A DNA stretch of 47,822 bases, from positions 1 through 47,822 of the forward strand of contig JAFLTV010000015.1 of the NCBI GenBank assembly GCA_022509105.1. Direction: 5' to 3'. Within the stretch, counting starts at the first letter, position 1. Each line of letters begins with the position of its first letter. Made by a program: the position numbers and the translations under genes. The DNA is from Muribaculaceae bacterium. Its GTDB lineage: Bacteria; Bacteroidota; Bacteroidia; Bacteroidales; Muribaculaceae. The notes beneath the pieces were generated by a model. The model did no database searches. It saw nothing but the letters and a program-made list of their open reading frames with translations, and was not told where the DNA came from. Below, piece by piece: positions 1-47,822 of this stretch.

Positions 1-1
1 G

Positions 2-400
2 ACTAATCCCGATTTCAACACTGCCGATGCCCGCGACAGGCATAAACAGGAAATCTGGAAACGAATCGGAGAATGGACTGCGGACAAGACCAAGTTTGAA
101 GTCACTGAAATCCTTGGCAAGGCAGGAGTGCCTGTAGGCCCCGTGCTTTCCACCAAGGAGATTCTGACCGACCAGAATCTTTATGACGGTAACACGCTCG
201 TCAAGATTGATCAGGGCGGAGAAATCGGTGAATTCGTCACAGTTGGCTGTCCTTTCACAATTTCGGGTTATCAACCCGTCTACGGTCCTGCTCCTTCCCT
301 GGGTGGCAACAATGAAGAGGTATTGAAGAGCCTCGGTTACACCGATGATCAGATTGCAGAATTTGCAAAGAACGGTACAACCGAACCTCTCAAAAAGTGA
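2..400 (+). CDS. frc: Formyl-CoA:oxalate CoA-transferase, C-terminal fragment
   Basis: Only the last 132 codons are in the window; the reading frame is open from base 2, so the gene starts upstream. The visible part has the C-terminal pattern of class III (CaiB/BaiF) CoA-transferases: a helical stretch ending in AGVPVGPVLST, then a segment that positions the swivel domain. The enzyme moves CoA from formyl-CoA to oxalate, giving oxalyl-CoA and formate in the cytoplasm. The stop is 24 bp before oxc, which consumes oxalyl-CoA and regenerates formyl-CoA, so the two form a catalytic cycle. Assignment to Frc rather than another CaiB-type transferase rests mainly on that neighbour. Confidence 0.85.
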   Translation, partial: TNPDFNTADARDRHKQEIWKRIGEWTADKTKFEVTEILGKAGVPVGPVLSTKEILTDQNLYDGNTLVKIDQGGEIGEFVTVGCPFTISGYQPVYGPAPSLGGNNEEVLKSLGYTDDQIAEFAKNGTTEPLKK

Positions 401-424
401 TAAACGAAATAATAGTAAATTAAA

Positions 425-2182
425 ATGGCAACTATTGATAAAAAAAATAATTTATCCTCATCACCTGATCCGAAATTCCCGGAACAGGTGACGGGGATGT
501 ATATCCTTGCTGAGACTCTCAAAAGACTTGGCCTTGACACTGTCTATGGTCTTGTGGGCATACCCGTGACTGAAGCTGCCTACGCTTTTCAGAAAGTAGG
601 AGTGAAGTTTGTAAGTTTCAGATTCGAACAGCAGGCAGGCATGGCGGCAGCCACCCATGGTTTTCTGACTAAACAACCGGGGGTGTTGCTGACTGTGTCT
701 TCACTTGGATTCATGAATGGTCTGACAGCCACTGCGAATGCTACCGTGAATTGCTATCCTATGATTCAAATATCCGGAGCTTCAGATCCAACGATGGTTG
801 ATATGAACATGGGCACTTATGAACAGCTTGATCAGTTCAATACAGCCAAGCCCTTGGTGAAGGCCGCTTTTCGTTGCAGTCATGCCACAGATATTCCTTC
901 AGCTATAGCCAGAGCTTATCGTGCGGCAGTGAGCGGGCGTCCGGGTGGAGTATATGTTGATATGACAACTCCTGCTTTGGCTGAAGTGATTGACGCAGCT
1001 GAGGCTGAAAAATTATTCTATACTCCCGTAGATGTTTATTCGCCTGTGGCTCCGAATCAGGAATCGGTTGATAAAGCTGTTGAAGTTCTTTCCACAGCCA
1101 AACGTCCTGCAATCCTGATAGGTAAGGGCGCGGCTTATGCACAGGTTGAAGATAAATTGAAGAAACTTATCGAGACTTATAATATTCCTTATCTGCCGAT
1201 GTCAATGGCTAAGGGAGTTATGCCTGATAACGGTCCGTTGTCTGCGATTTCATGTAGAAGCGACATCATGGCTAAAGCTGACGTTGTGCTTATTGCAGGT
1301 GCACGTCTCAACTGGATGCTTTCATTTGGCAAAGGAAAATGGAATCCTGATATGAAGTTTATCCAGCTCGATGTAGAACCTCAGGAAATAGATGTAAATG
1401 TTCCTATCGCCGTTCCGGTTGTAGGAGATTTAAGCCTTTCCTTAGATGCTATTCTGAAAGGTATGGAAGGAAAGAAAATGGCGACAGATCCTGATTGGTT
1501 GACCACTCTTCAGGCTGAGACTAAGGTGAAGAATGGCAAGTTTGCAGAAAGACTTGAGACGGCAGCGAAAGTTAGTCCGATGAACCATTGGAGCGCCTTG
1601 AGTGCCGTTAAACCGGTGATTGAAGCTAATCCTGATGTCATCTTGGTTAATGAAGGAGCCAATACTCTTGATGATACAAGAGATGCAATCGACATGAGTC
1701 TTCCACGTCACAGGGTAGACTGTGCCACATGGGCAATCATGGGCATGGGAATGGGCTCAGCAGTTGGAGCTGCCGTTGCAACGGGAAAGAAAGTTGTTGC
1801 TATAGAAGGTGACTCTGCTTTCGGTTTCTCAGGCATGGATTTCTCAACAATCACAAGATTCAATCTTCCTGTCACTGTTGTGATCTTTAACAATGGAGGC
1901 ATCTATAATCATATCGGTGTGAATCCGAGCACTAACCCGGATGTTGAAAAGGATCCGGCACCAACTACACTTGATTTCGACCGGTATGATATGATGGGTG
2001 AGGTGTTCAAATGCAGCCATGCGTATGTGACTACTCCGGATGAATTGAAAACTGCTCTTGAAGCTGCAATAGCTTCCGGCAAGCCAAATATTATCAATGT
2101 TCAGCTTGCTCCCGATGCAGGAAAGGAAAGCGGCCACATAGGCTATCTCAATCCAACTCCTTTGATTGATTACACTGTATAA
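425..2182 (+). CDS. oxc: Oxalyl-CoA decarboxylase
   Basis: A 585-residue thiamine-diphosphate enzyme, close to the usual Oxc length of about 565-570 plus an N-terminal extension of about 20 residues. The N-terminal TPP-binding domain carries the catalytic glutamate in a RFEQQAG motif (E68). The C-terminal PP domain has the GDSAFGFSGM...NNGGIYN TPP/Mg motif near residues 463-495, which matches oxalyl-CoA decarboxylases more closely than acetolactate synthases. It decarboxylates oxalyl-CoA to formyl-CoA and CO2 in the cytoplasm. Gene order frc-oxc-permease resembles the E. coli yfdW-yfdU-yfdV arrangement. The ATG at 425 is the first in frame after the frc stop. Confidence 0.93.
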   Translation: MATIDKKNNLSSSPDPKFPEQVTGMYILAETLKRLGLDTVYGLVGIPVTEAAYAFQKVGVKFVSFRFEQQAGMAAATHGFLTKQPGVLLTVSSLGFMNGLTATANATVNCYPMIQISGASDPTMVDMNMGTYEQLDQFNTAKPLVKAAFRCSHATDIPSAIARAYRAAVSGRPGGVYVDMTTPALAEVIDAAEAEKLFYTPVDVYSPVAPNQESVDKAVEVLSTAKRPAILIGKGAAYAQVEDKLKKLIETYNIPYLPMSMAKGVMPDNGPLSAISCRSDIMAKADVVLIAGARLNWMLSFGKGKWNPDMKFIQLDVEPQEIDVNVPIAVPVVGDLSLSLDAILKGMEGKKMATDPDWLTTLQAETKVKNGKFAERLETAAKVSPMNHWSALSAVKPVIEANPDVILVNEGANTLDDTRDAIDMSLPRHRVDCATWAIMGMGMGSAVGAAVATGKKVVAIEGDSAFGFSGMDFSTITRFNLPVTVVIFNNGGIYNHIGVNPSTNPDVEKDPAPTTLDFDRYDMMGEVFKCSHAYVTTPDELKTALEAAIASGKPNIINVQLAPDAGKESGHIGYLNPTPLIDYTV

Positions 2183-2221
2183 ATAAGTTAAAGGTGAGAA
2201 ATAAAATTTTCATATAAGAAG

Positions 2222-2260
2222 ACCCAGGGTTCACACAATTCTTTTGTGTGGATCCCGGGC
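2222..2260 (+). terminator. Hairpin between oxc and the AEC permease
   Basis: Imperfect 17-bp inverted repeat (2222-2238 with 2244-2260) with a perfect 7-bp top stem and a T-rich run just after it. It could be an intrinsic terminator or an attenuator that lowers permease expression relative to frc-oxc. Confidence 0.55.
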
Positions 2261-2314
2261 CTTTATATTTTGATTTCACTGTGAATTCTAAAAAACATTA
2301 TAAACATTAAGGTT

Positions 2315-3334
2315 ATGGATATTGGTCACGTAATTATTTACGCAATCGTCCCGATTCTTGTGATCATGCTTTTAGGCTATGTATCGGGAAAAAGAGGAGC
2401 CTTCAATGGAGAAGACTCAAAGAAATTCAACAAAGTTGTGCTTGTCTACGCGTTGCCGGCGGCATTGTTTGTGTCAATCGCAAAGTCAAACCGCCACATG
2501 CTTGTTGAAGACATTAAGCTGTCGATTGTTTCCGTCGTGGGAATCATGGCATGTTTTATGTTGGTGTATTTTATCTTCTTGTGGTGTTTTAAAAAGAACA
2601 AGCCGAACGCTCAGTCTTGTGCAGCCGTAAGTGCTTTGATCAGTGGTTCTCCCACTATCGGGTTCCTTGGTTTTGCAGTTCTTGAACCTATTTTTGACGC
2701 AACTGTAGGTCTGACAAAGGTAGCTCTTGTTGTAGCCATCATCGGTATCGTGGTGAATGCCATCGGTATTCCTGTGGGTCTGTCTCTTTTAAATTCAGGT
2801 TTGGCAAAGGCCAATCCCGACCATAAAGGTCAGGCATGGTGGAAGCCTGTTGTTCATGCTCTTGCACAACCTGTTGCATGGTCTCCGATTCTTGCGACTA
2901 TATGGGTGATCATCGGAATTCCATGGCCCGACTGGGCAAGCCCGTCCTTCGACCTCATCAAGGGTGCAAATGCTTCAATGGCAGTATTCTCAGCCGGTAT
3001 AACCCTATCATCTCTAAAGATTACTATCAATTGGCAGGCAATCTTGGGCTCTATCCTGAAGATGATAATGATGCCCGCAGTAATCCTTATCCTCTGTCTG
3101 CTCTTCAAGATGGAATACTACAATATATTGATGACAGTTGTGGCTTGTGCTCTTCCGCCGGCATTCTCCGGAATTATCATTGCCGACGAGTATGACACAT
3201 ATACTGCTATCGGAACCAGTTCGCTGACTCTTTCAGTGATTCTGTTCATGGGATTCTGTCCGCTCTGGATTGTCATATCCCGAGTCTGCATGGAGGCCCA
3301 CCTGTTCGGTTGGCATGGCCTGATACCTGCATAA
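2315..3334 (+). CDS. AEC-family permease, candidate oxalate transporter
   Basis: A 339-residue polytopic membrane protein with about ten hydrophobic segments and the auxin efflux carrier (AEC, Mem_trans) pattern, including the central PTIGFLG stretch and a C-terminal repeat with GASMAVFSAG. AEC carriers move organic anions such as malonate; E. coli YfdV, next to frc/oxc homologues, is of this family. Its position behind oxc suggests oxalate uptake, possibly oxalate/formate exchange. That substrate is inferred from context only. No MFS-type OxlT antiporter is visible in the window. Hairpins on both sides (2222-2260 and 3360-3383) suggest it is transcribed at its own level. Confidence 0.82.
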   Translation: MDIGHVIIYAIVPILVIMLLGYVSGKRGAFNGEDSKKFNKVVLVYALPAALFVSIAKSNRHMLVEDIKLSIVSVVGIMACFMLVYFIFLWCFKKNKPNAQSCAAVSALISGSPTIGFLGFAVLEPIFDATVGLTKVALVVAIIGIVVNAIGIPVGLSLLNSGLAKANPDHKGQAWWKPVVHALAQPVAWSPILATIWVIIGIPWPDWASPSFDLIKGANASMAVFSAGITLSSLKITINWQAILGSILKMIMMPAVILILCLLFKMEYYNILMTVVACALPPAFSGIIIADEYDTYTAIGTSSLTLSVILFMGFCPLWIVISRVCMEAHLFGWHGLIPA

Positions 3335-3359
3335 AATCAAAATCAATTGGGAATATCAT

Positions 3360-3383
3360 GAGGGCGCCCTATAAGACGCCCTC
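3360..3383 (+). terminator. Intrinsic terminator after the AEC permease
   Basis: A perfect 7-bp GC-rich stem (3360-3366 with 3377-3383) with a 10-base loop, followed by an A/T-rich run. It closes the oxalate transcription unit and separates it from the nifJ gene 22 bp downstream. Confidence 0.7.
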
Positions 3384-3404
3384 AAATTTTAATATTAATT
3401 TTTT

Positions 3405-6400
3405 ATGGCAACAGTAAAAAAGATAGTGGACGGCTGCACGGCTGCAACTTATATAGCTTACGCCTTTAGTGAGGTGGCTACTATTTACCCGATCACTCCG
3501 ATAGCTTCTATGGGAGAAACGGCCGATAGATGGAATGCCCAAGGATTGAAAAATCTTTTGGGAAGCTGCATGCAGGTGAAAGAGATGGAATCCGAACTTG
3601 GAGCTGCAGGCGCAACTCATGGGGCATTGGCTGCCGGAGCTTTGGCCACTACTTTTACCGCATCCCAGGGATTAATGCTGATGATTCCCAACATGTATAA
3701 AATTGCGGGAGAACTCTTGCCGGCTGTTTTTCATGTAGGGTGCAGGTCGCTTGCTTCACATGCTTTGAGTATATTCGGAGACCATCAAGACGTTATGGGC
3801 TGCCGTGCCACAGGCTTCGCCTTTTTGGCATCAGCTTCCGTGCAGGAAACTCACGATCTTGCCATCGTCGCCCATCTGTCGGCCATAGAGGGGAGGATTC
3901 CGGTGTTGCATTTTTTTGATGGTTGGCGCACATCAAATGAAACAGACACAATTTCAATGGTGCCTTATGAAGATCTTAAAACCTTGTTGCCATACGATAA
4001 GATTTTAGAATTCCGAAAAAGGTCAATGAATCCCGAGCATCCTGATTTACGAGGGTCAGCTCAGAATTGGGATGTTTATTTTCAAAACCGCGAGGCTGCT
4101 AATAAATACTATGAAGCATTTGCTGATATAATCCAGAACAATATGGACAAAATAGCCCCTATTGTTGGCAAAAGCTATCATCTGTTTGATTATGTAGGCA
4201 GTCCGGATGCCGAAAGAGTCATAATTTCTATGGGTTCTTCCGGCGATGTTATTGAAGAGACTGTTAATTATCTTATAGGAAAAGGAGAGAAAGTGGGACT
4301 TATAAAAGTGAGATTGTATCGTCCTTTCTCATCCCGACACCTTCTGGAGGCTATACCTTCTACTGTGAAAGCCATAGCAGTTCTCGACCGTACAAAGGAA
4401 CCGGGATCGGGGGGTGAACCTTTATATCTTGATGTGGCCGGAGCGTTATTTAAAGCTAACAAAAAAGTCACATTAATAGGAGGACGATATGGATTGAGCA
4501 GTAAGGAATTTGATCCTTCCATGGCAAAACGTGTGTTTGACGAATTGAAATCTGAAAACCCTAAAAACGGTTTCACAATTGGAATCAACGACGATGTCAC
4601 ATTCACTTCATTGGCAGTGGAAGAACATATCGAACCATTGGAGAAACCTCTTCAACAGTCAGTGTTTTATGGTATGGGTTCTGACGGCACCGTTGGGGCT
4701 ACAAGGATGGCTGCAGAGATAATCGGGACTAATTCCGGACTTTACACTCAAGCTTATTTTAACTATTCAGCCAAAAAGTCGGGGGGTTACACTATTTCCG
4801 AGCTGAGAATTAACAATAAGCCGGTAAAAGCTGCTTATGGCATAGAATCTGCAGACTTTGTTATGTGTAATAAAGACACATACACAGGTAGATTCGATAT
4901 CGTAAAGAATCTGAAACCAGGCGGAATCTTTCTTTTAAACAGCAGTTGGAATCTTGACCAAATGGATAAAGTTTTCCCGGCTTCCCTTAAAAGAGCGATT
5001 GCATCCAAGAAGATAAAATTTTACAATCTTGACGCGGTAAAAGTAGCTGCCAATAATAATTTGGGCACAAGAATCAATATGATTATGCTCACCGCATATT
5101 TTAAGCTCATCCCTTCAATCCCCTTTGAGACAGCGTTCAACCGGCTGAAGGAATTGCTCACGAATGCCTATAGTCATGAGGGAATGGTAGTGGTGAAGAA
5201 TAATCTGTCAGCCATGCAGGAAGCCTTGAATGAGCTTTCAGAGATTGATTATCCTGCTTCATGGATTGAAGCAACGAATGTTAAGGATGTCATGAAAGAA
5301 GCTCCTTTGCCTGAATATATTAGCAAGGTTGCCGAACCTTGCATGAAATTGGAAGGGAATTCCCTGCCTGTTTCCTATTTTACCCCGGATGGAGTTATGC
5401 CTATGGGCACAACTGCCTATGAAAAACGCAGGATTGCAATCAATATTCCGCAATGGGATGTTGATAAATGTATTGAATGTACGTTGTGCTCCTATGTTTG
5501 TCCTCATGCCACGATTCGACCTTATATCTTGAATGCGGAAGAAAAGAAAAACGCCCCTGCTGAAATGACAACCAAGGATGCACGTTATAAGGAATTGTCA
5601 GGATTGCAATGGCGTATTCAGGTATATCCCGAAGATTGTGTGGGTTGCGGCTCTTGTGCTGTAATTTGTCCGGGACATGCTCTGACAATGGTGCCTAAGG
5701 AAACTCAGTTTGCTGTTCAAATTCCGATGCTTGACTATGCTCAAAAAAATATTTCAATAAAAGATAATCTTCTTCCGCGTAACACAATTGCAGGCAGCCA
5801 GATGTTCCAGCCCTTGCTCCAGTTCTCGGGCGCGTGTGCAGGATGTGGCGAGACTCCATACGTCAAATTGCTTACCCAGCTTATGGGAGAACGACTGATT
5901 ATCGCAAATGCAACAGGCTGCAGCTCCATCTGGGGAGCAAATTTCCCGAGCAATGCTTATTGTACCAACAGATTTGGGAAAGGACCGGCGTGGGGTAATT
6001 CTCTTTTTGAAGATAATGCGGAGTATGGTTTCGGAATGGCTGTCGCTATAGCACATAGGCGCCAACGATTAGTAGATATTGCTCAGGCCACAGTTAATGA
6101 AACAGACGTTCCTTTAGAATTGAAAACAGCTCTTCAGGCATGGCTTGATGTGAAAGATGACAAAGAAAAGTCAGATAAAACCGGAGTAGAGGCGATTGAA
6201 GTTTTGAAAAAATATCCCTCATTTGAAAATGTAAAGGAAATGTTGGATTGCGCCGATCTTTTTGCGAAGAAAAGCATCTGGATTATCGGAGGAGACGGAT
6301 GGGCATTCGACATCGGTTTTGCCGGTCTGGATCATGTTCTTGCCCAGAATGTTGACGTAAACGTTCTTGTAATGGACACGGAGTGCTATTCCAACACAGG

Positions 6401-6926
6401 AGGTCAGACCTCCAAAGCCACTCCTTTGGGTTCCACTGCCAAATATTCGTATGACGGCAAACGCACATACAAGAAAGACCTGGGAAGAATGATGATGACT
6501 TACGGCACTGTCTATGTGGCATCGGTGGCATTGGGAGCCAATTATATGCAGACTTTGGAAGCTTTTGAAGAGGCCGATTCTTATCCGGGGCCTTCAATTG
6601 TGATAGCCTATTGCCCTTGCATCGCCCATGGTATAAGGTCAGGGATGTCTCATACGATTGTGGAGGAGAAATTAGCTGTTAAGGCCGGTTATTGGCCGTT
6701 ATATCGCTATAATCCGGCAAACAGGGATTCAGGCAAGGAAGAACTCACTGTTGACTATGCTAAACCCGATGATTCGTTAACATCGTTCTTGCAGGGTGAA
6801 GACCGTTATGCTGATTTAAAAATCAGAGACGACAAGATGGCGGATATTTTATGGCCTGAACTTAAGGCCCGTTGCGACGACCTTTATGAAATAATGGTTT
6901 ACGAAACGAAATCTCCGGCCAATTAA
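3405..6926 (+). CDS. nifJ: Pyruvate:ferredoxin (flavodoxin) oxidoreductase
   Basis: A 1173-residue single-chain PFOR, normal length for the fused homodimeric type. Domain order: N-terminal pyrimidine-binding domain, transketolase C-like domain, gamma domain, a two-cluster ferredoxin domain (CxxCxxCxxxCP at about 689-700 and 745-756), and a C-terminal TPP domain with CAGCGE near 812 and the NTGGQ Mg/TPP motif. T31, E64 and R114, counted here, fall at the positions of the substrate and TPP residues of Desulfovibrio africanus PFOR, so pyruvate is the likely substrate. It converts pyruvate and CoA to acetyl-CoA, CO2 and reduced ferredoxin. An oxalate-oxidising role is conceivable from location, but the conserved residues do not support it. 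Confidence 0.95.
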   Translation: MATVKKIVDGCTAATYIAYAFSEVATIYPITPIASMGETADRWNAQGLKNLLGSCMQVKEMESELGAAGATHGALAAGALATTFTASQGLMLMIPNMYKIAGELLPAVFHVGCRSLASHALSIFGDHQDVMGCRATGFAFLASASVQETHDLAIVAHLSAIEGRIPVLHFFDGWRTSNETDTISMVPYEDLKTLLPYDKILEFRKRSMNPEHPDLRGSAQNWDVYFQNREAANKYYEAFADIIQNNMDKIAPIVGKSYHLFDYVGSPDAERVIISMGSSGDVIEETVNYLIGKGEKVGLIKVRLYRPFSSRHLLEAIPSTVKAIAVLDRTKEPGSGGEPLYLDVAGALFKANKKVTLIGGRYGLSSKEFDPSMAKRVFDELKSENPKNGFTIGINDDVTFTSLAVEEHIEPLEKPLQQSVFYGMGSDGTVGATRMAAEIIGTNSGLYTQAYFNYSAKKSGGYTISELRINNKPVKAAYGIESADFVMCNKDTYTGRFDIVKNLKPGGIFLLNSSWNLDQMDKVFPASLKRAIASKKIKFYNLDAVKVAANNNLGTRINMIMLTAYFKLIPSIPFETAFNRLKELLTNAYSHEGMVVVKNNLSAMQEALNELSEIDYPASWIEATNVKDVMKEAPLPEYISKVAEPCMKLEGNSLPVSYFTPDGVMPMGTTAYEKRRIAINIPQWDVDKCIECTLCSYVCPHATIRPYILNAEEKKNAPAEMTTKDARYKELSGLQWRIQVYPEDCVGCGSCAVICPGHALTMVPKETQFAVQIPMLDYAQKNISIKDNLLPRNTIAGSQMFQPLLQFSGACAGCGETPYVKLLTQLMGERLIIANATGCSSIWGANFPSNAYCTNRFGKGPAWGNSLFEDNAEYGFGMAVAIAHRRQRLVDIAQATVNETDVPLELKTALQAWLDVKDDKEKSDKTGVEAIEVLKKYPSFENVKEMLDCADLFAKKSIWIIGGDGWAFDIGFAGLDHVLAQNVDVNVLVMDTECYSNTGGQTSKATPLGSTAKYSYDGKRTYKKDLGRMMMTYGTVYVASVALGANYMQTLEAFEEADSYPGPSIVIAYCPCIAHGIRSGMSHTIVEEKLAVKAGYWPLYRYNPANRDSGKEELTVDYAKPDDSLTSFLQGEDRYADLKIRDDKMADILWPELKARCDDLYEIMVYETKSPAN

Positions 6927-6947
6927 ACTTTGTTTTTGCCTATGTTA

Positions 6948-6987
6948 AATAAGAAGCGACGGTCTTAAGGATCAGTCGCTTCTTATT
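6948..6987 (+). terminator. Bidirectional terminator between nifJ and the convergent GDPD gene
   Basis: A perfect 13-bp inverted repeat (6948-6960 with 6975-6987) with a 14-base loop and A/T-rich flanks on both sides. It lies between two convergent genes, as expected for a terminator used from both directions. Confidence 0.8.
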
Positions 6988-7030
6988 ATATGAAATATTT
7001 TTCCCGTGTAATTTAAATGAAGCCTCGGGA

Positions 7031-7813
7031 TTACCTCTTATTGATTAAGCTTTGAAGTTTTTCCGGTTCGTTTGTAGTAATGAAATCTACTCCATGGTCA
7101 ATACACCATTCCATATCTTCTTCCTTATCAACGGTCCAGACGTTTACCAGAAGACCAAGCTCATGGCTTTCTTCTATCCATTCGGGATATTGTTTTAAAA
7201 CATTTATATGGTAGTCGATACCTTTCCCTCCTTCAAACAATATTTGAGCGGGGATATAATCACCTTCAAGGTAATAGACGTTTGCGGAAGGGGGTGATAA
7301 TTTTATGAAATTTTTGAATCCGTCTTTAGAGAAAGTTATATAATCCACTTTATTGCTTAGATCATATTTATCCACTAATTCCAGGATTTTCTTAATCGCC
7401 TCTTTCTCTCCTTCACGGTTATTGTGAGTCTTGATCTCACAAACAAGCCTTATAGGAAGTTTTGACGCCTCGGCCAAATAGGCATCAAGGGTTGAAACAT
7501 TTTCTCCATTTACAAGTTTTTGAGCTAAAACATCTTTTGCAGGAGAGGTCTCAATAATCACGCCATTTATATCTGCGTCATGATTTACTACCAGGACACT
7601 GTCTGCTGTCATCCATATATCAAGTTCAGAAGCATAACACCCTATAGAATCTGCTTTAACCAGAGATCGGATGGAATTTTGAGCCGAACCGTCGGCTCTC
7701 CAGAAACCGCGGTGGGCGATTACTTTTGGATTTGTTGCCTGTGCAATAAAATTTATGGCACCTAATAATATGAAAAAAAGTAGAAAACCTGGATTAACTT
7801 TCATATATTTCAT
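7031..7813 (-). CDS. Secreted glycerophosphodiester phosphodiesterase
   Basis: A 260-residue protein of the GDPD (TIM-barrel) family. An N-terminal signal peptide (residues 1 to about 25, ending near IAQA) places it in the periplasm or outer envelope. The family motif HRG occurs at about 34-36, followed by the acidic metal-binding pair in ELDIW and a catalytic NHD. It hydrolyses glycerophosphodiesters to glycerol-3-phosphate and an alcohol, consistent with phospholipid scavenging. It is the only - strand gene in the first 46 kb and is convergent with nifJ. Start at the first ATG; M4 is an alternative. Confidence 0.88.
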   Translation of the reverse strand: MKYMKVNPGFLLFFILLGAINFIAQATNPKVIAHRGFWRADGSAQNSIRSLVKADSIGCYASELDIWMTADSVLVVNHDADINGVIIETSPAKDVLAQKLVNGENVSTLDAYLAEASKLPIRLVCEIKTHNNREGEKEAIKKILELVDKYDLSNKVDYITFSKDGFKNFIKLSPPSANVYYLEGDYIPAQILFEGGKGIDYHINVLKQYPEWIEESHELGLLVNVWTVDKEEDMEWCIDHGVDFITTNEPEKLQSLINKR

Positions 7814-8030
7814 AATAAAAAAGATTGATTTAACCCATGATAATAATATCTTCCTTCATCTCAGCGGAAGCAAGGTCCTAGCACTTAATTTTACAGGGTT
7901 AATATAAACACAAAAATAAGAAAAAATATTTACAGAACTATTAATTCAAAAATTTTTCCTAATTTTACCCATGCAACCGCACGCTTTCTTCACAAACATA
8001 GAACCACATCTTGAAACAATCTAATCCTGT

Positions 8031-9227
8031 ATGGAAATTAACAGAGATATGAAATTAAATCTTATTTATATTTGTTGCTTAATATTGGGTTCTTTTCTCG
8101 TCTCTTGCGGAGAGAAGAAAGTGGAGATTATGATAAGTAATGAAACTGATATTGAATTAGGTCCCCGAATAGTGGAAATTTCCGCTCCGGAAATTTTACG
8201 TAAACTTGATTCCAAAGGTTTTTATATTACAGATTTCAATGGAAATGAGGTGCCTTCTCAACTCACACTTGATTCATTGATACTGTTCAAATGTCAGTTG
8301 CCTCCGAACTCCTCACAACTTTATACGGTTCATAGATCAGATTCTATTCATTGGTATCCCGCTACCGTATGGGGACAAATATATCCCGAAAGAAGAGACG
8401 ACTTATCTTATGAAAATGAGTTAGTTGGATTCCGTATTTATGGGCCCGGTACTCAAAAAGCTGGAGAAAAGGCTTACGGTTATGATATTTTCTTCAAATA
8501 TCCTACAGAAGAATTAATTATACCCCAACTTTATGCTTCTCAAACCGATGAGACATTGTGGGCAAAGGTTGACTCTTTGAGAAAAATAGATAATAATCTG
8601 GCAGAGGAATTTATAAATTCTTTCACCTACCATGTGGATCATGGGAAAGGAATGGATTGCTATGCTGTCGGACCATCCTTGGGAGCCGGCGTAGCTGCAA
8701 TTCTGGATAAAGATTCTATCTGTTACCCATGGTGTTATGACGTAGTAGAAATCTTAGACAATGGCCCGATAAGGTTTTCTGCTTTATTAAAATTTAAGAC
8801 AGAAGATAAAGGCTCATTCAAATCTTTGACCGAATATCGGATAATCAATCTTGATTCTTATTCCTATCTCAATTCTTGTAAAGTCTGGTTTGAAGGTTTG
8901 GAAAAATCAGCAGATATGGTGTTAGGTTTCCCTTTGAGAGATGATTATTCTCCTATAATCATGCCTGAAAAGGGGATTTTAGCTTATGCCGATCCCACAC
9001 AAGGGCCCGATAATGGAAAGGCTCTTTTGGGAATTAAGAAAAATAACCCTTCAGACACATCTTTTATAAAAGATAACCATATCCTTTTGTCTTATAAATT
9101 AAATCCCCGAGATACCCTTGATTATAAATGGGGATTCTCATGGAGCAAGACAGAGATACCGACTCTTGAAAAATGGGTTGAATATCTCGAAATTGCAGAT
9201 TTAAATTACACCGTTACCTTAAAATAA
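8031..9227 (+). CDS. DUF4861-family lipoprotein
   Basis: A 398-residue protein with a lipoprotein signal (hydrophobic stretch followed by LVSC) and the highly recognisable DUF4861 core: YPERRDDLSYENELVGFRIYG early on, then a YGYDIFFKYPT stretch and the YHVDHGKGMDCYAVGPSLGAG block. DUF4861 proteins occur beside polysaccharide-utilisation and uronate genes and have no firmly established activity known to me. Placed directly before the ketouronate operon, it may act in periplasmic handling of pectin-derived material. The ATG at 8031 is given; an ATG six codons in leaves a more typical signal peptide. Upstream, 7814-8030 is a divergent intergenic region with a weak -7-like TAATTTTA near 7960. Confidence 0.8.
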   Translation: MEINRDMKLNLIYICCLILGSFLVSCGEKKVEIMISNETDIELGPRIVEISAPEILRKLDSKGFYITDFNGNEVPSQLTLDSLILFKCQLPPNSSQLYTVHRSDSIHWYPATVWGQIYPERRDDLSYENELVGFRIYGPGTQKAGEKAYGYDIFFKYPTEELIIPQLYASQTDETLWAKVDSLRKIDNNLAEEFINSFTYHVDHGKGMDCYAVGPSLGAGVAAILDKDSICYPWCYDVVEILDNGPIRFSALLKFKTEDKGSFKSLTEYRIINLDSYSYLNSCKVWFEGLEKSADMVLGFPLRDDYSPIIMPEKGILAYADPTQGPDNGKALLGIKKNNPSDTSFIKDNHILLSYKLNPRDTLDYKWGFSWSKTEIPTLEKWVEYLEIADLNYTVTLK

Positions 9228-9322
9228 TTCGTTTTTATATCTCCACGACAAAGGATTGTTTATATGCCGGGACGGATGAGACAGGAATTTGGGTGTAGGT
9301 GTCTGATTATAAAATTATAGTT

Positions 9323-10120
9323 ATGAATAATATGTTTTCTCTTGATGGAAAAATAGCTCTGGTCACAGGAGCTGCCTATGGTATTGGTCTTGCAATTGCC
9401 AAAGCTTTGGCCGGAGCAGGTGCAAAAATTGTGTTCAACTGTTCTCGTCAGGAAACTGTTGACCGCGGCTTAAAAGCATATAAGGAATTAGGAATCGATG
9501 CAAAAGGGTATGTATGCGACGTGACAGATGAAGAATCTGTTAAAAATATGATAGCTGATATAGAGTCAAATATTGGTGTTATCGACATACTTGTAAATAA
9601 CGCCGGAATTATTAAAAGAATTCCGATGCATGAAACTTCGGTTGAAGATTTCCGAAGAGTGGTTGATGTCGACCTTGTTGCTCCCTATATCTGCGCCAAG
9701 GCCGTTATACCGGGGATGATTAAAAAAGGTCATGGCAAGATTATAAATATCTGCTCCATGATGAGTGAGCTTGGAAGAGAGACAGTGTCTGCGTATGCGG
9801 CAGCCAAAGGTGGCTTGAAAATGCTTACCAAGAACATCTGTTCCGAGTATGGGGAATATAACATTCAATGCAATGGAATCGGGCCCGGTTACATAGCCAC
9901 GGAACAGACAGCCCCTCTCCGGGAAATCCAGCCTGATGGCAGCCGCCATCCTTTCGACCGGTTTATAATTTCTAAGACTCCTGCCGGAAGATGGGGCACG
10001 CCTGAAGATCTTGAAGGTCCGGCTGTCTTTCTTGCTTCAGATGCCTCCAACTTCGTCAATGGTCAGATATTGTATGTTGATGGAGGAATCCTGGCATATA
10101 TAGGTAAGCAGCCGAAATAA
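9323..10120 (+). CDS. kduD: 2-dehydro-3-deoxy-D-gluconate 5-dehydrogenase (KduD)
   Basis: A 265-residue short-chain dehydrogenase with the Rossmann motif TGAAYGIG (15-22), NNAG in the middle, and the catalytic YxxxK (Y158, K162), ending in the SDR C-terminal FVNGQILYVDGG. KduD interconverts 3-deoxy-D-glycero-2,5-hexodiulosonate and 2-keto-3-deoxygluconate with NAD(H). The assignment within the large SDR family rests on the neighbouring kduI, kdgK and kdgA genes. An in-frame GTG at 9299 would add eight residues, but the ATG at 9323 gives the normal N-terminus just before the nucleotide-binding strand. Confidence 0.9.
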   Translation: MNNMFSLDGKIALVTGAAYGIGLAIAKALAGAGAKIVFNCSRQETVDRGLKAYKELGIDAKGYVCDVTDEESVKNMIADIESNIGVIDILVNNAGIIKRIPMHETSVEDFRRVVDVDLVAPYICAKAVIPGMIKKGHGKIINICSMMSELGRETVSAYAAAKGGLKMLTKNICSEYGEYNIQCNGIGPGYIATEQTAPLREIQPDGSRHPFDRFIISKTPAGRWGTPEDLEGPAVFLASDASNFVNGQILYVDGGILAYIGKQPK

Positions 10121-10125
10121 TTTTT

Positions 10126-10160
10126 ATTGTCACGGTTAGTCGCGTCATATCGTGATCAAT
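10126..10160 (+). promoter_or_regulatory. Inverted repeat between kduD and the EIIC gene
   Basis: Imperfect inverted repeat (10126-10134 with 10151-10160, one bulged base), followed by a short T/A-rich run. It could be a weak attenuator or an operator. Function is not shown by the sequence. Confidence 0.35.
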
Positions 10161-10176
10161 CTTTAATTAAAAATAA

Positions 10177-11598
10177 ATGGAAGAAGTCTTTTCTTATATA
10201 ATAGGACTGGGAGCCGCAGTGATGATGCCTGTCATTTTCACGATACTTGGTGTTTGCATCGGTATTAAGTTTGGCAAGGCTTTAATGGCAGGACTTAAGG
10301 TGGGAGTCGGTTTCGTGGGGCTCTCTATTGTGACCGCTTTGCTGACATCATCATTGGGACCGGCACTGAATGAAATAGTGGATCTATACCATCTTCAATT
10401 GAAGGTTTTTGATATGGGATGGCCGGCCGCAGCTGCCGTAGCTTACAACACCGCTGTAGGAGCTTTCATTATTCCGGTCTGCCTCGGAGTGAATCTCCTG
10501 ATGATTTTCCTTAAGACAACCCGTACAGTGAACATTGACCTCTGGAACTACTGGCATTTCGCATTTATCGGGGCTGTCATTTATTTCGCAACCGATTCTC
10601 TTGCCTGGGGTTTCTTCGGGGCAATCATTTGTTCGGCTGTTTCTTTGATAATCGCAGATATGACTGCCAAGAAATTTCAGAAATTTTATAAGGATATGGA
10701 CGGGATTTCCATCCCGCAGCCGTTCTGTGCCGGACTTGCCCCTTTCGCCTATGGGATAAATAAACTTCTCGACAAGATACCCGGAATGCAGAAGCTTGAG
10801 ATTGATGCTGAGGGATTGAAGAAAAAATTCGGAATTTTGGGAGAGCCGCTTTTCCTGGGAGTATTGGTAGGAATTGGAATAGGATGCTTCACGTGTTCTT
10901 CCTGGAAAGAGATAATCGACAAGATACCCTATATTTTAGGTCTGGGAATCAAGATGGGGGCCGTGATGGCTTTAATCCCCAGGGTCACAGCTTTCTTCAT
11001 AGAAGGTTTGAAACCTATTTCAGATGCCACACGGGAATTAATAGCAAGGAAATTCAAGAATGCCGAAGGCCTCAACATCGGTATGAGTCCTGCATTGGTT
11101 ATCGGGCATCCTACCACTCTTGTGGTTTCACTTCTCCTTATCCCGGTTACATTGGTCTTAGCTGTGATACTTCCCGGCAATCAGTTCCTGCCTTTGGCCT
11201 CTCTTGCCGGAATGTTCTATGTGTTTGTGCTTATTCTGCCATATACGAATGGAAATGTTGTGAAATCATTTATTGTAGGTCTGGTGATGATAGTTTTAGG
11301 ACTATATATGGTTACCGCTATTGCACCGGCATTCACTTTAGCGGCAGATGATGTCTACAAGATCACAGGAGATGGTGCTGTAGCCATTCCTCATGGATTT
11401 GAAGCCGGCGCACTCGACTTCTCGTCTTCCCCGTTAGGATTTGTGATCTATCAGCTATCTGTACATCTGGAAGAAATTGGAGCGGGGATTCTGGTTCTCT
11501 TAACCTGCGGACTGATGTATTGGAACAGGGTGCTTATTCTTCGCAATCAAAAAGCCATGGAAGAGACGGGAGCTACAACCCTTCAGACAATGGAATAA
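10177..11598 (+). CDS. PTS galactitol-type EIIC-like permease, orphan
   Basis: A 473-residue membrane protein with about eleven hydrophobic segments, recognisable as an EIIC of the galactitol/ascorbate (GatC/SgaT) superfamily: it opens with a GAAVMMPVIFTILG stretch and contains GWPAAAAVAYNTAVGAF and a Pro/Gly-rich GHPTTLVVSLLLIP loop. No EIIA, EIIB, HPr or enzyme I gene is visible here, and Bacteroidales generally lack a complete PTS, so it probably works as a secondary transporter rather than by phosphotransfer. Its place between kduD and kduI suggests uptake of an unsaturated uronate or ketouronate. Family membership is clear; the substrate is inferred. Confidence 0.85.
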   Translation: MEEVFSYIIGLGAAVMMPVIFTILGVCIGIKFGKALMAGLKVGVGFVGLSIVTALLTSSLGPALNEIVDLYHLQLKVFDMGWPAAAAVAYNTAVGAFIIPVCLGVNLLMIFLKTTRTVNIDLWNYWHFAFIGAVIYFATDSLAWGFFGAIICSAVSLIIADMTAKKFQKFYKDMDGISIPQPFCAGLAPFAYGINKLLDKIPGMQKLEIDAEGLKKKFGILGEPLFLGVLVGIGIGCFTCSSWKEIIDKIPYILGLGIKMGAVMALIPRVTAFFIEGLKPISDATRELIARKFKNAEGLNIGMSPALVIGHPTTLVVSLLLIPVTLVLAVILPGNQFLPLASLAGMFYVFVLILPYTNGNVVKSFIVGLVMIVLGLYMVTAIAPAFTLAADDVYKITGDGAVAIPHGFEAGALDFSSSPLGFVIYQLSVHLEEIGAGILVLLTCGLMYWNRVLILRNQKAMEETGATTLQTME

Positions 11599-11644
11599 CT
11601 ATAATAATGTATTCGCTTTCGAAGCGAGATAACAAAAATATATT

Positions 11645-12565
11645 ATGAAAAAATTTATATTAGCCACAATTGCTGCTTCAGCTCTTTTCGGAGTAAAAGC
11701 TCAGACCAGTTACACAATACAACGTGCATGCCATCCTGAAGACGTCAAGGAATATACCACCGACCAGCTGAGGTCTCGTTTCATGATGCCGACAGTGATG
11801 GAACCCAATAAGGTGAACCTCACTTATTCTATGTACGACCGCCTGGTATTCGGAGGGGTGATGCCTGTGGGTCAGATTGTAAAATTGGAAACAATCGATC
11901 CTCTGAAAGCTGATTATTTCCTTGAAAGAAGGGAAATGGGAGCAATCAATATAGGTGGCCCCGGTATTATCTCGGTAGACGGCAAAGATTATGAATTGAA
12001 TTTTAAGGATGCCTTATATATCGGGTGTGGAAACAAAGAGGTGGTCTTCCGCTCTAAAGATGATACTAATCCTGCAAAGTTCTATTTAAACTCAACCACA
12101 GCTCATAAGCATTACAAGACCCAGTTAATCACTATTGACGGTAGAAAGGGGTCGATCAAAGCCAACTCTTTTCATGCCGGCAGTATGGAGGAAAGCAACG
12201 ACCGCATCATCAATCAGCTTATTGTCAATAATGTGCTTGAAGAAGGGCCATGCCAACTTCAGATGGGTCTGACCGAGCTTATGCCGGGATCGGTATGGAA
12301 CACTATGCCGGCTCATACTCACGACCGTCGAGTGGAAGCGTATTTCTATTTCAATGTTCCTGAAGGCAATGCTATCTGTCATCTGATGGGTGAGCCTCAG
12401 GAAGAAAGAGTGGTATGGCTTCACAACGAACAGGCAATCATGAGTCCGGAGTGGTCTATACATGCTGCTGCAGGCACTTCTAACTATATGTTTATCTGGG
12501 GCATGGGCGGCGAAAATCTCGACTATGGCGACATGGATAAGATTCCATATACGGAAATGAAATAA
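11645..12565 (+). CDS. kduI: 5-keto-4-deoxyuronate isomerase with an N-terminal signal peptide
   Basis: A 306-residue member of the KduI family (usually about 278 residues), a cupin-fold zinc isomerase that converts 5-keto-4-deoxyuronate to 3-deoxy-D-glycero-2,5-hexodiulosonate. The four expected zinc ligands are visible as H224, H226, E231 and H273. The extra length is an N-terminal stretch with Lys-Lys, a hydrophobic core and an A-x-A-like end (GVKAQ), which reads as a cleavable signal peptide. That would put this normally cytosolic step in the periplasm. The next in-frame Met is well inside the conserved domain, so a cytosolic start by misannotation is unlikely. Confidence 0.9.
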
Positions 12566-12585
12566 TAAATGAAACGAATTAAGAT

Positions 12586-13608
12586 ATGTCGAAGATAATC
12601 ACGCTCGGAGAGATAATGTTGCGACTTTCCCCGGAAGGATGCTGCAGATTCATAGAAGTCGACAGATTCAATTTAATCTGGGGTGGAGGGGAGGCCAATG
12701 TAGCTGTAAGTTGCGCCAACTATGGTCATGACGCTTATTTCGTTTCCAAACTTCCAACACATGAAATCGGTCAGGCGGCAGTGAATGCTTTGAGAAGATA
12801 CGGAGTCCACACGGACTATATCACCCGCGGTGGTGACCGGGTAGGAATCTATTATTGTGAGACCGGCGTATCGATGCGACCTTCGAAGGTGATATACGAC
12901 CGCGCCCATTCGGCAATTTCGGAAGCCGATCCTGAAGATTTTGATTTCGACAGGATAATGGAGGGTGCCGACTGGTTTCATTGGAGCGGCATCACACCTG
13001 CAATCTCCGACAAAGCCGCCTATCTTACAAAATTGGCCTGCGAGGCGGCGAAACGACATGGTGTAACAGTTTCCGTCGACCTAAATTTCCGAAAGAAACT
13101 CTGGACATCAGAAAAAGCACAATCTATCATGAAACCGCTAATGAAATATGTGGATGTTTGTATCGGAAATGAAGAGGATGCGGAACTATGTCTCGGATTC
13201 AAACCGGAGGCGGATGTAGAGGGAGGAAATACGGATGCCGAAGGCTATAAGGCTATCTTCGAGCTGATGATGAAAGAATTCGAATTCAAATATGTGGCAA
13301 GCACTCTGCGTGAGTCATATTCCGCCACCCACAACGGATGGAAGGCCATGATATTTGACGGAAAGGAATTCTATGTGAGCAAGAGATACGACATCAATCC
13401 CATAATTGACCGTGTGGGGGGTGGCGATTCATTCTCCGGAGGTCTCATCCATGGCTTGCTGACTTATAAGACACAAGGCGAGGCTTTGGAATTTGCGGTC
13501 GCAGCTTCTGCGCTCAAGCAAACCATACCGGGAGATTTTAATTTAGTAACTATTGCTGAAGTTGAGGCACTGGCGGGAGGTTCTTCCAACGGTCGGGTTC
13601 AAAGATAA
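12586..13608 (+). CDS. kdgK: 2-keto-3-deoxygluconate kinase
   Basis: A 340-residue PfkB/ribokinase-family sugar kinase. The N-terminal GGGEANVA substrate-binding stretch is present, and the C-terminal signature reads DRVGGGDSFSGG, where the family has GAGD; the catalytic Asp near residue 280 is retained. It phosphorylates 2-keto-3-deoxygluconate to KDPG in the cytoplasm. The gene starts 20 bp after kduI and is followed by kdgA, which fits the pathway order. Confidence 0.92.
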   Translation: MSKIITLGEIMLRLSPEGCCRFIEVDRFNLIWGGGEANVAVSCANYGHDAYFVSKLPTHEIGQAAVNALRRYGVHTDYITRGGDRVGIYYCETGVSMRPSKVIYDRAHSAISEADPEDFDFDRIMEGADWFHWSGITPAISDKAAYLTKLACEAAKRHGVTVSVDLNFRKKLWTSEKAQSIMKPLMKYVDVCIGNEEDAELCLGFKPEADVEGGNTDAEGYKAIFELMMKEFEFKYVASTLRESYSATHNGWKAMIFDGKEFYVSKRYDINPIIDRVGGGDSFSGGLIHGLLTYKTQGEALEFAVAASALKQTIPGDFNLVTIAEVEALAGGSSNGRVQR

Positions 13609-13670
13609 TTTATCACTCATATAGCTAAAATAACTATTTTGAGTTGAAGAAGCTAAAAAGATAATTTTTC

Positions 13671-14339
13671 ATGGCAAGATTCAATAAGATACAGGTATTG
13701 GAAAAGATAGAGAATGCTCCGATTGTGCCGGTGTTCTATCATAAAGATATTGAGGTGGCAAAGGCAGTTCTCAAAGCATGCTACGATGGGGGAGTGAGGG
13801 CCTTCGAGTTCACCAACCGTGGAGATTTCGCCCATGAGATATTTGCTGAATTGGTGAAATATTCATCCGGGGAATGTCCGGAAATGGCTGTGGGAATAGG
13901 GTCCATTGTTGACGCCGGCGCTGCCTCCCTGTATATGCAGCTTGGTGCATGTTTTGTGGTTGGTCCGCTTTTCAACCCGGATGTAGCCAAAGCATGCAAC
14001 AGGAGGCTCGTTCCTTATGTGCCGGGATGCGGAAGTGTTTCTGAAGTGGGATTTGCACAGGAGGCGGGTTGTGATCTTTGCAAGGTATTTCCGGGCGATG
14101 TGTTAGGACCGAAATTCGTTAAAGGATTGCTTGCTCCGATGCCTTGGAGCAAACTCATGGTGACTGGAGGAGTGGAACCAACCAAAGAGAACCTTGAATC
14201 ATGGTTCAAGGCCGGAGTGACAGCAGTTGGAATGGGGAGCAAGCTTTTCCCGAAAGACAAAATTGAATCCAAAGACTGGCAGTTTATTTCAAATATTTGT
14301 AGAGAAGCATTGAAATTCGCAAACCTTCCCAAAAAATAG
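13671..14339 (+). CDS. kdgA: KDPG/KHG aldolase
   Basis: A 222-residue class I aldolase of the Eda family. The catalytic Glu (E46) and phosphate-binding Arg (R50) lie in FEFTNRG, and the Schiff-base lysine is K138 in CKVFPGD. It splits 2-keto-3-deoxy-6-phosphogluconate into pyruvate and glyceraldehyde-3-phosphate, ending the ketouronate pathway encoded upstream. The C-terminal GGVEPT and GMGSKLF stretches are typical. A terminator-like hairpin follows 10 bp after the stop, so this is probably the last gene of the operon. Confidence 0.93.
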
Positions 14340-14348
14340 AAATTTATA

Positions 14349-14376
14349 TCTCTTTCATGTTAATTTTATGAAGAGA
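14349..14376 (+). terminator. Terminator after kdgA
   Basis: Stem of 9-10 bp with one bulged T (14349-14358 with 14368-14376) and a 9-base loop, followed by a T-rich run. It separates the ketouronate operon from the injection-machine operon. Confidence 0.6.
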
Positions 14377-14424
14377 AATTTTGTGATTTTTTATATAAAA
14401 TCCTTTTAATTCAAAATAAGTTAT

Positions 14425-14432
14425 TATATTTG
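14425..14432 (+). promoter_or_regulatory. Bacteroidetes -7 promoter element for the injection-machine operon
   Basis: TATATTTG matches the Bacteroidetes primary-sigma -7 consensus TAnnTTTG. It lies about 85 bp before the start codon at 14516 and just after the kdgA terminator, in the only sizeable gap before tssH. A clear -33 TTTG is not seen at the ideal distance. Confidence 0.5.
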
Positions 14433-14515
14433 TAGAACTTATGTTTAAAGACTCTCACGCTTAATTTTTAATACTCCTGAATTTGAGAGCCTATAGGGAG
14501 ACAAAAAACAAACTT

Positions 14516-15649
14516 ATGAAGTCGATTTTTCCGAATAAAATTCAATTAATTGCCTCAAAACTTCTAACACTCGTCTTAATTTTATCAGCTTGTTTCAATC
14601 TGCAGGCTGTAACCAAGATAACAGACGCTGAAACCGGTCAGCCCCTTCCCAAAGCATCTATATTTGATAAAAACGGAGTTTTCATAACTGTGTCTGAAGA
14701 CGATGGCTCGATTCCGTCAAACATATCTTCCGCTTCATATCCTTTGAGTGTACGTTATGTGGGTTATATCCCTTTAACATTAAATTCTCCGGATCTTGGA
14801 ATAGTGACGATGGAAGAAAGCACTTACACCCTGCCGGAAATAGTGATTGATGATGTGTCAAGAAATATTTTATATTTGCAGGCATACGTAAGAGAATATT
14901 TCACGGGAGACAATGCTAAAGATACATTAGCAATATATACGGAGCAAATAGTGGATTATGCCATACCCGTAGGGAAGGCTAAATACAAAGGATGGAAAAA
15001 ACCGAGAGTGCTTTCTCAGATAGAATACAAATATAAAAAGTTAGACCGAAAGGATTCCTCTATTGATACCTTGATGATGAATGAGGGAGGGAAAATGAGG
15101 TCCACCAATTTCAATATTGCCCAAAAATTCCAAATGCCGGAGTGCATTCTCTCAGGAGACTCCACCGAATATGTGAAATATGGAAAATACTATCCGGAAG
15201 AAAGATGGAGTGTGGCAGGAAATTATTATATTTTTGAAAACGACGAATTGGCTGATAAGAAAGAACATAATTTTCAACCGGGATTTTTGAAACTCCTGGG
15301 TATGTCGATGGCTCAGACAATGTGTGACTACAAGTATATTTTTGAGAAAGGACAAAAACCGGGAGCAAACGTAGAGAATCTGGTTGCAGCGTCAGAAAAC
15401 TTTGATTTGATCATGAAGGGGAAAGCCTTTAAAAAGGCCACGGAACAAAATGATGATACGGTTCTGTCATTTTTTACGGAGATGTTTGTGATTTATCGGG
15501 CATATATCTCTGCTGATGAAGCCAAAGAACTTAAAAAAGACGCTCCGGTGGTGGATATAAAGAATTTCAAGGTTCCGGAAGGTATCCCTGCTCCTCCGGA
15601 TGAGGTTGTGAGTCTAAAAGCCGCAGTTTTAGAGTCAATAGAAAAATAA
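14516..15649 (+). CDS. Exported carboxypeptidase-regulatory-like domain protein, first gene of the machine operon
   Basis: A 377-residue protein with a signal peptide (residues 1 to about 31; it contains LSAC, so a lipoprotein is possible). Residues about 33-95 form a carboxypeptidase-D regulatory-like beta-sandwich with the pattern ITDAETGQPLPKASIFDKNG and YVGY. The remainder, about 280 residues, resembles Bacteroidetes surface proteins with this domain but has no assigned function that I recognise. tssH starts 40 bp after its stop with no terminator between, so it is probably co-transcribed and may belong to the envelope part of the apparatus. The ATG at 14516 gives a normal signal peptide; an upstream TTG at 14483 is less likely. 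Confidence 0.65.
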   Translation: MKSIFPNKIQLIASKLLTLVLILSACFNLQAVTKITDAETGQPLPKASIFDKNGVFITVSEDDGSIPSNISSASYPLSVRYVGYIPLTLNSPDLGIVTMEESTYTLPEIVIDDVSRNILYLQAYVREYFTGDNAKDTLAIYTEQIVDYAIPVGKAKYKGWKKPRVLSQIEYKYKKLDRKDSSIDTLMMNEGGKMRSTNFNIAQKFQMPECILSGDSTEYVKYGKYYPEERWSVAGNYYIFENDELADKKEHNFQPGFLKLLGMSMAQTMCDYKYIFEKGQKPGANVENLVAASENFDLIMKGKAFKKATEQNDDTVLSFFTEMFVIYRAYISADEAKELKKDAPVVDIKNFKVPEGIPAPPDEVVSLKAAVLESIEK

Positions 15650-15689
15650 AATCTATCCGAATTAAAACGAAAATAATTTAAAAGACTAT

Positions 15690-18158
15690 ATGAAAGATAG
15701 CCTTAAAAATATAGCCTCTTCGTATGCTGAAGAATATCAGAGTGATGCCATCTATCCTGCTCATCTTTTTAAAGCTTTGCTTCATAAGGAGAGTGATTTA
15801 ATGCAATTTATCGAGGGAACTCTGGATAAAGATTATTATTATCTTCAGGAGTGGGCTGACGTTCAGATGCAATTGGCTCCTAAAGGTGCCCGTCCGGTGA
15901 AAGATCCGGATTGGAGTAAAGAAAGTCTTGCAGTTCTGGAGGAGGCGGAAAACTATGCCTTGAAATTTGATTTGCCGGAAGATGATAATGTGACAGTGCT
16001 TGCAGCTGTTGTTACTCCCGGAGTTGGATTTTCTTTTAATGAATTGAAGACACTTCCCTTATCGGCAGACGAAATCATCGCCAAAATAAATGTTCCCGAA
16101 TCTTCCGTTAAAACCGGAAATAACGGTAAATCTAATACCAAAACAACATCTGGGAAAAATAAAGATTTGATTTCCAAATATTGCATCAATAAACTTGAAG
16201 AAGCAAAGGAAGGAAAACTCGGCACTGTAATAGGTTTTGAAAAAGAAATTTCCATTATATTAGAAATTTTAGGTAGAAAAACCAAATCCAATATTCTTAT
16301 AACCGGAGAATCGGGAGTTGGTAAAACTGCTCTTATTAATGGTTTTTGCCTTCAGTTAACTAATGGCGTGGTCCCCGGCTTCTTGAAAGATTCAAGCGTC
16401 TATGAACTGGATACAGCCGCTCTCACAATGGATGCCTCCTACAAAGGGGAGATGGAAGACCGGTTCAAGAAATTGCTGGAAGAATTAGGTCAAAACGGTA
16501 ACATTGTGCTTATAATTGAAAGTATTGATAAATTCTTTGACAAGCAGAACACACTATATAATTTGCTTCCTCAATTGAAACAAGAGCTCTCCAAAAATAA
16601 TGTTTCCCTGCTATGCACATCTTCCATCGACGGCTTCACAAAATTTATAGAAACTGATAAGGAAGTTCTTAATAAGTTTGAGCGTCTCACTGTGGAGGAA
16701 CCGGATTCTGACATGGCATTGAGGATTCTTAAAGGAAGCATTCCGGAGTATGAAACATATCATGATATAGAAGTTGAAGAAAAGGTATTGGATGATTCTA
16801 TCCGACTTGCCAAACGATATATGACAGAGAAGTCATTGCCCGATTCCGCTTTTGATCTTATCGACCGCACCATGGCTCAATTGAAGACCATGAACGATAT
16901 CACGGAGTCAATGATTGAATCCTTGAAAGAAGATTTAACCAAAATAGAAAATAAATCGAAGGAAGCTGAAGCAGATAAAGAGGAGATAAAGAAGGAACTG
17001 TCGTGGCTAAACAACGCCATGATGAATAAAGTGAATTGCATTTTGCTCGCATCTTTAGATTCTGATATAGATTTCAGCAAGTTATCTACGGTAGAGGAAA
17101 GAATAAAATATCTGAAGGATAGTCTCGATAAGCTTGAAGAACTGGGCAAGGAAAAGCGTATTAAATTGTTGAGTAGTGATCTGGATGCTGTTGTTGCAAA
17201 ACATACCGGAATTCCTCTTGGCAAAGTTCAGACAAAAGAAAGAGACAGGCTTTTAGGTGCAGAAGAGCAACTGAAGAAACGTGTGGTAGGTCAGGATCAT
17301 GCCGTAAAGAAAGTGCTGGACGCAGTTTATGAGGCACGTTCGGGACTTAACAAGAAAGGTCAGCCAATGGGTTCTTTCTTCTTCCTTGGTCCGACCGGAA
17401 CAGGGAAAACCGAACTTTCAAAAGCTTTGGCGGCTTTCCTCTTTGGTGATGAATCAGCACTTATCAGATTCGATATGTCGGAGTTTAAAGAAGAACATTC
17501 TGTTGCGCTTCTTTATGGAGCCCCTCCGGGATATGTGGGTTATGAAGAGGGAGGTTTGCTTGTAAACAAGATAAGGCAACATCCTTATTCTGTGGTGCTC
17601 TTTGATGAAATAGAGAAGGCGCATAAGTCGGTTTTCGATCTTTTCTTGCAGATACTTGATGAAGGTAAACTCCACGACCGATTGGGAAGAGTGGGAGATT
17701 TTTCAAATGCTCTTCTTCTGTTCACTTCAAATATCGGAAGTCAGTTTATAGTAGATAAATTTAATTCAGGAACAGTGCCTGAAAACAATGATCTAATGGA
17801 TATTATGCAAGGATATTTCAGACCGGAATATCTTGCAAGACTTACAGAAATCGTTCCTTTCTCTCCGATTACGGAAAAGACTGTTGTAGATATCTTCAAT
17901 ATCCATTTGAAAGGGCTGTTGAAACTTCTTGAAGAGCAAAACATCAAGCTTGAACTTACTGATGAGGCAAGAAAAGCAATTGCCTTAAGAGGGTTCAATC
18001 AGCAATATGGAGCACGTCCGATACTTGGGATTATTCGAAAAGAGTTGAGGCATCCACTTTCTAAAAAGTTGATCGCCGGGGAAATAAAGAGCGGCGACAC
18101 AGTTAAAGTAAAACTTGACAAGGAAGGAAATCCTGAGTTTGAAATTTTAAAAAATTAA
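15690..18158 (+). CDS. tssH: TssH/ClpV-like AAA+ ATPase with a degenerate first ATPase domain
   Basis: An 822-residue Clp/Hsp100 ATPase with an N-terminal Clp-N-like domain (about 1-140), AAA1 (about 175-345), a coiled-coil middle segment (about 395-470) and AAA2. ClpV disassembles the contracted TssB/TssC sheath so it can be reused. AAA1 keeps Walker A GESGVGKT (206-213), but Walker B reads IIES (E277, S278) where DE is expected, and the arginine-finger region reads NKF instead of RRF; AAA1 probably binds but hydrolyses ATP poorly. AAA2 is intact (GPTGTGKTE, LFDEIEKAH, GARP). Position just before tssB and tssC supports TssH over ClpB. Confidence 0.88.
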   Translation: MKDSLKNIASSYAEEYQSDAIYPAHLFKALLHKESDLMQFIEGTLDKDYYYLQEWADVQMQLAPKGARPVKDPDWSKESLAVLEEAENYALKFDLPEDDNVTVLAAVVTPGVGFSFNELKTLPLSADEIIAKINVPESSVKTGNNGKSNTKTTSGKNKDLISKYCINKLEEAKEGKLGTVIGFEKEISIILEILGRKTKSNILITGESGVGKTALINGFCLQLTNGVVPGFLKDSSVYELDTAALTMDASYKGEMEDRFKKLLEELGQNGNIVLIIESIDKFFDKQNTLYNLLPQLKQELSKNNVSLLCTSSIDGFTKFIETDKEVLNKFERLTVEEPDSDMALRILKGSIPEYETYHDIEVEEKVLDDSIRLAKRYMTEKSLPDSAFDLIDRTMAQLKTMNDITESMIESLKEDLTKIENKSKEAEADKEEIKKELSWLNNAMMNKVNCILLASLDSDIDFSKLSTVEERIKYLKDSLDKLEELGKEKRIKLLSSDLDAVVAKHTGIPLGKVQTKERDRLLGAEEQLKKRVVGQDHAVKKVLDAVYEARSGLNKKGQPMGSFFFLGPTGTGKTELSKALAAFLFGDESALIRFDMSEFKEEHSVALLYGAPPGYVGYEEGGLLVNKIRQHPYSVVLFDEIEKAHKSVFDLFLQILDEGKLHDRLGRVGDFSNALLLFTSNIGSQFIVDKFNSGTVPENNDLMDIMQGYFRPEYLARLTEIVPFSPITEKTVVDIFNIHLKGLLKLLEEQNIKLELTDEARKAIALRGFNQQYGARPILGIIRKELRHPLSKKLIAGEIKSGDTVKVKLDKEGNPEFEILKN

Positions 18159-18184
18159 TACTACATACCTTAAAACCAATCATT

Positions 18185-18649
18185 ATGGCGATGAAAGAAA
18201 ATTTCATCTCGATGGCCCCGGATGAGGAATCGAGTGCGAAAGTCAACCCGATTGACAATAACAAAACCCTGTTTATCGATCAATTTACAGCTGATATTGA
18301 TCCGGGTAACCCGGAATTTGTAGAAGACATTCAAAACATCAACGATGCATTCACACATTTCAAACCTCAGGTTGATGTAACCTTTACGGATGAAGAAGGT
18401 GGTGCCGTTGATGAGACACTTCATTTTTCTGAAATCAGAGATTTCGAGGCAAACGGAGGTAAGGGAAGGCTTGTAGAAAACAGTCCGTTCCTTTCCGGAG
18501 TGAAAGATAAAATTGATGTAAATACAAAGATTCGTAAAAGTATCGAACAAAACCGTAAACTTCGTGACATTCTGAAAGATCCTAAATATAGAGAGGAACT
18601 GAAGGAAGTGTTTGAATCCATGTTGGCGGACCTTGAAGGAGCCGATTGA
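18185..18649 (+). CDS. tssB: TssB, contractile sheath small subunit
   Basis: A 154-residue acidic protein with the VipA/TssB pattern: a beta-rich first half with VDVTFTDEEGG and a helical C-terminus (NRKLRDILKDPKYREELKEV region). With TssC it forms the contractile sheath around the TssD tube in the cytoplasm. It lies between tssH and tssC, 26 bp after the first and 41 bp before the second. The start at 18185 is used; an ATG at 18191 is an alternative. Confidence 0.82.
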   Translation: MAMKENFISMAPDEESSAKVNPIDNNKTLFIDQFTADIDPGNPEFVEDIQNINDAFTHFKPQVDVTFTDEEGGAVDETLHFSEIRDFEANGGKGRLVENSPFLSGVKDKIDVNTKIRKSIEQNRKLRDILKDPKYREELKEVFESMLADLEGAD

Positions 18650-18690
18650 ACCCAAATTAACAAAAACTGAAAACTAAAAAACTATATAAT

Positions 18691-20052
18691 ATGGCAGATC
18701 CCGAACTTCAAAAACAACAATCTGTTGAATCTGCAGCTGAACAACAACCACAGAAAAGAGAAGAAAAAGATCTTTCAAAACATCTGTCATTCTTCGGTGG
18801 TTTCAATGCCATCAGAGGTTTTATGCCTGATGCCGACAATATGAATCCGGCAAAGAAAGCAGCCAAGGCAGTTTTCCTTTCCGATAAACGTTTCAAAGAT
18901 AAGCGTGAGAATCTCAAACGCGAACTGAAAGGCTGGCTTGAACTTCTTAAAGAAGAAAAATCACTGCCAACAGAATATGCAGCCACAGCTAAAGAGAATG
19001 AAGAAAAATACTCTAATGTTCTCAAACAAGGTATCACAGATGCGCTCTATGCCAGCCAGAACCTTGAAAGGGCATATCGTCAGCTTGATTCTTTCTTCAA
19101 GACAGCAAACAGTGATAAGGTTAAAAATCTAAGAATCATCAATGTTTATAAAGACGACATAGCGGATGATGATTCAGGTTTCCGTCAGGAAGTGGAAGAT
19201 ATCCTTCGGAATGGTTTCGACCGTTTGAGTCTCAAGGATGCTTATAGTTTGGTTGTAGTGCCGGGCCATGTATTCCAGGACAAGCCTTCTCTTTTGCAAT
19301 GGGCAAAAATGGCTTATAAATACAAAGTGCTTCTTGTCACTGACCATGCTGATGAATATTCATTCGATGACCTTCAGGAAAACACCGGGGGCTATCGTGA
19401 CAGTGATGCCGAGCTCATGAATGTTGTGATGACGGCAAACTGGATAGTAGGCCGTGAGTCGGAAAAACTTTCTTCCGATGAAGAGGATTCCAAAGCATTC
19501 TTCATAGCGCCGGCTGCTGCTCTTGCAGGCAAACTCTATGATGAAAGCGCAAATATGGCACAAGGCGCAGGAGGTAAGAAATATGGCACTATGGATGGAG
19601 TAAAAGGCGTTAAGCTCGATCTTCTGAAATCTGAAATAGCCGCTCTGATGGATAATCAGGTTATTCCAATGGTTTATTCAGAAGGAAGAGTGATGGCTTT
19701 CAATAACACTACCCTCTATAATGGCGACAATGATGCCATGAAAGAATATCCTATCGTCAGAGTCTTTGATTGGGTTAAGAAAGTGCTTATGAACTATGTT
19801 CATGAAGTGGCCCTTGAAAACTGGGATCCATATAATTCTCCTAAAAATCTGAAAGCTAAAATCCAGGCTTTTCTTAATGATTACAAAGGATATGGAAATC
19901 TCTTCCAAAACTATGAAATCAAAGAACCTCGTCAGGATCCGGAAACAAAGAGAATTACTTGTGACATCAGTTTGACTCCTTTCTATTCAGCCAAGAACTT
20001 TATAATAAAGGTTGCTGCCGACAAGAAAGATAAAGAAGCCACAATGGCATAA
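18691..20052 (+). CDS. tssC: TssC, contractile sheath large subunit
   Basis: A 453-residue protein of the Bacteroidetes TssC family (DUF5458 type). The N-terminus is Gln/Glu-rich and disordered; the core contains LVVVPGHVF and FDDLQENTGGYRDSD, and the C-terminus holds a sheath-like strand DISLTPFYSAKNFIIKV. It polymerises with TssB into the sheath that contracts to push the tube. This family assignment is one of the best arguments that the locus belongs to the Bacteroidetes subtype (T6SS-iii-like) rather than to an extracellular phage-tail-like particle. Confidence 0.88.
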   Translation: MADPELQKQQSVESAAEQQPQKREEKDLSKHLSFFGGFNAIRGFMPDADNMNPAKKAAKAVFLSDKRFKDKRENLKRELKGWLELLKEEKSLPTEYAATAKENEEKYSNVLKQGITDALYASQNLERAYRQLDSFFKTANSDKVKNLRIINVYKDDIADDDSGFRQEVEDILRNGFDRLSLKDAYSLVVVPGHVFQDKPSLLQWAKMAYKYKVLLVTDHADEYSFDDLQENTGGYRDSDAELMNVVMTANWIVGRESEKLSSDEEDSKAFFIAPAAALAGKLYDESANMAQGAGGKKYGTMDGVKGVKLDLLKSEIAALMDNQVIPMVYSEGRVMAFNNTTLYNGDNDAMKEYPIVRVFDWVKKVLMNYVHEVALENWDPYNSPKNLKAKIQAFLNDYKGYGNLFQNYEIKEPRQDPETKRITCDISLTPFYSAKNFIIKVAADKKDKEATMA

Positions 20053-20061
20053 AAATTATAT

Positions 20062-20097
20062 GTTGTTGAGTTTTTATGTTATTAAAGACTCGACAAC
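20062..20097 (+). terminator. Terminator or attenuator between tssC and the tube genes
   Basis: A 10-bp stem (20062-20071 with 20088-20097, one G-U pair) with a 16-base loop, directly followed by six or more T residues. It may uncouple sheath expression from expression of the tube genes downstream. No clear -7 element is seen between it and the next start. Confidence 0.6.
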
Positions 20098-20138
20098 TTT
20101 TTCCTAATATTATAAGAAACATTTAAAAACAATATTAT

Positions 20139-20531
20139 ATGGCTAAGACACCGGTTAAAATTGAAATTGACGGTTACAAGGAGCGTGAAGTTCTTATGGT
20201 GGAATATGGCTTCACCCAGGAAACCGATGTAGAAGGACAAATGTCAGGAATTCCTCGCGGCGGAAAAATCAGAGTAAGAGTTAAAGCCCTTAATGACGGC
20301 ACCCCCGACCTTCTTGCTTGGATGGTGGAACGTAATCTTCCGAAAAATGTGGTAATCACATTCAATGAGACCAAGACCGGCAAGGAGATGAAGAGAATCG
20401 AAATCACCAACGGGTATTGTGTTGAGTTTGAAGAGAACTGGGAAGACAAGATGGGTCACTTTGAAGAAATTGTGATCACCTGCAAAGAAATCAAATTTGG
20501 TAACGTTGTTTACCAAAATGACTGGGCGTAA
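20139..20531 (+). CDS. tssD: TssD (Hcp-like) tube protein 1
   Basis: A 130-residue beta-barrel protein of the Bacteroidetes TssD family: YGFTQETDVEGQMSG-PRGGKIRVRVKA, then the LLAWMVERN segment and a C-terminal NVVYQNDWA. Six-member rings of such proteins stack into the inner tube that carries effectors. It is a close paralogue of the next gene (shared YxFxQxTDxEGQxSGIPRGG pattern). Hairpins before and after the pair suggest their mRNA level is set separately from that of the sheath. Confidence 0.88.
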   Translation: MAKTPVKIEIDGYKEREVLMVEYGFTQETDVEGQMSGIPRGGKIRVRVKALNDGTPDLLAWMVERNLPKNVVITFNETKTGKEMKRIEITNGYCVEFEENWEDKMGHFEEIVITCKEIKFGNVVYQNDWA

Positions 20532-20572
20532 TTATACTATAAAAAAATTTAAAAACCATAAATTAAAAAGAT

Positions 20573-20971
20573 ATGGCTGATAATACAACACCGGTTCAAT
20601 TGACCGTGCAGGATTTTGAGACAAGAGAAGTTCTCATGATTGATTATAAATTTGATCAGACCACCGACAGAGAAGGTCAGATTTCTGGAATACCCAGAGG
20701 CGGTCGCGTGAAAATCAAAGTTAAAGCCATGAACGATGGCAATAACCAGTTGCTCCAATGGATGCTTGCTCCTAATGATCCTCGCGACATGACCATCACA
20801 TTCTATAACACAGTAGACGGTTCTACAATGAAAGAATTAAAAGGTACAGGTTGCTATTGTGTTGATTATATGGAGAAATGGGAAGACGGACAGGAACATT
20901 ATGAAGAACTGGAGATTGTTTGCCAGAAACTCGAGAATGGTCCGGTTGCTTTCGAAAATCCCTGGAAATAA
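20573..20971 (+). CDS. tssD: TssD (Hcp-like) tube protein 2
   Basis: A 132-residue paralogue of the gene 42 bp upstream, with the same EVLMIDYKFDQTTDREGQ and GIPRGG motifs, the LLQWML segment and C-terminal AFENPWK. Two close tube proteins may mix in one tube or carry different cargo. A strong 20-bp hairpin begins 15 bp after the stop. Confidence 0.88.
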   Translation: MADNTTPVQLTVQDFETREVLMIDYKFDQTTDREGQISGIPRGGRVKIKVKAMNDGNNQLLQWMLAPNDPRDMTITFYNTVDGSTMKELKGTGCYCVDYMEKWEDGQEHYEELEIVCQKLENGPVAFENPWK

Positions 20972-20985
20972 GGTAGCATAAAGTT

Positions 20986-21043
20986 TATGGTTTATTGTTT
21001 ATAGTCTGAGGATAAAACCTGAAACTATAAGCAATAAACCATA
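20986..21043 (+). repeat. 20-bp inverted repeat after the second tube gene
   Basis: Arms 20986-21005 and 21024-21043 pair over 20 bp with one G-U pair and an 18-base loop. There is no T-run directly after it, so it looks less like a terminator and more like an RNA stem that stabilises the 3' end of the tube-gene mRNA or blocks part of read-through into the next gene. Confidence 0.7.
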
Positions 21044-21077
21044 CATCAAAAATTTCAATCCTCTTAAAATATAAAAA

Positions 21078-21479
21078 TTGGCACTTTCGTCTGTCATACA
21101 ATTCGGAGATAACAACATCACGAGATATTCACGCGAATATCCTCTGCTTAATGTAGAATTGCATTTTAAAAGAGAAGACGACGGATTCAGGCCCACAACC
21201 GACGCAGTGTGTGAGTCTGTTGTTTTATCTTTAGTTGCCCCGCCGGAAAAAGACCGTTTCTTCAACAAATGGTTTATAGACGGCGAAGAACAAAGCGGGT
21301 GTATTTTGACAGAAATTTCCGACCCGACTAAAGATAATGAACCCGTGGTGAAAGAAATTTATTTTCAAGATGCAATGTTGTTTTCGTTTGAGGAGAATTT
21401 TGAATTGGATATCAGAAGAAGAAGTTTTAAACTTGGAATGACTGCGGCCACCTTCAAAATTCAAGATATAAGCTTTTAA
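21078..21479 (+). CDS. Divergent TssD/Hcp-like protein 3
   Basis: A 133-residue protein starting at TTG (21078); no ATG lies near the N-terminus and the sequence MALSSVIQFGDNN fits a TssD-like first strand. It shares the tube-protein layout: N-terminal strands, a central acidic segment with FFNKWFIDGEEQSG, and a C-terminal strand (TAATFKIQDISF). Sequence divergence from tssD1 and tssD2 suggests a specialised ring, for example the tube-to-spike or tube-to-baseplate adaptor. Identification as a tube homologue is by pattern and position; moderate certainty. Confidence 0.6.
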   Translation: MALSSVIQFGDNNITRYSREYPLLNVELHFKREDDGFRPTTDAVCESVVLSLVAPPEKDRFFNKWFIDGEEQSGCILTEISDPTKDNEPVVKEIYFQDAMLFSFEENFELDIRRRSFKLGMTAATFKIQDISF

Positions 21480-21481
21480 AT

Positions 21482-21958
21482 ATGGCTGACTTGTTTTCTA
21501 ATAGAATTAATGTCGCTTTATTTCACGGGAATATCCAGGATAACTCTATGTTTTCGAGAAATGATGCTGTAGTTGTGGGTCATTATCAATACTCATGTCG
21601 AAAGACTCGCAACAATTCCGGCATGCCCTACGGTTTCATCCATGCTTCATATCTGGATGTGACTGTTAGAAATATTTCCGAAATCTTCGAGAAAGAGCTT
21701 TTAAGCACGATGACCACAAATGAAGCCGATGACTATACCTTCCTTTTTAACGCAGATTATGACAATAATCTAAGAATCAAACGCTATGACGATGGCTTTA
21801 TAGTAAGGGCCTTTCCGATAGATATAGTAGAATCTTTCTCAGGAAGCAAAGAAGGAAACGAGGATGACGGACAAAGAATTATAAAAATAAAAATGCTTAT
21901 CACCTCAATTATTTATTTAGGAGAATCATCTCTGTCCTTAAACATTACTAATGCTTAA
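21482..21958 (+). CDS. Divergent TssD/Hcp-like protein 4
   Basis: A 158-residue protein starting 2 bp after the previous stop, so tightly coupled to it. Its beta-rich sequence with a central helix (VRNISEIFEKELL) resembles an Hcp/TssD or phage tail-tube fold with a longer loop near residues 115-125 (GSKEGNEDDGQ). The gene lies directly before vgrG, where an adaptor between tube and spike would be expected. Functional call is inference; I do not recognise a named family. Confidence 0.5.
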   Translation: MADLFSNRINVALFHGNIQDNSMFSRNDAVVVGHYQYSCRKTRNNSGMPYGFIHASYLDVTVRNISEIFEKELLSTMTTNEADDYTFLFNADYDNNLRIKRYDDGFIVRAFPIDIVESFSGSKEGNEDDGQRIIKIKMLITSIIYLGESSLSLNITNA

Positions 21959-21970
21959 AAATAAGAAATC

Positions 21971-24900
21971 ATGTCGGTATTTTCGGTTAAAGATTATGTA
22001 TTAATTGTAAAACACTATAATAGTCTTGCAAAATTGGGAGACACTGTTCCCAATGAAACCACAACTGACACAACAACAACAAATGAGGATGACGCGAAAG
22101 AAGAGGAAATAACGAAAGAAGACCTAAAATTCTATTTCGGTAAAGTAAGCTTATTGAACAAAGATGTGAGAGGGGATACCGCCTCTCTCAAAGCAAACAT
22201 TTCCTCTCTTAAATTTTCCAGAAAAGTCTATGAGCCAAATGAGATCATAGCTCATGTTACATTAAGTGCCTCCAAAAAAAGTGATCGTCCCGGATTGAGC
22301 GATCTTCGAGCCATGTTCTTGAGGAAACCCGTAGAGTTGCAAATCATAAACCGCACCATCTATTTTCCACCTACAAGGCCGGAAAGTGAAGAATTGATTA
22401 CCACTTTCACCAATTTTTTTGTTTATGAAGTTGTGCCCGTCTATTCGAAAGACAGTTCTACAGATATAAATCTCACCCTGAAGATTTATAGCATGGACAA
22501 ATTGATGACTCTCGATAAATACAGCCAAGCTTATCTGGGGAGAAAATTAAAGGGCGAGATCCTTAAAAGCGTAGACAGATTTAAATTGGGATATAGTTAT
22601 TCCACCAAAGATGCTGACAATGTAAAAGATGATATAATATCGGTGGAATTTAACGACAAATTCTTTGCCGATTCCTCGGATACACAAAAATATAAAGAGG
22701 AATATAGACTTCAACATCTTGCATATAAACAAACGCTTCGGGAAAAGGATAAATCCGGAGCCAATTTTAAAGATGAAGATAATAATGATATTAAATTGGA
22801 GGTGCAGAATGAATTTATACAGCCTTATCTTGTTCAATACAATGAAAGCTTCTATAATTTCATCAAGAGGATATCCAACCGTTGCGGAGAATTTCTCTAT
22901 TTTGAAAACGGCAAATTAAATATAGGGTTGAAAACCAATCCGGGCGATGATGGCACAGTGGTCGCCACGGACCCTAATATTGCAAATATGCCTAAGTTAA
23001 CCGGATATTCTTCTCTTTCCTTTGAAAATATCAGTGGAGGGAGTCTGACAATAGAAGATTATCATAGAGATTCTCTAAAAGAAAAAAAAGAAGGTTTTGC
23101 CTCCAAGGGCACACTTAATCACGCTAAGCCTTCAAACTCCAGGAAAAGTATTGGCAATCGACTTTACAAATTCTCAGGAACCAAAAGTCCACTTACCTTT
23201 CCACCCGATATAAACAGTCATAGCGACGGAGCCGCTACAGAGGGGGGAACAAAAATGCAGACTTATCCCTATAACTCCGAAATTGCCCATGATGAATATT
23301 TTATGCCTCTATATCTCGATGGTTTCGGGGGTACAAAGTGGGAAGACATTAATTTTGGAACCCCTGAAAAGAATTGGACACATTTTGCAGCAGCCCTATT
23401 AAATTCAACATCATTATTGCAGTTTGTTGTAGATTCCGTCAAAGATTATGGCCAACAATTATATTATTTCTTGCGCTACAAGGATGAGATGAACGATAGG
23501 GGAAAAAATCGATTGATAACCCCTTATTCTCCTACCTATCAGCCGAATACAAATACTACTTCTGACGTGAAAATGGTTGTGCCTTTCTCAGAAGATGAGA
23601 TGAAAAGATGGACAACGATGGAATATTATTCCGACATAAAGTCTTATGAGGAACGCCAGCAACGTCTTATGGCCACTATTGACAACGACAATACCTTGTC
23701 TTTACTTCATCTGGGAGAGATATTCGGCCTTGAAGAAGATAAATCGACTCCCTATGTGGCATGCTCCATTGAAATCAATATCTCGAAAGAAACCAAAGGG
23801 TTGAATAAAGAAACAATTGTAAATGAAAAAATAAAAGGAATTCCGATGTATTCTGCCGGAGAAGGCAAATGGGTGGCCTATCCTCCGGTGATTGATGAAG
23901 ATGTGATAAGAAGAAGTGGTCCACAGACAGCTTTTGTGGTGGATGCCGCCGACCCTAAACACCAAAGCCGCGTAAGAATTATCTATCCTTGGCAAACTTC
24001 TGCGGATATTATCGAGTCTGAGAATGTTTTTATCCCGGATGCAATAAAAGATTCATGGAACTCCTATAACAACACACGAGTGGAGGCTGCAACACCATGG
24101 ATTAGAATGGCGCATCCCTCCGCGTCGGAAGATGCCGGAATATATTTTGAGCCCGAACCCGGAGACGAAGTTATCGTGAATTATGAAAACGATAACATTG
24201 AGCGGCCATACGTTGTCGGTTCGCTTTATTCAAAAGATCAATTGTCTCCCGTCAATAAAGGTCGGAGAGTAATAGTCTCGAAATTCGGCCACATGATTCG
24301 GTTTAAAGATCCAAGCGACGGACCGGGAGAAATCACCGATTATACCGGCAAGCAAAAATTTCTTGATGGTATGGGCCATCTTGGAAAGTTAATAGGTTTT
24401 ATGGTAGGAAGCGATCCAATCGGGGAGGTGACAAATGCAAATAAATTAACCGGAGGGATAGATTTGACAGACGCTTTCGGGATGTATAAGATTTCCATGT
24501 CGAGCGATGAAAGAGCGATAAATATAAGTTCTCCTTTTGGCGATATCAGTCTGAGCGCATTCACGGGAATAAATATAAGCGCCCCTAACGGCGATATCAC
24601 AATAAGTGGCAAAAACATAGATATTAAAGCTTCAAACAAAATTAATATTGAATCCGGAACAAATATAGAAAGAGGAGGAAGCTTATTGCACCCCAGCAGT
24701 ATAGGAAATTGGCTAAGTCTTGCAAATCCGGGTTCGGGATGGATAGACCTCACTGTTTTAAGAACATTCCTAGAGGTGTTTCTCCGCCCTGTGGATGGCA
24801 CTTTGTCGATTAAATCTCACGGATTTGTAAAAGTGGAAGCCGGAGAAGGCGAAGCTCAAATTCCCAAATCAAGTTATGCCGATTGGCATAAAAATCTTTT

Positions 24901-25867
24901 TATACAAAAAGATGAAAATGATCCGGAAAGGTTGCCTTTCAGGACGATTTATCAAGAATATATGACTCAGATTGATAATATCGTCAACACTCATTTCAAA
25001 GGTTATACCACTTTCCTGAAATCTTTTCTGGGACAAATAAGCAATTTCTTAGACAAATGGTTTAACGGCATTGTTGAAAATGATATAATGGATATTTTAA
25101 ATGCCTTGTATAATCCGTCACAAAACACCATAACCCGCGATTTCCTTAATTCGCGGACTGAAGATCTCTCGGAGATGATTGAAGAATATAAAGATTTACA
25201 TTTAAAGCTACATGATCCTTTAAGAGGATTGCTGGCACTGTCAAAGCCGGAGAGTCTTACTCAATTAATCAAAGATTTTACTGTTGCACCACTTAATGAT
25301 GAGTATAAAGAACGACTTGAAATTGACATTAAGAGGGGATTCAACACATATAATTCCGATATGTTTGATGTTGTGAAAGATGCTGTATCGCTTAAAGGTA
25401 TATATGATTCTAAAAGGATTGACATTTTGAAACAAAACATTCCGCTTGAATGGAAAGAAAAAACAAAAATCTTCAAGAGGCAATTGGCGATAAATATTAT
25501 AGATGTAAAGAACAGTTATAAAGGCGATCACATCGAGTTTAAACAAAACGTGGATATAAAAGATGACGACGCCTGGAAAGAGGCCGTGCTTGCTATGGAA
25601 ATTAAGAAAGATCTTTTATCTGCAGGGGTTTCATTCATAACAGATAATTTAAAGAGCAGTTTCACAGAATTAGTTCAAGGCATAGATGTATGGCAGGGAA
25701 GACCCGGCAGCGTCGGAAAGATATTAATATCAGACAATCCTGACCACACCCTATATTTTGATAATACATCAAGCGCAATCCAAAGAAAGCTCAACGAGTC
25801 TGGCGACAAAGAATTAAGTGCAGAGCGCCTCGTGGCTATTAAAGATATTCTTTACTCTTTTAAATGA
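21971..25867 (+). CDS. vgrG: VgrG-type spike protein with a long C-terminal extension
   Basis: A 1298-residue spike protein (TssI). After a short acidic/Thr-rich linker comes a gp27-like region (to about 640), then the gp5 OB-fold (about 650-750) with SRVRIIYPWQ, WIRMAHPSASEDAG and the EPGDEVIVNYENDN motif, then a short beta-needle (about 845-900) with repeated GDISLSA/GDITISG units. A further 390 residues follow, mostly helical and ending in a small beta segment (GKILISDNPDHTLYFD). This makes it roughly twice the length of a plain Bacteroidetes VgrG. The extension could be an effector, a cargo dock or a structural cap; I recognise no catalytic motif. The PAAR-like gene downstream supplies the tip. 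Confidence 0.85.
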   Translation: MSVFSVKDYVLIVKHYNSLAKLGDTVPNETTTDTTTTNEDDAKEEEITKEDLKFYFGKVSLLNKDVRGDTASLKANISSLKFSRKVYEPNEIIAHVTLSASKKSDRPGLSDLRAMFLRKPVELQIINRTIYFPPTRPESEELITTFTNFFVYEVVPVYSKDSSTDINLTLKIYSMDKLMTLDKYSQAYLGRKLKGEILKSVDRFKLGYSYSTKDADNVKDDIISVEFNDKFFADSSDTQKYKEEYRLQHLAYKQTLREKDKSGANFKDEDNNDIKLEVQNEFIQPYLVQYNESFYNFIKRISNRCGEFLYFENGKLNIGLKTNPGDDGTVVATDPNIANMPKLTGYSSLSFENISGGSLTIEDYHRDSLKEKKEGFASKGTLNHAKPSNSRKSIGNRLYKFSGTKSPLTFPPDINSHSDGAATEGGTKMQTYPYNSEIAHDEYFMPLYLDGFGGTKWEDINFGTPEKNWTHFAAALLNSTSLLQFVVDSVKDYGQQLYYFLRYKDEMNDRGKNRLITPYSPTYQPNTNTTSDVKMVVPFSEDEMKRWTTMEYYSDIKSYEERQQRLMATIDNDNTLSLLHLGEIFGLEEDKSTPYVACSIEINISKETKGLNKETIVNEKIKGIPMYSAGEGKWVAYPPVIDEDVIRRSGPQTAFVVDAADPKHQSRVRIIYPWQTSADIIESENVFIPDAIKDSWNSYNNTRVEAATPWIRMAHPSASEDAGIYFEPEPGDEVIVNYENDNIERPYVVGSLYSKDQLSPVNKGRRVIVSKFGHMIRFKDPSDGPGEITDYTGKQKFLDGMGHLGKLIGFMVGSDPIGEVTNANKLTGGIDLTDAFGMYKISMSSDERAINISSPFGDISLSAFTGINISAPNGDITISGKNIDIKASNKINIESGTNIERGGSLLHPSSIGNWLSLANPGSGWIDLTVLRTFLEVFLRPVDGTLSIKSHGFVKVEAGEGEAQIPKSSYADWHKNLFIQKDENDPERLPFRTIYQEYMTQIDNIVNTHFKGYTTFLKSFLGQISNFLDKWFNGIVENDIMDILNALYNPSQNTITRDFLNSRTEDLSEMIEEYKDLHLKLHDPLRGLLALSKPESLTQLIKDFTVAPLNDEYKERLEIDIKRGFNTYNSDMFDVVKDAVSLKGIYDSKRIDILKQNIPLEWKEKTKIFKRQLAINIIDVKNSYKGDHIEFKQNVDIKDDDAWKEAVLAMEIKKDLLSAGVSFITDNLKSSFTELVQGIDVWQGRPGSVGKILISDNPDHTLYFDNTSSAIQRKLNESGDKELSAERLVAIKDILYSFK

Positions 25868-25876
25868 CAACCGGTT

Positions 25877-27694
25877 ATGGATCAAGTATTCGACAAATGG
25901 CTACAGGCTTTGGATTCATTCAGGAACTCCGTGACAAAAGATCTTGATGAGATAAGGCGTCATAAAAGAGAAATACAGCAATTGCGTCAAGAGATAGCTT
26001 ACGATTTATCGGGGGGCTACTTTCTGAGAGATGAGAAACGTCTGGTTTTATCAGCTCCCGAAATCATAATCGGAAATGTAGATAGATCAGGGGAATCAAT
26101 AGGAGAAGGAAATATAGTGATAATCCGTGGTGGCAATGTGAATGTCGAGGGGATAGGGAAAACCGGAAAGATTGAAATAAAAGCTCCCGGCATTTATAAT
26201 ATAGCCGTTGATCCCGGTCCTGATGGCAAAGATATGGCTATAGGCAGCATTTCTGAGATTGTATCCCAGGCTCAATCAATAGATATGCAAGCTCATAATG
26301 AGAGCGAATTTTTTACATCAAAGTTTGATCTGCCGTCGGCAGGTGGAATTAATATAAAAGCCGACAAAAAAATTAAACTTGATTCCGGCAAAAAGTCTAA
26401 GGCAAGAAAGAATTCTCTCTCAGATCTACAGAAAGAATTGGAAGATCAAAAAAAGGAAGAAGAGAAAAAAGCTGACAAAATTAAAAAGCAGTTTGAAGAA
26501 AATCTCAATAAAATAAAAAAATTGATAGAAAGCCACACAGAAAACATTACTGATGAAAATAAACTGAGAGCCAATATTCAGAATCTTTTTGAAATCAACG
26601 ATGAGTTTAAAATCAGAGCAAAACATCTTGCAGCTCTATTCCAATATTATGGAGAAAGCATAGCCGCTCTTGCCGAGACTAACCGGCAACTTAATGCGAC
26701 AAAAGCACAAAAAGATAAGGTTGTTACCGGCGATGACTTCACAAAAAAAACCACAGGAGCCAATATAACAATTAATTCGGAAAAAGTTAACATTAATTCA
26801 GTTGATGGCGAAGGAACCATACGCGAAAATCCGGAAGCCGCAATCAGCCTAAATGCTCTAAACATCAACTTGACATCTTTAAAGAAGGATAAAAGTCTTA
26901 TCGACAAAGGCAACATAAATCTAACGGCCCAAACTGTGGGTATTTCCACATTAGACACCCTTGACGAAGAGAAAGACGGACAAGGAAAACTCAAAAAAGG
27001 AAATTATCCGGCAAAAGGGGATGTTATTATTAAATCAAAAAATGTCTCTCTAAAGTCGGTTGACTATGAATTTAAAGACAACGAGAAGAAAGAAAAGTCT
27101 TTGACAGCGGGGGGCCGATTATCTGCTCGCTTTGAAAATGTAAATATTGAAACCACTGATACAGAGGGGAAGGCCACAGGGAAGATAAGTCTAAACTCCA
27201 AGAAACTCAAACTCAGGTCGATGGATCTTGACAAAGACTCACGTAAGCCTAAAGAGCTTTCTAAGGATAGTTCTGCAATATTGCTTTCAAATGTCATGTT
27301 TATAGGAGATTCGAAACAGGAAAGTAATGCTGTTCAAATCTTTTCCGACACTGTAAGACTTTTTGGGAAATCCTCTGTGGTATTGTCACAAGGGAAAGAT
27401 TATGACTCCAATATTGCCATGACAGACAAAAATATGGCGTTTAATTCGGGCAATGTTGAATTTATTTCCAAAGCTACCAAACTTTATTCTGACATAAAGA
27501 TTACTGAAGGAAGTCTCACAGCCCCCACAGCTACGATTACTGAACTTGAAGTGAAGAGCAACCTTAAAACTCCCTCTATTACAGATGGATTTTCAACGGG
27601 GGGAGCACCACTAAAAACTTCGGCAAAGAAAAGTGATCCTCCTTTGGTATATGATGAGGAAAATGCCGACGCAGACGACGGCACAAGAGATTAA
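25877..27694 (+). CDS. Spike-associated beta-helix-like protein
   Basis: A 605-residue protein, 9 bp after vgrG. Residues 1-45 are a coiled coil; about 45-160 and 290-570 are rich in alternating hydrophobic/polar short strands (ITINSEKVNINS, ISLNALNINLTSL, NINLTAQ) like the triple-stranded beta-helix of VgrG needles; about 165-280 is a Lys/Glu-rich coiled coil. The end is an acidic tail. I do not recognise a named family. Placement between vgrG and the PAAR-like gene and the needle-like repeats suggest a second spike component, a spike sheath, or a carrier of cargo. Confidence 0.6.
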   Translation: MDQVFDKWLQALDSFRNSVTKDLDEIRRHKREIQQLRQEIAYDLSGGYFLRDEKRLVLSAPEIIIGNVDRSGESIGEGNIVIIRGGNVNVEGIGKTGKIEIKAPGIYNIAVDPGPDGKDMAIGSISEIVSQAQSIDMQAHNESEFFTSKFDLPSAGGINIKADKKIKLDSGKKSKARKNSLSDLQKELEDQKKEEEKKADKIKKQFEENLNKIKKLIESHTENITDENKLRANIQNLFEINDEFKIRAKHLAALFQYYGESIAALAETNRQLNATKAQKDKVVTGDDFTKKTTGANITINSEKVNINSVDGEGTIRENPEAAISLNALNINLTSLKKDKSLIDKGNINLTAQTVGISTLDTLDEEKDGQGKLKKGNYPAKGDVIIKSKNVSLKSVDYEFKDNEKKEKSLTAGGRLSARFENVNIETTDTEGKATGKISLNSKKLKLRSMDLDKDSRKPKELSKDSSAILLSNVMFIGDSKQESNAVQIFSDTVRLFGKSSVVLSQGKDYDSNIAMTDKNMAFNSGNVEFISKATKLYSDIKITEGSLTAPTATITELEVKSNLKTPSITDGFSTGGAPLKTSAKKSDPPLVYDEENADADDGTRD

Positions 27695-27698
27695 AACT

Positions 27699-28088
27699 AT
27701 GGGAAAGTTTATTTGCAATGGAGCAATATTACAATGTTCTTTCGGGATGGCACCATCCACATTGTTGGTGGTGGATCCGACACGCCCCAAGATACAGAAC
27801 ATGCCAATGGCAAACATCATGGACAACAAGCCCTTGGTGAATATTCTTCCATTCGGAATGTGTCAGAGCATGGCTAACCCTACAGTAGCGTCGGCAACAG
27901 CAGCTGCAATGGGAGTGCTTACCCCGATGCCCTGTATTCCCGTTATAGCGGCACCTTGGACTCCCGGAGGTCAAGAGAAAATCTCCAACTTCCCGGCTCT
28001 GCTCGACAATTGTAAATGTATCTGCAATTGGGGTGGACAGATTTCCATAAATAATCCCGGTAATATGGCCAACTCTACGGGAAAATGA
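27699..28088 (+). CDS. PAAR-like (DUF4280) spike-tip protein
   Basis: A 129-residue Cys/Gly/Pro-rich protein with the DUF4280/PAAR-like pattern: CNGAILQCSFGMAPS, NILPFGMCQSMANP, MPCIPV and the C-terminal DNCKCICNWGG. PAAR proteins form a zinc-bound cone that sharpens the VgrG spike. The in-frame region extends upstream to 27633, but the ATG at 27699, 5 bp after the previous stop, gives the normal PAAR N-terminus MGKFICNGA. Confidence 0.82.
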   Translation: MGKFICNGAILQCSFGMAPSTLLVVDPTRPKIQNMPMANIMDNKPLVNILPFGMCQSMANPTVASATAAAMGVLTPMPCIPVIAAPWTPGGQEKISNFPALLDNCKCICNWGGQISINNPGNMANSTGK

Positions 28089-28134
28089 TCTGAAAATAAA
28101 TGATGGAGAATAAGAATTTAGGTTCAAAAGAAGA

Positions 28135-29505
28135 GTGAGATTATTTACGCTGATATTGGGTATTTTAATTGTGCAAGTGACACTGGCACAAAGCATCTCC
28201 GTGGAAAATTTTCAGCATCATAAACATTATTTCTGGCAGATTAATTCTCAACTCCCGCTCGATAAAAATAATGCATCCGTTTTATTGAAGTCAAAAATCA
28301 AGGGCTTGAAATTCTCTACTTCTAAGGAAAGCCCCATTGAAGTTGAAGAGGATGAAGAAGGCTTTTTATTGAAAGTGCCTGACAAAACCAAATACATCAT
28401 AATAAGTCATCCCGAATTAGGCGTCTATACATGGAGAGTACCTGTTAAATTCCTCAAAAAACATAATTATTACTCTGTTGATTTATATGCCACTGATTTG
28501 ACAAAGGAATTTAAAAATCCAAACCAATGGGTGGTTTTCAACATCTCTCCTGAAAATGCTATCCTGACAATTGATTCCGTGGTAAACAGGATTAACGATG
28601 GGAATATATCCCTTTATTTGCCCGTGGGGAAACATTCTTTCACTATAGAATCTCCATTTTATGAGTCTATATCAGATTCTATTACCCTTATTGATTCAGA
28701 AAAAATAGAAAGAAATATATTTCTTCAACCGCTTTATTCTTACCTCACAGTGGCCGCTGAAGATGAGAGTGTGGAAATTTTTGTAGATGAAGAAAGGCGA
28801 GGAACAGGCAATATAACTATTGGAAGGATCACTGACGGTCATCATAGATTATCTTTATTAAAAAATAATAAATGGATAAATGATACTATAATATATGTAG
28901 GGAGGGCCGAGAAGAAAACCATAACTTTCAGGGATAACCATACAAATGGTAATTTTAAAATGTTAACAGAAAAATTTGAAAAAAATCCGAAGCCCAATAT
29001 TTATAGAGAATTGTCAATAGTAAAAAATAATCCTGAGAAGATGCTTTCAGAGTTAAGAAATCGAGGAGACAACACAATAATGGCTCTCGTAAAATTAACT
29101 GCGGAGGATACTTTATCGCTTATTCTTATTGACCGAGAACCGGTTGGATATGGAGAATGGTCTGGTTTGCTTTCAGAGGGATTTCATCTGATCACCACTG
29201 AAAAAGATGGCAAAGAGTCAGCAGTTAAACATTTAACAATCGTAGACAACCAACCTATAGAACTGCAGCTTAATGCTCCAACAAGCGGAGAAGGGCTTGT
29301 GAATTTACAAACGAATGTGACAGGCGCAGAGGTGCTAATTAAAGATAAGATAATAGATCAAACACCTTGTGTGATCACTGGTTTGAAACCCGGAGAAACC
29401 TATACTCTTACAATACGAAAGGATGGTTATCAAACGAAAAAAGTGGAAGTTCTGCCAAAGGGAAATCAAGTGATACAAGTGGATGTGACACTCAAAAAAG
29501 ATTGA
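28135..29505 (+). CDS. Exported PEGA-domain protein
   Basis: A 456-residue protein with a signal peptide (1 to about 19, ending VTLAQ) starting at GTG; an in-frame stop at 28111 and no ATG between make GTG the likely start. It contains PEGA-type beta-domains, most clearly at about 200-260 (EIFVDEERRGTGN) and 375-455 (GAEVLIKDKIIDQTP and a DGYQTKKVEV stretch). PEGA domains occur in envelope proteins and are thought to bind other surface proteins or peptidoglycan-linked structures. Its place between the spike and baseplate genes suggests a periplasmic role in docking the machine. Function unproven. Confidence 0.72.
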   Translation: MRLFTLILGILIVQVTLAQSISVENFQHHKHYFWQINSQLPLDKNNASVLLKSKIKGLKFSTSKESPIEVEEDEEGFLLKVPDKTKYIIISHPELGVYTWRVPVKFLKKHNYYSVDLYATDLTKEFKNPNQWVVFNISPENAILTIDSVVNRINDGNISLYLPVGKHSFTIESPFYESISDSITLIDSEKIERNIFLQPLYSYLTVAAEDESVEIFVDEERRGTGNITIGRITDGHHRLSLLKNNKWINDTIIYVGRAEKKTITFRDNHTNGNFKMLTEKFEKNPKPNIYRELSIVKNNPEKMLSELRNRGDNTIMALVKLTAEDTLSLILIDREPVGYGEWSGLLSEGFHLITTEKDGKESAVKHLTIVDNQPIELQLNAPTSGEGLVNLQTNVTGAEVLIKDKIIDQTPCVITGLKPGETYTLTIRKDGYQTKKVEVLPKGNQVIQVDVTLKKD

Positions 29506-29510
29506 CTGAC

Positions 29511-30212
29511 ATGAGAAAAAATATATCATTGCTTTTAGAGGAGGCTAAATCCCAATTCAGCGGATATACCGCGTTATATGCATATCGGCTAATGAATTTA
29601 TGTGTAAAGGCCGATCCTGTTTCATTATTAAGCATTGAGATAAATGAAAACGGCCGTATTATAAATATTGAGACAGTGGCCAATGTTAGTCGACCCGACG
29701 ATTATCATTTCGAAATATATCCTAAAACTGAGGGCGCGTTAAAAGAGATTTCCAAGGGAATAGTGGGAAGTCATCCCGAATTCAAGCAAGAAATTAAGAA
29801 CCAAAACGAGGAGGATGATGAAGAAAATCAATTTCTGTATATCACTATTCCAGACACCGACGATGACAGGTATAAAGCTTTGAAAGATGGTGTTGAAATT
29901 CTTTCTGATGAATGTAAGGCCAATCTGGATTTCACTTTTTCCAAATATTCAGCAAAAATCATTGAAAAGTTGGAGGGAGGGAAAAAAGAGGAAATTGATG
30001 AGGCAAATGAGCAGCTGAAAGAACTTAAAGAGCAGATAGAAAAGATTTCCAAAGACTATAAAGAGGCTAAGCTAAAGGAGATTGAAGAATCACATGATGC
30101 TTTTTTAGAAAAAAAGGAGGCGGAAAAAGACCGGGAAGAAAGAGAGGAAAAGGCACATAATAAGAATGCAGGGATGAGCATGAAACTTTTTGGAGAGGAT
30201 GATGACGAATAA
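29511..30212 (+). CDS. Ribosome-recycling-factor-like protein in the machine operon
   Basis: A 233-residue protein not assigned to a named T6SS family. The layout resembles ribosome recycling factor (about 186 residues): an N-terminal helix (1-33), a beta-rich insert (38-115) whose ETVANVSRPDDYHFEIYP segment parallels the RRF pattern VAxVSTPDxRxxxIxP, and IPDTDDDR (113-120) where RRF has IPPLTEERR, then long charged helices (116-210). The conserved basic RRF residues that touch rRNA are not evident. The acidic, Lys/Glu-rich C-terminus is extra. It overlaps the E1-like gene by 11 bp, implying coupled translation. Whether the fold is truly RRF-like needs a profile or structure comparison. Confidence 0.55.
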   Translation: MRKNISLLLEEAKSQFSGYTALYAYRLMNLCVKADPVSLLSIEINENGRIINIETVANVSRPDDYHFEIYPKTEGALKEISKGIVGSHPEFKQEIKNQNEEDDEENQFLYITIPDTDDDRYKALKDGVEILSDECKANLDFTFSKYSAKIIEKLEGGKKEEIDEANEQLKELKEQIEKISKDYKEAKLKEIEESHDAFLEKKEAEKDREEREEKAHNKNAGMSMKLFGEDDDE

Positions 30213-31332
30213 TTGCTTCAGACAAGAATTACTCGACACTGCAAAAATTATGGTGGTGGGTTGTGGCGCCTTGGGAAACGAGGTGTTGAAAAACCTTGCA
30301 CTCATGAAGGTGGGAAACATTGTGGTTGTTGACTTTGACAATGTGGAGGCAGAGAATCTTCAACGCTCTGTTCTCTTTTCCGAGATTGAAAATTCTGTTG
30401 GCAGGCCAAAAGTGGATGTTGCGGCTGAAGCTATAAAAAAAATAAATCCGGAAACGAACCTGAAGGTTATTAATGGCGATATATCCGCCGATGTCGGTTT
30501 GGGTTTGATCAGAGAAATTGATGTGGTGATTGGATGTGTTGACAATCGGTGGGCAAGATACTGCATCAACAGAGTTTGTATGCGTGCCGGCGTTCCTTGG
30601 ATCGACGGAGGCATATCGGAATTGGAAGGTTCTGTCAAGATTTTTGAGCCCGGTAAAAATTGTTATGCCTGTTCCCTTTCTAATGAAGATCTCAATGAAA
30701 TGAGAAAACGTTTCTCTTGTGTGGGAAACATTAGAAGGGCCCTTCAGACCGGAAGCGCGCCGACCACTCCTTTGATTGCATCTGTAATCGGCTCGGTTCA
30801 AGTGCAGGAAGCCTTGAAATTGATTCATAATAAATATGCACAGGATAATAAATTTGAGACGCTTTCCGGGAAAATGTTTTTTTATGACGGAAAACATCTC
30901 ACTTCGGCCACAGTCGATTTTCAAGCCTTTGACGATGATTGCCCACATCATGAAAAATGGGAGCCGATTAAAGAATTTTTATTTACAAATAATAATAAGG
31001 CTTCATTTATTTTGGAAATATTAAGGCAAAATTCAGGGTCAAATGTGGTCGTTTCATTAATCAATGATAAATTTGTTGAGTCGGTGATTGATAAGGAAAC
31101 AGATGAAGAATATCCTGTTAATCTTCCTGCAAGATTTATAGAGAGATTCATAACCAATGACCCCTCATTAAATAAAAAGCCTTTGAGCAGCTATTATCAA
31201 AAGGAAGTGGCAGAGATACATAGAGACAGCCCCCAATCCGAGTTAACATTAAAGCAACTTGGAATTCCGGAGCGCGAAGTCTTGAAAGTAAGGGATATGA
31301 GAGGAAAGGAATATTATATCGGAATAAGATGA
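30202..31332 (+). CDS. E1-like ubiquitin-activating enzyme (ThiF/UBA family)
   Basis: A 376-residue adenylation enzyme. The Rossmann ATP site GCGALG is at 20-25, the DxxxxENLxRS motif at 45-56, GRPK at 67-70, and the VDN(R) motif near 113-116. Zinc ligands are suggested by CYAC (154-157) and C247 with neighbouring histidines. C173, in RFSCVG before APTTPLIASVIG, is the best candidate catalytic cysteine, in a UBA5/UBA3-like context. The last 110 residues form a C-terminal domain that could bind E2. It should adenylate the C-terminal glycine of the ubiquitin-like protein at 35463. The start is ATG 30202 (or 30199), with GGAGAGG just upstream; the stop overlaps tssG by 4 bp. Confidence 0.85.
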   Translation: MTNNCFRQELLDTAKIMVVGCGALGNEVLKNLALMKVGNIVVVDFDNVEAENLQRSVLFSEIENSVGRPKVDVAAEAIKKINPETNLKVINGDISADVGLGLIREIDVVIGCVDNRWARYCINRVCMRAGVPWIDGGISELEGSVKIFEPGKNCYACSLSNEDLNEMRKRFSCVGNIRRALQTGSAPTTPLIASVIGSVQVQEALKLIHNKYAQDNKFETLSGKMFFYDGKHLTSATVDFQAFDDDCPHHEKWEPIKEFLFTNNNKASFILEILRQNSGSNVVVSLINDKFVESVIDKETDEEYPVNLPARFIERFITNDPSLNKKPLSSYYQKEVAEIHRDSPQSELTLKQLGIPEREVLKVRDMRGKEYYIGIR

Positions 31333-32114
31333 AATTTGATATTAAAATACCTGAAATAGGAGCTGAGATGATGCTCAACTATCTTTATCCGGAATTGGAA
31401 GAACTCTGGATAGTGCGTAATGAAGGTACTTTTTATCGAAACTACAATAATGATGCTCTATCAGTAAATCCTGACAGACAGGAGATTTCTCTTGCCCGCG
31501 ATGGGTTCTTAAAGCTTTTGCCTCAAGGTGTCATCTCTCCGGCCGATGAGTTGCAAAAAGGTGATAAAAAAGAGAAGATTAAAGAGATAGAAAGGAGAAA
31601 GAAAATATTAAAAGAAGCTTTTATCCCGATAGATACTTTTATTTTCAGAAGAAAGCTGAAGGCGGAAAGAGAAATTTCTGAACTCCTCAACGATAAGCTT
31701 GATTATATTTTACAAACTTATTTCGGAATAAAATACCGCGAAATTGAGAATCCCTATGTGAAAGAATGGGCCACACTCCTTCCTTATATTCGCAATAGAC
31801 GTGGAGACTACAACCTGATTAAAAATGTCTTGAAATCGCAATTTGAATGTAGGGTGGATGTATATGCCGGAAGATACAGCCGGTCTGATTCCACAAAAAA
31901 ATGGCTGCCTGTGATTCGTTATGATCTGATGATTGGTGGTCTTAAAAATGAAGAGTTTAATAAGCTTTCTGAAAATCTTCAACCCTTGAGGGATTTTATT
32001 TCAGAATGGTTTATACCGGCTGAGATGCGTTGTGAAATCTTGATTAAGGATCATAGGGGAACCCCGGTTTTAAACAACAATCTTACCCTTGACTATAACA
32101 CCCGGATCATATAA
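31329..32114 (+). CDS. tssG: TssG-like baseplate protein
   Basis: A 261-residue protein with the baseplate signature ARDGFLKLLPQGV (56-68), matching the LLPxGL pattern of TssG and phage gpI-type wedge proteins, and a typical LRDFISEWFIPA stretch near the C-terminus. TssG and TssF form the baseplate wedge on which the sheath nucleates. Its ATG overlaps the stop of the E1-like gene (ATGA), tying the E1-like gene to the machine at the level of translation. Shorter than proteobacterial TssG, as in Bacteroidetes. Confidence 0.75.
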   Translation: MKFDIKIPEIGAEMMLNYLYPELEELWIVRNEGTFYRNYNNDALSVNPDRQEISLARDGFLKLLPQGVISPADELQKGDKKEKIKEIERRKKILKEAFIPIDTFIFRRKLKAEREISELLNDKLDYILQTYFGIKYREIENPYVKEWATLLPYIRNRRGDYNLIKNVLKSQFECRVDVYAGRYSRSDSTKKWLPVIRYDLMIGGLKNEEFNKLSENLQPLRDFISEWFIPAEMRCEILIKDHRGTPVLNNNLTLDYNTRII

Positions 32115-32132
32115 AATTGAAACCTTTGGAAT

Positions 32133-33269
32133 ATGGATATAAACGATAAAATAAACTGGATGCCGGGAATGGAATTGACAGCAGAGACATTCCGACAATT
32201 TGAAGATTTCCTTGATTACCGTCAAAAGCTCGCTTTAAAAGCAGCATTGGGAAGAAATCAACTCGGCCTTCTCCCGGGAGCGGAATTTAAAAACAACGGT
32301 GTGTTCGTTAAAAATACATTTGAGATTCCCGACTTCAGATGTCTCGCAATTTTGCCTTCGGGCCAAATAATAAATGCCGACCGGGAGGTAGTGGTGAATA
32401 TCCCCATGCTTTATGGCGAGGAATATTATTTGGGTGTCAGCATATCGGGAGAAAGTCATGAGTTTGAACGGGAAGGTGTGCCATTCTTCTCTCCGGTTTA
32501 TAATTTTGCATTATATAGTTTGGATGATCTTAAAAAGAAAGATATTTTCCCTGTTGCAAAGTTCAGTGCTAAGGATGGCGTCTTAAGTTTATATCCTGAT
32601 TATATTGTGCCCTCTTTATTCATTTCAGAGAATAGAAGATTCTCTGAATTTAAAGAGAATTATATAAAAAAACTCGAAATAGTCGCGTCTCATACTAACC
32701 TGGAAGAGGGCGACGGAAAGAGAAGCTTGCTTCGATATCTTTTTATCTTAAGGAGCTTCAATGAAGATTCTAATGTTTCAGATTTCATTTCATTAATTCA
32801 GGAAATGGTACAGGCTATAGATTATTTTATAGTTTTGCCTAACACTGAAAATCATAAAGAGATTCCCTTTCCCGATTATTATGACATTGAAAAATGGCTC
32901 CTCTGGGTTGACTCTTTTCTTGAGGGTGCTGTAAGTGTGTTGGATAAAGTAGTTTTAGAAGACAAAACTATTGATTATAATGCTCTGCTTGAACAAGCAA
33001 AAAAAGAATTATATGATAAACTGCGTCCTGAATTATTGGAGAAACTTCCAAAAGAGATAAAAGAGGAAGTCTATGATGATATGACTTCCAGACTCAAGGA
33101 GTTCCTGCCTGATTATCTGAAGGAGAAACTTGATGAAATAAAGAGATTGATTGGAGATGATCTTGCTAAAATTTTAGAGCCGAAACTGTTTGATGATTTA
33201 TATCAAAAACTGTATGATGCGCTATATGTGGCTCCGGAAGAAGAAGATGAGTTCATGCCAATGATTTAA
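32133..33269 (+). CDS. tssK: TssK-like baseplate adaptor
   Basis: A 378-residue protein with the TssK N-terminal pattern INWMPGMELTAETFRQFE (7-24), which corresponds to the family's W-x2-G-x4-x2-HF motif. The first half is beta-rich like the phage receptor-binding shoulder domain; the C-terminal 80 residues are an acidic helical region. TssK links the baseplate to the membrane complex. Proteobacterial TssK is longer (about 440-450), so this looks like the Bacteroidetes form or one adapted to a different membrane anchor. Confidence 0.75.
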   Translation: MDINDKINWMPGMELTAETFRQFEDFLDYRQKLALKAALGRNQLGLLPGAEFKNNGVFVKNTFEIPDFRCLAILPSGQIINADREVVVNIPMLYGEEYYLGVSISGESHEFEREGVPFFSPVYNFALYSLDDLKKKDIFPVAKFSAKDGVLSLYPDYIVPSLFISENRRFSEFKENYIKKLEIVASHTNLEEGDGKRSLLRYLFILRSFNEDSNVSDFISLIQEMVQAIDYFIVLPNTENHKEIPFPDYYDIEKWLLWVDSFLEGAVSVLDKVVLEDKTIDYNALLEQAKKELYDKLRPELLEKLPKEIKEEVYDDMTSRLKEFLPDYLKEKLDEIKRLIGDDLAKILEPKLFDDLYQKLYDALYVAPEEEDEFMPMI

Positions 33270-33290
33270 TCCCCTTAAGGCTTTTAAAAG

Positions 33291-33749
33291 ATGAGGAATA
33301 TTTCTTTACCTTTCACAATAGAAAACGGACACCTTGCAGGAAATGAAAAGATTGGCAAGGCAATAAGCCAACACCTTGATTTATTATTGTCTACACCCTG
33401 CTATACGAGTCCCTCCGACCCGGAATATGGTTTCATTTTCAATAACCTTAAATTTGAAATATTCAACGAGAAGGAGGGAGTGGTTTACAATTCTTCGGAT
33501 ACTCCGGAAATTTTTGAGGGGAAAGAGGGCCTCTATGAAAAGAAAATTTCAGGCTCATCCAAAAACCTCAACACATTTGCATCAGAATTGAAAATCACAA
33601 TCAATCGATATGAAACCCGCCTTCAGGATATTTCCGTTTCTATGACCTATGTTAGAGAAGAAAGATTGATTTATATAAATATCAAGGGAACGATAAAGGC
33701 AACCGGAGAAGATTATAACTATACCACAACATTGAAAGTCTGGAAATGA
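33291..33749 (+). CDS. tssE: TssE (gp25-like) baseplate wedge protein
   Basis: A 152-residue gp25/lysozyme-like-fold wedge protein. The family EPR motif appears as ETRL at 108-111, followed by the amphipathic strands VSMTYVREERLIYINIKG, as usual for gp25. It connects the baseplate to the first sheath ring. The last 4 bp overlap tssF (ATGA), implying translational coupling. Confidence 0.82.
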   Translation: MRNISLPFTIENGHLAGNEKIGKAISQHLDLLLSTPCYTSPSDPEYGFIFNNLKFEIFNEKEGVVYNSSDTPEIFEGKEGLYEKKISGSSKNLNTFASELKITINRYETRLQDISVSMTYVREERLIYINIKGTIKATGEDYNYTTTLKVWK

Positions 33750-35446
33750 AGCAAACTATTTTCGAAACAAGAGAACGAGCCAATGAACTATTGAAGAACT
33801 CATTGGAAGTATGGAAACAGAGTGATTTTGCAGATGCTCTGGAGGGTATTGAGAATGATCCGGTTTTCTCTTTGTTGATTGGCGCGCTGGCATATCAGGA
33901 AAATGAGTTTGATAATGATATAGCCCGTCTTAAAGAAGAAATTACAGAAGATTTCGCCCGGTTAATGACTCCGTTTGAGGCCGGACATGCCCTGCCGGCT
34001 TCCTTGGTGGTGTCTTCCCAACCTTCATCTTCATTGGCTGAAACCCTAATCACCGGTGACTCGGAATTCAGAGTAGGGGAGTTTTCTTTTATTCCTTTAT
34101 TTGATTCTAAAGTTGTGAATGTGTCTTTAGGAGATATAGAGCGGTTAGACGGAAGGCGTTGGAAAGTGGAATTAAATTTCATATATCCGCTTTCAAGTTT
34201 AAATGGATTCTCTTTTGCCGTAAGAGATTTGGATTTCCGAACCTTGAATGTCAAAATAAAAGGTTGTCTTTGCCAAATCATTAAACCCTGGAATTCCTCG
34301 GAACTTCCATATTCAAAATACTTTAATCCGGATTCACTCATATACAATCATGGAGAATATTTCACAGGGTCAATGTTGCCATTTGATCTGTTTTCACAGC
34401 AAAATATCAGGATTTTCTGGATTGATAATTTTGAAATAAATTCCAATGAACAGGAATTTAATAAATTAGAACTCATATTTGAATTTACGGGAATAAAAGA
34501 AGATTTTTTATTCAATGTCAACAATATTGTGTTGAATCCGATATTCCTCGTAAATGCAAGTGTGAAAGAAGCAGTCTTGTCTGCGTCTCACCCGATTGTC
34601 AGAATCGCCGGCTATTCCGAGTCAAACAGAAACGAAGTTTCACAACAATTCCTTCAGCTTATAAGACCTAAAAACAATCAGTTGTATTCAAACACGGAAC
34701 TTGAAGTGAGACGTATCTCGGCCGACAGATTTAATCAGGGAAATCTTGTGAAACTTCTAAGCTCAATTGTAAATAAATATCACACTGATTTTTACGCATT
34801 CCAAAATCTTGAAGAAATGAAGTCAGACCGGCTTATATATAATCTTCAGGAATTAGTGGCAAAGATGATTAAGAAATCACAAAAAGACTACTTGAAAAAT
34901 ATAGCCGGCGTCTATTTGCTTCTGCATGAAAGAAGCAGATTGAAGGATCACTCATTCAGCCTGACAGTCAATTATCTTACAACGGCAGGTGAGGCTGTAA
35001 ATGAAACCCTGAACGGAGATTTCAATATTCAATCGCCGGGAAATCTGAACAGTAATGCCACCTTGCAAATTGCTTCTCCCTCCCGTGGCCTTAACGAAGT
35101 GAGCAGTGAATCTGTTTCTAAAACATTGTTAAGATACTACATGCTCACCAATGACAGAATAGTTACACCTTCCGACATCAAGCTATTCTGTTTCAAGGAA
35201 CTTCAACGCAGATATTCTTTCGGGGAGGAAACCATCAGAAATATAAAAGTGGCTCAACGACAAACCAAAGAAAATTATGGGCCCGGATATGAAATTTGCG
35301 TGGATATTTTCTTGACTGGCTCCTCTATGGTCAAGAAAATTCTGGGAAAGAAATTATCTCAGTTAGAGTTTGTGCTTCAAAAAATGATAGAGATCCGAAC
35401 CACCGGTATCTATCCGATAAGAGTCAATATAACAATAGAAGAATAA
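33746..35446 (+). CDS. tssF: TssF baseplate protein
   Basis: A 566-residue protein of the TssF/VasA type, with the family stretch RLMTPFEAGHALPAS near 72-86 and a C-terminal region containing FCFKELQRRYSFG and IYPIRVNITIEE. TssF forms the baseplate wedge with TssG. Its length is close to the family norm of about 590-620. The ubiquitin-like gene follows after 16 bp. Confidence 0.82.
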   Translation: MKQTIFETRERANELLKNSLEVWKQSDFADALEGIENDPVFSLLIGALAYQENEFDNDIARLKEEITEDFARLMTPFEAGHALPASLVVSSQPSSSLAETLITGDSEFRVGEFSFIPLFDSKVVNVSLGDIERLDGRRWKVELNFIYPLSSLNGFSFAVRDLDFRTLNVKIKGCLCQIIKPWNSSELPYSKYFNPDSLIYNHGEYFTGSMLPFDLFSQQNIRIFWIDNFEINSNEQEFNKLELIFEFTGIKEDFLFNVNNIVLNPIFLVNASVKEAVLSASHPIVRIAGYSESNRNEVSQQFLQLIRPKNNQLYSNTELEVRRISADRFNQGNLVKLLSSIVNKYHTDFYAFQNLEEMKSDRLIYNLQELVAKMIKKSQKDYLKNIAGVYLLLHERSRLKDHSFSLTVNYLTTAGEAVNETLNGDFNIQSPGNLNSNATLQIASPSRGLNEVSSESVSKTLLRYYMLTNDRIVTPSDIKLFCFKELQRRYSFGEETIRNIKVAQRQTKENYGPGYEICVDIFLTGSSMVKKILGKKLSQLEFVLQKMIEIRTTGIYPIRVNITIEE

Positions 35447-35462
35447 CAAAAAAATAATAAAA

Positions 35463-35780
35463 GTGGAAGATTTTTTTCTAAATATAATATATCATAACAA
35501 AAAAGTGAAATTCAGAGTCGCCAACCCTGAAGCTTCTTTGAGCACACTTGTTAATAATCTGCGTCATGCAATCGGAGCGGATGGAAAATTGATTTTTGAT
35601 TTCCCCTCCATTGATGAAACCGGCGCTCCAATCGACTATTTTTTTGGAGTGGAGGATCCGGAGGTGCATGAAATAAGGGTGTTACGTCCCCGGATAGGAA
35701 GAACGGATCAGACTCTTGAAGATTATAACATTCATAATGGTGACACTCTTTATCTGATTCCGGATCCCATTCCGGGATGA
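35463..35780 (+). CDS. Ubiquitin-like beta-grasp protein with a bare C-terminal glycine
   Basis: A 105-residue protein starting at GTG. It begins with a beta-hairpin (3-20) and helix (26-37), and its C-terminal third reads TLEDYNI (84-90), TLYL (95-98) and ends in PIPG. This lines up with the ubiquitin C-terminal part, which has TLSDYNI followed by TLHL and ends in Gly-Gly. The final residue G105 is at the stop codon, so the form needed by E1 is made directly, without a processing peptidase; no JAB or cysteine deubiquitinase gene is visible nearby. A YukD-like non-conjugated role is possible, but the E1-like and E2-like neighbours argue for activation. Confidence 0.82.
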   Translation: MEDFFLNIIYHNKKVKFRVANPEASLSTLVNNLRHAIGADGKLIFDFPSIDETGAPIDYFFGVEDPEVHEIRVLRPRIGRTDQTLEDYNIHNGDTLYLIPDPIPG

Positions 35781-35835
35781 ATCCGGTTTCATGATAATAA
35801 TCTCAATGAGTTAGAATCAAAAAAATTAAGATTTG

Positions 35836-36441
35836 ATGGAATTGCAAAGTTTCAAACATAACCTTAAAGATTTTAAAGGCAGAAACAGGCGTCTTTTGCA
35901 TGAATGGCAGAAGATAGAAGTTCGTTTTGCCAATGATGATGAGATTGAAGTGTGGGTAAACAAAGAAAATTCGGCGGGACTTCCCATTGCCTATTGGGTT
36001 AAATTTCATATCAATTGTATTTGTGGTGTTAGAAATATTGAGAAATTGGGGGAGAAGGGAATAGTTAATACTCCGATTTTTAATAATTATTACACGATGG
36101 AGATTACAATCCCCGAAAACTATCCCGATATAGATGGTCTCCCGATATTTAAATTTGACACACTTACTCCGGATGGCCTGGATAGAGACACGCCATGGCA
36201 TCCGAATATCCGATTCTTCGGCCCTATGAAAGGATTGGTTTGCTTAAATAGAACTGACACTTTTGGAGATATCGCCGATGGCATAACAAGGATAGCCGAT
36301 TATTTGAAATATAAACTTTATCATGCTGAGTTGACCCCGCCTTATCCCGAAGATTTGAAAGTGGCTCAATGGGTGAGAGAACAAGGCGAGCCGAATGATT
36401 GGTTAACAGAATGTCAACCTCCTAAAAGATATATGGATTGA
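35836..36441 (+). CDS. E2-like ubiquitin-conjugating enzyme
   Basis: A 201-residue UBC-fold protein with the E2 active-site signature: HPN (122-124), then a glycine-containing loop and C136 followed by Leu-Asn, the canonical HPN...G-x-(I/V)-C-L pattern. Before it come strands YYTMEITIPENYPD (85-98) and PIFKF, matching the E2 FxxxIxFPxxYPxxPPxxxF core. The E2 should carry the ubiquitin-like protein as a thioester on C136. A TTG immediately before the ATG at 35836 is less likely as start. The stop is 5 bp before the next start. Its location within baseplate/membrane genes suggests a target in the machine. Confidence 0.85.
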   Translation: MELQSFKHNLKDFKGRNRRLLHEWQKIEVRFANDDEIEVWVNKENSAGLPIAYWVKFHINCICGVRNIEKLGEKGIVNTPIFNNYYTMEITIPENYPDIDGLPIFKFDTLTPDGLDRDTPWHPNIRFFGPMKGLVCLNRTDTFGDIADGITRIADYLKYKLYHAELTPPYPEDLKVAQWVREQGEPNDWLTECQPPKRYMD

Positions 36442-36446
36442 GAAAA

Positions 36447-37649
36447 ATGAATTCAGGAATACAAAAATACATAACAATTATATTCTTTTTGATTTCTGCC
36501 TTTTCAAGCGTAAAGGCACAATCAATCAGAGATATAACTGTTGCTTACAATAAATCGTTTACAGATCATGTCTCTCTCGCTTCCGATTCAAGAGATATGG
36601 ATGTCATTGTGAAATTTATCTTTAATGAAGATACAAACCAGCTCACTGTCAGCCTTATTTCTTATAGATATTTGTTTGTTTTTAGAGAAGATTCAAGGTA
36701 TGGGAATATAATTCATCATAATCGTCTGGATCCGGAAGATCTCCCGTATGTGGCTGAGTTTCCTGAAAAAAGCAGGTTTATTCTTTCCAAGAAATTCATA
36801 AACTTTATTCCTAAGCCCCATAAAGATTATATATTCACCAAATGGATAGAATATCGGGGACTGCAGCCTGTGGCCATGAAATATAAAATGGTGAATGATT
36901 ATATTGAACAAACGTTTGATGTCACCAACTATGGAAAGAACGTGATGGTGAAATTAGGATATATATTTCTGATGGAGAAGACTCCTTCAAAAAAGCATCC
37001 TGACGACTACACTTTTGTTGCCGGGAAAAACCTGAACCTTGAATATAGGATCTCAATCGTCAGAAATCCCTGTTTTGGTCTGGAAAATGAAATCGAATTG
37101 GCAAAGAATACTTTAGATGCTGTAGAGAAGGCCTACCGGAATTTCAGCGGAGCCTTTAAAACCTTGGAAGTAGAAACGGAGGCTGAACTAACAAACTTCA
37201 ACAACATGAAGGAGGTTTTATTGACACAGTTCCAAGTAAAAGAATCCGACTCCCAATGTCCTGAACTTAAAGAATTATGGGATGAATACAACAGTTATGT
37301 TGAATCCATAGCAAGTTTGAACCTGACGCTAAAAATAAAAGAGAAGCAAGGGACCGGAGGAAACGGAGTAGCTTCCGGAGGAAATGAAGGAGAAGGAGGA
37401 CCTATAAATATTGATCCTGCTGAGATATCTACTCTTGCCCGGCAAATTGACAGAAATGTATCCCGATGGCTGCTAAGTAAAGACACTGTTGAAAAACAGG
37501 ATCTGGTTAGGGAATGTCAGGATATTATATCCGAAGTAAACGGTTTGATAGGTATACATCAAGGGAGCACACAGGAACAAAAGAGAGCCGTGGGCATGTT
37601 CCGGCAGGCGGAAGCTTATTTCAGAAACACTTGTGGGGTAAAGAAATAA
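36447..37649 (+). CDS. Exported coiled-coil protein of the machine operon
   Basis: A 400-residue protein with a signal peptide (1-24, ending VKAQ). A beta-rich region (25-200) is followed by coiled coil (about 205-300), a Gly-rich linker (about 307-325) and a helical C-terminus with one conserved-looking Cys. It is predicted periplasmic or outer-membrane-linked. I do not recognise a named family. As the first of four consecutive envelope proteins following the baseplate and E2 genes, it may form part of the membrane complex in place of TssJ/TssL/TssM. The ATG at 36447 is chosen over an in-frame TTG at 36438 that overlaps E2. Confidence 0.62.
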   Translation: MNSGIQKYITIIFFLISAFSSVKAQSIRDITVAYNKSFTDHVSLASDSRDMDVIVKFIFNEDTNQLTVSLISYRYLFVFREDSRYGNIIHHNRLDPEDLPYVAEFPEKSRFILSKKFINFIPKPHKDYIFTKWIEYRGLQPVAMKYKMVNDYIEQTFDVTNYGKNVMVKLGYIFLMEKTPSKKHPDDYTFVAGKNLNLEYRISIVRNPCFGLENEIELAKNTLDAVEKAYRNFSGAFKTLEVETEAELTNFNNMKEVLLTQFQVKESDSQCPELKELWDEYNSYVESIASLNLTLKIKEKQGTGGNGVASGGNEGEGGPINIDPAEISTLARQIDRNVSRWLLSKDTVEKQDLVRECQDIISEVNGLIGIHQGSTQEQKRAVGMFRQAEAYFRNTCGVKK

Positions 37650-37658
37650 AAAGTCAGT

Positions 37659-38591
37659 ATGATAAAGGGCTTCATAAAGATATTCATAATTATATTCTCG
37701 TTTTTCAGCTTCTTGAATGGCAAATCACAAGAAACCGAACCTGTCTACCCAATAGAAGAAGAGACTTTTGAGGAGATAGAATATAATGAGGAGGATTTCG
37801 ACCCTGCCATTAAAATTTTGGAACTGCAGGAAAAGATTGATGGATTTTTAGAAGAACTTAATGGTTTGCAAAACTCTTATACGCGGCCATTTAAAATAAC
37901 TAAAGATCAACGGCTTTCAAAGACCTATATGAAGCGACTTTCAGACGATATTAAATCTAATGAAAGAAAGTTGAAGTCTTTTGATTTGAGATGGAATATT
38001 TTCTATCAGACAGAGCAGCCTGTAATTGCAACCGACGATGAACTAATGACCATGGTAGATGATCTTAACATCATTAAGTCGGCTGTGGAAGATTCAATTG
38101 CCGGGCGCCGGAATATTGTTCAGGCCATCAATGATTTTAATGCGGCTGAGAAGTTTTTGGCAGATCAAGACACAATTTATAAAGTCTTGGGGAAAAAAGC
38201 TATGGAACTCTCTCTTACTTCCAAAACAGCTCCACAACTTGAAAACCTTAAAGTGAAGGAACAGATTATTTTTGAAGATATCCAAAGCCATTATGAAAAG
38301 GCTAAACAAGGAAGCAGTCTTTTTAAACTGTCTCAACAAGAGATTGATAATCTCGACAATAGATATGCAGCTCTCAAGAATAAGTCTGTAAAGATTCAGG
38401 AAATGGCTTATGTCCCTTGGATACAAAGGATTAAGGATTATCTTCTTGGCATTGCCGCTGTGGCAATCATCATAATGTTCTTTAATATGGTGGTTAGTAA
38501 AATCAAGGCTGCCAAAAAGATGAAGGATAATCTTAAGAAATATCAGGAAACAATGGATCGGAACGAAAATAATGACATACCCTCAATATGA
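37659..38591 (+). CDS. Membrane-anchored coiled-coil protein of the machine operon
   Basis: A 310-residue protein with an N-terminal hydrophobic signal (1-23), a largely helical/coiled-coil periplasmic body, and a C-terminal transmembrane segment (about 262-282) followed by a Lys-rich tail. The arrangement is that of an inner-membrane-anchored periplasm-spanning protein. No family recognised; it resembles in layout, but not clearly in sequence, the TssO/TssP-type membrane parts of Bacteroidetes T6SS. It overlaps the RING-bearing gene by 4 bp (ATGA), so the two are probably made together and interact. Confidence 0.62.
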   Translation: MIKGFIKIFIIIFSFFSFLNGKSQETEPVYPIEEETFEEIEYNEEDFDPAIKILELQEKIDGFLEELNGLQNSYTRPFKITKDQRLSKTYMKRLSDDIKSNERKLKSFDLRWNIFYQTEQPVIATDDELMTMVDDLNIIKSAVEDSIAGRRNIVQAINDFNAAEKFLADQDTIYKVLGKKAMELSLTSKTAPQLENLKVKEQIIFEDIQSHYEKAKQGSSLFKLSQQEIDNLDNRYAALKNKSVKIQEMAYVPWIQRIKDYLLGIAAVAIIIMFFNMVVSKIKAAKKMKDNLKKYQETMDRNENNDIPSI

Positions 38592-41017
38592 AAATGAGTT
38601 TACTATATAAGGCGATTTTATTTTGTGGTATAATGTTGTGCGTTGTTTCGTGCGATAAAATATCTCAAAATGAAGATTTGGATGCTTTCTTTTCAGATAT
38701 CGAAGAAGAATTCAGTTTGAAAGGTGACGACACCGGAATGATTGTAAAAGATGTGGTGTTTTCGCCGGATAATAAAACATTCTATGTCACAACCCATATA
38801 ACCCGGGATATCGGGCCCTATGCGCTGACAGACAGCACAAAAACAAAAATTGTTGTAGAAGAAAAAATCAACGGTGTGCCATTGGATAAATCTTCCGGAT
38901 CCCACTTGGTGAAAGCCAGCAATACAGGCAGTGAGGAAATCGCAAGAATGGGTTATAAAGTACTCGCCCTTGTGGATTTGACAGCCGGTCAGCAATTGGT
39001 CGACCGACAGAAGAAGATGATCTCCGAGATGGCAACGGTCTTCAATCATGACAATCTATATGTGGCGTTTATGGAGGATGGAAATATTTCCGAAACCATG
39101 ATGCTTACCCCTTATATTCTTGACAATTATTTTGTGGCTTCTGAAAAGAAAAATAAATATCTCTTCGGTTCTATTTTGGAAAAAGAGAAAGAAATGGCTG
39201 CAGGAGAGGGGATTTGGAATGAAGAGGATCCGCTTTCCCTTGTTGTTTTTTCAGATGCTAAAGTGTATGATGAGGATGATTATCCTATAGAGCCGAATTA
39301 CTTTCAGAAAAAAAAGGAGTTGATTGACTATGCCGATGATCTTCAAGGGAAAAACATCACAGTGAGCTTTGTGAATGTTTCCAATTCAACTGATGAATAT
39401 GAGGAAACTGATAATGTTGAGGTTCAGAGTGTTTTCGACCTTATTGCAGAAAAGACAAATGGCATTCATCAGGATCATTTCAATTATACGGAATTACAAA
39501 CAACAATTCTTGGGCCTGAAGGCGACAGCATAGCTGATGACAGATTTGATTTTGTAAACCCGGATAAGAAGATTTACAGCGGCTCGGAAAACGAACTGAA
39601 AATTTCATTCTATAATATAGAAGATGGAAAGCTGATAACATCGACCACTGCAAAAATTATTAAAGGAACCAGCTATAAGCCTGTGATCGTTAATGGATTA
39701 AGCACTCCTCTCGTGATTCTCAAAGGGTGTGTAATCATTATGGTGATTTTATTTGCTGCCTGGCTGATATTTCAATTTGTGGTTCCATTTATCCAATATA
39801 AATATTTCCTTAAGAAACATGTGGTTGATTACTCAGGCTCGAATATGAGTGTAAACAACCGTCTGGTAGGTGAAAGTTGTTACTATTGTAAATCTCCGTT
39901 TGAGAAGGGAGATAAAATCGTAGTGAAATGCGACCACTCCCTGCATAAGGAATGTTGGGACGAAAATGAATATCATTGTCCGGAATATGGATCCAAATGC
40001 AAAGAGGGTTCCCATTATTATAATTATAAACGATTGCTGGATCCTGAAAATTCACCATTTTATCTGAAGTGGATTTTGATCTCCATATTGGCAGCCGGGT
40101 GTGCCTGGATTGTCTTTACAGCACATCTTCACTATGTGGTGGGTGAAATGTTTGAAGACCTGATTTTTGCTTTCACAGAAGTGCCTGAAGATTCTAAAGA
40201 AGCGGCATTTGCAATTCAGGAATATGACGACCCTATGGGGCAGGCTCCTGCTTTTGGCCTGACTTTGGGATTCTTTTTAACGTTAGGTTTGTCATGGCTG
40301 ACAGTGCATGTCACAGATATTAAACGTCAATGGCTTGAAATTTTCTTCCGTTCAATAGTTTCCGGGGTTGCTTGCTGTTTTGTTTTTTTCACTATCGCCG
40401 TAATAGGATTCACCGTTGAATGGGATATAGCTTATCTTGTTGATTGGATTCCCTGGTCGGTGTGCGCTTTTATACTGGTTTTTGCTTCCACATGGAGAAC
40501 ACCTGTAAGAGTGAAATCTTATGTGTGGTGGGTTTGCCTGATTCTGGGAGTATGTGCCATGCTGCTTTGGGCCATCCAGTTTAGAGGAGCTAATTCCGAT
40601 TACAGGATATTCCAGTTGATTATTTTTATTATATACTCTTTGACCCTGGCTCTCTGCATAGCCTGCGAGGCCCCGAGATCTAACCATTATTTCCTGAGAA
40701 TGACCGGTGGAATAAAACCTATGGATGTGGCTCTGTTCAAATGGTTTAAGAATAATCCGAATTATGCTGTCACTATTGGAAGAAGCGTGGATTGTTCATT
40801 GCAGATTTCATGGGATATCAGGAATGACATCGCTCCTGTTCAAGCTGAAATAAAGAAAAAAGGATCTGCATATGTCTTGATTCCTTTGGAAGATGGGGTC
40901 TTTATTAATGAAAAAAATATCATTCCCGGCAAGAAAATCACATTATATAATGGATTGACTTTCATGATTGGAGACACAGAATTCACCTATGTTGAAAAAG
41001 ACACACGAAAAAGATAA
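38588..41017 (+). CDS. RING-finger, FHA and vWA-like seven-TM lipoprotein, candidate E3 and membrane anchor
   Basis: An 809-residue protein. A lipobox (VVSC, C22) begins a periplasmic region with a degenerate vWA-like segment (123-270; DLTAG in place of DxSxS). TM1 (about 375-399) leads to a cytosolic zinc finger with spacing C431-x2-C434-x13-C448-x-H450-x2-H453-x2-C456-x7-C464-x6-C471, a RING-H2-like set with an atypical last pair. Six more TM segments (about 494-512, 553-574, 590-611, 617-634, 645-662, 674-692) follow, then a C-terminal FHA domain (about 726-803, GRS at 731-733). Positive loops put both RING and FHA in the cytosol. It may recruit the E2 to the machine while the FHA reads phosphothreonine. 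Confidence 0.75.
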   Translation: MKMSLLYKAILFCGIMLCVVSCDKISQNEDLDAFFSDIEEEFSLKGDDTGMIVKDVVFSPDNKTFYVTTHITRDIGPYALTDSTKTKIVVEEKINGVPLDKSSGSHLVKASNTGSEEIARMGYKVLALVDLTAGQQLVDRQKKMISEMATVFNHDNLYVAFMEDGNISETMMLTPYILDNYFVASEKKNKYLFGSILEKEKEMAAGEGIWNEEDPLSLVVFSDAKVYDEDDYPIEPNYFQKKKELIDYADDLQGKNITVSFVNVSNSTDEYEETDNVEVQSVFDLIAEKTNGIHQDHFNYTELQTTILGPEGDSIADDRFDFVNPDKKIYSGSENELKISFYNIEDGKLITSTTAKIIKGTSYKPVIVNGLSTPLVILKGCVIIMVILFAAWLIFQFVVPFIQYKYFLKKHVVDYSGSNMSVNNRLVGESCYYCKSPFEKGDKIVVKCDHSLHKECWDENEYHCPEYGSKCKEGSHYYNYKRLLDPENSPFYLKWILISILAAGCAWIVFTAHLHYVVGEMFEDLIFAFTEVPEDSKEAAFAIQEYDDPMGQAPAFGLTLGFFLTLGLSWLTVHVTDIKRQWLEIFFRSIVSGVACCFVFFTIAVIGFTVEWDIAYLVDWIPWSVCAFILVFASTWRTPVRVKSYVWWVCLILGVCAMLLWAIQFRGANSDYRIFQLIIFIIYSLTLALCIACEAPRSNHYFLRMTGGIKPMDVALFKWFKNNPNYAVTIGRSVDCSLQISWDIRNDIAPVQAEIKKKGSAYVLIPLEDGVFINEKNIIPGKKITLYNGLTFMIGDTEFTYVEKDTRKR

Positions 41018-41023
41018 AACGGA

Positions 41024-41788
41024 ATGAGATTATTAAGAAGAAAAGAAAGAATCTTCAGCCAGACTTCCCGAATGTGGTGTCTGGATACTCTCAGTAGTAT
41101 CGTGGGAACTGTGATCGGAATTATCCTTACGTTTGGTGTCACCTTCTGGATTGAATATCAAAATAAAAAAAAGGATAACATGAAAATAAATCTGATGGTG
41201 ATAGAAAATATTGATGAGATGAATAAAGCATGTGCGGAATCTTATAAAAAAATAATGGAATCTGCTCCTGTTTTGGAAGAAATGATAAAGCTGACTCCTG
41301 ATAAAGTCGCAACAATGCCTCAAGATTCAGTAGATTATTATTTTAATTCCCTTCCTCATCCTTTGTTTGAGGTTAATAATTTTGCGCGTAACCTGATAAA
41401 TTCAAATTTTGATATTATTAGAAATTCGGAAAATTATTATTTTTTATTAATGGTAAACCATTATTATTCCTTCTATGATGCAATGACAGAATTCTATGAA
41501 AATTATGGCCCTATAAAATTAAATAATGATATAAACGAAGTGTTATTGGAAAAGGGCATTCAATCCGGAACTATGGATAATTCATCAAGATGGAATCTTA
41601 TGGAAATGGCGAAGTCTGATAGAATAAAATATTACATTAGAACTTATCTGGATCTTTTTGTTCCTAACTTAAAAAATTATATGGTGTATATGTCCGATAT
41701 ATCGCAGAAAATATTTAAGCTAACGGATTATGAAGAATTAAAAAAAATATATGAAAATTCTTCTTCTGATAACAATTATGAAGATTAG
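41024..41788 (+). CDS. Single-TM hypothetical protein at the end of the machine operon
   Basis: A 254-residue protein with a basic N-terminus, one transmembrane segment (about 22-44) and a helical, Asn/Glu/Tyr-rich remainder. In layout it resembles small Bacteroidetes membrane proteins of the DUF6090 type, but I would not assign it. It starts 6 bp after the RING-bearing gene, so it is probably in the same operon. It is distinctly richer in A+T than its neighbours. It could be an inner-membrane part of the apparatus or an immunity protein; neither is shown. Confidence 0.55.
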   Translation: MRLLRRKERIFSQTSRMWCLDTLSSIVGTVIGIILTFGVTFWIEYQNKKKDNMKINLMVIENIDEMNKACAESYKKIMESAPVLEEMIKLTPDKVATMPQDSVDYYFNSLPHPLFEVNNFARNLINSNFDIIRNSENYYFLLMVNHYYSFYDAMTEFYENYGPIKLNNDINEVLLEKGIQSGTMDNSSRWNLMEMAKSDRIKYYIRTYLDLFVPNLKNYMVYMSDISQKIFKLTDYEELKKIYENSSSDNNYED

Positions 41789-41852
41789 ATATTTTTTGAT
41801 TAATTTTACAATCATTTGATTAATAAAATCTTTAAATTCAAATTATAACTTT

Positions 41853-42341
41853 ATGAAACAAAAAATTTCTTACAGCCTGTTCAATGCGGGCGTAACAGCC
41901 ACTACAATCATCCTGTGGGTGATTTTCTTTGCATGTTTCGTGCTATATTGGGTTTTTGATGCAAAACCTTTCGATGATGTATTCTTCTGGATTATGTTTG
42001 GTATTTTTGTGATAAGTGCCGTCTGGTCAATTTTCATCGTGCCTACTTCAGTAAGTGTGGATGATGAAAACGTAAATATACATAAAGCTATCAAGACGAG
42101 AAAAATCAAGATTTCTGATATCAAATCTGTTGAACCTATCGATATTAATAGCCTTAGAGAAAGATTATCACCTTTCAAGTGGGTAAGTAGATTTATCGAT
42201 GGGGGTAATGGAGTATTCTATTACTACTATGGCAAACCTAAGAATTCAGTAATAATCAATTTTAAGGACGGTAAACATTTCACAGTCGGAACTTCAAATC
42301 CAACAGAATTTATTGAATTCATCAACAAAAAAATAAAATAA
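41853..42341 (+). CDS. Two-TM protein with a bacterial PH-like domain
   Basis: A 162-residue protein with two hydrophobic segments (about 14-36 and 42-63), then a beta-rich C-terminal domain with the bacterial PH-like pattern: SVSVDDENVNIHKAI, a central KISDIKSVEPI strand, and a final FKDGKHFTVGTSNPTEFIEFI. Such proteins occur in many Bacteroidetes with no known role. It lies 64 bp after the machine operon and 16 bp before the M16 protease; it could be the end of one or the start of the other. Confidence 0.6.
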   Translation: MKQKISYSLFNAGVTATTIILWVIFFACFVLYWVFDAKPFDDVFFWIMFGIFVISAVWSIFIVPTSVSVDDENVNIHKAIKTRKIKISDIKSVEPIDINSLRERLSPFKWVSRFIDGGNGVFYYYYGKPKNSVIINFKDGKHFTVGTSNPTEFIEFINKKIK

Positions 42342-42357
42342 GCTTTAAATAATCATT

Positions 42358-45180
42358 ATGAGACGAAAAATTTTAGTATCGATGCTTCTGCTTTTTGCAA
42401 TGTTTGCAGTCATGGCAGAAGACTGGCCGTCGGCTTCACAATTGAGACCATTGCCTTTGGATAAAAATGTGAAACACGGTGTGCTCGACAATGGATTGAA
42501 TTATTACATCCTGCATAACGAGGAACCCAAAGGGAAGGCTAATTTCTATATAGCGCAGAAGGTCGGTTCTGCACAAGAGGAACCCGATCAATATGGTCTT
42601 GCTCATTTTTTGGAACACATGGCTTTTAACGGATCCGACCATTTTCCTCCCGGAAGTCTCGACAGATACCTTCAGTCAAAAGGCCTTAGAGACGGGGCTG
42701 ATATAAATGCCGGCACAAGTTATGACCAGACTGTTTATAACATCAACAATGTGCCTACATCAGATCAAAATCTGATGGACAGTGTCTTGCTTTTGCTCCG
42801 CGACTGGAGTTGCGGCATTCTGCTCGATGAAGCTGAGATTGATGCTGAAAGAGGAGTTATTCGTGAAGAGATGCGCTCTAGGGAAGATGCCATGCAGAGA
42901 ATGTTGCAGGCTGTGTCGCCTATAATTTTCCCTGAGCCTCAATATAAACATTCCATTATCGGCACTGAAGAAGTTATTATGAATTTCTCACCCGAAACAA
43001 TTCGGGCTTACTATAAGAAATGGTATCGTCCGGATCTTCAAGGTATTATAATCGTAGGAGATTTTGACGCTGATGAAATGGAAAAGAAAGTGGTGGAGCT
43101 GTTTTCAACAATTGAAATGCCTGAGAATCCTGCTGAAAGGGTTTATCCTCCTTTCACCGGTAACGATGAGCCCATCTACGCCTACTACACAGATCCCGAA
43201 CTTCCTTACAACCTTGCTTTGATTATGTTTAAAGCAGAACCTTTGCCACGAGAGATACGCAACACTCTTGAGATGTATCTAAGTGATGAGATAACAAAGT
43301 CAATCATCTCTGTCTTACTTAATCAAAGGCTCGCAGAATTTGCACAATCTCCGGATTGTGCCTACATTTCAGCTATTGTTGACTTTGGTGATTTCTATAT
43401 CTCTAAAGCTGCAGAGGCCATGAATGTGGAAGTAGTTGCCAAATCAGATATTAATCTGGCTGTGTCGCAGACTATGGGGGTTATAGCAAGAGCTTGTTCC
43501 ACCGGTTTTACCCAGTCTGAATACGACCGTGTGAAAGATATGATAACATCTGAATTGCAAAATCAGCTTAACAGAAAGGATAAAACTAATAACAATGTGC
43601 TCGCACAACAGATAATCCAACACTTCCTCGACAATGTGCCGTATCCGGGAATCGAAGCTGACTACAAATTATGGCAGCAGGCTTTTATGTTAATGAATCT
43701 CAATACCATTAATATTATAAGCGCAGAGTTGCTCGATTTGGAAGATTTGGTGGTTATATGTGCCCAGCCCGATAAAGAAGGGGTGACCGTAACTTCTAAA
43801 GAGGTTATGATTGGAACCATACAAGATGCTCTTAATGCCGAATATGAACCTTATGTGGAAGAAACAATAAACGAGCCTCTTATTTCTAACCCTCCTCAAC
43901 CCGGAAAGATCACTGACAAGAAGTCTGATCCGGATTTGGGGCAGATCTACACTTTGTCGAACGGAGCAAAAGTTGTTGTGAAATCCACTGATTTCTCTGC
44001 CGACGAAATTTTGTTTGCCGCGCTAAAAAATGGAGGCTATCAAAGTTATGAGGCATCACAGGCTCCCGATGTCAGATTGATGAGCGCAGTATTTGAAAAT
44101 GCACAATTCGGTCCTTTCGACCATATCAACTTTAATAAATATCTTGCGGGAAAGAAAATTTCATTGAGTTTTGGCAATGATATCAGCAGGGATTTGATGG
44201 TGGGGAAATCCACAGTGAAAGATTTGCCTGATTTCATGGAATGGCTCTACACTTCGTTTACTGATCTTAAAGCTGATGAAACTGCTTTCAACAGATATCT
44301 CCAGGCTGAGAAAACGAAGGTTGCCAACCTGGAATCTGATCCGAATTATATTATCCAGACAGTGATGCAATCCACTCTCTATAATAACAATCCATTCACC
44401 AATATTCCTGACGTGAAGATGTATGAAAGTGTAGACTATAACAAAGCGCTTGATCTTCTTCATAAAACATTATCAAATGGAGCAGCCTATACTTATATTT
44501 TTGTCGGCAATATTGAAGAATCGGCTATAGAGCCTCTTTTGGAGCAATATATTGCTACGTTGCCTTCCTCCACGGTTATAGAGCCTGCTATTGTTACGCC
44601 CATAGAGATGGCAAAAGGCCAGATCAAAAAGGAATTCAAACAACCTATGCTTACTCCTACTGTAGAAATTATGGATGTTTACACGGGTTATAATTTAGCA
44701 CCTTCCGCTCTCAACCAGATAATGGTGAGAATGGTAGGCCAAGATGTCATGACTGTTTTCACTGAAACTTTACGTGAAGAGGAGGGTGGAACTTACTCCC
44801 CCGGTGCAATGGGTATGTATCTTCCTGAAAAGAACGCTTGGGAGTTGCTTTATCAAGTGATCACCGCGCCGGAGAAAAGCAAAAATATAATCGACAGGGC
44901 TAACAAGGAAATGGATAATATCTTTGCAAATGGAGCAACAGCCGATCATTTCATGAGAATAAAAGAGGGATTTTTGCAACAATATAATAATAATTCCCGT
45001 AGCAATTCTCATCTTAGAAGCTGGATCATTATGCTTTTGAGTTATCCGGAAATTAATTTAATTTCAGGCTACAAGCCGGCTCTGGAATCTCTAACCTTAG
45101 ATGATTTTAATAACTTCCTGAAAAATCTTTATAATGGTGAAAACCGAATTCAGATTATTATGGAAGGAACAGCGGAATAA
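42358..45180 (+). CDS. M16-family zinc metallopeptidase (PqqL-like)
   Basis: A 940-residue double-domain M16 peptidase with a signal peptide (1-20). The inverted zinc motif HFLEH is at 83-87, with the distal Glu in the AERGVIREEMRSR helix. The second half is the usual inactive M16 domain with the R/Y pair region (EEGGTYSPG near 800). It degrades peptides in the periplasm or at the envelope. It is frequently found in Bacteroidetes genomes and has no evident link to the upstream machine. Confidence 0.92.
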   Translation: MRRKILVSMLLLFAMFAVMAEDWPSASQLRPLPLDKNVKHGVLDNGLNYYILHNEEPKGKANFYIAQKVGSAQEEPDQYGLAHFLEHMAFNGSDHFPPGSLDRYLQSKGLRDGADINAGTSYDQTVYNINNVPTSDQNLMDSVLLLLRDWSCGILLDEAEIDAERGVIREEMRSREDAMQRMLQAVSPIIFPEPQYKHSIIGTEEVIMNFSPETIRAYYKKWYRPDLQGIIIVGDFDADEMEKKVVELFSTIEMPENPAERVYPPFTGNDEPIYAYYTDPELPYNLALIMFKAEPLPREIRNTLEMYLSDEITKSIISVLLNQRLAEFAQSPDCAYISAIVDFGDFYISKAAEAMNVEVVAKSDINLAVSQTMGVIARACSTGFTQSEYDRVKDMITSELQNQLNRKDKTNNNVLAQQIIQHFLDNVPYPGIEADYKLWQQAFMLMNLNTINIISAELLDLEDLVVICAQPDKEGVTVTSKEVMIGTIQDALNAEYEPYVEETINEPLISNPPQPGKITDKKSDPDLGQIYTLSNGAKVVVKSTDFSADEILFAALKNGGYQSYEASQAPDVRLMSAVFENAQFGPFDHINFNKYLAGKKISLSFGNDISRDLMVGKSTVKDLPDFMEWLYTSFTDLKADETAFNRYLQAEKTKVANLESDPNYIIQTVMQSTLYNNNPFTNIPDVKMYESVDYNKALDLLHKTLSNGAAYTYIFVGNIEESAIEPLLEQYIATLPSSTVIEPAIVTPIEMAKGQIKKEFKQPMLTPTVEIMDVYTGYNLAPSALNQIMVRMVGQDVMTVFTETLREEEGGTYSPGAMGMYLPEKNAWELLYQVITAPEKSKNIIDRANKEMDNIFANGATADHFMRIKEGFLQQYNNNSRSNSHLRSWIIMLLSYPEINLISGYKPALESLTLDDFNNFLKNLYNGENRIQIIMEGTAE

Positions 45181-45196
45181 TAAGATTTTGATCGAA

Positions 45197-45235
45197 GAAA
45201 TCACTCTGTGAGTAATCTCCTTACAGGGTGATTTC
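45197..45235 (+). terminator. Terminator after the M16 peptidase
   Basis: A 13-bp stem (45197-45209 with 45223-45235, one G-U pair) with a 13-base loop, followed by an A/T-rich run. Standard intrinsic terminator. Confidence 0.75.
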
Positions 45236-45296
45236 TCATATTATTATAATTTGTAATTATTTTTTTCGTTATTCATTACGAAAGAAAAATTAAAAG

Positions 45297-46133
45297 ATGG
45301 ACAATACACTGATACTTGAGGAAATCCAAACAGAAAACATAGATGAAGCCAAAATTGAGGAAGAAGAGAAAGTAAAATTCTGTCTCAACTGCGGCACTCC
45401 TGTTAATGATAGATTCTGCCCGCATTGCGGACAGTCTACATCCGTGCCCGAAAAGCTCAAGATGAAAAATTTTGGGAAAGGAGTCATCATGAGTTTTGGA
45501 AGGTTAACCCCCGGATTTTTTCGTACAGCTAAAAGTCTGATGTTTCATCCATGGACAGTGATAAGAGATCATATTCATGGTAAACATGTGCCTTATTCGC
45601 CTCCCATCACTATGTTGATCCAAATAATGCTTTATTCCACAATAATTTTTGCATGTTTGGATGCATTGTTGGGTACTAAAACAGATGTGGAGGAGAGCCT
45701 ATTCGGTTATCAAGGGGATAATCCTATTCTTAAAATGATTGATACTTCAGTTGTAATTTCCACTTTGATTGCAGCTGTGCCGATATGTTTTGGGGTGTAT
45801 CTTGCTTATTATAGGCATGGTGCTAAAAAATATAACTTTGCTGAATATTTATCTGCATTCACTTATATGTTTGCAGCCATAGGTCTATGGGACACATTCT
45901 TTTCTTTTTTTAACCTTATCTCGGAAGTAGAGACGGATTTCACTTTTATAACGATATGTATTGCTGCAATTTACTCGACAATTATCTTATTTAAAGCTTT
46001 CCCCCAGAAAAAATGGTGGATTTCTTTAACTCTTCTTTTGTGGTGTGGTTTATTATTGTTTATTGGACTTTTAATTGTAGGCTTGATTATGGCGTTGCCT
46101 CGCGCAATTGAATATATTAGCACCCACATGTAA
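45297..46133 (+). CDS. DUF3667 membrane protein with an N-terminal zinc ribbon
   Basis: A 278-residue protein. An acidic N-terminus is followed by a zinc ribbon with CLNCG and FCPHCGQ (four cysteines, about residues 31-48). About five transmembrane segments follow. This is the DUF3667 layout, common in Bacteroidetes and of unknown role. It stands alone between two terminators. Region 46134-46365 downstream contains a terminator-like hairpin and nothing else I can support. Confidence 0.8.
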   Translation: MDNTLILEEIQTENIDEAKIEEEEKVKFCLNCGTPVNDRFCPHCGQSTSVPEKLKMKNFGKGVIMSFGRLTPGFFRTAKSLMFHPWTVIRDHIHGKHVPYSPPITMLIQIMLYSTIIFACLDALLGTKTDVEESLFGYQGDNPILKMIDTSVVISTLIAAVPICFGVYLAYYRHGAKKYNFAEYLSAFTYMFAAIGLWDTFFSFFNLISEVETDFTFITICIAAIYSTIILFKAFPQKKWWISLTLLLWCGLLLFIGLLIVGLIMALPRAIEYISTHM

Positions 46134-46222
46134 TCTTCCCTCCCCTTAATCCTCATAAATATCTTATTAGAAGTTTGAATAAAGAAGAGTTAGATATAAA
46201 GATTAATATATAGATAAAGAAT

Positions 46223-46256
46223 AATCAGCCAATTAGTTAATGCTAAAAGGCTGATT
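46223..46256 (+). terminator. Terminator-like hairpin between the DUF3667 gene and the - strand gene
   Basis: An 8-bp perfect stem (46223-46230 with 46249-46256) with an 18-base loop, followed by a T-rich run. It lies between convergent genes, so it may serve both. Confidence 0.55.
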
Positions 46257-46365
46257 TGCTTTTAAATATAGGTGATTTTTAATTTTATTATCCCTGTCAC
46301 TAAAGGTTGTTTTATTCAAGTTGAAAAATAATATAAAAATTTAAAGGTGTATATAAATTTTATTT

Positions 46366-46626
46366 TTAAAACCATTTTTTATTTAAATAGGTCAAAATTG
46401 CTTGATTGATTATGAGCCTACAGGAATCTCCGATCACTGCGTCTATCCCGCAATAAGGACATAACGCTGTTTCCCCTTCACCATCTTTAATAAAATCCGT
46501 TACAATAGGAGAGGGGTAAGACCTGGTGCAACTGATGCAATGGCAGTATACCGATTGATCAATTTCCTGTCTATTTCGAATCGTATGTGAATGATAAAGT
46601 TTTGATTGTTCTTCGGACAGTTTCAT
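46366..46626 (-). CDS. Small zinc-binding conserved protein
   Basis: An 86-residue protein with a zinc-ribbon-like arrangement: CHCISC in the middle and CPYCGID downstream, then VIGDSC. This matches a family of small cytoplasmic proteins seen in Bacteroidetes and other bacteria (often annotated only as cytoplasmic protein). Function unknown. Its start at 46626 lies about 130 bp downstream of the left arm of the palindromic promoter at 46760-46803, which is oriented to drive it. Confidence 0.7.
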   Translation of the reverse strand: MKLSEEQSKLYHSHTIRNRQEIDQSVYCHCISCTRSYPSPIVTDFIKDGEGETALCPYCGIDAVIGDSCRLIINQAILTYLNKKWF

Positions 46627-46759
46627 AATCCTAATTTTTCTATGATTAAGGATAAAATATTAGTTTAGTCCTAATATAGAAATTCTAATTTTAAATTTCA
46701 AAATATAATATGAAAAAATGAGTATATACAATACTCCCCAACAAATCCTATTAAAAAAA

Positions 46760-46803
46760 CAAAAGTAGAAATTTTTATTATTAAATAAATTTTTCTACTT
46801 TTG
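46760..46803. promoter_or_regulatory. Palindromic divergent promoter candidate
   Basis: A perfect 12-bp inverted repeat (46760-46771 with 46792-46803) separated by 20 bases. Each arm contains a Bacteroidetes -7 element TACTTTTG (TAnnTTTG), at 46796-46803 on + and 46760-46767 on the - strand. The - strand one points at the small zinc-binding gene; the + strand one points into a region with no recognisable gene. Confidence 0.5.
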
Positions 46804-47061
46804 TATTTCAGCACCCAAATAGAGATTCGTCGAAACTTGGACATATAAAATAATTTTTTTTAAATTATGTAACTAAATTTTCTTTTAGTTACTCTCAAAT
46901 TTATCCAAGAGTGGTGCAAAAAGATTTTTTTCTCATCCCCTGAAAAAAGGGAAACCAATTTGAAAATGAATCTTAAAACTAAAAAATTCAGACTTGGTTT
47001 AACTATTGAGAGAAAAGTTCAAAGAGAGACAACACTTGACTGAAGGGGAGATAAGGTCAAG
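46804..47061. other. Non-coding stretch, part of the 469-bp gap 46627-47095
   Basis: A/T-rich sequence with no recognisable gene. There are two tiny open frames: ATG at 46966 gives 25 residues, and a frame after a TAA near 46990 encodes about 36 residues of charged helix-like sequence up to a TAG at 47111. Neither resembles a known family. It could carry a short non-coding RNA from the + promoter at 46796 to the hairpin at 47062, or be remnants left by insertion-sequence activity. Confidence 0.4.
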
Positions 47062-47087
47062 ACTCCTGGCGATTATTTGTCAGGAGT
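47062..47087 (+). terminator. Terminator-like hairpin
   Basis: A perfect 7-bp stem (47062-47068 with 47081-47087) with a 12-base loop and a T/G-rich run on the + side. It lies 9 bp beyond the stop of the - strand gene at 47096, so it could end either transcript. Confidence 0.5.
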
Positions 47088-47095
47088 TGTTGTAT

Positions 47096-47491
47096 TTAGT
47101 CAATGGATTTAAGTAGTTTGCTCATTTGCATAGTATCTATTTTATTTTCACCAGCTTCATTCCAATATTTTAAAAGAGCGTCTTTATTTAAATCAATCCA
47201 TTTAAAAATATTATTTAAATCTTTTGAAGATATTTTATCTACCGATCCTTTAACCTTATGATCTTCTATCTGTATGGAAAGACCTTTACCATCACCCAAA
47301 TCTACCTTTATTCTTGGTTTGTGTTTTTCAACTTTTGCACTGTACCAGATAGGATATTTCAACCCTGTATTACAAGGAAGAAGATTTGACATTTCAAACA
47401 ATCTATCTTCTTCAGATATATTATAGGTTACATCTTCTGATAGATTTTTATCTTCTAAATCTTTTGTATATTCGTTAAATTTTTTAATCAT
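47096..47491 (-). CDS. Hypothetical protein, weakly DUF4160-like
   Basis: A 131-residue protein. The first 45 residues are charged and helical; the rest has short strands (KHKPRIKVDLGDGKGLSIQIED) followed by a helix LNNIFKWIDLNKDALLKYWNEAGE. This half recalls DUF4160-type small proteins, which have an analogous basic strand and a W-x7-L-x2-x-W helix and are often linked to toxin-antitoxin loci. The resemblance is weak and no partner gene is visible. It sits between an insertion-sequence remnant and a non-coding stretch, a typical place for acquired genes. Confidence 0.5.
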   Translation of the reverse strand: MIKKFNEYTKDLEDKNLSEDVTYNISEEDRLFEMSNLLPCNTGLKYPIWYSAKVEKHKPRIKVDLGDGKGLSIQIEDHKVKGSVDKISSKDLNNIFKWIDLNKDALLKYWNEAGENKIDTMQMSKLLKSID

Positions 47492-47553
47492 AGTTTTTAT
47501 TTTATTTTAAATATAACAAATTTTTCTCCTCATACTCTATTTATGGTTAAAGT

Positions 47554-47822
47554 TTAACTTACTTTAGCATATACTCTGTGTTTAAACTCATTCTTATAAC
47601 TCATACAAGACAACATAAGTCTCTCAAACACATCTAAGTATCTTCTATTGAATTTATAACAGAACTCATCAAGGTATTGCTGAAGATAATCTTCCCTGAC
47701 ATCATGGTGGATATCCAACAACTGACGTTTAGCATTGCTGATTACAATATGAACCCAAGGTAATACCTTTGACAAGTCCTTTGGTTCTACAACCTGACTT
47801 GTATGAGTCCTGACCAAGTTCT
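47554..47822 (-). mobile_element. IS1595/ISXO2-like transposase, C-terminal part running off the window
   Basis: An open frame continues to the window edge (an Asn codon precedes the first in-frame Leu). The sequence LPWVHIVISNAKRQLLDIHH followed by YLQQYLDEFCYKFNRR and a final DVFERLMLSCMS is the characteristic C-terminal end of ISXO2-like (IS1595 family) DDE transposases. Only about 89 residues are in view, so whether the element is intact cannot be told. No terminal inverted repeat could be identified with confidence. Confidence 0.8.

Follow-up and report, generated by a model that had tools for sequence, protein, structure and literature searches.

The window analysed here, a stretch of 47,822 nucleotides from a Muribaculaceae bacterium, harbors a Bacteroidota-type type VI secretion system (T6SS) whose operon also contains genes for an E1-like activating enzyme, a ubiquitin-like protein (Ubl), an E2-like conjugating enzyme and a RING membrane protein. 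The same-strand run on the forward strand is opened by a CarboxypepD_reg-like protein (14483..15649; Pfam match below cut-off) and proceeds with a ClpV/TssH-type AAA+ ATPase (15690..18158; AAA_2, E 2e-56), the sheath subunits TssB (18185..18649; weak Pfam VipA match, profile to classical loci, position) and TssC of the Bacteroidota type (18691..20052; PF17541, E 3e-103), and three Hcp/TssD tube proteins starting at 20139, 20573 and 21078 (20139..21479; PF17642, E 1e-27). Here, a 158-aa gene without Pfam match (21482..21958) precedes a VgrG-like spike of 1298 aa (21971..25867; Phage_base_V, E 2e-15), a 605-aa gene without Pfam match but with relatives in 51 loci (25877..27694) and a spike tip protein (27633..28088), a profile family that was named PAAR-like on its sequence rather than on a family scan. 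A PEGA-domain exported protein (28135..29505; E 1e-18) and a gene to which no role was assigned (29367..30212; relatives in 54 loci, real start probably internal) follow. The CarboxypepD_reg-like gene is kept in a relative of the same genus.

The E1-like enzyme of 376 aa (30202..31332; ThiF PF00899, E 5e-55) adjoins the baseplate subunits TssG (31329..32114; profile to classical loci and gene order), TssK (32133..33269; profile to classical loci, TIGR03353 at E 2e-4, below cut-off), the gp25-like wedge TssE (33291..33749; PF04965, E 3e-9) and TssF (33746..35446; profile to classical loci). These are followed by the 105-aa Ubl (35463..35780), the E2 (35836..36441), protein X (36438..37649) with a single, N-terminal and signal-like hydrophobic stretch, membrane protein Y (37659..38591) with a signal-like N-terminal stretch and one C-terminal TM stretch, and the RING membrane protein as candidate E3 (38588..41017). 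The original prediction had located the four conjugation genes at these positions, and they were recovered there, together with the 4-bp overlap of E1 with TssG and the start of the Ubl gene 16 bp past the TssF stop. The E1 reading frame is additionally open from a TTG at 30190.

With a TssC of PF17541 and Hcp of PF17642, the system is a Bacteroidota T6SS. According to the accessible text on T6SS-iii (GA1-3, TssNQOPR; PMC4714493, PMC10781749), these two families as well as ClpV, VgrG and TssE/F/G/K are common to both, whereas the window type lacks a detected TssN or TssR_VWA and contains E1, Ubl, E2, the RING protein and X/Y instead. TssN is near-universal in Bacteroidota T6SSs, and classical loci have its gene between tssK and tssG (PMC10781749); in the window locus, it is E1 that adjoins TssG. 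TssN was not found in six genomes with a T6SS of this type (G000, G008, G135, G255, G429, G449), of which the window genome, G000, is a draft of 89% completeness, and it was found in six of the 11 other TssC genomes. Among eight further carriers, TssN exceeded the cut-off in one, Bacteroides mediterraneensis An793, and one more match stayed below it. An793 also has a second, classical TssC; with the TssN and TssC copies on different contigs, the TssN may serve either machine. The TssR vWA domain PF20782 was found in none of the six genomes, which is a weak criterion, as it was likewise not found in three of the six TssN-bearing genomes. TssO, TssP and TssQ gave no match in Pfam/NCBIfam scans that were general rather than directed at their named models. 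The accessible text of PMC10781749 states that no Bacteroidota T6SS has lost the whole TssNQOPR complex; there, ThiF is unmentioned and ubiquitin appears only as the ubiquitin-like fold of TssN/EccD, and the T6SS-iii text available from PMC4714493 mentions neither ThiF nor ubiquitin.

In the E1, the GxGxxG motif, D44, D46, N52, K70, D114, C112, C173 and the set C154/C157/C247/H250 are present in 77/77 relatives, and R55 in 75 of them. The catalytic cysteine would be C112 or C173, an assignment that we infer. Among solved structures, MoeB is closest to the E1 by sequence, which would fit a sulfur-carrier or cofactor pathway of the MoaD/ThiS kind. This pathway was rejected on its partner genes and is hardly conceivable, since the E1 is accompanied by an E2 and a RING protein, a sister clade carries a JAB gene (see below) and the scan of proteins between 28135 and 41785 gave no biosynthetic family.

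With 16.8 bits, the E2 misses the Pfam UQ_con cut-off of 27, but UQ_con is matched at E 0.01 or better by 23 of 35 family members, and the family profile matches structures of E2-25K/UBE2K (E 8.6e-5). The HPN motif (residues 122-124) and Cys136 are invariant in 35/35 and, in the wider set, 83/83 proteins. The protein search yielded at least 247 sequences at E 0.001 or better among the 300 candidates scored, this count being a lower bound. The residue counts over the wider sets were made after dropping L013, which lies on the same contig as L006, and proteins below length limits (300, 80, 600 and 150 aa).

Every ubiquitin-type Pfam match of the Ubl stays below its cut-off; the AlphaFold2 model (pLDDT 88.9) displays a ubiquitin-type beta-grasp in one 105-residue domain. 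The protein ends in DPIPG, and the terminal glycine, which aligns with ubiquitin position 76, is found in 82/82 relatives. The top fold matches include talin F0 and EccD, which to our knowledge are not conjugated. Like the beta-grasp of EccD/TssN, the Ubl might serve as a non-covalent scaffold in a membrane complex that replaces the usual one, with E1 and E2 as structural remnants. We regard this as improbable, since the glycine of the Ubl, the HPN and cysteine of the E2 and the motif and cysteines of the E1 are all invariant and JAMM proteases are present in the sister clade. On the same residues, a decay of the enzymes was rejected. The original prediction depended on catalytic cysteines being kept in close relatives, and this holds for both enzymes; a conjugation chemistry of the set is likely, as judged from the sequences.

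The RING membrane protein starts with a lipobox (Cys22) and a vWA-like domain, followed by a TM helix, the RING (431-471), more hydrophobic helices and an FHA domain (728-795). The FHA domain scores above the Pfam cut-off, the RING below (best 21.4 vs 29.1 bits); two RING families match 34/42 and 33/42 aligned members of the protein family. Seven of the predicted zinc ligands are conserved in 81/81 and the eighth (C464) in 80/81 relatives; the last ligand pair has a six-residue spacing. For the 809-residue model, vWA and FHA domains, and no RING structure, are among the 50 matches listed, and a PDB search with the sequence profile gave no match. A kinship of the vWA-like domain with TssR_VWA was unsupported by family search. 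One TssR_VWA match, below cut-off, occurs in the genome G106, elsewhere than the locus discussed below. In 4/80 named loci, Y is fused to the RING protein.

The association of the set with the T6SS is conserved. In all 80 named Bacteroidales E2 loci, one strand holds the Ubl and T6SS baseplate genes together with the E2, and 78 of them display the order E1-TssG-K-E-F-Ubl-E2-X-Y-RING, as far as these genes are present; the other two have a variant order. The 4-bp overlap of E1 and TssG is found in 45/76 loci. Carriers are gut and rumen genomes of Prevotella, Bacteroides, Parabacteroides and Alistipes; viral sequences, metagenome contigs, plasmids, phages and E. coli lay outside the collections searched. 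A survey of 392 genomes of the order found this E2 in six, TssC in 16 and both, on the same contig, in five (Fisher p 3e-7; 7e-6 without the window's own genome, values that serve as a guide only because the genomes are related). On the co-occurrence in genomes and the arrangement of the named loci, a chance proximity was rejected. Together with the invariant residues, this strongly supports the original prediction that a conjugation set is built into the T6SS operon. The pairing across genomes, which it had proposed as a check, holds as a linkage far beyond chance, five of six E2 genomes having a same-contig TssC, but not as a general rule: 11 of the 16 TssC genomes lack the set, and TssC was not found in three genomes with the cassette. 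Since most TssC genomes of the order are without it, the set marks certain T6SS types, not all. This reverse test covered 15 loci in 14 of the 16 TssC genomes; G343 was left out, the TssC of G332 is only a fragment at the edge of its contig, and the G329 contig, of 6.6 kb, is too short to judge. A single origin of the E2-type T6SSs on the TssC tree, which was midpoint-rooted and contains G319 as a long branch, was rejected (p-AU 9e-6). Because they do not form one clade on this tree, the link arose or disappeared repeatedly.

In a sister clade with the variant gene order, a JAB gene with JAMM motif lies beside the RING gene in 6/6 T6SS loci and encodes a membrane protein, a predicted deconjugase. 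By motif and profile, no JAB of this family was detected in 10 window-clade genomes, nor in the window genome. L050 has one weak JAB profile match (E 0.009), which falls on an antisense ORF of 63 residues and was taken as chance. Since the window clade lacks the JAB, a reversible switch would not be general. The JAB gene of the sister clade, the missing TssN and the kinase and phosphatase genes of relatives described below are findings outside the window, unseen by the original prediction.

The cassette is also present in G106, G552 and G646, none of which yielded a TssC; one of the searches behind this matched no control genome, the same family having matched in other searches. Because of these genomes, the cassette appears not to have arisen solely for a T6SS. 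One of the free-standing cassettes adjoins an nSTAND1 NTPase and an ion channel. Burroughs, Iyer and Aravind reportedly predicted prokaryotic E1-E2-Ubl-JAB-RING operons in 2011, and the free-standing cassettes may resemble their RING E3 operons; that work was outside the scope of the literature searched, in which no description of a conjugation set in a T6SS was found.

Bacterial E1-E2-Ubl operons occur in defence, and Bil is presumably operon type 6d of Iyer 2006. Bil (BilABCD) is such a bacterial defence conjugation system and shares with the locus an operon of Ubl, E1 and E2 and, with the sister clade, the JAB (PMC11354881, available text). Together with the cassette beside the nSTAND1 NTPase and the channel, this would allow for a Bil- or CBASS-like antiphage island that is located in the T6SS locus by chance. 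Such a coincidence is very unlikely, since the genes flank tssG-K-E-F with the conserved order, strand and overlap given above. Furthermore, BilA has two Ubl domains (PMC11354881) and the type 6d E2 is described without the classical histidine (PMC1779556), whereas the window type has a single Ubl domain, an E2 of the classical HPN kind and no detected JAB; RING and T6SS are unmentioned in the accessible text of both sources. Neither Bil hallmark, the two-domain BilA or the JAB BilC, was found in the window genome. The small RING protein of the archaeal Caldiarchaeum subterraneum cascade is not known to be a membrane protein. This cascade likewise has an operon that combines E1, E2, ubiquitin and RING, and includes the JAMM enzyme Rpn11; its abstract mentions no secretion machine (PMC5654768).

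The Ubl might be coupled to something that the machine secretes (Hcp, VgrG, PAAR or an effector), either for delivery or to mark cargo, the RING protein being a mere membrane loading site. The set shares its operon with Hcp, VgrG and PAAR, a lysine is the last residue of 61/65 PAAR-like proteins read in named loci (K151 in 58/61 aligned), and Bil tags the central tail fibre of phages (Hor et al. 2024, as cited in the available text of PMC11364771). Nevertheless, we consider it unlikely: the order of VgrG and PAAR shifts among loci while the set is most tightly linked to baseplate genes E/F/G/K, and only one of three variant-order PAAR tails read ends in a lysine. Unlike effectors, the Ubl is nearly invariant; its mean pairwise identity of 0.78 is the highest of 15 locus proteins compared (Hcp 0.69 (14 rows), E2 and E1 0.59, baseplate proteins 0.46-0.52; variant-order loci, L006 and proteins <0.8 or >1.5 of the window's length omitted). 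Further conserved lysines, as candidate target sites, are TssE K85 (79/79), TssK K196 (76/77) and TssF K479 (76/79).

Our best reading from the sequences is that the set acts on the injection machine itself, as the original prediction had suggested. Probably, the window operon, in a genome where no TssN was found, encodes an intact E1/E2/Ubl/RING set that conjugates the Ubl to some part of the machine at the inner membrane and would thereby license assembly. Mechanistically, the E1 would adenylate the Ubl at its C-terminal glycine, a residue exposed as encoded so that trimming would be unneeded, and the Ubl would move as a thioester onto Cys136 of the E2. Situated between TM helices, the RING of the vWA/FHA protein would keep E2-Ubl at the cytoplasmic face. 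The tagged protein would belong to the baseplate (TssE/F/G/K) or the platform (X, Y, RING protein), and tagging would let the baseplate dock and so allow sheath growth. Removal of the tag would fall to the JAB protein in the sister clade; since the window clade lacks such a JAB, its tag may be one-way.

A comparable type of control is known. In Proteobacteria, the writer/eraser set PpkA/Fha/PppA licenses T6SS assembly (PMC10482370, accessible text). This pathway has a membrane-associated writer, an eraser and an FHA protein in common with the systems described here, but uses threonine phosphorylation by a kinase, whereas the window type has Ubl conjugation. Three related loci lack the set and contain Ser/Thr kinase, FHA and PP2C genes near their T6SS genes; three kinase queries (E 1e-4) matched only these stretches (G313, G319, G381) and none of the E2-type stretches. 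Tentatively, and with less confidence than for the licensing function, it can be proposed that a T6SS lineage of Bacteroidales gave up the TssN complex, that a membrane Ubl ligase (vWA-TM-RING-TM-FHA with X and Y) became the anchor, attaches a ubiquitin of its own to the baseplate and licenses docking, and that conjugation and the JAB eraser replace kinase, phosphatase and FHA. Tagging and phosphorylation would then be interchangeable switches.

If true, this would be a bacterial ubiquitin-like cascade that builds or controls a secretion machine. If TssO, TssP and TssQ prove absent too, it would also break the published TssNQOPR picture, as given in the available text of PMC10781749. Since one operon brings together catalytic residues, the terminal glycine and a secretion read-out, and cultured carriers such as the commensal Xylanibacter ruminicola D31d exist, a role of bacterial ubiquitination becomes directly testable. 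The predicted small-protein tag on the syringe-like weapon of many gut Bacteroidales would be an unfamiliar mode of control.

The window forms contig C7 of a draft genome, which spans 2.39 Mb and is 89% complete. Here, ORF reading, family scans and profiles revealed a gene run at 14483-41017, in which all genes are encoded on the same strand. On the T6SS side, this run contains ClpV, TssB, the sheath subunit TssC (PF17541), three Hcp, VgrG, a PAAR-like protein, a PEGA protein and the baseplate components TssG, TssK, TssE and TssF. On the conjugation side, it harbors an E1-like protein, a ubiquitin-like protein (Ubl), an E2-like protein, the exported or membrane proteins X (36438) and Y (37659), and a RING membrane protein as candidate E3. 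The coordinates and intergenic gaps given for the conjugation genes in the original prediction were correct on re-reading. Since the Pfam matches of the window's own Ubl, E2 and RING lie under the curated cut-offs, their identity depends on family evidence. A further gene of the operon (29367-30212) matches the ribosome recycling factor with 32.0 bits against a Pfam cut-off of 29.7 bits, perhaps due to a shared coiled coil only, and its position and strand vary among relatives.

Scanning an E2 alignment against a species-genome collection yielded 122 relatives. The 80 loci retained from these carry titles of Bacteroidales, Bacteroidia or families or genera thereof. In all 80 loci, Ubl and at least one of TssE, TssF, TssG and TssK are present on a single strand, and 78 follow the gene order of the window so far as the genes are present, with L091 and L092 displaying a variant order. 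E1 was found in 76, TssG in 77, X in 77, Y in 72, and TssK, TssE, TssF and RING in 78 each. The gaps of E1, TssG, TssK and RING are confined to stretches stopping near E2, and those of TssE and TssF to L091 and L092, which both end shortly past TssK. X was not seen in the cut locus L018 and in L091 and L092, where the slot gives no match. The eight gaps of Y comprise four Y-RING fusions (L043, L055, L073, L082; a single long ORF matching both profiles), two cut loci (L018, L085) as well as L091 and L092. In 45 of 76 loci, the E1 and TssG genes share exactly 4 bp. Of 392 genomes sampled from the order, six carry E2 and 16 carry TssC; the five with both have them on the same contig, approximately 5-16 kb apart. 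This co-occurrence (p 3e-7; 7e-6 without the window's own genome; Fisher values that are only a guide, as the genomes are related) supports the proposed linkage of the conjugation set to the T6SS.

A survey of 443 systems describes TssN, a membrane component of the classical Bacteroidota system, as nearly ubiquitous and systematically located between tssK and tssG (PMC10781749). No TssN was found in the whole genomes of the window, its same-genus relative G008, G135, G255, G429 and G449, and it was present in six of the other 11 TssC genomes. Eight named carriers were reached via their loci; one of them, Bacteroides mediterraneensis An793 (G877), has TssN above the cut-off, and one other carrier has a match below it. 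Since An793 encodes two TssC copies, a classical (751 bits) and a window-type one (347 bits), its TssN may belong to the system of the classical TssC, though the contigs differ. A T6SS carrying a Ubl-conjugation cassette and without detectable TssN appears to be new. Among the titles and abstract openings listed, which in three instances covered 25 of 132, 10 of 141 and 10 of 21 matches, no description of T6SS or contractile systems with such conjugation genes was present, also not for Bacteroidota T6SSs; Burroughs 2011, reportedly the principal account of RING E3 operons in bacteria, may have mentioned such a system before. The term ThiF is absent from three papers on Bacteroidales T6SS or injection systems (PMC4714493, PMC10781749, PMC7394362), as are words starting with "ubiquit" from a 2023 review of T6SS regulation (PMC10482370). 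E1-E2-Ubl-JAB operons were described by Iyer 2006 (PMC1779556), and the T6SS is not named in the excerpt of that account.

Ubl is the most conserved of 15 locus proteins compared (mean pairwise identity 0.78; Hcp 0.69 with 14 rows, PAAR-like 0.68, E1 and E2 0.59 each, baseplate 0.46-0.52, RING 0.39), which fits a modifier, since a modifier must be read by many partners. Its C-terminus would already be activation-ready. The RING protein is the sole membrane member of the window's cascade, and the RING would lie on the cytoplasmic side if the vWA domain is periplasmic, as the signal and one TM stretch suggest. Y is likely its partner, since both are fused in four loci. Together, these features suggest that the missing membrane platform would consist, at least in part, of the RING protein, X and Y, which would recruit the charged E2. 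The Ubl tag would then be placed on a protein of the baseplate or the platform, allowing the baseplate to dock. Among the PAAR-like proteins of the named loci, which are relatives of the one in the window (27633-28088), 61 of 65 end with a lysine (55 with GK), a possible tag acceptor or a mere tail.

A second clade (G135, G255, G429, G449, L091, L092) displays the order Ubl-E2-...-JAB-RING-...-E1-TssG-TssK. All six loci encode a protein with the JAMM motif H-S-H-P immediately before the RING gene; G135 has no separate Y-sized gene ahead of the JAB gene. In the window clade, JAB was found neither within reach of the 78 named loci, bar one weak antisense match, nor in ten whole genomes, with both positive controls recovered.

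A cassette of E1, Ubl, E2, JAB and a RING-like protein is also present in G106, G552 and G646, genomes in which TssC was not found. In G106 (L011-L012), it adjoins SrfB and a Virul_Fac protein and begins 1.5 kb from the contig end, leaving one side unreadable; a second JAB-motif protein is located at L012:4940-5794. G552 and G646 harbor free-standing E1-Ubl-E2-JAB-vWA/FHA cassettes (L115-L118), in G552 next to an nSTAND1 NTPase and an ion channel. Their RING has lost the zinc ligands and resembles a U-box. Ubl extends four residues past AG in G106 and two past VPG in G646, so that trimming would be needed. In a phylum sample, three of 392 genomes carry E2, namely the window's own as well as G552 and G646 from another order. 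Because these cassettes occur where TssC was not found, their distribution is wider than the T6SS association, and a role restricted to the T6SS is less likely.

In three TssC genomes, G319 (L093/L094), G313 (L105/L106) and G381 (L107), neither TssN nor the Ubl set was found. Their T6SS stretches instead encode Ser/Thr kinases, PP2C phosphatases and FHA domains, some on the opposite strand. Single-sequence searches (E 1e-4) with these kinases, PP2C, TssN and TssR gave no match in any E2-type stretch. Phosphothreonine-binding FHA domains usually have a histidine, which is missing in the FHA of the window and retained in G135, G429, G449, G552 and G646. In proteobacterial T6SSs, assembly is controlled by a kinase at the membrane together with an FHA protein and a phosphatase (PMC10482370). 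In a TssC tree of 25 rows, the kinase-bearing G319 groups with the E2-bearing G429 and G449 (100/96), and the E2-bearing G135 with TssN loci and the other kinase loci (100/98). Three labels need at least two changes, and this tree requires three. From this mixed placement, it appears that the TssN, kinase and Ubl sets took each other's place.
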